The notes under the pieces: model-generated
What the model was told of the DNA's origin: nothing
Databases searched by the model: none
The model's input: the letters and a program-made list of their open reading frames with translations, nothing else
Assembly (NCBI GenBank): GCA_003167155.1
Contig: PMTY01000128.1
Coordinates: forward strand, 1-36,341
DNA: 36,341 nt
Origin: Candidatus Cybelea tumulisoli
GTDB lineage: Bacteria > Vulcanimicrobiota > Vulcanimicrobiia > Vulcanimicrobiales > Vulcanimicrobiaceae
Direction: 5' to 3'
Shown: in pieces, positions 1 through 36,341 of the stretch
Layout of the letters: every line of letters starts with the position of its first letter
How positions within the stretch are numbered: the stretch's first letter is position 1
Made by a program: the position numbers and the translations under genes

Positions 1-1
1 G

Positions 2-115
2 CGGCTCGAATCACTTCTGTTCGGGGAGTCGCTCAGTCGTCTCGGAGATGACGAGCTTATTACGTTGCCCCTGTATTCGATTGTTTATCCTGAAACTGAA
101 ATGTGTTGCGGTTAG
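2..115 (+). CDS. C-terminal end of an unknown protein (partial at left edge)
   Basis: Frame 2 is open from the window edge to TAG at 113-115 and gives 37 residues of ordinary composition, ending ...PETEMCCG. Composition and the absence of an opposing gene make a true 3' end plausible, but no family is recognisable. It would converge on the minus-strand replication initiator that ends at 229. The 113 bases between them show no clear terminator. Confidence 0.35.
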   Translation, partial: RLESLLFGESLSRLGDDELITLPLYSIVYPETEMCCG

Positions 116-228
116 GGCTATCGTTCGAATGCGCGCCCTCTACAATCGAGTTTTGGTTTCAGGGATGAGGTTTTATCGCCGAGAGTGATTTGGAGGCTCC
201 TAGCCCCCGTAAACCCGCAGTGGCGATT

Positions 229-1566
229 TCAGAAAGCGAAGTCTAGGTCCGCTTCGTCGTGAGAAGGTGCCGCGCCGGAGCCCGGTGGCTCGATGTCGCC
301 GTTATGCGCTGTTGCGCTACCGCCGAAACCGAAGGCTTCTTCAAGCTCATCGACGTACTCGGCCTCCGCCGTTTGGTTGTCGTCGTTCTCCGTAAAGGTG
401 TCTGAAGTACTTTGAGGTTCCTTGAGCTTACGCGCTTCCTCTCGTTTTTGGTACTCTGCCCGCGCGGCGACGGTGTGTCGCTGTTCATCGAACTGAGGCC
501 AAGTTGGGTCAACTTCCCAATGGCCTTCGACTGCTCGACGATAGAGCCCGGTCGGGTTCTTTACCGTTCCTCCTCGTTCATAGACTGCTGCGATTTTGCG
601 AGGCAACCAGTGCGCCCAAAAGCAGCAGAACTCGATGCCGTGCCCTCCGACCAGCTTGTCGAGGTCGATGTCGCCCTTATTGAGCGGCTGTCCTACAACC
701 ATTGGCAAAATCAGATTTGAGAGGTCGTAAGAGAGGTCTTCGAAGCCGTCCCTAGCCCGAAAGCCATCGGGACAGATAAGTGCAGCGTTGATTTCCGCCT
801 TCGTAAATGGACGTGGCGGCCTAGACGTTTCAGCCTGCAACAACTTGCTGCACCCATTTGAGGCAGGCAGCGGAGCAAGCTCCGCATTACCTATGACCTC
901 CGCTCGGGTGTTCACCTCATTCTCCGAGGGAACCGTTGATTCAGGCGGAGCCGCAGACCTAGCAGTACCATCACCGTCAACACTCTCGCCAGAGGTCATC
1001 TCCGCGTCGCTAAGTGAGGAACACGCTGAGCGGGGCGAAGCGTCTTGTAATGTCTTGGTTCTGCTCTTACTGTTCTTAATGGTAGGTGTAGATTCCCTAC
1101 CCTCCTGGGTGTCAAATCCATACCCCCTAGGTGTAGATTCCCTACCCACCCTAGGTGTCAAATCCCTAGGGTCACTTAGCTTGACCCTTGGTGTAGATTC
1201 CCTACCCGTCGCCTCGGCTTCGAGGAGAGCCTGCGGTTTGTGAAGTGCAACTATGTAAAGAATGCGTCCATCTTTGCGTTTCCCGTTAGCTTCAAGTACG
1301 CCTAGAAACCGAAGACGCGCAGCCGCCGCGCTTACCGTCTTAGGGTCAAGTCTCGCGGCTCCCGAGATGCCTTTTTCACTCGCATCCGTTGTTGTGCTGC
1401 TGCCGTAAGTCGAGCGATGGTATCCCCACGCTACAAGCTTCTCCGAGCTAGAAAGGGCTTTTGAGTCGAAGAGCCAGTTGGGGACCGGCGTGACGCCCCC
1501 TATTACTTGGAACTTAGGATTCGGCTTGGCATCAGCCGCCCTATGGCGTGTTGATTGCATGGTCAT
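229..1566 (-). CDS. Replication initiator, lambda O-like with winged-helix N-terminus
   Basis: The N-terminal ~110 residues look like the HTH_36/phage O-type winged helix: a PNWLFDS motif, 'LSSSEKLVAWGY', a T-rich helix, then 'LDPKTVSAAAARLRFLGVLEANG', which matches a recognition helix and wing. A linker (about residues 120-170) repeats the motif GRESTP; it is encoded by DNA repeats at 1085-1207 that look like iterons. The C-terminal part (about 270-400) is helical and ends with an acidic tail. By analogy with lambda O, the N-terminus would bind repeats inside its own gene and the C-terminus would recruit a helicase loader. The start is either ATG 1566 or ATG 1560; an AAGGA lies just upstream. 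The gene overlaps the preceding small gene by 26 bases, which suggests coupling. Function is inferred from fold and layout. Confidence 0.7.
   Translation of the reverse strand: MTMQSTRHRAADAKPNPKFQVIGGVTPVPNWLFDSKALSSSEKLVAWGYHRSTYGSSTTTDASEKGISGAARLDPKTVSAAAARLRFLGVLEANGKRKDGRILYIVALHKPQALLEAEATGRESTPRVKLSDPRDLTPRVGRESTPRGYGFDTQEGRESTPTIKNSKSRTKTLQDASPRSACSSLSDAEMTSGESVDGDGTARSAAPPESTVPSENEVNTRAEVIGNAELAPLPASNGCSKLLQAETSRPPRPFTKAEINAALICPDGFRARDGFEDLSYDLSNLILPMVVGQPLNKGDIDLDKLVGGHGIEFCCFWAHWLPRKIAAVYERGGTVKNPTGLYRRAVEGHWEVDPTWPQFDEQRHTVAARAEYQKREEARKLKEPQSTSDTFTENDDNQTAEAEYVDELEEAFGFGGSATAHNGDIEPPGSGAAPSHDEADLDFAF
1085..1207. repeat. Five iteron-like 18-bp repeats (candidate origin)
   Basis: Three perfect copies of GGTGTAGATTCCCTACCC begin at 1085, 1130 and 1190. 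Two variants beginning GGTGTCAAATCC lie between them at 1108 and 1154. Start-to-start spacings are 23, 22, 24 and 36 bases, about two helical turns for the first four. The variants at 1108 and 1154 are 46 bases apart, so they are read in different frames and encode different peptides. The repetition is therefore conserved at DNA level. In the direction of the initiator gene, the repeats are followed by a purine-rich, moderately A+T-rich stretch (1040-1084), as in the lambda origin. Confidence 0.7.
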
Positions 1567-1732
1567 CCTTAGGCCGATAGCCCATGGGTTGAGGTAGTTT
1601 GCCGGTGCAATAAAGCTCGGCTTTGGCGCGCCGTATTGCGCGGTTGTCGAAGCCGTACTGTCGCTCGATTTGAGCTACGGTGAGGCCGCTTCGAACGGCG
1701 AACTCAATCTGTTGGAGGAACCTTGCGGTCAC
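1541..1732 (-). CDS. Small HTH protein coupled to the replication initiator
   Basis: This 63-residue protein has a helix-turn-helix-like core: 'SGLTVAQIERQYGFDNRAIRRAKAEL' (reported here as two adjoining pieces, SGLTVAQIERQYG and FDNRAIRRAKAEL, residues about 15-40). That suggests DNA binding or a replisome accessory role. It starts with GTG at 1732, overlapping the stop of the upstream gene in a GTGA junction. Its 3' end overlaps the start of the initiator by 26 bases. The three genes (2001 to 229) therefore look like one translationally coupled operon. No family was recognised; the HTH reading rests on the residue pattern only. Confidence 0.55.
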   Translation of the reverse strand: MTARFLQQIEFAVRSGLTVAQIERQYGFDNRAIRRAKAELYCTGKLPQPMGYRPKDDHAINTP

Positions 1733-2001
1733 TTCGCGCCCTTCGGTTTGCCGCCGACGATGGCTCGGAAATCCTCAAGCGCATTTCGCAGCCTACCGCC
1801 GCCCTGGCCCGAGATTACGAGCGCACCCGTGTTGTAAATCGACACAAGGCACGAGTTACACCCGTCAGTCGCGCAAAAGTTCTTGTGAAACTGGTGCTCT
1901 GCCGGAACCCCTACGAACGAGAAGCCGCGCCGTTCTAGGAACAGCGTTACAAGTTGTAGGGTTTTCGTATATCCGGTATATTTTTGAAAGTTATCTATCA
2001 T
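1729..2001 (-). CDS. Small cysteine-containing protein upstream of rep
   Basis: This 90-residue unknown contains a CATDGCNSC motif (about residues 43-51), which could hold a metal or form disulphides, and a basic C-terminal end (...GGKPKGAK). Start ATG 2001 has a GGAG about 11 bases upstream. Its stop overlaps the GTG of the next gene (GTGA), so it is the first visible gene of the replication operon. A nuclease or a structural role cannot be told apart from sequence alone. Confidence 0.5.
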   Translation of the reverse strand: MIDNFQKYTGYTKTLQLVTLFLERRGFSFVGVPAEHQFHKNFCATDGCNSCLVSIYNTGALVISGQGGGRLRNALEDFRAIVGGKPKGAK

Positions 2002-2164
2002 GTTGAATCAATCTCCGCGTTTTGGAGCGTCGTGGTTTAGCTAACTTGGCCGCCGATGCCAAAAGGTGGCGACACTTCTTATCGAGGTATTTTTCCTAGT
2101 CGAATCCGAAGGAGAGTACGCTTCTGCAATCTCGGCAGAACGCGGAAATGAATCGGGAGTCATT

Positions 2165-2455
2165 TTACTTGCGACCTTTCGCAACTTCGGCGCGGATGGC
2201 GCGCGCAAGCCGAACTAAGTCTCTGGCAGAAATGGATGTGCCGAGCAAATCGGAATCGACAAAGACTTCGTTATCGGGAAGCAAGCCGTTGAAGAATGTG
2301 GTCGCACGTTTTAGTGTTGAGGGCTTATGTAGAAGGCCGCTTGCATGACGCGACAAACTCGCGGGGGAGATGTCGAGAGCTTCAGCTACTTCATAGTTAC
2401 TGCTCTCCACGGATTGAAGAAGATACTTGAGTAAGGTATGCGCCTGAGTTTCCAT
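2165..2455 (-). CDS. HTH transcriptional regulator (Cro/CI-like size)
   Basis: About 96 residues from ATG 2455. An ATG nine bases upstream (2464) is also possible, but AAGGA lies at a better distance from 2455. Residues about 18-42 fit a helix-turn-helix: 'SSNYEVAEALDISPASLSRH' is a classic helix-turn-recognition-helix pattern. The C-terminus is helical and basic (LVRLARAIRAEVAKGRK). Position upstream of the replication operon and in the same direction suggests a copy-number or maintenance regulator. The 163 bases to the next gene hold no other coding sequence. Confidence 0.6.
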   Translation of the reverse strand: METQAHTLLKYLLQSVESSNYEVAEALDISPASLSRHASGLLHKPSTLKRATTFFNGLLPDNEVFVDSDLLGTSISARDLVRLARAIRAEVAKGRK

Positions 2456-2727
2456 TTGAAACATCCTTAGTGGAGAATAGTTTTACACCGCACGATTCGT
2501 CGAGCGAAGGTCAAAAGAAAATGCAGCAAGCCGATGCTCGCGCATTCTTTACCGGATATAAGTTAGTTGGAACTACTTCGACGAGCCCGAGCCTTTAAAG
2601 GCGGATGACTCGGCTCGACCTGGGTTGCTGATTTCGACAGCGGCCGAGTTGGTCGTCGCATTGTGGAGCGGCCCGGCGAGCGGCTTAGAGTCCGCTCAAG
2701 GGTCGATGTTCCCCTACTATCAGCGGC

Positions 2728-3309
2728 TCATTGAAACGGCGGCCCGTCCTCATCCACTAGGTCCGGCCGACCGAGGTCGAAGGCTGATGACGTGCCCTCA
2801 GCGTACTCGGGCTCTTCCAGCCACCGTTGGTATGTCTTCTGGTCGTAGTGCTTACTCGCGTCCAACGGTTCGTGGTAGTAGCTTCGGAACGGTTTTTCCT
2901 GACCAGCCAAGATTCCGATTTCTGCGTGTCCTTCAAAGTCCAATATCTTTTCCCACTGGTCAGCGCAAGCAGGGTTCTCGCCGTCGCGCAACGCCGCTAA
3001 ATCTACCTCAGGCGGTTCCTTCTGGAGTGGCGCTCGACATTGACCGCACAGCCAACACTTTCGTTCGCCGACCTTCGTTTCGTAAGCGGCGGTTTCGGCA
3101 AAAGATATTCCACAACGCTCACACCGATTGCCGACTGCCTCCAACACAGAGGCTCGGATTTTTGCGTTCCTCTCGGCCCTGCGCTTATTGTTGTAGACGT
3201 TCTTACAAGCGTACGGGCGACCCGCTTCATCGTCGCCAGCGTGAAACTTCTGATTTGGCCTCGCGGGTACGAACGGTTGCCCGCATCCTAGGCAAGTCGG
3301 GTTTCCCAT
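2728..3309 (-). CDS. Multi-zinc-finger protein, unknown function
   Basis: The protein carries several CxxC pairs: CLGCG near the N-terminus, then CERCG and CWLCGQC about 50-80 residues later. Between them is a basic helix (NNKRRAERNAKIRA). This is consistent with two zinc-binding knuckles around an HNH-like or DNA/RNA-binding core, but no catalytic His pair was identified. A longer reading frame begins at TTG 3405, overlapping the AlbA_2 gene's stop; its first 32 residues look non-native, so ATG 3309 is preferred. It is last in an apparent four-gene operon (6077 to 2728). Confidence 0.5.
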   Translation of the reverse strand: MGNPTCLGCGQPFVPARPNQKFHAGDDEAGRPYACKNVYNNKRRAERNAKIRASVLEAVGNRCERCGISFAETAAYETKVGERKCWLCGQCRAPLQKEPPEVDLAALRDGENPACADQWEKILDFEGHAEIGILAGQEKPFRSYYHEPLDASKHYDQKTYQRWLEEPEYAEGTSSAFDLGRPDLVDEDGPPFQ

Positions 3310-3392
3310 CGGTTCGTGTTTCGGTCCCGGTACTTGGTAGTCCGGTAGGCTCGTTCCTAAATCGGACGGTTGGGAACATTGCCATGAAATGA

Positions 3393-4511
3393 CTAGAGTT
3401 CCCAACGAGCGCGCGGGTCATCTGCAGGTTGCGCTCCCTTGCGCGACTCACGGATAGACTTCAAAATCTGTTCACGCGGCTGCGTCCGCAAGGCAAGCCG
3501 GTCAGCCTGCTCGATAAAATACAGCAGCACGTCTTCGACAGAATCTCGCGAGAAGTCAACTCGGCGGGTCAACTCGCCGAACTCCGAAAACGGCGACTGC
3601 TTATCCTGAGCCTCTTCGGTTACGGCCCACCGGACACGAGCCAGCGCCCTCGGCGCGAGGCTTAATCTGTGAAAGACGAGCGATGCATAGCAATACGCGG
3701 CTTCCAGCAGGGAGCCAAAGTACATCCAGGGTCTAGCGTTCGTGCGCCAAACGACAACAACGGAACCGTCCGCGTTTACGACGGACGTGAACTGCATCGT
3801 TCCACTACCTTGACTTATTTCGATGCCGTTTGACAGTGGCTTGAACGAGATGGGCGCGAATCTATTCTGCCAGAATACTTGAAACGGAACGTCGTCATCG
3901 TGACTGAAAGCGAATCGCTCTCCCGGCCACTCCTCAGGCGCAAACTCAACGCCCCAGTACGGCAGATTCTGCACGTCGAGCGATAACGCGGGAGTGCCAA
4001 TCTCAGGCGGCTCATACGTCATACCGCTGGCCGCTCGTTGGAGACTCACAATCTCACCAAGCGATAAGCCGTCCTTCGTCTTGCCCCTTCGTATCGGTAG
4101 GTTGGTCTTCTTACCGCCGCCGATATATTCGTGAGGGCCGTTCTCCGTTGGAGGAATGACGATAGCAACGGAAGTGTGCTGTCCGTCCTGGTACGAGTGA
4201 AGGAAGAAGCGAACGGCCGGCACCGTCATCGCGTGTACGCTGTTATACGCTGAGTCGAGTCGCTTGGGCGAGCCGTCCACGCCGTCGAATGGCGTTTTGC
4301 CCACGGCGGGGTCATCGTATCCCAATATGATTAGGCCACCGCGCCCATTTGCAAACGAGCACACGTCATGGGCAAGCTCGTTGTTCGCGGGCCAATCTCG
4401 CTTGAGGTCAATCCTCTCCATCTCGTCAGTGAGAGCCGCGACGATGTTGTCAATATCTTGATGGGTAAAACGGTCGAGTTCTCCGTCAAGCAGACTTGCG
4501 AGAGTTGCCAT
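3393..4511 (-). CDS. AlbA_2/Schlafen-type putative DNA-binding ATPase
   Basis: About 372 residues. Residues about 25-150 carry the AlbA_2 (Schlafen core) signature: an acidic-then-basic 'ERIDLKRDW' followed by 'DVCSFANGRGGLIILGYDD' (about residues 49-67). In this family the domain binds nucleic acid and often acts as an RNA/DNA processing or ATP-dependent regulatory module; many members sit in defence loci. The rest is an unrecognised α/β C-terminal domain. ATG 4511 is chosen because it follows the upstream stop by two bases with GGAG in front. The longer frame upstream only re-reads the previous gene. Tight spacing with the 4514-5401 gene suggests that the products work together. Confidence 0.7.
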   Translation of the reverse strand: MATLASLLDGELDRFTHQDIDNIVAALTDEMERIDLKRDWPANNELAHDVCSFANGRGGLIILGYDDPAVGKTPFDGVDGSPKRLDSAYNSVHAMTVPAVRFFLHSYQDGQHTSVAIVIPPTENGPHEYIGGGKKTNLPIRRGKTKDGLSLGEIVSLQRAASGMTYEPPEIGTPALSLDVQNLPYWGVEFAPEEWPGERFAFSHDDDVPFQVFWQNRFAPISFKPLSNGIEISQGSGTMQFTSVVNADGSVVVVWRTNARPWMYFGSLLEAAYCYASLVFHRLSLAPRALARVRWAVTEEAQDKQSPFSEFGELTRRVDFSRDSVEDVLLYFIEQADRLALRTQPREQILKSIRESRKGAQPADDPRARWEL

Positions 4512-4513
4512 GT

Positions 4514-5401
4514 TCAATCTCCTTCGGAGCGCACCGTGGCTCCGCATGATTCGCAGACGAGTTCGAACTGTCCGTCGCCGACTTCTTGCTTCAGGACGCG
4601 AAGCGAATCGCAAACCCAGCACCGCTCCTTTCGCTCTCCGGTCGCGGCGCGCATGAGGCCAGCCCACTGCTCAAAGACGTAACGCACCTGGTCCGCGCAG
4701 ACGCTTGCGAGAGTTTCATCGGACGAGGTCTTATGCGTCAGGCTGCCAACGGACTGCCACGCATCCTTCGCCGCCCTCTTTAGCGCAGGTCTAACATCCT
4801 TCAGGTTCGGCGAGCGGGTCAACCCGTCGATGATGAGTTCCGACCAGTGAACAAAATCTCCGAGCTTTGGCTCCTCAGTACCCGGTGGAACGAAAGAGCT
4901 ATCTGCCAGGTCACGGACGAGCGCAAGCAGGGCCTCGCGCAGCATCACACCGACCGCTTGAAACTGTTCAACGTCGCGCGCTGAGTCTAACGCCTCGGAC
5001 GCGGCGTCGAGGCGGCGCAGCGACTTAATGATGATTCGAGCGACCTCGTCCTGCTGCTCCTCTGTCCCGAGCAGCCTTGCTGCGAGCCCGATGTGAAACG
5101 TCAGGCACATGTCCATGCTCGCGAACATTTCCTGCGAGTAGAGGTTCGTCGGCAGCGTAATGACCCACCATCGCGCGGCTTCCGTCTGGACATCCCACAC
5201 ATCGTAATGCCGACCGTAAACAACCTCGGTTGTGACCTTCTCGAGGTGCATCACTGCGTCGTCGTGCGCCTGAGAGGCCATGTACTCGCGTATGTGCTTG
5301 CGCTCTCGCTCAGGACTCTTCTTCGCCGAAACGTATCGCTCGTCGGGCGGCAGCGGTTCGGCAATACACTCATCGGACGGATGAACGTTGCCGTGTGTCA
5401 T
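4514..5401 (-). CDS. Unknown helical protein with C-terminal zinc ribbon
   Basis: This 295-residue protein is mostly helical and ends in a zinc ribbon: CWVC (about residue 264) and CESCG (about residue 285) spaced like a classic four-cysteine ribbon. The N-terminal ~200 residues show no recognised fold. Its TGA lies two bases before the ATG of the AlbA_2 gene, so the two are almost certainly co-transcribed. A TAGGA about 11 bases upstream may be its ribosome site. A partner or nucleic-acid adaptor role for the AlbA_2 protein is inference from position. Confidence 0.6.
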   Translation of the reverse strand: MTHGNVHPSDECIAEPLPPDERYVSAKKSPERERKHIREYMASQAHDDAVMHLEKVTTEVVYGRHYDVWDVQTEAARWWVITLPTNLYSQEMFASMDMCLTFHIGLAARLLGTEEQQDEVARIIIKSLRRLDAASEALDSARDVEQFQAVGVMLREALLALVRDLADSSFVPPGTEEPKLGDFVHWSELIIDGLTRSPNLKDVRPALKRAAKDAWQSVGSLTHKTSSDETLASVCADQVRYVFEQWAGLMRAATGERKERCWVCDSLRVLKQEVGDGQFELVCESCGATVRSEGD

Positions 5402-5459
5402 GTGAAGTAGGTTCCTAGAGGTGCTTCTGCGCCATGCAGCGGGCGCGACCCCTGCCTTC

Positions 5460-6077
5460 TTAACTCGCTAACGGTTCGCCTCGCTGCACCGAAAGGTAAG
5501 GCCGCACGAGGTCCGTGATTTGCTCAACCGTGTTCCCTGAACGGTCCTTGACGAGGGCCTTCACGTTCCGATAAAAGCCGGGAGGGTATCCGGCGGGCAC
5601 TGTGCCTTTGACGTTGTATATGGCTTCGGTTACGCGCTGGACCGTTGAAGCGTACATAGGCAACTCTTGACCGGCTCCAGAGCCGATGGGACCGCTCCAC
5701 TCAATCTCCAGAGCGTCGCCCGGCTCTGGTTCACGCAAGAGTGAGACTGTAACGGTAAACTCTTCGCCGGGAAATGCGAGAATGTCGTTCCTCTGCAGTT
5801 CATCGTATTCGTGCGGCGTGTAGCAGTGGATTCCCGAGAAGAAATCTCCCGCTGAGACGTGCGATGAGGCAATGACGGCGGTCTGAACCTGCTGCTTCCG
5901 CTCGTCCTCGCTCATATTCTCGAAATGCGTCGAGACGACGAACAAGGCTACGTTACCCTGCGGCAACGGCACCAGATGGGCCGACGCACCGGGTAAGCTC
6001 TTCATTAGTTCATTCACGAGTTGTTGGTAACGACCGCCCATTCGAACCTCGCTAGTAAACCTTACTCCCATGCTCAC
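5460..6077 (-). CDS. Unknown protein, possible BolA-like N-terminus
   Basis: 205 residues from GTG 6077 (ATG 6071 is an alternative). Residues about 35-90 follow the order seen in BolA: a strand ending in FVVS, then 'HFENMSEDERKQQVQTAV', then 'GIHCYTPHEY'; compare the BolA pattern of VVS..F...S...R...V followed by iHa...TP.E. The C-terminal half (about 95-200) is predicted β-rich and may be an immunoglobulin-like domain. The BolA resemblance is by eye and weak. The gene probably heads the operon that includes the zinc-ribbon and AlbA_2 genes, and it is divergent from the HEPN-like gene at 6129. Confidence 0.5.
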   Translation of the reverse strand: MSMGVRFTSEVRMGGRYQQLVNELMKSLPGASAHLVPLPQGNVALFVVSTHFENMSEDERKQQVQTAVIASSHVSAGDFFSGIHCYTPHEYDELQRNDILAFPGEEFTVTVSLLREPEPGDALEIEWSGPIGSGAGQELPMYASTVQRVTEAIYNVKGTVPAGYPPGFYRNVKALVKDRSGNTVEQITDLVRPYLSVQRGEPLAS

Positions 6078-6128
6078 AGTCTAGACGACCTGCGACAGGG
6101 ACGCAAGGCAGAGAGGCGTTACCCTTTG

Positions 6129-6923
6129 ATGTTGTGGAACAGCCTCACCATGCGATTCGCCTTGGCCGTGCCCTGCGTGGAGTGCGCTCCCTTACCGGGA
6201 CCTGTTTCAGGCATCCCACGGGGAACGCCAATGATGTTGACGGCCTATAGAGATGGGCCGTGCTATGAAATGAGGTGCCCGGCGGGACATACCAGTTTGA
6301 TGGTTCTGGGCAATCCAAAGTACGAGATTTTATTTCAGATAGGCGCAAATGCAATCGTTGACGGCTATTATCGCGAAGCCGTTGTGTCTTTTACGTCTAG
6401 TCTCGAACGCTTCCAAGAGTTTGCCGTCCAGTGCCTGCTATCAAACTCTGAGGTTCCCGAAGAAAAGGTCGAAGAGGCACGTAAACGTGTTGCGAAGCAG
6501 TCCGAACGACAACTCGGCGCTTTCATCTTCCTTTGGCTCAACAGATTCCTTACCTTACCTCCGTTACTGTCGGACGGAGATTATAGCTTCCGAAACAAGG
6601 TCGTTCACGATGGAATGATACCGACACGAGCTAGCACTTTGGACTACGGAAATAAAATCCTCAGAATCATTCAATCTTCAATGCGCTTGTTAAAAGGAAT
6701 GCTCTCCGAGGCCGTTCTAACGGTGTCGTACCGAAACAATAAAGCGGCGATAGAGCAATCCAGGCTTGGCAACCCTAGTATCTCAATGGCAGACGGTACT
6801 ATCTTGAAGCATGTTGAGTCGGCTGACAACACGATACGCCTAGAGGAGTACCTGCCGATGCTCGTCGATGTTCAGACCCTACTGGCTTCAGTAGCCGAGC
6901 GGTTTCCGCAGACTCCGAACTGA
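6129..6923 (+). CDS. HEPN-like helical protein with N-terminal zinc motif
   Basis: About 264 residues from ATG 6129 (ATG 6150 possible). An upstream extension to 6021 would overlap the divergent gene and looks non-native. Near the N-terminus are CVEC (about 16-19) and CPAGH (about 53-57), likely a small zinc site. The remainder is helical and contains FRNKVVHDG (R155, H160 by this start), the R-x4-H motif typical of HEPN and Apea-like domains, which are often RNases in toxin or abortive-infection systems. Catalysis is not proven: many HEPN relatives are inactive. It is the only plus-strand gene among minus-strand neighbours, and it shares a 51-base promoter gap with the 6077 operon. Confidence 0.6.
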   Translation: MLWNSLTMRFALAVPCVECAPLPGPVSGIPRGTPMMLTAYRDGPCYEMRCPAGHTSLMVLGNPKYEILFQIGANAIVDGYYREAVVSFTSSLERFQEFAVQCLLSNSEVPEEKVEEARKRVAKQSERQLGAFIFLWLNRFLTLPPLLSDGDYSFRNKVVHDGMIPTRASTLDYGNKILRIIQSSMRLLKGMLSEAVLTVSYRNNKAAIEQSRLGNPSISMADGTILKHVESADNTIRLEEYLPMLVDVQTLLASVAERFPQTPN

Positions 6924-6975
6924 GGCTCCGTGGCTGACCGGGGTCCTTAGAAATCGTCCCGCCAAGCATTGCGCA

Positions 6976-7006
6976 AACGCGATGCGGCCGATTCGGGAAG
7001 AATCGC
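6976..7006. repeat. 31-bp repeat, copy 1, with internal hairpin
   Basis: This sequence matches 8487-8517 at 27 of 31 positions in the same orientation. It contains CGATTC-GGGAA-GAATCG, a perfect 6-bp hairpin. It sits just 3' of the gene ending at 6923 and before the end of the minus-strand pseudogene at 7022, so it might act as a terminator, although no T-run follows. Confidence 0.6.
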
Positions 7007-7021
7007 TATGAGGGCGACTTC

Positions 7022-7516
7022 CTATCTCGGGTGCCGAGACAATAGTGACCGCGGAACGAAGTGCGCTCGTTCGACATCATAAGAAATAAGACTGGTCCCT
7101 ATAACGACCATCTCCGGCGAGAAGCGAACCATGAGGTCTAGTTCATCAACAACGGTCTGAATGAACACGGGATTCCACGTCTCCTTCTCTTCGCCGAGGT
7201 AACGGCTCAGAAGCCGCAGTAGTCACGCGTCATCCAATCGCTCTACGGTAGCAGTACCTCGCATTCCGACATGCAGTAAGAGCCCGCGCTGAAGAACGAA
7301 CTCGACCAAGCCGATAGCACAGCGCGGTTCATCTTTAATCCGCCTCGGAAAGCTATCACTCGACGTGCCGACGAGCCAGACAGCGCCTTCCTCCCACAGA
7401 TAGCAAACGGGAGACTCGCGCGGTCCATCCGCCGAGCCGGTCGCTAAATGCGCTATTAACGGCCGAGCAAGAAACGAGTCAAGGTCAAACAGGTCGCCGC
7501 TTCGTTCGACTTTCAT
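7022..7516 (-). pseudogene. Pyridoxamine 5'-phosphate oxidase-family FMN-binding protein, in-frame stop
   Basis: The frame from ATG 7516 encodes 97 residues, then TGA at 7225-7223, and continues open in the same frame to TAG at 7024-7022. The two parts together would be 164 codons, the usual length for this split-barrel family. The first part has 'RPLIAHLATGSADGPRESPV' and 'YLWEEGAVWLVGTSSDSF', typical of PPOX/FMN-binding proteins. The second part has YLGEE...W and RFSPEMVVI, the usual C-terminal end. A CGA-to-TGA change (Arg to stop at codon 98) explains it. The family usually reduces or oxidises small substrates with FMN or F420. It may be a true pseudogene or a sequencing error. Confidence 0.75.
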
Positions 7517-7598
7517 GGAGGAAGAGTTCGTTATTTTCCACCTGTTTTGCTGCCGCCCTCAATCCCACGGGGGTGCGAAACGACGCACTTACTCTCGA

Positions 7599-8177
7599 CT
7601 ATTGGCCTACAGTTTTACTCCGAAGCTCGGGGACGAGTGTCTCTTCCAGGAAGTTCGAGAGTACCTGAGCGAGCCCCATTAACTCCGTGAAGTCCGCCTT
7701 CAGTTCTTCCATGGAGTAGAGCTTAGCTTGCTCAGATTTTCCCGCGCTTCGCATATAAACCATGCTGTCGGGATATTCCCGAGCATACATCCACCTCCCG
7801 TGCGCCGAAACGATTCGTTTTGCGTCGTAGAGCGTTTGGGCTTGCTTCAACAAGTCTTTCATGCGACTGACGGTGTCTTTGCTCAGCCCTCGTCGTTCGG
7901 CTGCGTATATAAGCAGGCTACGCTTTTGTTTAATGTTTTGAACGTACTCAAAAGTCTCTAAGGCTATCCAATGTTCTGCTGGCGAAGGCCCTTCACCAGG
8001 GTCGGGGTTGCAGGCGATGTTTGTGTAGATTTGGGACAATGTAGCTTCAATCAGCGACCAAACGATTACGATACTGCCAATAAGATGGGCGCATTGGTTC
8101 ACGCACTCGTCGTTACCTTTCAGGTAACTGCGCGGAATGGGCGCGATTATTGTACCCGTCGGGATTTCTTTAGGCAC
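7599..8177 (-). CDS. Unknown helical protein with HEPN-like R-x4-H motif
   Basis: 192 residues, largely helical. A hydrophobic helix at about 31-50 (HLIGSIVIVWSLIEATLSQI) resembles the first HEPN helix. KRIVSAHGRW (R121, H126) matches the R-x4-H motif, in the form often written 'KRN.iaHG.W' in uncharacterised HEPN-like families. Function is unknown; RNase activity or nucleotide binding is possible. It stands alone between the PPOX pseudogene and a small unknown gene, within the interval bounded by the two 31-bp repeats. Confidence 0.6.
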   Translation of the reverse strand: MPKEIPTGTIIAPIPRSYLKGNDECVNQCAHLIGSIVIVWSLIEATLSQIYTNIACNPDPGEGPSPAEHWIALETFEYVQNIKQKRSLLIYAAERRGLSKDTVSRMKDLLKQAQTLYDAKRIVSAHGRWMYAREYPDSMVYMRSAGKSEQAKLYSMEELKADFTELMGLAQVLSNFLEETLVPELRSKTVGQ

Positions 8178-8191
8178 GGAAGATTTAGTCC

Positions 8192-8410
8192 TTACTGCTC
8201 TTCGGGCGGCCTACAATGTTCCTCGACGGGCATCGCCATTGCGGCCGCGCCAGTAAGGACCGGCGGCTTTGGCATCCTTGGAACCAAAGCACCTGCCAGG
8301 CCATCGTCGCCGTCATCCGTGACGCGAGGTGGACGCCAGGAACCGAACGCCCGTTGAAAAGCGCGCCGGAGCGTCTCCGGCATTTCGGACTTACTAGAGC
8401 GTTTTGCCAT
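8192..8410 (-). CDS. Small unknown protein
   Basis: 72 residues from ATG 8410. The N-terminus is basic and helical (MAKRSSKSEMPETLRRAFQR), followed by a Pro/Asp-rich tail with no fold signal. Composition fits a real small protein better than the overlapping frames in this interval do, but there is no convincing ribosome site and no recognised family. It lies directly upstream of the 8177 gene in the same direction, so it could be its leader gene. Confidence 0.35.
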   Translation of the reverse strand: MAKRSSKSEMPETLRRAFQRAFGSWRPPRVTDDGDDGLAGALVPRMPKPPVLTGAAAMAMPVEEHCRPPEEQ

Positions 8411-8486
8411 ACCAAAGACTTCACTTTTTCGCGAAGTTGTTCCTCGACTCAGTGTCGGCGAAAAATGGTCCCCACTACTTTTTAGT

Positions 8487-8517
8487 AACGCGATACAGCC
8501 GATTCGCGAAGAGTCGC
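8487..8517. repeat. 31-bp repeat, copy 2
   Basis: Direct repeat of 6976-7006 (27/31). The dyad is CGATTC..GAGTCG here, one base off perfect. It lies 3' of the minus-strand gene that ends at 8535. The two copies bracket about 1.5 kb holding the PPOX pseudogene, the HEPN-like gene and the small protein. Confidence 0.6.
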
Positions 8518-8534
8518 GTTCTGTCGGTACCCGG

Positions 8535-9095
8535 TCATCTGAGCATCGCGGCCCGCACAGTGGACGCTAGATGGTCAAGACCCGCTTGTGGTGTGAAGAA
8601 TCTGTCAGAAAGATGAGGAGTCAGCACGACCGTCATTTCACCCACGCGGCCCCATGCAAAAGGCGGCGCGACGTTCCAGTTCGTCGTAAACAGTCTCTTG
8701 AACTCATCCCAGTCGCCCTTGCCGTCAGCGACGACGAGCTTGCGCTGGCACGGCATCGCGAACAGCGACTTCAGCAACGGCAGGCGTTTCTTTAACATGC
8801 ACTCACGATAGGTTTGGTAATCGTCGAATCTCTCATATTTCTTGTACGGCCAGACCGATTTGTCGGCTTTCTTGCGCGGATACGGCATCAACTCGGCGAG
8901 AAGCGTCAATCCGTCCTTGCGGCCGAGCTTATCGGCCTGGTAACGGACGCGCTCGGGCAATGTCGGTGCAGGGACCCCTTCCGTCAGACGCAGCATCACG
9001 TCGCACATAGGCCGCCACGTCCACTGATTCTTAGGGTCCGCGCCAAAGTATTGCTTCGTCCCCGCCAACGTCAACTGGCCCTCTTCCAAATCCAT
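8535..9095 (-). CDS. Unknown soluble protein, possibly N-terminally truncated
   Basis: 186 residues from ATG 9095. The sequence is compact and aromatic-rich, with 'QWTWRPMCDVMLRL', 'KSVWPYKKYERFDDYQTYRE' and 'KLVVADGKGDWDEFKRLF'. It starts abruptly with what looks like the inside of a domain. The frame remains open for only about 10 codons upstream before tandem stops and has no start there, so the 5' end of an ancestral gene may be missing. Strand-turn-Asp patterns suggest an α/β enzyme or nucleic-acid hydrolase, but no motif is decisive. Confidence 0.5.
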   Translation of the reverse strand: MDLEEGQLTLAGTKQYFGADPKNQWTWRPMCDVMLRLTEGVPAPTLPERVRYQADKLGRKDGLTLLAELMPYPRKKADKSVWPYKKYERFDDYQTYRECMLKKRLPLLKSLFAMPCQRKLVVADGKGDWDEFKRLFTTNWNVAPPFAWGRVGEMTVVLTPHLSDRFFTPQAGLDHLASTVRAAMLR

Positions 9096-9120
9096 GTACT
9101 GGTGAAACTTAGAGCGCCGG

Positions 9121-9804
9121 TCACTTCTTACTCTTTATCACAGCAATCGCAGCGACGACCGCTCCTCGGCTGCTCTGGCGGGGGTCTTGGCTTGTAATCC
9201 TTAGAGTAGTGGTGACGTGTCGGGCTCGAAAGGTCCATGTCTCAGCGGCCCACTTGCCATTCTCTACATCGTTGCCATTTGAAGTGTCCCAGGTGAACGT
9301 CTGGAACTGCTTCGCCGCTTCCATGACCATCGTCTTCACGACCGGCGGATTACCTTTACCTTCTCCGCCGTTACCGGAGAGTAGAAAGGCGACGGTATAG
9401 TTAGCACCAGGTTTCGTCGGAAAAGCACTCGTTACGATGCCGCCAGCGTTGTTACCATCGAGGTCTACGCTGCAGTACCCGTCGATGTTCCAGAACGTAG
9501 TCCCGTTGAAGTCTATGTTTCGTTTCGCGACCATCCAATCAGGAGCAAAGACCGTTCCTTTGTGTGGCTCGATGAAATGGTCGCCGTAGTTGACTCCCTG
9601 TGAAAAGTCGCCGTCAGGTAGAATCCCGGTTCCGCTTGGGTTCACGGGGCAGTAACCGTAAGAAGACGATGAGTCCTGCGCTATCGCGCGACTCAGGGCT
9701 ACCCCATCGCTTTGCTGACACCCATCGAGCAGCAGTAGAGACGCAAAGAAGACCGCGCTGTAAGGAAATAGCGAGCGTAGCACGGTGAGCACCTCCAGCA
9801 GCAT
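9121..9804 (-). CDS. Secreted lipoprotein, DUF642/choice-of-anchor C-like β-sandwich
   Basis: About 227 residues from ATG 9804. The frame extends further upstream, but only this start puts a signal peptide at the N-terminus. The hydrophobic stretch FPYSAVFFASLLLLDGC ends in a lipobox (LLDGC). The mature part has the DUF642-type order: LPDGDFSQG, a 'W-V' strand region, DGYCSVDLDGNNAGG, 'PGANYTVAFLLSGN', 'TFTWDTSNG', W-x-F-A region and a final hydrophobic strand. Such domains often bind carbohydrate or act as surface adhesion modules. As cargo of an island it probably alters the cell surface. Confidence 0.65.
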   Translation of the reverse strand: MLLEVLTVLRSLFPYSAVFFASLLLLDGCQQSDGVALSRAIAQDSSSSYGYCPVNPSGTGILPDGDFSQGVNYGDHFIEPHKGTVFAPDWMVAKRNIDFNGTTFWNIDGYCSVDLDGNNAGGIVTSAFPTKPGANYTVAFLLSGNGGEGKGNPPVVKTMVMEAAKQFQTFTWDTSNGNDVENGKWAAETWTFRARHVTTTLRITSQDPRQSSRGAVVAAIAVIKSKK

Positions 9805-10118
9805 TTGGTTGCACGAACGGCTTCTGCGGATGCCTTGACGTGGCCTATGAGTGGCTAGAAAACCTCCCCCACTATTTTTTCGCACACGGCTTTCCTAGAC
9901 GGCGTAAAGGAGTGCCTAATAGACCTATCCCGGTTCGGAATCGGATTTTGAAAACAGATGCGTATGTGCTCATGTGGTGGCGCGTCGGCGGTTGTCGCTT
10001 TTTCGCTACTGCAACCCATCCCCCGGTCAATACCACTAGGGATTGTGTGTCGCTCGCGGTTAGGTGACGAAGACACTGCGAGTCGCCCCTAGCGGTCGAA
10101 AATCATGTACCGAACTGC
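9805..10118. other. Non-coding stretch between divergent lipoprotein and integrase genes
   Basis: About 310 bases with no gene I can support. It must hold the promoter of the minus-strand lipoprotein gene and any upstream control of the integrase. No strong repeat or palindrome was seen. Confidence 0.4.
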
Positions 10119-10174
10119 TTGAACTTGCTGCCTTTCTGAGTTACGATAATCGAACCTTATCGGAAGCCAGGAGG
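10119..10174 (+). promoter_or_regulatory. Sigma-70-like promoter and strong ribosome site of the integrase
   Basis: TTGAAC at 10119-10124, a 17-base spacer, and TACGAT at 10142-10147 make a good -35/-10 pair. AGGAGG at 10169-10174 lies four bases before ATG 10179, a perfect if closely spaced Shine-Dalgarno sequence that fixes this start. Confidence 0.5.
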
Positions 10175-10178
10175 ACTT

Positions 10179-11135
10179 ATGTTAGTACCGCTGCCCGCTA
10201 CAGCACTCGACACCGAAGCCGTCCTTGGTGCGCTCGCCGACAAGGCTAGGGGTTACGCTAACGACGCTCGGTCCGCTAACACAGTGCGCGCCTATGAAAG
10301 CGACCTGCGAGCGTTCTGCTCTTGGTGCCAAGCTCGCGGCCTGAGGTGCCTTCCTGCGACCGCTGAGACGGTTTCGTTGTACATCGCGGACGTGGCCGAG
10401 ACGATGAAGCCTTCGACCCTGCAGCGGCGTCTAGCGGCCATTGCCGTCGCTCACAAGGCGGCCGGATACGAGTCGCCTACGTCGCACGAGGTCGTGCGTT
10501 CCGTGTTGGCTGGGACCCGGCGTCGCCTTGGGGTGGCACAGGGGCAGAAGGAGGCCCTAGGTGTTGACGAGCTTCGCACGATGGTGACGCCGCTTGGGGA
10601 CTCTGCAATCGACCTTCGCGACCGAGCTTTGCTCCTGGTCGGTTTTGCCGGTGCGATGCGACGCTCAGAACTGGTCGGACTCGACGTTGCCGACGCACGG
10701 TTCGAGCGCGCTGGCGTCGTCCTGGCGTTGCGTCGGTCGAAAACAAATCAACAAGGCAACGCCGAGGAGATTGCGATTCCTTACGGCTCAGACGTGACCA
10801 CTTGCCCGGTGCGCGCGTTGCAGGCTTGGCTGGAACGCATCGACGACGGTCCCCTGTTCCGCAGCATCGACCGACACGGAAACATCGGCGGCCGTTTGTC
10901 TGACCATTCGGTGGCGCTTGTCGTCAAGGACCGCGCCGCCAAAGCCGGACTCGACGCCGATAAGGTCGCAGGGCATTCGCTCCGCAGCGGGTTTGCCACG
11001 AGTGCCGCTCGTGCCGGTAAGAGCGAGGCCGCTATCATGCGTCAGACCCGCCACAAAAGCGTTATAGTCGCGCGCCGATACATCCGCCAGGGCACGAAGT
11101 GGGATGACCATGCAGGGCACGGAATCGGGCTCTAG
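10179..11135 (+). CDS. Tyrosine recombinase (site-specific integrase)
   Basis: 318 residues. The N-terminal SAM-like core-binding domain (about 20-110) includes 'SANTVRAYESDLRAFCSWC'. The catalytic domain has all expected residues: R161 (GAMRRSEL), K188 (RRSKTNQQG), H266 and R269 (HSLRSGF), H292 (RHKS) and Tyr301 (RRYIRQG). It would cut and rejoin DNA between attP and attB through a 3'-phosphotyrosine. Length and motifs fit XerC/D-like integrases of plasmids and islands. It is the obvious candidate for recombination at the tRNA-Ser fragments at 23502-28085, though it is 12 kb from the nearest; the pairing is inference. Its plus orientation sets it apart from its minus-strand neighbours. Confidence 0.93.
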   Translation: MLVPLPATALDTEAVLGALADKARGYANDARSANTVRAYESDLRAFCSWCQARGLRCLPATAETVSLYIADVAETMKPSTLQRRLAAIAVAHKAAGYESPTSHEVVRSVLAGTRRRLGVAQGQKEALGVDELRTMVTPLGDSAIDLRDRALLLVGFAGAMRRSELVGLDVADARFERAGVVLALRRSKTNQQGNAEEIAIPYGSDVTTCPVRALQAWLERIDDGPLFRSIDRHGNIGGRLSDHSVALVVKDRAAKAGLDADKVAGHSLRSGFATSAARAGKSEAAIMRQTRHKSVIVARRYIRQGTKWDDHAGHGIGL

Positions 11136-11498
11136 GCTATCGCGGATTTGCGCCCCTAGGAGCGTTTGCAAGGGCGCAGACGACTCCTAACTCTTGCGCC
11201 CTCACTAAGACGCAGCCATGCCCCTGTAACCCACAATACGGCAGGTCCTGAGGTGTTCACCTCAAGGGCTTTCGCCAGAAATGCGCGCGCGATGAGGAGT
11301 GATGTAAAATGTGGCATAAACGCAAAACTCGCGACCTTTTGGGCGCATCTACCTCTTTAGTAGCAGGCTATAGGCCGTCTGTTTCGTCAACACGTTGCAT
11401 TAGAGTGCAAGACGCAAAGGGTACCCTTCAAAAATGGGACACCCTTTTCACACCCCTTTACCGTACCTCTTTTGTCGCATTTGGAGCGGACTGAAGTC
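11136..11498. other. Non-coding stretch after integrase
   Basis: An 8-bp inverted repeat (AGGGCGCA 11171-11178 with TGCGCCCT 11195-11202, 16-base loop) lies about 35 bases past the integrase stop and could be a weak terminator; no T-run follows. A small plus-strand frame at 11309 (61 codons, GAGGAG upstream) is possible but has no supporting feature. Otherwise I see nothing here. Confidence 0.35.
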
Positions 11499-11675
11499 CT
11501 ACGCGCGCGACTCTCTTACGCGCACTTTAGCGGCCTCGTTGCAAAGCTCGCAAACGCTGATGCCCTTAGCCTTGGGGTTTATGCAGCAAACGACGCAGAG
11601 CCCGGCTTTGGCGGCGCGGGCTCTTTGCTTGGCTTTGGAGGCTCTCAGTTGGGCCTTGCGTTCTTCGTCAGACAT
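11499..11675 (-). CDS. Small cysteine-pair protein typical of mobile elements
   Basis: 58 residues from ATG 11675; a longer frame upstream has no start with a ribosome site and looks non-native. A charged N-terminal helix (MSDEERKAQLRASKAKQRAR) leads to 'GLCVVCCINPKAKGISVCEL' then CN, a CxxC...CxxC knuckle, followed by a basic helix. Short RxxGLCxxC proteins of this kind are common in phages and islands and are presumed nucleic-acid binding. It is last in a run of three minus-strand genes. Confidence 0.5.
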   Translation of the reverse strand: MSDEERKAQLRASKAKQRARAAKAGLCVVCCINPKAKGISVCELCNEAAKVRVRESRA

Positions 11676-11725
11676 GTCGTGTTGTGGCGGAGTTCTCAGC
11701 GTCAGGAGTCTGACCCTAGCGGCCG

Positions 11726-12025
11726 TTACCAGGACAGGTCTGCCCAACCCTCGACCTCTTCGCGGCTCTGGCGGTTCTGAAGGTACGTTCCGAACCAGTC
11801 GAGTGCGTAACGGTCTGCGGCTGTGTGCGACGTGTAGCCGTCGCCGAAGGCTCGCCAGAGGTCGCTGGCGGACCCTTGAATCGCGCCAGTCGAGAGGAAG
11901 GCTAGAGCCTGCGCGCTTCCGTCGTGAAACTGAGCCGCGATTATCTTAGCGGTGAGGTCGTCGATTTCGCGGCCTTCTCCTTTGGCCTGTGCGATGCCGA
12001 GAGCTATCTTTTCGCTGTCGTACAT
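11726..12025 (-). CDS. Small unknown island protein
   Basis: 99 residues with a helical pattern: 'EIDDLTAKIIAAQFHDGSAQ' then a 'ALAFLSTGAI' segment and 'ADRYALDWFGTYLQNR'. It resembles short accessory proteins widespread in actinobacterial and acidobacterial mobile DNA, but no function is known. ATG 12025 follows the upstream stop (12027) by one base, so translation is coupled. Co-transcription with the 12566 gene under the promoter at 12607-12635 is likely. Confidence 0.55.
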   Translation of the reverse strand: MYDSEKIALGIAQAKGEGREIDDLTAKIIAAQFHDGSAQALAFLSTGAIQGSASDLWRAFGDGYTSHTAADRYALDWFGTYLQNRQSREEVEGWADLSW

Positions 12026-12026
12026 C

Positions 12027-12566
12027 TTAGGCCGCCTCGATGGCAGCGACGCGGGATTCGAGCGACTTCAGCCGCGCATAACGAGGGCAGCCGGCTTCAT
12101 GGCAGCGCACTCCGTTTATCATGGCGACCGCGCAAGAGTCGCATGAGCCTACTTCTTCTTTCAGGGCGGCCGCATATTCGTTACCGGCCCCTTCTAGAGC
12201 CTCGTCGCGCTCCGTGTCCTCTTCAGTCGCCTCGTCGTCTTCGGGGCCGCTCCAGCCGTCGAGTTCGTCGTAAACGTCGCGCTCCATCGCGCAGCAGGCC
12301 AGTTGAGCGGTTAGTCTCGAAAGACCGCCTTCTGCCAAGGCAGCGTTTGCGTCGATTATGCCTTCGTCGATACCGGCACTTTCATCGCTGCAGTGTTTAA
12401 GCACGTCGAGATTGTAACTCGTATAGATGACCCACTGATGACCGTCGATTGCTTCGTGAACCGCATCTGAAACGTCGCCTTCGTTCTCGCGAACGTCTTG
12501 CTTTACGTTTTCGGCGATGCTGCGAATCTCGCTCCAGTAATCAGACCCCGTGATGTCTTGCGCCAT
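12027..12566 (-). CDS. Unknown acidic island protein with C-terminal zinc motif
   Basis: 179 residues. The N-terminal ~90 residues ('DYWSEIRSIAENVKQDVREN', 'VHEAIDGHQWVIYTSYNLDV') match a small domain repeatedly seen on plasmids and phages of unknown role. An acidic linker (EDDEATEEDTERDEA) follows. The end has CDSCAVAMINGVRCHEAGCP, a Cys4-like motif of the 'inG..cHE.gCP' type. AAAAGGAG lies 8 bases before ATG 12566 and sets the start. It is first in its operon, behind a promoter with tandem 15-bp operators. Antirestriction or a regulatory role can only be guessed. Confidence 0.6.
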   Translation of the reverse strand: MAQDITGSDYWSEIRSIAENVKQDVRENEGDVSDAVHEAIDGHQWVIYTSYNLDVLKHCSDESAGIDEGIIDANAALAEGGLSRLTAQLACCAMERDVYDELDGWSGPEDDEATEEDTERDEALEGAGNEYAAALKEEVGSCDSCAVAMINGVRCHEAGCPRYARLKSLESRVAAIEAA

Positions 12567-12591
12567 GCTGACTGCTCCTTTTCGCTAGTGC

Positions 12592-12635
12592 GTGTTACTG
12601 TCAACAATGTTACTGTCAACACGCAGCCAAGTCAA
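12592..12635 (-). promoter_or_regulatory. Promoter overlapped by tandem 15-bp operator-like repeat
   Basis: On the minus strand TTGACT (12635-12630), a 17-base spacer and TAACAT (12612-12607) form a good promoter for the 12566 gene. Two adjoining copies of a 15-mer, GTGTTACTGTCAACA and ATGTTACTGTCAACA (12592-12606, 12607-12621, plus-strand reading), cover the spacer, the -10 box and the likely start of transcription. Each copy has TGTT/AACA dyad ends. This is where a repressor would block transcription. Confidence 0.55.
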
Positions 12636-12971
12636 GAACACAGACAAACAAAAACTTCGAATGCTGTTGCTTAATGCGAGATTATTTGAGAAGCTTGCAT
12701 CTAAGCTCTAGTTACACTGCCGAACCTGCGTCGCGCGCGGTTTTGCATTACGCTTTGCATTTGCCTCGCGCACGATGCGAGCGCGGGCGGTGAGCACACG
12801 TATGCGCTAGGGGCCAGCGTCTCTCTATAGGTGCGTCCGGTAAAAGGAGCATACACGCCCTACGCATTGTACCGCCGACCTTCTAAAGGCCACGCTGGCA
12901 AAAGGAGCATAAACGGACGATGGGTGGTTTGCGACTGCAACGGAGTGCTATTGCAACAGGCAAACGGTAGC
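12636..12971. other. Non-coding stretch with short direct repeats
   Basis: No gene I can support with confidence. AAAAGGAGCATA occurs twice (12842-12853, 12900-12911), each looking like a strong ribosome site. A plus-strand frame of about 60 codons (12831-13013) runs through them and overlaps the opposing gene, so it is doubtful. A TTTTGCATTACG box lies at 12741. Confidence 0.35.
12741..12762. promoter_or_regulatory. TTTGCATTACG box, copy 1
   Basis: TTTTGCATTACG followed by CTTTGCAT, preceded by GCGCGG. A close relative lies at 13401-13422, upstream of the 13343 gene. The shared layout suggests a common binding protein. Confidence 0.35.
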
Positions 12972-13343
12972 TCACGAAAACGCTTGCGCGTCTACAACGA
13001 ATCGCTCGAATAGCGCCCGCTCTACTACCAAGGTTAGCCTGTCGAACAACTTTGGTTCGCCCCGCAGAAAGTCGGCATAGGCGTCCGGGTCGTAAGCGCG
13101 ACCGCCATGTTTCAAAACGATATACGTTCCATATTCGTCCTGGTTCCTGGCATCGAGCCGTGCGCCAAAATCTGCAAGGGTCGCCAACAGACGCGGGTCC
13201 ATGATTAGCTCGCGACGTTCCTCAGGCGCTTCATCGGCAAGAGCTAGGATTTCGTCTATGAACCCTCCCCGGCCCGAAGGAGGTATTCCTAGTAACCCGT
13301 CGCCCTGCCTGAACGTAAGCGAGGGCGGTACAGTGTTCTTCAT
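12972..13343 (-). CDS. Small unknown soluble protein
   Basis: 123 residues from ATG 13343, chosen because AAAGGAG precedes it at a good distance; the longer frame upstream looks non-native. The sequence includes 'GGFIDEILALADEAPEERRE', 'LADFGARLDARNQDEYGTY' and 'FDRLTLVVERALFERFVVDA'. It looks like a folded helical protein with an acidic surface. No family is recognised. A 22-bp TTTGCATTACG box and a CAGAA/TTCTG dyad (13381-13392) lie upstream, so it is probably regulated separately from its neighbours. Confidence 0.5.
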   Translation of the reverse strand: MKNTVPPSLTFRQGDGLLGIPPSGRGGFIDEILALADEAPEERRELIMDPRLLATLADFGARLDARNQDEYGTYIVLKHGGRAYDPDAYADFLRGEPKLFDRLTLVVERALFERFVVDAQAFS

Positions 13344-13400
13344 TGCAAACTCCTTTGATGTAACGGATTGCGCCGTCCGGCAGAAAGTTCTGCGCGGTCG

Positions 13401-13422
13401 TTTCGCATTACGGTATTGCATC
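13401..13422. promoter_or_regulatory. TTTGCATTACG box, copy 2
   Basis: TTTCGCATTACG followed by GTATTGCAT, also preceded by a GCGCGG stretch, about 60 bases upstream of ATG 13343. It matches the box at 12741 at 11 of its first 12 bases. The interval 13344-13622 holds no gene. Confidence 0.35.
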
Positions 13423-13622
13423 AGAATACGGAAAGCAAGGGGTCGCAACGTCACCGAAAGTCAGCGCGAGGCTTATAGCTATGGGTGCTCAGACGGAAAC
13501 CGCTTTGCATCGGGCACGGCTGCCAAAACTCTCTGTGAGTTAGGCCGAGATTATTAGAATCTGGCGCTTGACGAGGCGTCATGCCCGAGCCTTTATCGAA
13601 AACTGAGCTAACAGCAGTGTCT

Positions 13623-14195
13623 TTAAATGAGCCGTTCCGTAACGCCCAACTCGATGACGACCTTCAACTCTTCGAGTACCTTCTCGCTAATGGCTATCAC
13701 GGAAGCGGACGTGAGAGCTTTCACGGCCCACTCTTCGCTTTTCAGAGCCTCAAGGGTCCGCAGGTCATTGGCGTTAAGTGTAAACTCGGACGAGGCGGTT
13801 TTCGTCGCAAAATCTATTCGGTTGGTCACGCCTGCAGCGGGATGCAGGGTCCTCTTGTGAACGTCGCTATCACGCAAAAGCACAAAAGCAGCCAACAACC
13901 CCTTGTTCTCACGGGCCAACGCCGTCTGCTTGTTGTACCACTGACTTGGCGGTTCCATGCGCCTGCACGTCTCTTGTAGGTAGAACGTCACGCAACGGAA
14001 TGCCGATAGGAAGCCCGAGAAGAGGAACAGGAAGATGCGAGCATATCCTTGGTGCTCACGGTTCCCCCAAGTGAAGCCGAACTGCCTCGTCTCATGGAAG
14101 ACCTGAGCGGACACCTTTTTCAACTGCACCAAATAAAACTGCGCTTCATCGCACTTCCACTGAATATGGGGCCGAATCGTCGGCTTACTCGACAT
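13623..14195 (-). CDS. HEPN-like helical protein, last gene of the KAP operon
   Basis: 190 residues. Helices 'YARIFLFLFSGFLSAFRCVT' then FYLQET (about 51-76) and 'LLAAFVLLRDSDVHKRT' (about 100-116) match the two core HEPN helices. R108 and H113 give an R-x4-H motif (RDSDVH). HEPN proteins are often ribonucleases in toxin-antitoxin and abortive-infection systems. It lies 26 bases downstream of the 14222-14704 gene and is the last in a minus-strand run that includes the KAP NTPase, so it could be that system's effector. This functional reading is inference. Confidence 0.55.
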   Translation of the reverse strand: MSSKPTIRPHIQWKCDEAQFYLVQLKKVSAQVFHETRQFGFTWGNREHQGYARIFLFLFSGFLSAFRCVTFYLQETCRRMEPPSQWYNKQTALARENKGLLAAFVLLRDSDVHKRTLHPAAGVTNRIDFATKTASSEFTLNANDLRTLEALKSEEWAVKALTSASVIAISEKVLEELKVVIELGVTERLI

Positions 14196-14221
14196 CCGGT
14201 ATTCTGAACCGAAGCACCCTG

Positions 14222-14704
14222 CTATACCGCGCCTCGGAGCCGCAGCAGGGCGAAGCGAATCTTGTTGGCGAAACTCATGCGTGAATAATAGCTTCTTCCA
14301 CGAGCGTCTCTCGCTCTGGCGCAGACAATCCGGTAGCCTTGCTTTCTCACGTTACCTATATCGAACATTGTGTGAGAAGGTTCACCGCCTTCTGTAAGTT
14401 GCTTCGACTGAGACGAAAAGAGCAGCGCCTTGCCGCCTGTATTGAGAATCAGGTCAACGGCTTCTAGGTAGATTGGGCGACGACCGCTGTTGCTTACGTT
14501 CACCAGGCCCCAGTCGATGTTAGATGGGTACTCTGGCAGATTGTACGGAATGGCGGCCTCCGACAGTTCCACGCGCAAAGCTCCCTTGTCTCTAACGAGA
14601 TTCGCGAGGCCTAGAACAAGCCCGACGATACCGACCAGGAGTCCTCCGATTCCCGTAAATGCGCCTATCTCCGCGACGACTCTCGTCACTTCCGAGTCCG
14701 TCAT
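14222..14704 (-). CDS. Membrane-anchored β-sandwich protein of unknown function
   Basis: 160 residues. One N-terminal membrane helix (about 13-36, IGAFTGIGGLLVGIVGLVLG) is followed by a β-rich domain with 'WGLVNVSNSGRRPIYLEAVD', a pattern common in small membrane-attached proteins where N.G..p..l marks an Ig-like sheet. The C-terminus is basic. It lies between the KAP NTPase and the HEPN-like gene with 30- and 26-base gaps, which implies co-transcription and possibly membrane placement of the complex. Confidence 0.55.
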   Translation of the reverse strand: MTDSEVTRVVAEIGAFTGIGGLLVGIVGLVLGLANLVRDKGALRVELSEAAIPYNLPEYPSNIDWGLVNVSNSGRRPIYLEAVDLILNTGGKALLFSSQSKQLTEGGEPSHTMFDIGNVRKQGYRIVCARARDARGRSYYSRMSFANKIRFALLRLRGAV

Positions 14705-14734
14705 TTCTCGACGATGTAAAGCAATGCGGTCGCT

Positions 14735-16915
14735 CTACTCCACGCTCGGTAAGTCGGTCATAGGAGGCACAGCCTGCGGCGGCACAGGCAAGAAAGGTTC
14801 GGGCTCAGCGTCTTCCTCGTCACTCTCCCGATGTAGCTCCTGAAGAAGCTCTTCAACCCGAGGTCGCTCGGCATCAAATGACGGGTTATCTCTGATGGAT
14901 TCGAGTCGTTCAACCATCTCCGCAGGCGTATAAATCTGTGCTAGGTACTTCGTGTTGAATCGGTCGGGCTCGTAACGGCTAAACCGCTGGTTCTCGTAAC
15001 GCCCCAAGAGTTCGAGAAACTTCGCGTCATTGTTAGCTAGTGAGGCCCGTATCGCCTCGACTACGTCGGGGCTCGGCTCCTCGCGCCCAATCCAATCAGG
15101 CAACATTCCCAAGAAAGCCGGATGGTTAACAAAGTCGCCTCTTTCCCAAGAAGCCTGATAGAGGCCGCGACAGATTCGCCTAAGTTCTTCAATCTGTGCA
15201 TCCACGAACAGGCCTTCCGTTTTCTTCGCGAGCAAAAACGCAACTTCTGACGGCACCTGAATACTCTTTGGGGGCCTTGCGAACACTTCCATGACGAGTT
15301 CGAATCTCCGTTCGGGCGGCAGCGCCTTCAGCAGGACATTCAATGCCCTCATCGCCTGGAGCATCGGCCCCCGGAACATGTCGTCCAATCCCGGCAACAC
15401 GGCGAACTCGTCGCCAATATCTATGGTCGCAGTAACGATGTTTCGCAGAAGGTCTTCACTGATGGCAGCGGCATCAATGTCCGTCAGAAACTCGTAGACG
15501 CTAAAGAGCTTCTCTGGCGAAAGGGTCCTGAGATAGCCTTCGAGAGCGTCAACGGTCTTTGCGCCTTCCCATAGCGCAGCCTTGTCAGACTCCGACAGTT
15601 CGCCTTCGTCCACCTCGAATACGAAGTACCGAGAGAATGTCGTAAAGCTCGCGCAGGCTCTGCCTTGTGTCCTCCACTCGGCCTTTCCCCAAGACGACTC
15701 CGACCCGTAAGAAGAGTAGAGGTTGTCAATCTTCGGGAACACCGCGCCCAATAGTTCCTTCACGTCATCGACGCTTACGTTCTTGAGCGTCTGTAGCTCC
15801 TCATCTACAGCCGCCTTATCAAGCTTATTCTGCTCTTTGCGTCGGGCTAGACGATTTTCGATGTCATCTACGAATAGCTTGGGATTGCTGCCGACGAAGT
15901 CAAAGAGCTTCGGCTCCAAAGTTTGCATTATGCTGAGAGCAACGTGGTCCGTGAAGTCGAAGTCAGTTGCCGTTAGACCTTCGGTAGCCGCAAGGACGTT
16001 GGCGAATCGCTCCATTTGGCGCAAGGTCTTGAAGTTGTTGAACGCAACGTCGATTATGCGTCGCAATCGCTGCGTGTCCCAGTTGTACTCACGTTGACGA
16101 TTGGCATAGCTTTGAAGGTCTGCAAGGAGAAGTTCCCTCACCTGTCGCTTAGTCAGTGGGGGCACTCGGAGGACAACATTGGTTATTTTTTCCAGAAAGG
16201 CGTGGCCTTCGTTACCTGTTATGCTGTCGAGAGCTTGCGCGACCATATTGTGGTCGAATGCGAGGAGATAAATGACGTTCTCGAAGTCCGCTACAGATTT
16301 GACAAGCTGGAATACTTGACGAACCTCGTCCTCTGTTAGTCGGTCTATATCATCAATGACGATGACGAGTCGCTTTTCGGACTTTCTAAGTGCACCGGAC
16401 GTGTCGTCCTTGACTTTCTCAATATCACCGAGCGAGTCCGCGTACTTCTCTGTCATTTTGGCGAGCGTCTTGACGCCATCGGAAATGAAACCCAGCCCCG
16501 CCAGGGCTGCGGGAGCGGTCGCGAGAGACAGCGCGTCCAGTGCGGCTGAGGCTTTTCGTGTCTTCGTTGACTTGTCAGTCTTCTTCAGAAGCCTTGCGAC
16601 GGTTGCAAAGAAGGCCGAATATAATCGTTCCTGTTGTGAGAAGTTCCACGGGTTGAATCGCCCGACTACGATACGGTCATGCGCCTTCTCTTGAAGAGCC
16701 TCGACTACGAAGTTTAGCAAAGTGGTCTTCCCGCAACCCCAGCGGCCGTAAAGCGCAATGGTCAGGCTGTCGCCACCTGGATACGCTTCGATTAAGCCAA
16801 CGAGGTTCGCGACCCATTTGCCCCGACCGAGGGCGTCCTCTTTCAGGAGGGTCTTCTTTGGTGCGCCTGACTTCAGCAAACTACCGGGCGCGGACTTTTC
16901 GGAAGTGTCGAACAA
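14735..16915 (-). CDS. KAP-family P-loop NTPase
   Basis: 726 residues. Walker A GRWGCGKTT at 57-65, the F-x-P-W motif (RFNPWNF, about 86-92), and Walker B LVIVIDDIDRL at 183-193, followed by 'VIYLLAFDHNMV', define the KAP NTPase. The segment between Walker A and B (about 125-150) is hydrophobic (LSLATAPAALAGLGFI) and could touch or span a membrane, as KAP proteins usually do. The C-terminal ~350 residues are helical and unclassified. KAP ATPases are STAND relatives and several are in defence systems; others organise membrane proteins. The Walker A Lys is intact. It follows the 87-residue gene by 9 bases in a six-gene minus-strand run. Confidence 0.88.
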   Translation of the reverse strand: MFDTSEKSAPGSLLKSGAPKKTLLKEDALGRGKWVANLVGLIEAYPGGDSLTIALYGRWGCGKTTLLNFVVEALQEKAHDRIVVGRFNPWNFSQQERLYSAFFATVARLLKKTDKSTKTRKASAALDALSLATAPAALAGLGFISDGVKTLAKMTEKYADSLGDIEKVKDDTSGALRKSEKRLVIVIDDIDRLTEDEVRQVFQLVKSVADFENVIYLLAFDHNMVAQALDSITGNEGHAFLEKITNVVLRVPPLTKRQVRELLLADLQSYANRQREYNWDTQRLRRIIDVAFNNFKTLRQMERFANVLAATEGLTATDFDFTDHVALSIMQTLEPKLFDFVGSNPKLFVDDIENRLARRKEQNKLDKAAVDEELQTLKNVSVDDVKELLGAVFPKIDNLYSSYGSESSWGKAEWRTQGRACASFTTFSRYFVFEVDEGELSESDKAALWEGAKTVDALEGYLRTLSPEKLFSVYEFLTDIDAAAISEDLLRNIVTATIDIGDEFAVLPGLDDMFRGPMLQAMRALNVLLKALPPERRFELVMEVFARPPKSIQVPSEVAFLLAKKTEGLFVDAQIEELRRICRGLYQASWERGDFVNHPAFLGMLPDWIGREEPSPDVVEAIRASLANNDAKFLELLGRYENQRFSRYEPDRFNTKYLAQIYTPAEMVERLESIRDNPSFDAERPRVEELLQELHRESDEEDAEPEPFLPVPPQAVPPMTDLPSVE

Positions 16916-16924
16916 AACAGCGCC

Positions 16925-17188
16925 CTAATCGACAACCTCGAACACGCCGCCCTTTGCGAGAAGCATCTCAATGCCCGCACGGGCCTGTTCGGGGGTGATG
17001 CCAGTCTGATGTGCCTGGAGTGTCGTCCAGGCGTCTACCGGCAGAACGCGGCCACTCGCGACCTCACGCAACCTCGTGCAGGAATCAAGCATCCGCCCGA
17101 CTTCGGCGCGGCTAAGTCGAACGCCTGTTCGCCTATCTCGCCGCACCTCAGCCGTTAAGTTAGGGCGAACCGCTGAAGAGCGCCGCAC
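16925..17188 (-). CDS. Small unknown protein in the KAP operon
   Basis: 87 residues from GTG 17188; an internal ATG would leave only 55. It contains 'LSRAEVGRMLDSCTRLREVA' and 'TPEQARAGIEMLLAKGGVFE', two helical segments that may form a winged-helix-like fold. Its end lies 9 bases from the KAP start. No family is recognised; the start is uncertain. Confidence 0.45.
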   Translation of the reverse strand: MRRSSAVRPNLTAEVRRDRRTGVRLSRAEVGRMLDSCTRLREVASGRVLPVDAWTTLQAHQTGITPEQARAGIEMLLAKGGVFEVVD

Positions 17189-17209
17189 CGCGCTGTTTGC
17201 CTTAGACGG

Positions 17210-17821
17210 CTACTGCCCAAACATTCCCGTCTGCCGAAGCCTATTTCCGGCAAGGTCTTCGATTCTAACGCCAGCTATTGCGTCAGACGATACACGGTCA
17301 CGGCGTATCATCTCCCAGGTCCGCTGAATCTGCTGGAATGCAAGGTCACGGTCTTGTTCGCTTGCAGAGTTCCAAACGTCGCCATCAACACGCAAAATGA
17401 GGATGGCGTCCTGAATCTGATACTGTTGAATCAAACTTTCGCCCATCGCCGCGTTGATGATGTGCGCCATGGCCTTAACGTCATGTTGTTCCGCAGCCAA
17501 CGCTCGCTGTTCCAGCCGGTGTTCCCGCCGGACTGTCTCGTGTTGCGCTGCAGTTTGCGGATGCGGTGTGTTCAACGCTATCGCCCATGCGATACCGGCG
17601 ACGACCAGCAATCCGACGACAAGCAATGCGATTCGGCCTATCCACGCTTCGCGAGCAGTAAGATAAGGGCTAGATGTGGTGGTTGCCGTCGGCGCTGGCG
17701 TTTCGGGTTTATACACGTATGGCTCAATGCGCCGAGTCACTTTAGAACCGCAGTGCTGACATGAGGTGCGGCCCGCACCGAGATAGGTTTTACAGTTGGG
17801 GCAATAGTCAGTCGAGGCCAT
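17210..17821 (-). CDS. Zinc-ribbon membrane protein
   Basis: 203 residues. An N-terminal zinc ribbon (CPNC at 7-10, CQHC about 21-24) is followed by a Pro/Thr-rich linker, one membrane helix (about 60-85, IGRIALLVVGLLVVAGIAWA) and a helical extracytoplasmic domain ending in 'FQQIQRTWEMIRRDRVSSDA'. The order ribbon-linker-TM-domain suggests a membrane sensor or scaffold. It lies 23 bases downstream of another zinc-ribbon membrane gene and upstream of the KAP gene, so the three probably act together at the membrane. Confidence 0.6.
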   Translation of the reverse strand: MASTDYCPNCKTYLGAGRTSCQHCGSKVTRRIEPYVYKPETPAPTATTTSSPYLTAREAWIGRIALLVVGLLVVAGIAWAIALNTPHPQTAAQHETVRREHRLEQRALAAEQHDVKAMAHIINAAMGESLIQQYQIQDAILILRVDGDVWNSASEQDRDLAFQQIQRTWEMIRRDRVSSDAIAGVRIEDLAGNRLRQTGMFGQ

Positions 17822-17844
17822 CGTTCAAAACGAACGTGACTTAT

Positions 17845-18459
17845 TCATAATGCCAGAGCTTGAGCATGGCAGGCACGGTGATACGAGTTTCCGTAGAGGC
17901 CGCGAACATCGGCGTCTGCACCGCCGCAATACTTGCAAGCGGCTCTCCCTTGAGCTTCGGGCGCGCTCTGGTCTTCTACCCTAACAGCGGACGGGGCAGG
18001 TGTCGTCGCGGCTGATGGAATCTCTCTCTGACAAAAGCGACAAACTGAGGCGCGAAGCGGTATCGAGGAAAGGCAGTATGGGCATTTGTGGAGTTCATCA
18101 TCTCGGTATTCGCGCCGTGGCATGAACGCGAGAATAACCAGCGGAATCGGCCCGAAGAAGAACGTCGCGATAAGCCACGTCGGCGCATAGCGATTCTTGG
18201 CACGGCAAACTGCAAACACTAACGACCACAGAACGACGACCAGTATCTGCCATGCAATGTATGCGCCGAGGTAGTCAGTACCATGCGCCGCGTTGACCGC
18301 GAAGCTCGTGGCAAGCATCCCATGGATGGCCATTATTACGATTGCACCGATGATACCGAGGACAATGTTCTTCCATGACCGCAGCATGAGCCACATCGCG
18401 CCGCCTACCACTACGAAGACGACGAGAAAGATGACTCCAACTAGCATTAGGCCTTCCAT
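17845..18459 (-). CDS. Four-helix membrane protein with C-terminal zinc ribbon
   Basis: 204 residues from ATG 18459 (ATG 18447, after GGAAGG, is possible). Four predicted membrane helices (about 5-26, 31-50, 63-85, 93-112) are followed by a cytoplasmic ribbon (CPYC...CRFC, about 125-143), a Pro/Ala linker and a further CKYCGGA...H..C motif. The resemblance to its neighbour (zinc ribbon plus membrane segment) suggests that they form a complex. A TACTAT box immediately precedes ATG 18459, so this gene may begin the KAP operon. It is divergent from the XRE regulator at 18563. Confidence 0.6.
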   Translation of the reverse strand: MEGLMLVGVIFLVVFVVVGGAMWLMLRSWKNIVLGIIGAIVIMAIHGMLATSFAVNAAHGTDYLGAYIAWQILVVVLWSLVFAVCRAKNRYAPTWLIATFFFGPIPLVILAFMPRREYRDDELHKCPYCLSSIPLRASVCRFCQREIPSAATTPAPSAVRVEDQSAPEAQGRAACKYCGGADADVRGLYGNSYHRACHAQALAL

Positions 18460-18520
18460 ATAGTAGGTACGCTGCCACCTTTCCCACCCCGTTCCGGCTT
18501 ACCCCATTTTGGGCTACGTC

Positions 18521-18535
18521 ATAGAAGCCTTCTAT
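18521..18535. promoter_or_regulatory. Perfect palindrome, candidate XRE operator
   Basis: ATAGAAG-C-CTTCTAT is a perfect 7-bp dyad with a one-base centre. It lies in the gap between the divergent KAP operon and XRE gene, 28 bases before GTG 18563. Phage-type repressors bind dyads of this size. Confidence 0.5.
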
Positions 18536-18562
18536 CATCTGCAGGATGGGGTCCCCCGGCGG

Positions 18563-18805
18563 GTGAGCAAGCAAATCTATTCGAGTCAAGCGAAGCGTCT
18601 TCGCGACCTTCTGGTCGAGTATAGGACGCGCAGCAGACTTACGCAGGCAGAGCTTGCGTCAAGAATCGGTCGTGCCCAAACCTTCGTTTCTAAGGTCGAG
18701 TTAGGCGAGCGGCGAATCGACCTTCTCGAACTTCTGCAGGTACTAGCGGTTCTTCGCGCCGACCCGGTGGAGTTCTTAGAGAGACTCCTCAGGCGACGGC
18801 GATAG
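18563..18805 (+). CDS. XRE-family HTH regulator
   Basis: 80 residues from GTG 18563. An upstream TTG at 18509 is in frame, but using it would put the palindrome at 18521 inside the gene. The HTH is clear: 'RSRLTQAELASRIGRAQTFV' then SKVELGERRIDL, ending with a basic tail (LLRRRR). XRE proteins with this short C-terminus bind operators as dimers. Its divergent position next to the six-gene KAP operon suggests it controls that operon and itself. Confidence 0.8.
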   Translation: MSKQIYSSQAKRLRDLLVEYRTRSRLTQAELASRIGRAQTFVSKVELGERRIDLLELLQVLAVLRADPVEFLERLLRRRR

Positions 18806-19118
18806 ATTAAGTGAGCGTCGAGTGCAAGAGGCTAGGGACGGCTTGTAGCCCCCTTTTGGAAGCAGTGCGTCTGCGTCTGCGTCTCGACGGAGTAGACCAT
18901 CACGTTCTGTTGGGTGCCGACGTTGCAGTGGTCTGGCGAGGTGAAGGTGGCTGTCTGAGGGCGGAGCGTTCGCGTTGCTCGTGGCCGATGCGTCTTCCTA
19001 GCCTCTATGTATGTCGTCTTGTGCTGCGGCGGTGTCTGTGTCGTCTTGGATTGGCCCGCGCCAGGCGCTGTCGTCTGCGGCCTAGGTTCGGTGACGTTCT
19101 TGGCCTAGGTGCGGCCGT
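18806..19118. other. Non-coding stretch between convergent genes
   Basis: About 310 bases between the convergent XRE and DUF4238 genes. Open frames here have improbable composition (Cys/Arg/Leu-rich). A short GTCTGC repeat (three imperfect copies near 18867-18884) is the only pattern seen. No good terminator is visible. Confidence 0.35.
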
Positions 19119-20069
19119 CTACGACGAAGCTTCGTTCGCGTTCGCTTCCGAATCGAGCAGCGTCACAAGCAGCGGGAACGCGAACGCCTCGCTCCCTAAG
19201 TCCGCGAGTTGAACCTGCCGCTCTTGTGCGTCCTGTGTGGGATAGGCGTACACTTCTTTAGCCCCGCTCCTAGTCCGCGAGTTGACCATCCTCACGGCCG
19301 CGTAGTTGGCAAGGGCGTACTGCTTCACGGCTCCAGGGTAGAGGTACAGGAGCAAGCACTTCCGCCGGGTCAGAGGGTACGTCACTTCAATCGTCGGTGA
19401 CTGGCGGTTGAACCCGTAGAACTTGTGCGGCGGGTAGTCGTCAGGGTCGAACCACACCACGGGCCGGTTACTGGTCATAAAGTCCTGCGCCCCGCTCGTT
19501 ATGATGGTCGCGCGGAAGGACTTCAGGTGTTGAGCGAACTGCGGCACGACGCTGTTGGTTGACGTTAGTGCGATGTTCCGAGGGGCTGCTGCGAGTTCAC
19601 GGGAGAGCTTCTGGCTCGGATACTTTTCTTGAACCGCCCGCTCTATGTCGTCCTCGGTCCACTCCGGTCGGTGCTGACGATAGAGTGAGCGCATCTGTTC
19701 CTGAACCCGAGTCGTCGCGTCTGCGAAACTGTCGATTACTTCGGGGCCGCGAATCTCCTGAATCGCCGCGAGGTATTTTAGGGAGTCCCACTGCGCCTCG
19801 GTAAGCAGCCGCCCCGCAACGACCGGCACGAGTACGGCGGCCAGTAGGTTCTCGACGCGCTCGAAGTTCTTGTCGATGTAGCGGTCCCGGCCCTCATCGG
19901 TCTTCACCGAGTAAACGTCACGGCGCTTCGCGACGTTCTTGACGTTCGTATCGAACGGCGTTGGCTGCTGCCCCGACTCCGGCCTACGGTGGACGCGAAT
20001 CGTGTCTCTATCTGCAAATGCGCGAAGGTAGACTTGTGGAACGTAGTGCTGCCCGCGAGGCTCACTCAT
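19119..20069 (-). CDS. DUF4238-family protein
   Basis: 316 residues. The N-terminal 'QHYVPQVYLRAFADRDTI' is the hallmark of DUF4238, whose members begin with HYVPq.yLr.Fa. Later blocks, 'DFMTSNRPVVWFDP' (about 208-221) and 'YPLTRRKCLLLYLYPG' (about 243-258), also fit that family. Function is unknown; members are frequent in accessory regions and have been suggested to be defence-linked. An extended -10 promoter (TGATATAAT) lies only 9 bases upstream of the ATG, so the mRNA would be nearly leaderless. It is the 3'-most gene of a run of minus-strand genes starting at 22474 but has its own promoter. Confidence 0.75.
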   Translation of the reverse strand: MSEPRGQHYVPQVYLRAFADRDTIRVHRRPESGQQPTPFDTNVKNVAKRRDVYSVKTDEGRDRYIDKNFERVENLLAAVLVPVVAGRLLTEAQWDSLKYLAAIQEIRGPEVIDSFADATTRVQEQMRSLYRQHRPEWTEDDIERAVQEKYPSQKLSRELAAAPRNIALTSTNSVVPQFAQHLKSFRATIITSGAQDFMTSNRPVVWFDPDDYPPHKFYGFNRQSPTIEVTYPLTRRKCLLLYLYPGAVKQYALANYAAVRMVNSRTRSGAKEVYAYPTQDAQERQVQLADLGSEAFAFPLLVTLLDSEANANEASS

Positions 20070-20078
20070 AGCAGACGG

Positions 20079-20087
20079 ATTATATCA
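20079..20087 (-). promoter_or_regulatory. Extended -10 promoter next to the start codon (leaderless)
   Basis: TGATATAAT on the minus strand ends 9 bases before ATG 20069. With transcription starting about 7 bases after the -10 box, the leader would be 0-3 bases. The same nine bases occur upstream of the 22474 gene. Confidence 0.5.
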
Positions 20088-20116
20088 CTCGGCACTTTAC
20101 GGCGTCGAACTCTTTC

Positions 20117-21022
20117 CTAGGCGCGCTTTCCCAAAGCACGAAGACGACGCACAATACACAGATAATCGAGCTCGAACTTTTCGGAGAACTCGAGTAGGGT
20201 CAAATCACGCTTCTTCAGGTTGCAGGGAGCACACACCCAAACGAGATTTTCTCGGCAAGGGTTTCCTCCGTAAGATACCGGAATGATGTGGTCTAGGTGA
20301 AACTCGACAATGGCCGCGTCGCAATAGGGACAATGTTCGGTTCGAGCCAGTTCTGACCGAAACCGTTCCACGGCTTCTCGATTCTCACGGTCTGAAAGTG
20401 CAACGCGGCTCCTGAGCTTTTGTATCTTCACTTCTGGCTGTCGCTCTGCGCTGATAAGCTCCTCCTGAAGTTTGGTCACGCTGTACTCGATATTTCGCAC
20501 TCGCTGGAGCCGCGCGAACAACTCTTCTTTTCGCGCAAGGACCGGAGCTATCTCTGGAAGCGAGTCAAGGAACAAGCGAAGCCTTTTAATATCGGCTTCG
20601 AACTCTTGCAAAGAGCGTTCCATGATTTCACAGGTCGGTTTTGACAGCGGACCAAATAATCTCATGGCTTTAAGGTTCCGTCTCTTCGAGGGCATTGCGC
20701 TTTCCCTCACGTGCACGGCCTGCTCGATGTAGCCTTGGGCGATATTTATGCTCGTCGGTACTCCGCAAATATCTCGCACCGGAGCGAAACATCGCTCCGC
20801 CTCTTCGACCAGTTTATCGTATTCCAGCAGGTCCGCCTCGCTGCTCTCAGCAAGCCTCTTCTTCTCGTCTTGCAGATTCGCAAGCCGCTGCTCGATGCGC
20901 GCGACGCTTGGCCGCCGCGTTCGCTTGATGATACCTCGCCCGTTACAGGCGTAGCAGAAGCCTTTAAAACTGCCTCTCCTGTACTGTCCCGACCCGTTGC
21001 ATTTCTTACAGGGAGCGGCCAT
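20117..21022 (-). CDS. HNH endonuclease with DnaJ-type zinc finger and coiled coil
   Basis: 301 residues. Residues 5-30 hold CKKCNGSG...CYACNGRG, the CxxCxGxG pair of DnaJ zinc fingers. The middle (about 40-215) is strongly helical and charged, likely coiled coil. The C-terminus is an HNH nuclease: CPYC, 'VEFHLDHIIPVSYGGNP' (LDHI-PxxxGG), 'NLVWVCAPCNLKKRD'. HNH enzymes cut DNA with a ββα-metal site. The combination of a DnaJ-like finger, a long coiled coil and HNH suggests a DNA-scanning or assembly module in a defence or homing role. Its stop and the next start are 47 bases apart, so it may be co-expressed with the DUF4238 gene. Confidence 0.82.
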   Translation of the reverse strand: MAAPCKKCNGSGQYRRGSFKGFCYACNGRGIIKRTRRPSVARIEQRLANLQDEKKRLAESSEADLLEYDKLVEEAERCFAPVRDICGVPTSINIAQGYIEQAVHVRESAMPSKRRNLKAMRLFGPLSKPTCEIMERSLQEFEADIKRLRLFLDSLPEIAPVLARKEELFARLQRVRNIEYSVTKLQEELISAERQPEVKIQKLRSRVALSDRENREAVERFRSELARTEHCPYCDAAIVEFHLDHIIPVSYGGNPCRENLVWVCAPCNLKKRDLTLLEFSEKFELDYLCIVRRLRALGKRA

Positions 21023-21058
21023 GTCTTGCTTCGTCGATGCGCCGAGCCAAATCCAAGA

Positions 21059-21619
21059 TTACTCTCCGCCCTTGTTCCGAGCGTCAAAGGGGTCACACTT
21101 GAATCGCTTCAGTATCGCCGCGTTCTTAGGGTCGGCCTCCATAAATGCGTCGGCGGTTTCTTGTTTAGTTGGAGATTCACTCGCGGAGATATAGCCCCGT
21201 ATCCAGTCAACGTACCAAGTGTCCAACGCATCGCGCGCTTGCGGAAGTCGCGCCCTACGCATGGCCTGTACGAACGCGACGGCGGCTCCCACAATGAGGA
21301 GCGCACCGAAAATGGCTAGACACCGAGACAGCACATCATCGGTCGGCAGAGTGGCCGCGAAAACGAAGAACGCAGAGGCGATTGCGAACCCCGCTGCGGC
21401 GTACTGAGCGTCAGTGAACGCAACCGCGACGACCCTACGTGCGGCGTACCACATACGCTTGCGCTCGCCGGACCCGCGACTGTTCCAGACAAGGTAATCC
21501 GTTGGCGTCTCAATGGGACCGACTTCTCGGTGCAAACGCGAAGCGGCGATTCCGCAGAAAGCAGCGAGGACGGCGGCTATGGCGGCTGTTAGGCCGTAAG
21601 CCAGGGCCGAACCCGTCAC
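21059..21619 (-). CDS. Three-helix membrane protein of unknown function
   Basis: About 186 residues from GTG 21619, whose start overlaps the previous stop in a GTGA junction; a longer frame merely re-reads that gene. Three predicted membrane helices (about 6-26, 63-88, 95-120) are followed by a cytoplasmic basic tail (LPQARDALDTWYVDWIRGYI...) that ends in a charged segment. No family is recognised. Coupling to the two small paralogues upstream suggests that they form a membrane complex. Confidence 0.55.
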   Translation of the reverse strand: MTGSALAYGLTAAIAAVLAAFCGIAASRLHREVGPIETPTDYLVWNSRGSGERKRMWYAARRVVAVAFTDAQYAAAGFAIASAFFVFAATLPTDDVLSRCLAIFGALLIVGAAVAFVQAMRRARLPQARDALDTWYVDWIRGYISASESPTKQETADAFMEADPKNAAILKRFKCDPFDARNKGGE

Positions 21620-21915
21620 GACGTTGCTTTCGGTCGCACAAGGAACCACGCGACGCCTGCTATCGTAACGATAATCGCCTCGCGCATCCACGCTTTTTCT
21701 TTGGCCGCAGACTCAAGCCTTGCGGTGTAGGAGCCGGGTTGGGATGACGAAACGGAGGGCATCGCAGTGGCCCCATAGCGTTCCTGAAGGGTCGCGCCCG
21801 CAGGCGCTGCTACGGACAAGGGGCTGATTTCGTCGTGCTGTTCTTTCGTGAAGAAGTAGTTTGCGACCGACGCGCCGACGACAAATACCAGAATAGCAAT
21901 GCGGAATGGATGCAT
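21616..21915 (-). CDS. Small bitopic membrane protein, paralogue 2
   Basis: 99 residues from ATG 21915, placed by alignment with its twin at 22247. MHPFRIAILVFVVGASVANYF gives an N-terminal membrane helix. A variable Pro/Ser-rich middle leads to 'KAWMREAIIVTIAGVAWFLV', a second membrane helix. N- and C-terminal blocks are nearly identical to the upstream gene while the middle differs, so this is a tandem duplicate under different constraints at its ends and middle. It shares a GTGA overlap with the next gene. Confidence 0.65.
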   Translation of the reverse strand: MHPFRIAILVFVVGASVANYFFTKEQHDEISPLSVAAPAGATLQERYGATAMPSVSSSQPGSYTARLESAAKEKAWMREAIIVTIAGVAWFLVRPKATS

Positions 21916-21920
21916 CTTGG

Positions 21921-22247
21921 TCACGAACCCTGTTTCGAGTTCTTCCCAGGCAGTAAGAACCACGCGACTCCGGCGATTGTGACGATTATCGCTTCACGCA
22001 TCCATGCCTTGTCATTGGCTTCTGCGAGGGGACTCGCTAACTCAGGGGTCGGCTGTTCATTAGGGTGCGCCTGGGCAGTGCCTCTATACTTCGTCCAGTC
22101 AGTGCCCGAAGAGTCAGTCGGCGCTGCCGTAGATGCAGCGAGGGGCGTAGACGCGACGATTCTATCCCAGTGTTCTCTCGCTGCGAAGTAGTTCGCGATG
22201 GACGCGCCGACCACGAATATCAGAATGGCGATACGGAACGGGTGCAT
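21921..22247 (-). CDS. Small bitopic membrane protein, paralogue 1
   Basis: 108 residues with the same two-helix plan as the gene at 21915: MHPFRIAILIFVVGASIANYF at the start and 'KAWMREAIIVTIAGVAWFLL' at the end, with a 40-50 residue Ala/Pro/Thr-rich middle between. Its stop is five bases before the twin's ATG. Both helices could form a hairpin in the membrane with the variable segment exposed. No family is recognised. Confidence 0.65.
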   Translation of the reverse strand: MHPFRIAILIFVVGASIANYFAAREHWDRIVASTPLAASTAAPTDSSGTDWTKYRGTAQAHPNEQPTPELASPLAEANDKAWMREAIIVTIAGVAWFLLPGKNSKQGS

Positions 22248-22252
22248 GACGC

Positions 22253-22474
22253 CTAACGCTTCTTCCTAACCGACGAGGGACCCCGCGACTTGGTAAGTTT
22301 GCGTTTAGGGGTCGGCATAGCATTTAGAAGCTCGTGCTCGTTGTCAGTTTTGAAGCCGCAGTAGGTGCAGCGAAAAGAGGACTTCTCGCCATGCCGATTC
22401 TCGACAATCGTATCACCTACCGAAAGGGAACGCACACACTTAGCCGGGCATAGCTTATCGGGGCGGTCTAACAT
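22253..22474 (-). CDS. Small zinc-finger protein, first gene of operon
   Basis: 73 residues. CPAKC near the start and CTYCG (about residues 36-40) could form a four-cysteine zinc site. The tail is very basic (KRKLTKSRGPSSVRKKR), which suggests nucleic-acid binding. The start lies 6 bases after an extended -10 box (TGATATAAT), so it would be translated from a leaderless mRNA. The stop is 6 bases before the next ATG. Confidence 0.5.
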   Translation of the reverse strand: MLDRPDKLCPAKCVRSLSVGDTIVENRHGEKSSFRCTYCGFKTDNEHELLNAMPTPKRKLTKSRGPSSVRKKR

Positions 22475-22480
22475 GCCAAG

Positions 22481-22518
22481 ATTATATCACGGCCGGGTTT
22501 GCTCACGGATTGCTCACG
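22481..22518 (-). promoter_or_regulatory. Leaderless promoter with tandem upstream repeat
   Basis: TGATATAAT (22489-22481) ends 6 bases before ATG 22474. Upstream, TTGCTCACG occurs twice in tandem with an 11-base period (22499-22507, 22510-22518, plus-strand reading), at the position where an activator or repressor would bind. Confidence 0.5.
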
Positions 22519-22599
22519 AACTGCAGACCGGCTCGCCTCTCATCCTACAACAGACAAGGCCCTTAACCTACGCCGCACAGAACTCCGCTCCGCAGGAAC

Positions 22600-22779
22600 A
22601 TGAATATCGAAGACAGGTCGGACGCATGGATTAGGCAAGGAGCCAACGTACTAGCCGCAGCCCTCGTCGTGTTCATCGTGCTCCCCGCAGTCTATCCGAT
22701 GCCTCGCGCTTTCTGCACTGTTAACGGAATGCTCTGGGCCGCGTGGGCTCAGGTTGTCGCGGCCCGAGGCGCGTGTTAG
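22600..22779 (+). CDS. Small membrane protein (59 aa)
   Basis: 59 residues from ATG 22600, preceded by CAGGA. The N-terminus is charged, then one or two hydrophobic segments: 'ANVLAAALVVFIVLPAVYPM' and 'MLWAAWAQVVAARGAC'. The reading frame ends at TAG 22777-22779, overlapping the -10 box of the next gene's promoter. It is divergent from the 22474 gene. No family is recognised. Confidence 0.45.
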   Translation: MNIEDRSDAWIRQGANVLAAALVVFIVLPAVYPMPRAFCTVNGMLWAAWAQVVAARGAC

Positions 22780-22782
22780 AAT
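22754..22782 (+). promoter_or_regulatory. Leaderless promoter of the secreted-protein gene
   Basis: TTGTCG (22754-22759), a 17-base spacer, TAGAAT (22777-22782), then five bases to ATG 22788. Transcription would begin at or next to the start codon. The -10 box includes the stop codon of the 59-residue gene. Confidence 0.45.
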
Positions 22783-22787
22783 AAGTC

Positions 22788-23366
22788 ATGCGAGCCATGT
22801 TGAGCGCACTGCTCATCATCGTGTCGGTGATTCCCCTACCAGCGCGGGCGACTGGGGCGAACCTTGCATCACCCACGCCCCTCCCATCCGGCCCTCCGGT
22901 CTATACCCTCGACGGAGTTGCTCTTGGTTCCCCAGTCGTGGATTACGTCGCGAAACATGGGAAGCCGGATACAGTTAAAGCTGGGGTTTACGTTTGGAGA
23001 AATGCTCGGGGAGGAACGCTTTCGGTCACGCCCGATTCTGACGGAACCATTGTCCTCATTGACGTTAGGGCCGGAGCAGCCGAGATGCGCTCTGTCGAGG
23101 TCTTGGGCACGGTACTTCGGTTCGACGATGGCGGACACATTAATGAGCCGCCACCCGACTGGGCGTTAGGCGTTGGTGATGCATGCGGCCCTGGCTTGAA
23201 GGGCTCGCCATGTTGGAGTTACCTGCTCCCAAGGAATGATGAACTCGTCATGAACTTCGGTCACGACAATGGGATGGCCGACTGGGACCTTTCGGAGGTT
23301 GTGCTGGGCAGCCGCCAGGCGCTCTTGACGAGCGGCGTGGTCGTCATCGACCCTTCATCCAAGTAG
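22788..23366 (+). CDS. Secreted protein of unknown function
   Basis: 192 residues. A classical signal peptide (MRAMLSALLIIVSVIPLPARA) ends with an A-R-A/TG cleavage site. The mature part includes 'VYTLDGVALGSPVVDYVAKH' then GKPD, the 'G.s...v...lGkPd' pattern of small periplasmic repeat-like domains, and 'VYVWRNARGGTLSVTPDSDG'. Two cysteines (about 134 and 142) could pair. No family is recognised. It lies three bases upstream of the arm-like repeats of att site 1, the last gene of island A. Confidence 0.6.
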   Translation: MRAMLSALLIIVSVIPLPARATGANLASPTPLPSGPPVYTLDGVALGSPVVDYVAKHGKPDTVKAGVYVWRNARGGTLSVTPDSDGTIVLIDVRAGAAEMRSVEVLGTVLRFDDGGHINEPPPDWALGVGDACGPGLKGSPCWSYLLPRNDELVMNFGHDNGMADWDLSEVVLGSRQALLTSGVVVIDPSSK

Positions 23367-23368
23367 TA

Positions 23369-23406
23369 CGTTACCAAATCAGCATTTGGTAACGGATTTG
23401 GTAACG
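23369..23406. repeat. Arm-type repeats of att site 1
   Basis: CGTTACCAAATC (23369-23380) is followed by two direct copies of ATTTGGTAACG, its inverse, at 23384-23394 and 23396-23406 (period 12). They end 95 bases before the tRNA-Ser core. This resembles integrase or excisionase arm sites. Confidence 0.65.
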
Positions 23407-23501
23407 TAATACGTCACGACAGGTACCTATAAGTGCCTAAGACCTTCCTCTTTCATGCTCAGCCGGTACTAATCGGGACGTATCGTGATGGCATTAGTAA
23501 G

Positions 23502-23540
23502 TTTCAAGACCGCCGCATTCAACCACTCTGCCACCTCTCC
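23502..23540 (-). mobile_element. att site 1: 5' half of tRNA-Ser(UGA)
   Basis: On the minus strand these 39 bases read GGAGAGGTGGCAGAGTGG...CTTGAAA: acceptor, D-arm, anticodon stem and loop with anticodon TGA of a bacterial tRNA-Ser. The rest of the gene (variable arm, T-arm, 3' acceptor) is absent on the left, so it is a fragment, not a gene. Identical to 28047-28085. Confidence 0.88.
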
Positions 23541-23834
23541 ACGCTAGATTTTATGCGAGTTTTCGCTGCATAGACCCTTCGAGAGTAGCGCCGCCGCTCG
23601 CGGTCGACCATGAGGCGAACGGAATGACGCAATGAGTGCAAGCGATTTCTCGGAGCCGGTGCGGCCGCGTCGGTGATCGCTCGAAAGCCTTTGTGGGCGC
23701 GTCGAGCTTCGTCCTGCTCGGAACGGTGGCAGCATCGTCGGAAAGAGAACGCCAACGAGCCACGCGCGAATCGCTCGAACGAGCAATGCGGCCGCAAATG
23801 AAAAAGATGCGCTAAGCGGTGTTCGGAGAGATTC

Positions 23835-25169
23835 TCAGGTGGCGGGTACGGTAACGCAATACTGTACTTTGGTCAGGTGAACTGTGGGCGCGGGTTGGCT
23901 CACGGCACCGTACCCGGTGCCGCCTTGGCTCGCGGTTACAATGATGTTGCCTTTATTGTCGACCGACGGCCCGGCATACGGATGAGAACCATCCATACCA
24001 CCGCTGAAACTGTAAAGGTTTTCCTTGTACTTGCCCCCCGCGGGCGTCAGCGTGAAAAACGCGCCGCTGGCAGATGCGCCACCGGCTTCGGTCGTGCCGT
24101 ACAGGCGCCCCTTGCTATCCATGAGGATGCCGCCCGTCGGGTTCGCGCCGTCCCCCGACGCGCCAAAGTTCCAGACAACTCGCTCGCTGTACGTACTTCC
24201 CGCGGAGCTAAGTTCGAATACCGTTCCCGCGCCCTTCGCGCCCGCAAAATTGGTCGTACCCCACAGATTTCCGCTCGGATCGATGCACACGCCGGCATGC
24301 GGTTCCGATCCGTCACCGCCGTTGAACGTGTGGATAACGCTCTCGCCGTACGCGCTACTGGAGAGCGTCAGCTTGTAGACGACCCCGTCGTTATTCGAGT
24401 CGCCGCCTTGGTAGGTCGTGCCGTACAGATTGCCCTTGCCATCGATGCTGAGACCCGCGTACGGATTTGCGCCATCGCCGTTCGAACCGGTGAAACTGTA
24501 CAAGACGCTTTCGGTCCAGCCCGACGCCGACTGCGCCATCCGGTACACCGTGCCTCGATTATACGTCCCTCCGGCAAACGTCGTGCCGTACAAGTTGCCC
24601 TGACTGTCGCCGATCAGCGTCCCCCACGGTTGATTCCCGTCGTTCGGATAGCTGCTGAAACTGTAAATCGGCTGCTCGCGCCAGGGCCCTTTCTTTGTAG
24701 CAGTCAGCTGAATCACAGCGCCAAGACCGTTCGTGCCGCCATGCGTGGTCGCAAGATAGAAAATGGCTGGAGTGTGTTTCGGTGCGTAGAGTGCGCCGGC
24801 GGGATTCGCGCCATCTGGTGTGTTTTTAAAGGTGTAGACGACGCTTTCGTGCCCTTTTTGCGTTACAGACGCCACGGTTCCGTCGTTGTTCGAATCGCCG
24901 CCCGCATACGTGGTCATAGAGTCAGTGGCGGTATGGGCGATAAGGGGGGTATGGTTGTTGGAGCGATCCACCGGCGAGCTTCCGTCAGGTGAGCCATTGA
25001 AATCGTAGATGGGTTGCATACGACCGGCGAGGGATCGTAAATGATGTATGGGCGCGCCCACTGACGTTTGAACGGGCGCAGTTGGATGTGCGAGATTCGC
25101 ACCACAGCCCGTCACGAGCATTACTGATGCGGCAATTCCCAGCAAACGAAACAAGCCGGCATTGGACAT
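23835..25169 (-). CDS. GloVer tandem-repeat lipoprotein
   Basis: 444 residues from ATG 25169, chosen for GAGGAG upstream and the signal peptide it begins (MSNAGLFRLLGIAASVMLVTGC, lipobox VTGC). The mature protein has about eight repeats of ~45 residues of the form 'YSF.g..DGa.P...L..d..GnLYGTT..GG....GtVf.l', the 'choice-of-anchor tandem repeat GloVer' pattern found in Acidobacteriota and Eremiobacterota. These probably fold as a β-propeller on the outer surface. The terminal repeat loses the motif (...YCVTVPAT). The gene is alone in its direction, with a hairpin upstream at 25351. A second, broken member lies at 28721. Confidence 0.85.
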   Translation of the reverse strand: MSNAGLFRLLGIAASVMLVTGCGANLAHPTAPVQTSVGAPIHHLRSLAGRMQPIYDFNGSPDGSSPVDRSNNHTPLIAHTATDSMTTYAGGDSNNDGTVASVTQKGHESVVYTFKNTPDGANPAGALYAPKHTPAIFYLATTHGGTNGLGAVIQLTATKKGPWREQPIYSFSSYPNDGNQPWGTLIGDSQGNLYGTTFAGGTYNRGTVYRMAQSASGWTESVLYSFTGSNGDGANPYAGLSIDGKGNLYGTTYQGGDSNNDGVVYKLTLSSSAYGESVIHTFNGGDGSEPHAGVCIDPSGNLWGTTNFAGAKGAGTVFELSSAGSTYSERVVWNFGASGDGANPTGGILMDSKGRLYGTTEAGGASASGAFFTLTPAGGKYKENLYSFSGGMDGSHPYAGPSVDNKGNIIVTASQGGTGYGAVSQPAPTVHLTKVQYCVTVPAT

Positions 25170-25350
25170 GCGAGTTCTCCTCGGCCCTCGACGACTGACG
25201 AGCCAGGTTAACGTCCTTAATTGTCCGCCTGCAAGAGTCCTGCCGCCGCTTTGCTTACCACTTTCTTGCGCACAGATTACCCAAACCGTCGCGGAAATTG
25301 CCGGTGCGAACTTGTTCGCGCTGAGTAATCCGCATGCCCAGCGACATTCG

Positions 25351-25382
25351 GGGAGCGCCGGGTGATGCCGGCGCTCCCTTTT
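25351..25382 (+). terminator. Strong rho-independent terminator-like hairpin
   Basis: An 11-bp perfect stem, GGGAGCGCCGG (25351-25361) with CCGGCGCTCCC (25368-25378), 6-base loop, followed by TTTTG. The T-run makes it a plus-strand terminator, but no plus-strand gene lies upstream. It is about 20 bases past the stop of the minus-strand 25402 gene and may serve that. Confidence 0.6.
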
Positions 25383-25401
25383 GCCTTGTTTGGTTCGCGA
25401 G

Positions 25402-26124
25402 TTACTGCGGACCGTTCGGCGACGTTCCTCCTTCCGAAACCGCCCGTGCCGGCGCTTGTCCTGCGCTTGCAGGACTGACGCCTCGCATTGCGTCGTAGCC
25501 GCGCCACGCATCGTAGCCGCGTCCGGCATCATACCCGCGACCGGCGTCGTAGGCGTTCGAGACGCTATCCTCGGGCCGCGTCGTAACCGCGTGACGGGTC
25601 GTAGCCGCGTGCACTGTCGTATGCGCCGGCGGATGAGGCCGCTTCCTCTTCGGCGGGTGGCGATCGTTCCGGCTGGGGTGCCCGCTCCTGGACAGGCCCC
25701 GGCGCCGGTGCCTCTTCGTGAGCGGGGGGCGGTGCTTGCTCCTCGGCGGGCGGCGGTGCCTCTTCTTCAGGTGGAGGCGGACCGTTGGAGGCAACCGCGT
25801 AGGACGGTATTCCGGATTGCTGCGGCGCTGGCTCCGCGCACTGCGGATACCCGGTTACGACGCCCGCGACCGCAGCGAGTTCCTGATTCGAACCGTAGAC
25901 CAACGCAACGGTCTCCTGCGTTACGGCCGCGTCGGGAAATGAAGATCGGAGATCTGCCAGGGCCCACGATCCGCGCTCGCTCGACGCTTGACCGGCGCGC
26001 CAATATTCGCGAACGAGATGGGCGAGCGTTGAAGTGCCGACTCTTTGTAAGCCTGCAGGATCAACTCTCCCGAGTCTCTTAGCTTGTCGACTGAAGCTCT
26101 TAAGTTGTCCACTTCCCCGCCCAT
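25402..26124 (-). pseudogene. Pro/Glu- and GYD-repeat protein, two frameshifts
   Basis: Three reading frames join into one product. Frame 1 from ATG 26124 gives 'MGGEVDNLRASVDKLRDSGE' then LILQAYK. A missing A in the run at 26044-26046 shifts to 'RVGTSTLAHLVREYWRAGQA...', a helical domain (~70 residues) and then a Pro/Glu-rich stretch. An extra C near 25575-25577 shifts the C-terminal 'RGYD' repeats (RGYDPSRGYDAARG to AYDAGRGYDAGRGYD) into the third frame, ending at 25402. The helical N-terminus, flexible PPPAEE linker and tyrosine-rich repeats suggest a cell-envelope or scaffold protein. Indels in homopolymer runs fit either pseudogenisation or sequencing error. Confidence 0.65.
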
Positions 26125-26231
26125 TATAGCATGTAGCCGGGCCTGCCCTACTTCTGGTGTCTTGGCTTGCAGTAGAGCCCGACGGAGTCATCGAGGAAGC
26201 CAGCCACCTACTGCACCGTTCGCATGGCGTT

Positions 26232-26279
26232 GTGAGAAGTGGCGTGAGAAGACCAATCCTTCTCACCGATTTTCTCACC
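26232..26279. repeat. Arm-type repeats of att site 2
   Basis: GTGAGAAG at 26232 and 26244 (period 12), a 7-base centre, then the inverse CTTCTCAC at 26259 and TTCTCACC at 26272 (period 12). The cluster ends 94 bases before the core. The innermost pair could also form an 8-bp hairpin. Confidence 0.65.
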
Positions 26280-26373
26280 GCATAAGGTACGACAAGGTCA
26301 GACAAGCCTCGATAAGTCTGCTAGCCGTGCTTAAGCGATACCTGCGAGGACTTATCGAGGTTAGCTGTAAGCA

Positions 26374-26412
26374 TTTCAAGACCGCCGCATTCAACCGCTC
26401 TGCCACCTCTCC
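26374..26412 (-). mobile_element. att site 2: 5' half of tRNA-Ser(UGA), one mismatch
   Basis: Same 39-bp fragment as site 1 with a single change at 26397 (A to G on the plus strand, in the D-loop). Not a functional tRNA gene: nothing resembling a T-arm lies to the left. On its right ATTTTA-N5-GTTTTCGC matches the flank of site 1. Confidence 0.88.
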
Positions 26413-26642
26413 ATGTCTTATTTTACAAGGGTTTTCGCGTTTCGTCCTACTCGGAAAAGAGCCTTTTGCTCATAGACTGCTCACAAGCCTACGCACCCCT
26501 TGCGATGACGTATAGTGCATCCGAGGCGCTCTTGCCTATACCCGGTAGGACGTGGCTGTAGCGGCCCAGTACGACTCTGACACCTGGGTAAATTGAAAAT
26601 GCATGACATTCCCGCGCCGGTGCGCTAAAAGGAGCATTCCCG

Positions 26643-27134
26643 ATGAACGCTCGCATTTTCCCACTAATCTTGGCCCTTCTCGCCTTTCCGCAAGCAGTTC
26701 TTGCACAGCAGATAAGCCGAACGGCATCTGTTCCCAATCTCACGCTTCAAGTTACGGTACTACATGACTACCAAGGAGCTCCAATATTGGACGAGCTATT
26801 CACCACGAATGATCCTTATAAGCACGGGGTGTACTGCCTCTCTGGCTTTTACGATGCCCGGTATATGCTTCGGGATTCGTCCGGCCGTATTATACCCGTC
26901 GACCCTGAGCCATGGAAATTCGGTTCGGATATAATCTCTGGCGGAGGTGGAATTGTGCCCGGCGCTGGAGACCCATGTAAAACGGTAAAGGCCCCAAGAG
27001 ACGAACGCCGTTTCCCGTTATCGTATCTATATCCTAAGCTCACGCGCGGTACGTACACCCTAGAGGTAATCCTGGCGCCGCAGGGGCAGAGTGACCGCGC
27101 AACGCTTGCACCTATTACTCTGACGATTCATTAA
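26643..27134 (+). CDS. Secreted protein, island C paralogue 1
   Basis: 163 residues from ATG 26643 with AAAAGGAG at a good distance. A signal peptide (MNARIFPLILALLAFPQAVLAQQ) ends in A-Q-A/Q. The mature domain is β-rich: 'DELFTTNDPYKHGVYCLSGF', 'YMLRDSSGRIIPVDPEPW', a Gly-rich loop, CKTVKAP, 'YLYPKLTRGTYTLEVILAPQ' and 'RATLAPITLTIH'. Two cysteines are conserved with its paralogue and probably bond. No family is recognised. The two genes are the only content of island C. Confidence 0.7.
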   Translation: MNARIFPLILALLAFPQAVLAQQISRTASVPNLTLQVTVLHDYQGAPILDELFTTNDPYKHGVYCLSGFYDARYMLRDSSGRIIPVDPEPWKFGSDIISGGGGIVPGAGDPCKTVKAPRDERRFPLSYLYPKLTRGTYTLEVILAPQGQSDRATLAPITLTIH

Positions 27135-27295
27135 GCGCTGACAGGGGCTGCACGTTTACATCGGCTCCCTCCTGAAGTGAGTAGTCCCACAAACCCTTCT
27201 CCGTCGGCAACGCAGTCGACCTCGCTACCCTCGTGGTCAAACACCTTCCCGCTCTCGTTAGGTGCGCCCCCGCTTCCCTGTTAGGATCGAAATAG

Positions 27296-27799
27296 ATGAA
27301 ACTTCAAGGCCTTTTATCGCTACTTGGAGCTTTGGTCGCGGTGCTCCATCCCGGAATCACGTACGGGCAGGCTTTGTCCGAAGCGGCGACGGTCTCGCCA
27401 TGGACGGTCAAGGTCACTTTAACGCGCGAGACTAGTCCATTCGATTTTCGTTTGGTTGAATACTTTACGACAACCGACGCTCAACATCACACCGTAGTAT
27501 GCGCTTCTGGCTTCGTTGATCTTCAGTACATTCTTCGAGATGCTTCGGGAACGATCGTGTCAGGTGTGAAGGACCCGTGGACAAAGCACTCTGATAAGGA
27601 CTATCCGATGTCATTCAGCTCTAACGGACCCTCGAACGGCTGCACGGTAGTAAAGGCCGCGGGCGCCACACGGGTCGTATACTTATCCTGGCTTTATCCA
27701 AATTTGAAACCTGGCGTTTACACGCTACAAATAATGCTTGCGCCTCGTGGAAGTGCCGAACGAGTCACACTTGCACCCTTTACGGTTACTGTCCACTAA
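27296..27799 (+). CDS. Secreted protein, island C paralogue 2
   Basis: 167 residues, signal peptide MKLQGLLSLLGALVAVLHPG...YGQA. It shares with paralogue 1 the blocks V.C.SGF.D..Y.LRD.SG.I, PW, C..VKA, YP.L..G.YTL.I.LAP.G and TLAP.T.T.H, and both cysteines; the rest has diverged. A TAGGAT box eight bases before the ATG suggests a nearly leaderless transcript, unlike paralogue 1, which has a ribosome site. The 161-base gap therefore probably holds a separate promoter. Confidence 0.68.
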   Translation: MKLQGLLSLLGALVAVLHPGITYGQALSEAATVSPWTVKVTLTRETSPFDFRLVEYFTTTDAQHHTVVCASGFVDLQYILRDASGTIVSGVKDPWTKHSDKDYPMSFSSNGPSNGCTVVKAAGATRVVYLSWLYPNLKPGVYTLQIMLAPRGSAERVTLAPFTVTVH

Positions 27800-27905
27800 C
27801 GCTGTTCTAACGCGCACGCGTTGCATGCGTACGGAAGCTTACCCATCGGTGTCAGCTATCTCAGCACGGTTCGGGCGCCCGGCCATAGGGCTGCTCTTGA
27901 GCGTC

Positions 27906-27952
27906 GTGAGGAGGATGTGAGAAATCCGATCCTTCTCACGGGTTTTCTCACC
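27906..27952. repeat. Arm-type repeats of att site 3
   Basis: GTGAGGAG (27906) and GTGAGAAA (27917), a 7-base centre, then CTTCTCAC (27932) and TTCTCACC (27945). The order, orientation and 94-base distance to the core match site 2. Confidence 0.65.
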
Positions 27953-28046
27953 GCATAAGACACGATAAGGTGGGATACGTTCTGGTAAGGATGCTAATCG
28001 TGCTTAGATGGTACTTGCGAGGACCTGTCGAGGTAAGCTGTAAGCA

Positions 28047-28085
28047 TTTCAAGACCGCCGCATTCAACCACTCTGCCACCTCTCC
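28047..28085 (-). mobile_element. att site 3: 5' half of tRNA-Ser(UGA)
   Basis: 39 bases identical to site 1. Read in frame on the minus strand they give the well-known artefact peptide GEVAEWLNAAVLK, which makes a spurious extension of the broken ATPase gene at 28160-28640. This should not be annotated as coding. Confidence 0.88.
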
Positions 28086-28159
28086 GTAAGTACGCGTTCG
28101 CCTTATTTCGTAAAGATTTCTGCTAGAGCGGGCTCCCCGTTCGACGTGTCGCTCTTCGC

Positions 28160-28640
28160 TTTGGTTGCAACGATCGGCCCAGTGCACGTCCTCTATGAGA
28201 AGGACGACGATGCCCCGCTGCACGTGCCGCGCAAACGCCGCATCAATGGATTCCAACAGCCAGCTCGCCGGTTGCGCGGGCGTCCCTTCCGCACCCCGTT
28301 CGAACGAGAGGCGCTCGAGCAGGGCGCGTGTTCCCGCATCGCGCGCCAGGGAACTGTTGCGATCGACTTGCTTCAGCAGCTCGCGGAGTGGACCGAGCGG
28401 TGTTTGAATGAACTCAACGCAGCGAGCGGAGGCGAAAATCGCACGGCCTCCGTCCACGTTCAGCTCGAACTGGCGCAGTAGACTGGACTTGCGAACGCCC
28501 GCTTCGCCCGAGATCAGCACGATGCCCCGGCGGCCTGCGGCGGCTTTGCGACGGTAACCCGCTGCGAGGCTCATCTAGCGCTCGCGGGCCACGAGCACCC
28601 GGGGACGTCCGCGCCCCGATAAAGTGGTGTTTCCCCGCAT
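28160..28640 (-). pseudogene. Broken LuxR/MalT-type STAND ATPase fragment
   Basis: From ATG 28640 the frame reads 21 residues ending LVARER, then a TAG, then ATG 28574 in the same frame. Continuing, 'GRRGIVLISGEAGVRKSSLL' is the Walker A region with the invariant Gly before Lys changed to Arg (GVRKS for GxGKS). 'GIVVLLIEDVHWAD' is Walker B. Homology stops near 28165; a full gene would continue for hundreds of residues. Nonsense change, lost P-loop glycine and truncation beside att site 3 all mark a pseudogene. The family includes large LuxR-type regulators and adenylate cyclase-like ATPases. Confidence 0.75.
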
Positions 28641-28720
28641 ATACGTCGCGTCGGACCGGGCGCATCCTTATAGGGAGGCCGCCGGAAGCGCCGCCTCATC
28701 TCACTTGAGAGGAGTTCATC

Positions 28721-29966
28721 GTGCCCGGATTTCTTCCGATTCGATATGCTCGCAACAGCAGCGGCATGCTGTTGCTTTTGTGCACCGCGTTGATTGCCGG
28801 TTGCGCCCAAGGGGGCACCGGCAGCATGCCGGCGATTGCCGAGAACGGCGGCTCGGCATCGGGCGCGGCGCAGCGTCCGGAGGCTTTGGTCGCAGCCAAG
28901 CGACACACTCAGTCGACGTGCCCGACCCTTTACAATTTCGCAGGCGACCCTGACGGCTCGGTACCAGAGGCGCCCCTCTTCAACCTCAACGGCACGCTCT
29001 ACGGCACAACGCCCACCGGCGGTACGAGCGACATTGGCACCGTCTATAAGATTACCGGCGGTTCGGAGAGCGTAGTCCACAGTTTCACAGGAAGTCCGGA
29101 TGGCTCAAGTCCGTACGCGGGATTGATCGCCGTCGGCGGCGCGCTTTACGGCACGACCGTCCACGGCGGTGCGCACGGGGACGGGGCGATCTTCAAGATC
29201 ACTAAGTCCGGGAAACTCAGCATCGTCTACAGCTTTAATGGCGGTCCTGACGGCGCAGAGCCTGCTGCCGGGCTAATTAACGACGGCGGGACGCTCTACG
29301 GTACGACGTCTGGCGGTGGGGCAACGGGCAACGGAACCGTATTCTCGGTCACGACGTCCGGCGTTGAAAAAGTGGTCTACAGCTTTGCGAACGGTTCGGA
29401 CGGCGCCGGTCCCCTAGCGAGCCTGGTTCGGTTCAAAGGCGCGCTCTATGGCACGACCCAAAATGGCGGCACCGACAGTGAGGGAACCGTCTTTCGGGTG
29501 ACGACGTCGGGCCAGGAAAGCGTGCTTCACAGCTTTGATGGTACCGACGGCTCAGGGCCGGTTGCCGGCCTCGCCGTGGTCAACGGCGCGCTCTATGGCA
29601 CGACGCCGAACGGCGGAGCGATCCGCTTTGAACGCCGGCGGCACGGCCTTTAAGGTCACTGCGGCCGGAAAGCTAACCGTGCTTCACAGTTTCGGGGGGC
29701 TCTACGATGCCGCAGACCCGAGCGCGGGCCTGCTCGACGTCAACGGCACGCTCTACGGCACGTCGGCGTTAGGTGGCTCGGTAGGCATCGGCGCGGTCTT
29801 CTCCATCACGACGTCCGGTGCCGAATCCGTGCTTTGTTCATGGCCTTCGGGAACCGATGGTGAGGAACCGATGGCGAGTGTCATCGATGTCAGCGGTACG
29901 CTCTACGGTACCACTCAGGGTGGCGGCAGCGCCTCACAGGGAACCGTTTTCGCCATCCCATTGTGA
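28721..29966 (+). pseudogene. GloVer tandem-repeat lipoprotein, frameshifted
   Basis: Start GTG 28721 with GAGAGGAG. Signal peptide 'MLLLLCTALIAGC' has a lipobox (IAGC). Seven or so repeats of 'LYGTT..GG....GTVF.' follow. Near 29620-29632 the frame is lost: frame 1 ends NGGAIRFERRRHGL, while the continuing repeats (LNAGGTAFKV...) lie one base on and run to TGA after 29963 (...TVFAIPL). One extra C in the CC at about 29625 would explain it. The intact product would be about 415 residues. It is a divergent relative of the lipoprotein at 23835. A pseudogene or an assembly error. Confidence 0.75.
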
Positions 29967-30573
29967 TTCAGCCGGGTCGTTCGGGCTGAGAACTCGGTTA
30001 TTGAAAACCGGGTAATTAATCGCGTCAAGTCCCGAGGCTGAATTAGTCGACGTCAATGGGACGTTTACGGCACGACTGCAAGCGGCACGAGCGAGCCGTA
30101 GAGGCTAAGCGTAGTCGAAGGCAACGAGTGACTTCACAGAAGCTGAATAGGTTGTCCAGGCTGAAAGCGTGTGACTTCTAAAGACGTGAAGCTTGACGAC
30201 GGAAAACGTATTTATGCCGCGCTGCATGCCAGGTTTCCGCCCACATAAAAGGTAGCGAGACCCATTGAATCATTCTCAAGGCGCACCGTAGCAGTGCGCG
30301 TATAGACGATGAAAGTAGAGTAAAAAATCATGCGTGTGCTAGGCCAAGCTCATTACCGTGAACGTAGCAGCGGGCGGCCATGGCGCACCCCGCGGCAAGC
30401 GCGCCACAGACGGCACCGCCCTTCAGAACGGCCGCCTGCCGGCAGCCTTATGGACGAACAACCCTTTTTTTGACGTGGCGGAAACGGCCTCCCGTACGCA
30501 GTCCGCCTAGGTAAGCGAGCCGGCATGAAATCGGGCGCCCGGCGGCTAACCCATGCTTGCTAGGAGACGCGTG
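29967..30573. other. Intergenic stretch with a degenerate GloVer repeat
   Basis: No intact gene. At about 30046-30100 a plus-strand stretch resembles VDVNGT(L)YGTTASGTSE, a GloVer repeat with a few bases missing, so part of a third or longer GloVer gene once extended here. The promoter for the TIR/STAND pair must lie in the last ~200 bases, but no convincing -35/-10 pair stands out. Confidence 0.4.
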
Positions 30574-32109
30574 ATGCCGTATCGGGTTTTTATATCCTAC
30601 GCGCACAATGACGACGCCCCGCCGCCAGATGGCGGCGGTAAGGGCTTCGTGAGCACCCTCATGCGTTACGTTGCCTTCTACGTCAAGCAAAATGGGCCGC
30701 CGATGCCTAGTTTCTTTCGCGACATCTACGAGATTCGCAAAAGCACGCCGTTCAATCCCGTTCTTCAAGGCGAGCTCCAGCAAGCCGATGCGTTGCTGAT
30801 CGTGCTCTCGCGCAACTGGCTCGCTTCCGAATATTGCAAGCACGAACTAAGCCTCTTTCGCTCGAACCGCCCGCAAGAACGCCCTCAAGACGTACAGCAA
30901 CGGATCATCATCGTCGGCAAGCAGTTCATAGCGGCTAAGGACTTTCCCCAGTTGCTGCAAAACCTCGATCGCGCCGGCGATAAGTTTCAAGACGGTCACG
31001 CGTTTTACGAAGAGCTCGACGAGCGCCCGGGGATGTACGAAGACTATTTCGCCGAAGGCAAGCGTGACCAGCCCGCAGAGTTCAACCGGGCCGCAAAGGA
31101 CCTCGCCAACGATCTCTCCGCGCGCGCCGCGGTATGCGTCGGCGACCCTAGTCCGGTGCAGATGCCTGTGCCGCCGGCGTCCAATGGCCGCAAGATATTC
31201 CTCGCAAAGCCGGCCGGCGACATGTCCGAGGCCTACGATCGAATGGTGGCCGAGCTCGAGAATCAAGGTTATGAAGTCGCGCCGGATCCGTCCGCGCGTG
31301 TCAGCGACGTTTCTGAAGCGCTCATCCAAAGCGCCTTACAAGGTGCTGAGATATCGATTCATCTCCTCGGCGAGAAGGTCGGACCGGCACCCGAGGACGA
31401 GGATCATATTCTCCCGCTGCAACTCCACCTGGCGGCCGCGCGCGTCGCCACCCAACCCGAAGGCGGACGCTTTCGGCGGATCATTTGGGCCCCGCGCTCG
31501 ATGCCGGGCAACGGTGACGCGAAGCTCCAACGCGATCCGATCGAGGTGGTTAAGCGCTACGGCGCGCTCGACGGTGACACCATCGAAGGTTGTGAAATAG
31601 GTGACTTCGTTGAGTTCGTGACCAAGCATTTGGGTGACAATCCGCCGCCGCCACCGCCACCGCCGCCAGTGCCCGATCCGGTTCCGGGGGACCGCAACGT
31701 CTACATTCTCGCCAACGAACGGGACGCGAAGTATGCGATTGCCGTCGGCTCGGTGCTGCAAAGCAAGTGCAACCCGACGTTCGCGGTGTACGAGGACGAC
31801 CAGGAAGGCAAAGAATATAACGACGGGCAGCTCGCAACGTGCGACGAGGTTCTGATTCCATGGGCCGATGCCGGCACCGTCTGGGTTCGCAGCAACGCCT
31901 CTCGCTTGAAGAACTACCGTGAACTCGGTCGCGACAAGCCGTTCGAGCGGCGCACCGTTGTTGCCGGGCCGCCCAGCGGAAACGACAAGGCCATTTTGAC
32001 GAGCGTGCCGCCCCGAGATTCCATCGACGTCGCGCTCGACCTCACCGATTATCCGACGGTCCCGCCCAACGCGTTCGATTCGCTCTTCCCGGAGAAACCG
32101 GCTCAATGA
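30574..32109 (+). CDS. TIR-domain protein with two further TIR-like regions
   Basis: 511 residues from ATG 30574, fixed by AGGAG seven bases before it (an ATG at 30553 lacks one). Residues 1-165 form a TIR domain: 'YRVFISYAHND', an FFRD BB-loop segment (47-50), and 'SRNWLASEYCKHEL' with E91 as the likely catalytic Glu of an NAD-cleaving TIR. Residues about 200-340 ('RKIFLAKPAGDMSEAYDRMV...') and about 375-490 ('RNVYILANERDAKYAIAVGS...', after a run of nine prolines) look like α/β flavodoxin-like, TIR-related domains without the catalytic motif. The stop overlaps the start of the STAND gene (ATGA), so the two are coupled. Probable effector of a conflict system. Confidence 0.85.
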   Translation: MPYRVFISYAHNDDAPPPDGGGKGFVSTLMRYVAFYVKQNGPPMPSFFRDIYEIRKSTPFNPVLQGELQQADALLIVLSRNWLASEYCKHELSLFRSNRPQERPQDVQQRIIIVGKQFIAAKDFPQLLQNLDRAGDKFQDGHAFYEELDERPGMYEDYFAEGKRDQPAEFNRAAKDLANDLSARAAVCVGDPSPVQMPVPPASNGRKIFLAKPAGDMSEAYDRMVAELENQGYEVAPDPSARVSDVSEALIQSALQGAEISIHLLGEKVGPAPEDEDHILPLQLHLAAARVATQPEGGRFRRIIWAPRSMPGNGDAKLQRDPIEVVKRYGALDGDTIEGCEIGDFVEFVTKHLGDNPPPPPPPPPVPDPVPGDRNVYILANERDAKYAIAVGSVLQSKCNPTFAVYEDDQEGKEYNDGQLATCDEVLIPWADAGTVWVRSNASRLKNYRELGRDKPFERRTVVAGPPSGNDKAILTSVPPRDSIDVALDLTDYPTVPPNAFDSLFPEKPAQ

Positions 32110-35100
32110 ACGTCTCACGTGAGCACCCGTTTCCGGGGCTGCGGCTTTTTGATTTTGACGACCGTGAGTTTTTCTTCGGCCGCGAAGACCAAACGTACGC
32201 GCTGTATCGCCTGCTCAATCGCAGCCGCTTCGTCGCCGTCGTCGGCAGCTCGGGCAGCGGTAAATCCTCACTCGTGCGCGCCGGACTGTTGCCGCTGCTG
32301 CACGAGGAGACCGACGACGAAAGCGGCGGCGCCTGCTGGAGCTTCGCGACGTTCCGCCCCGGCACTACACCGATGGCCGGCTTACGCGACGCCGTCGTCT
32401 CCCTCGCGCCGAGTGCCGAAGGCGACCAAGATATCCTGATAAAGGACGTCGAGAGCGCGCTCAACGCATCCAGTTTCGGCCTCACTAAGGCCATCGACGA
32501 AATACCGGCGCTGCGCAATCGCAAGATACTGATCGTCGTCGATCAGTTCGAAGAGCTCTTCACCTATTCCGGGCGACGCGACGAGGCGACGAACTTCGTG
32601 CAACTGCTTCTCGAAGCGACGCGAAGCTATTCGAGCCGGATTCACGTGCTGATCACGATGCGCTCCGATTTCATCGGCTATTGCGCTATATTTCAGCGCC
32701 TGCCCGAAGCCGTGAGCGCCGCCCAATTCCTGGTGCCGTCGCTCAATCGCGATCAGCGCGCGGAAGCCATCCGGCGGCCGATCGAAATTGCCGGCGGCGC
32801 GATCGAACCGTTGCTGGTCGAACGGCTGCTCAACGACAGCGGCGCGGAGATCGATCAGCTGCCCGTCCTGCAGCATTGCCTGTCGCGTCTCTGGGAACGC
32901 GCCTCGTTCGTCGACGGCATCCGTACTTTAACCACAAAGGAATACGAAGGGCTCGGCGGCATCGGCGAAGCCCTCTCGCGCCACGCCGACGAGGTCATGA
33001 ACGAGCTGGGCAAACCGATGGAGCCGGTGGTCGAGGCCGTCTTCCGCGCGCTGAGCGCGACGGACCAAGACGGTCGTGCAACACGCCGTGTAATCAGCTT
33101 CGCGAAACTCACGGCCGAGACCGGCCTTCCCGAAGCCGATCTTCGCAAAGTCCTCGACCGCTTCCGGGCTGATGACTGCGCCTTCATTCTGCCGTTGGCT
33201 TCCACAAAGCCGCGACTGACCGATCAAACAAAGCTCGACATCGTGCATGAGGCACTGCTTCGCAAGTGGTCGCGGCTCAGCGCTCCGCCGACACTCGTCG
33301 ACGGCAAGCGCGAAAGCGGCTGGCTCGCCGCCGAGGCGGAGGATGGTTGGGAGTACCGCGCGCTGCTGAACCTCGTAAAGTCCGGGTCGCGCTCCGGGAC
33401 GGTAACGCTGCCGCTCGATCAAGTCGAAAGCCGCTACGATTGGTGGACCTCCCGCAAGCGTACGCCGGAGTGGGGCGAACGCTACGGCGGCGACTTCGTC
33501 CTCGTCGACAAACTGATGACCGACAGCCTTGCGGCCCTGAAAGCCTATCGCGAGAAGGAACGGCAGGACGAGATTGCGGCCGCCCAAGAACGCGAGCGCG
33601 CCGAACAGCGGCGGCGCGACCACGAACGCCAAAAAATCAAAGAGGAGTTCGCTGCCGCGCGCGCCCGCCGCACTCGCGCCGCAGCCTTTGCGATGGGGGT
33701 GCTTGCGCTCATAGCGCTCGTTTCTGCTGGGTGGGCGTTCAACGCCAACAAGCAGCTCGAGGGGATCAACAAGCAACTCAAAGTCAAACAAGCGGATCTC
33801 GCTTTGGCCAACATCGCCCTCGGCAAAAAGACAGACCAGCTCAGCAAACAGACAATCCAGCTTGACAAGGCCAACAAGCTGCTCACCAAGGCTAAGATTC
33901 AGCTGGCCGCCAGGAACGCAGACCTGAGCAAATCCAACCAACAGCTGCAAACAAAACAAGTCGCTTTAAGCAACGCCAAGAGCCAGCTCGCACATAAGAA
34001 CGACGAGCTGAACTCGCTCGTTACGCTTCGCGAAGCCGAACGAGTTACGTATCAAGGCGCAGGCCTCGCGATGGTGAAAACCTTCGTGGATACGCACCGC
34101 GGTAATGCCGATGCCCGCATCGATCTGGGCGACTTTTACCAGCAGCAAGGCGACCTTACGCACGCAGCCGCCGAGTTTCGGGATGCGACGCAGATCGATC
34201 CACACAGCGCATACGCGTACGCCTCGCTCTGCCAGGTCGAAGAGGAACAGAAGAACGATCGTGGAGCGGGGGTTTCTTGTGCGCGCGCGCTTTCCTTCGC
34301 GCCTCGTATGACCTACGCGCTTCGCCAGCGCGGCGTCGTCGAGATGGACAACCACGACTACACCGCCGCGCTGCGCGATCTATCGGCGGCGGTTGCATTC
34401 AATGCGAAAGAGAGCATCAACTGGGCCGACCTCTGCGAGGCTCAAGTCAAAGACAGCCTGCAGCTGGCCAAACAAAGCAAAGACACAGACGCGAAGATCG
34501 AGCAAGACCTGGCGATCTTTTCCTGCCGCCGGGCGTTGAAGCTCGATTCTTCAATGGCTAGTGCGTACTACTGGCTTGGCCGGGCTGACGCCGCAGAGCG
34601 GCAGTGGGCCGTCGCGATCGCCGCCCTGACGGCGAGTATCAAAGCCGGCCTCGACGATCACACCGACCTGTCGGCGCACTACTGGCGCGGACGCGGACAA
34701 ATTCTTCTTGGCATGGATACCGTTGGCACGGATACCGAATCCGAGCTCGAGGACGGGATAAACGATATGAAGTTCCTCCTCGATAACGGCGGGCAGTCGT
34801 ACAGCGGCGATGAAGACGGCTTCGACGCCCACTACTGGCGCGGTGTGGGCGAGTTTTACGCCGGGCTGATCACCGACGATCAATCGTCGCTTAACGCGGC
34901 CAAAACCGATCTCACCGCGGCACTCGCCAGTCTCCCCACGGACCAGACCGCGCGTTATCAGCGCGGGAAAGACGAGATTGCCCTCAAGCAGTGGAGAGCC
35001 GCCAGCCAGGATCTCTTGGCCGTGAAAAACTACTCCGAGCTCAACGCGTATTGGCTGGCACTGGCGTACTTCTACGCATTGGATTATAAGCACGCCTTCG

Positions 35101-36068
35101 ACGAGATCAAGCAATACATCGCGAACCCGGAAGGCAGTAATGACGGTGACGGATACTATCTGCTCGCCCGAATTCTGCTCAGCTCCGGCGATGCGGACGA
35201 CGCGACGACCCTTGGAAAGAAAGCGCGAACCGTCTACGGCGACGATCGCGGCAAATCTCGCGCGGCCGCCCTCGTCGACGAGATAGACTTGATCCGCCGC
35301 GCCGGGCTGATGGCCGATTTTACCGCCGACGGCAAGGCGCTGCTTACGAATCCGAACAACGCAAAAGCGCTCACCGATCGCGGCGACATCTACGAGACGG
35401 TCGACGATCGCTCGTGGGCCATCGACGACTACACGGCGGCGATCGCCGTCGATCCCGACGATGCATACGCGTATGCGTCGCGTTGTCAATCAGAGGTCGA
35501 AACCGCTTCCGGCAACGCCGCCTATGACACCGCAAAAGACGACTGCGACAAAGCCATTGCGCTCGACCCGAAACTCGCATACGCGTTTCGGCAACGCGTG
35601 TACGTCGGACTCGGGCTGCTCGACCTTGACGGCTTGGCACAAGTGAACAGCGATGCGAATCAAGCCGTAACGCTCGATCCGCAGGCCAACAGTTACTTAA
35701 CGCGTTGCAAGCTCTACGTCGTGACTCAGCGATATTCCGAGGCCATTAGCGATTGCACGGCGGTTACGAAGCTAGCGCCGCAGCGCTCGACCGCCTTCTA
35801 CTGGCGCGCCAAGGCTCGCCTCGGCGCGGCGGACTACACCAACGGCCTCGCCGATATCGACGAGTACCTTAAGTCGAACTCCGACGATGGCGACGGCTAT
35901 CTGGTGCAGGCGCGGCTGGAGCTTGGCTTGGGAAACCGGACTCTCGCGTTAAACGCGGCGAACACCGCGCTGCATTACTATCAGCAATCCAACGATAAGA
36001 ACGGCGTCGATACGGCGCAGAGATTTATCAAAGGCCTGACGCCCGGCGGCGCTAGCGTAGGCCGTTAG
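32106..36068 (+). CDS. nSTAND1 NTPase with transmembrane segment, coiled coil and TPR
   Basis: 1320 residues. 'PFPGLRLFDFDDREFFFGRE' is the nSTAND1 signature; Walker A GSSGSGKSS at 47-55; Walker B 'KILIVVDQFEELF' near 139-151. A winged-helix-like segment follows to about 400. A charged helix (about 490-520) leads to one membrane helix (about 524-546, 'FAMGVLALIALVSAGWAF'), then a long coiled coil with repeated KQ/LAK heptads (to about 640). From about 650 to 1310 the protein is tetratricopeptide repeats ('AYAYASLCQ', 'YYWLGRADAAERQW', 'AYAYASRCQSEV', 'FYWRAKARLGAADY'). STAND ATPases oligomerise on ligand binding; TPRs likely sense it. With the adjoining TIR protein this resembles a split NLR. 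Confidence 0.88.
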   Translation: MNVSREHPFPGLRLFDFDDREFFFGREDQTYALYRLLNRSRFVAVVGSSGSGKSSLVRAGLLPLLHEETDDESGGACWSFATFRPGTTPMAGLRDAVVSLAPSAEGDQDILIKDVESALNASSFGLTKAIDEIPALRNRKILIVVDQFEELFTYSGRRDEATNFVQLLLEATRSYSSRIHVLITMRSDFIGYCAIFQRLPEAVSAAQFLVPSLNRDQRAEAIRRPIEIAGGAIEPLLVERLLNDSGAEIDQLPVLQHCLSRLWERASFVDGIRTLTTKEYEGLGGIGEALSRHADEVMNELGKPMEPVVEAVFRALSATDQDGRATRRVISFAKLTAETGLPEADLRKVLDRFRADDCAFILPLASTKPRLTDQTKLDIVHEALLRKWSRLSAPPTLVDGKRESGWLAAEAEDGWEYRALLNLVKSGSRSGTVTLPLDQVESRYDWWTSRKRTPEWGERYGGDFVLVDKLMTDSLAALKAYREKERQDEIAAAQERERAEQRRRDHERQKIKEEFAAARARRTRAAAFAMGVLALIALVSAGWAFNANKQLEGINKQLKVKQADLALANIALGKKTDQLSKQTIQLDKANKLLTKAKIQLAARNADLSKSNQQLQTKQVALSNAKSQLAHKNDELNSLVTLREAERVTYQGAGLAMVKTFVDTHRGNADARIDLGDFYQQQGDLTHAAAEFRDATQIDPHSAYAYASLCQVEEEQKNDRGAGVSCARALSFAPRMTYALRQRGVVEMDNHDYTAALRDLSAAVAFNAKESINWADLCEAQVKDSLQLAKQSKDTDAKIEQDLAIFSCRRALKLDSSMASAYYWLGRADAAERQWAVAIAALTASIKAGLDDHTDLSAHYWRGRGQILLGMDTVGTDTESELEDGINDMKFLLDNGGQSYSGDEDGFDAHYWRGVGEFYAGLITDDQSSLNAAKTDLTAALASLPTDQTARYQRGKDEIALKQWRAASQDLLAVKNYSELNAYWLALAYFYALDYKHAFDEIKQYIANPEGSNDGDGYYLLARILLSSGDADDATTLGKKARTVYGDDRGKSRAAALVDEIDLIRRAGLMADFTADGKALLTNPNNAKALTDRGDIYETVDDRSWAIDDYTAAIAVDPDDAYAYASRCQSEVETASGNAAYDTAKDDCDKAIALDPKLAYAFRQRVYVGLGLLDLDGLAQVNSDANQAVTLDPQANSYLTRCKLYVVTQRYSEAISDCTAVTKLAPQRSTAFYWRAKARLGAADYTNGLADIDEYLKSNSDDGDGYLVQARLELGLGNRTLALNAANTALHYYQQSNDKNGVDTAQRFIKGLTPGGASVGR

Positions 36069-36152
36069 GGTATCGAGAAGTATCATTATCGCTAGCCAAG
36101 CCTGTTAACACATACGGACAAGGTTCCAACGTTTCGTGTGCTTTGCGATCTC

Positions 36153-36341
36153 TTATTTCCAGCTGAAGATGACTTGCCCGTCGCCTTTGCCCGTCGCCAC
36201 CCAGCCCGTCCACATGCGGGATGTGATTGCGCTGGGCTCGACGTATGACGATCCGCCGCCACCGCCGCCGCCTCCGATGTCGAGGCTGGAGCCGGGGATG
36301 CTAGCGCTGCCGCCACCCCCACCGCCGCCGTAATACCCGCC
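36153..36341 (-). CDS. C-terminal end of a glycine-rich protein (partial)
   Basis: The minus-strand frame is open from the window edge to TAA at 36153-36155, 62 residues. It begins GGYYGGGGGGGS, has a second Gly-run (IGGGGGGGGSSYV), and ends 'SRMWTGWVATGKGDGQVIFS' then WK. Glycine-rich surface proteins commonly end in a G.GqV.i.. strand like this. It converges on the STAND gene, 84 bases away, with no obvious terminator between. Confidence 0.75.
   Translation of the reverse strand, partial: GGYYGGGGGGGSASIPGSSLDIGGGGGGGGSSYVEPSAITSRMWTGWVATGKGDGQVIFSWK

Follow-up and report, generated by a model that had tools for sequence, protein, structure and literature searches.

Tandem 5′ halves of a tRNA-Ser(UGA) gene as probable relics of serial integrase-element insertion in an Eremiobacterota genome

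Three partial copies of a tRNA-Ser(UGA) gene were found in the window, that is, the whole 36,341-nucleotide stretch of DNA that was analysed. These repeats are very probably displaced att halves left by successive insertions of integrase-bearing elements into one tRNA-Ser(UGA) gene, with the two segments between them being fused scars and the element to their left being the youngest one visible. The window makes up nearly the whole of a 36,530-base contig from a draft genome of 3.73 Mb (201 contigs, 92% complete), and the named records that share the half and its flanks are Eremiobacterota MAGs.

The 39-mer GGAGAGGTGGCAGAGTGGTTGAATGCGGCGGTCTTGAAA was present in three minus-strand copies of one shared orientation: half 1 (23502..23540, no mismatches), which divides the left element from segment A; half 2 (26374..26412, one mismatch, T16C, which is the commoner variant across the genus), which divides segment A from segment B; and half 3 (28047..28085, no mismatches), the outermost copy. 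The initial annotation had claimed exactly this set of three 39-bp copies with one mismatch in the middle one, and dinucleotide shuffles gave no matches to the 39-mer even when up to three mismatches were allowed. The 39-mer corresponds to positions 1 to 39 of tRNA-Ser(UGA), beginning with the 5′ strand of the acceptor and closing with the last base of the anticodon loop, and the identical 39 bases begin the intact tRNA-Ser(UGA) genes identified by ARAGORN in relatives, in which ACCGC and the remaining gene come next. In the window, no tRNA 3′ half followed any of the three copies, the sequence beyond each being unrelated; ARAGORN found no tRNA and Rfam no match, so that the earlier description of the repeats as tRNA-Ser 5′ halves without 3′ halves was borne out.

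Most genomes of the genus had a single intact tRNA-Ser(UGA) gene, and in several of them further 5′ halves lay to the 5′ side of that gene. On the 1.7-Mb contig C7 of G014, the intact gene lay at 526475 and displaced halves were located at 557498 and 580212, 31 and 54 kb away, and the distance between a displaced half and the intact gene was 8.8 kb in G001, 8.5 kb in G009, 5.3 kb in G005, and 65 kb in G003. Thus, same-orientation 5′ fragments upstream of an intact tDNA were present in five relatives (G001, G003, G005, G009, and G014); in the window's own genome, the fragments were present and the intact tDNA was missing from the assembly. These relatives, with an intact tRNA-Ser(UGA) gene and displaced 5′ halves, also upheld the claim that the 5′ half, not the 3′ half, is the repeated part.

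The 3′ flank of tRNA-Ser(UGA) was syntenic across much of the genus. The outer flanks of the displaced halves in G016, G001, and G003 matched sequence a few kilobases upstream of the intact tRNA genes in G017, G011, and G008, respectively; these matching sites still held some kilobases of other DNA, and none was perfectly empty. The proposed check for an empty site in relatives did not succeed, the sequence from 28086 onward also having no syntenic match near tRNA-Ser, and excised circles were likewise not seen. G011 was rejected as an empty site for G014, with no synteny on either side, and virus contigs carrying the half as attP were likewise rejected, the six IMG/VR contigs concerned carrying whole tRNA-Ser genes.

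Similarity was also seen around the halves themselves, over 130 bp to the left of halves 2 and 3 (82% over 169 nt, half included) and over 26 bp to the right of halves 1 and 2. The 130 to 169 bp of similarity beside halves 2 and 3 could mean that a segment containing the tRNA was duplicated or copied by homologous recombination, which would have spread the halves without site-specific integration, and this genome does copy segments, since positions 28169-29968 also occur, in diverged form, on its contig C86. However, in many genomes the copies stop exactly at position 39, with differing sequence to the right, and integrases and matching arm repeats occur at fixed distances, which makes duplication a highly improbable source of the halves.

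In the relatives, a tyrosine integrase ORF of approximately 380 to 410 amino acids lay on the same strand as tRNA-Ser(UGA), pointed at the tRNA, and ended approximately 60 to 105 bp before its 5′ end. Such 5′-side integrases, proximal to the tDNA and inside the element, were found beside intact or displaced tRNA-Ser(UGA) in nine genomes (G001, G003, G008, G009, G010, G012, G014 [twice], G015, and G016), whereas in the window just broken remnants of such genes are left, in segments A and B. The window's own draft genome yielded no member of the predicted integrase subfamily. The same 5′-side layout was found at tRNA-Ser(GCU) and one SeC gene, and phylum-wide, relatives of the 5′-type integrases also adjoined Lys, Thr, Tyr, and SeC genes at the 5′ end. 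Nearly all other tRNA-linked integrases of the genus faced the 3′ end from the opposite strand, which is the usual geometry, as seen at the Glu, Thr, Asn, Ala, Lys, Val, and Gly genes and another SeC gene.

The 5′ label clustered strongly in a tree of 51 integrases, with 13 labelled rows gathered in one clade that had full support (100/100). The label required at least 4 changes, versus 16 with shuffled labels, implying several gains or losses of the 5′ habit, and a single origin was not supported. At least three separate integrase lineages reached tRNA-Ser(UGA). The Ser and SeC targets had suggested that an integrase of the 5′ type needs a class II tRNA, with its long variable arm, and this idea was rejected because relatives of the same integrases lie 5′ of Lys and Thr genes.

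The far arms of the elements contained paired direct repeats 11 to 12 bp apart, beginning at +95 or +96 from the displaced half in most full-length arms and usually accompanied by an additional inverted repeat copy further out. Versions of the arm repeat included GTGAGAAA, GTGAGCAAA, GTTAGCAAA, GTTACCAA, and CTGCACCG, and the same version recurred between the integrase and the tRNA; the background frequency was approximately 0.01 per 300 bp for each arm motif. Far-arm and integrase-side motifs agreed in each of the five elements that retained two ends together with an intact integrase (G014 elements 1 and 2, G001, G009, and G003), and random re-pairing of arms gave full agreement in 1.7% of permutations. 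By analogy with established tyrosine-integrase biology, the paired repeats look like putative integrase arm-binding sites. Both features of an attP, a core identical to the tDNA end and flanking arm-like repeats, were found in these elements, in the form of the 39-bp core and the motifs at +95/+96.

Two variant bases of the half, C12 and G24, found in G008, G010, and G015-C88, were tied to one integrase subfamily and one armA type, and they were seen in an intact tRNA of G008 as well as in a displaced half of G015. That these variants accompany the integrase subfamily and armA indicates that the element donates the 5′ half. Furthermore, because variants up to position 24 travel with the element, the crossover should lie 3′ of position 24, consistent with a site at or near the anticodon loop.

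In the comparison of segment B of the window with G015, conservation of armA was highest in the final 35 bases before the tRNA, which contain TTGTAAAATAAG. As a promoter test, the counts of -10 boxes (10/41, versus a background of 7%) were suggestive only, and the promoter swap is accordingly rated as likely: the upstream region of the element probably gives the tRNA a new promoter. The persistence of a conserved -10-like sequence upstream, together with the intactness of all three halves beside broken integrases, would also be expected if displaced halves were kept as functional, for example, transcribed from the retained upstream regions as tRNA-half RNAs. That explanation is very unlikely, given that other displaced halves are mutated (two mismatches in G015 C87 and three in G020 C16) and that recent insertion accounts for the conservation equally well.

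Under the favoured mechanism of serial insertion, the attP of an element would consist of armA, directly after the integrase gene, followed by a copy of the tRNA 5′ half and then armB. A crossover in or close to the anticodon loop would leave the old 5′ half attached to armB, on the outer side, and the resident 3′ half would be completed to a whole tRNA by the 5′ half that the element brings; this tRNA would gain the element's upstream region and presumably the element's promoter. The next element would enter on the tRNA side of its predecessor, so that halves would accumulate on the 5′ side. Deletions would then join parts of stacked elements and produce segments A and B.

Segment A (23541..26373, 2.8 kb), between halves 1 and 2, contained a GloVer-repeat protein gene (23835-25532) and a Pro/Glu-rich ORF (25565-26305), both on the minus strand. 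Its near arm (armA, the probable tRNA promoter region; 23541..23596, minus strand) resembled that of G014 element 1, with 83/95 positions identical over the half and armA, and beside it lay a C-terminal integrase remnant of the G014 element-1 type (23590..23709, minus strand; 78% over 136 bp by blastn; E=3e-4 by tblastn), which was out of frame in places. The far arm (26259..26278, minus strand) had the repeat pair GTGAGAAA...GTGAGAAG at +95 from half 2, a motif that is that of the G003/G012 integrases. Segment B (26413..28046, 1.6 kb), between halves 2 and 3, contained two paralogous secreted-protein genes on the plus strand (26643-27134 and 27296-27799). Its near arm (armA; 26413..26470, minus strand) resembled that of G015 C142, as did the type of its C-terminal integrase remnant (26492..26590, minus strand; E=1e-5 by tblastn), the alignment of this stub with G015-C142 extending over 214 columns and reaching into the half. 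Its far arm (27917..27951, minus strand) had GTGAGAAA repeats at +95 from half 3 and an inverted copy, and the 188 bp around this arm were 88% identical to the flank of a displaced half in G003.

Segments A and B are thus immobile, decayed scars with broken integrases. Both have GTGAGAA far arms, but their near arms and stubs are of other types (G014 element 1 for A and G015-C142 for B), and since the arm motifs differ between the two ends of each segment, neither is a simple single element. The presence of integrase stubs only, together with two arm types per segment, suggests that each is a remnant of several stacked elements fused by deletion, which implies more than three insertions. An alternative explanation for the mismatched ends is provided by mosaic attP halves, which have been described for other islands (PMC9580842). 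It is also conceivable, though unlikely, that A and B are small, non-autonomous, cassette-like units mobilised in trans by a resident integrase for which the 5′ half is the site: both are short, with few whole genes, no integrase, and well-formed GTGAGAA far arms. However, integrase stubs persist at the near end of both segments, and the near arms are of other types and have degraded repeats, such that no single integrase would be expected to use both ends. With the segments read as deletion-fused scars, the initial claim of three successive insertions at one tRNA-Ser gene stands as to serial insertion, which is supported by relatives with an intact tRNA, displaced halves, and integrases, but probably not as to the number of insertions, nor are A and B intact islands.

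The left element (1..23501, at least 23.5 kb) runs off the contig and is the youngest one visible. Its gene content, which included a replication-initiator-like gene (229-1566), a Schlafen AlbA_2 gene (3393-4667), a XerC/D-sized tyrosine recombinase gene (10179-11135), a KAP NTPase gene (14735-16915), and genes for DUF4238 and HNH proteins, suits a mobile element. Its far arm (armB; 23370..23405, minus strand) had a direct pair of GTTACCAA repeats at +96/+108 from half 1 and an inverted copy, and this motif is that of the G008/G010/G015-C88 integrases. The recombinase at 10179-11135 is not a tRNA-proximal integrase and was rejected as the integrase of the insertions: it is separated from half 1 by 12 kb and shares only approximately 20% identity with the tRNA-proximal integrases. 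A 51% homologue of it was located inside G014 element 1, several kilobases from the true integrase of that element.

The integrase of the left element and the intact tRNA should lie beyond the contig end. The polarity of the window is the same as that in relatives, which locates the absent intact gene toward lower coordinates. The order of features in relatives thus agrees with the initial annotation, which had placed an intact tRNA-Ser(UGA) to the left of the window, but the gene itself was not found: the 92%-complete draft contained neither an intact tRNA-Ser(UGA) nor a recognisable 3′ half of one. The contig begins at window base 1, and no overlap among the contigs of the draft extended the window leftward.

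The Islander collection includes 5′ fragments in 159 of 3,919 islands and four tandems with at least three members (PMC4383910). Its 5′-fragment islands resemble those described here in having an intact tDNA, an upstream displaced 5′ fragment in the same orientation, and a tyrosine integrase between them, as well as the anticodon-loop sublocation and occasional tandem arrays; they differ in that here one tRNA gene was reused repeatedly across the genus, and in that segments A and B are remnants without a whole integrase, segment B being below the 2-kb limit of Islander (PMC4383910). In the archaeal Thermococcales, the integrase of pTN3 acts on the 5′ half of tRNA-Leu and parts the tRNA from its original promoter (PMC5495485, PMC8371274). 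The pTN3-type integrated plasmids are similar in that attB is a tRNA 5′ half (41 bp shared, anticodon included) and the tRNA is rebuilt on integration (PMC5495485, PMC8371274). By att layout, the elements described here share the 5′-half core of the pTN3 type and lack its attP within the integrase: the integrase gene of pTN3 contains attP and is disrupted by integration, whereas here the ORF stays whole and ends approximately 60 to 105 bp before the core. With the Islander 5′ class and pTN3 as precedents, the mechanism would be of a known, uncommon kind; according to a review citing Williams 2002, promoter replacement is seldom met in bacteria (PMC8371274).

Within the genus itself, the 3′-half islands (Glu, Ala, Asn, Thr, Lys, and SeC) have related tyrosine integrases, with the gene end approximately 70 to 170 bp from the tRNA, and anticodon-loop or T-arm cores, but their integrases are on the opposite strand toward the 3′ end and the 3′ part is repeated. 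An integron cassette array, with a single intI beside attI and palindromic attC sites, was not matched by the layout of the window, because the repeats are tRNA halves and each segment carries an unrelated integrase stub of its own at one end.

What is of interest here is the fossil stack, the recurrence throughout the genus, and the fact that related integrases include both 5′ and 3′ types. A recurrent 5′-half hotspot is documented in an uncultured phylum, and the occurrence of 5′ and 3′ geometries among related integrases of the same genomes makes the integrase features that choose the tRNA half testable. For the phylum, it is tentatively proposed that several integrase lineages use the 5′ half of the sole tRNA-Ser(UGA) gene, that each of their insertions gives a probably essential tRNA a new promoter and 5′ half, that the last arrival controls expression, and that loss of the inner end is costly to the host. 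Such insertions would offer mobile elements a simple route to take over the transcription of a tRNA that the host needs, and the short tRNA halves serve as a readable fossil record of serial insertions and deletions.

The DNA outside half 3, from 28086 onward, had no match near tRNA-Ser in relatives except for repeat-protein genes. In addition to the copy of contig C86, this region contained a weak integrase trace at 30086-30193 (E of about 0.02 to 0.06), and together these features indicate that further island remnants may continue to the right of half 3.

Outside half 3, the outermost tRNA-Ser(UGA) 5' half (28047-28085, minus strand), the window carries a diverged copy (28169-29968; 79-87% identity) of positions 13745-15600 of contig C86 of the same draft genome, and the copied stretch contains a truncated ATPase gene and a GloVer-repeat gene. 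Because the C86 homology begins 84 bp from half 3, position 28169 marks a rearrangement point. At 30086-30193 (minus strand), a weak match to the C-terminal part of an integrase (E, 0.02-0.06) is interrupted by a stop codon and may represent another decayed element end.

The left element (1-23501) includes a second tyrosine recombinase of XerC/D size (10179-11135), and a 51% homologue lies inside element 1 of the genus relative G014 (contig C7, about 533316-534224). These two elements, both at one tRNA hotspot, had almost nothing else in common.

Two regions of the window contained candidate defense genes. The first, a KAP-family NTPase gene with two adjoining small genes (13623-16915), had a PifA-like PADLOC score (E, 9e-73), which makes it a candidate phage defense cassette. 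The second, in which a TIR-domain gene overlaps an nSTAND1-NTPase-TPR gene of 1,320 amino acids (30553-36068), is likely a two-gene defense-type unit; PADLOC returned no notable system match for this pair.

Small membrane protein genes form a tandem duplicate at 21616-22247 (repeat families D9 and D11, 79% identical), and adjacent paralogous secreted-protein genes without an assigned family (26643-27134 and 27296-27799) are apparently intact even though segment B, the scar between halves 2 and 3, is decayed.

Beyond the window, an ARAGORN call of tRNA-Ser(CGA) at L119 3287-3360 falls inside a G014 integrase gene and is almost certainly false. An integrase of the window's own genome (contig C72, stretch L163, 1010-2140) points at an opposite-strand 3' end that by eye resembles a tmRNA gene's, which would make this an ordinary 3' insertion.
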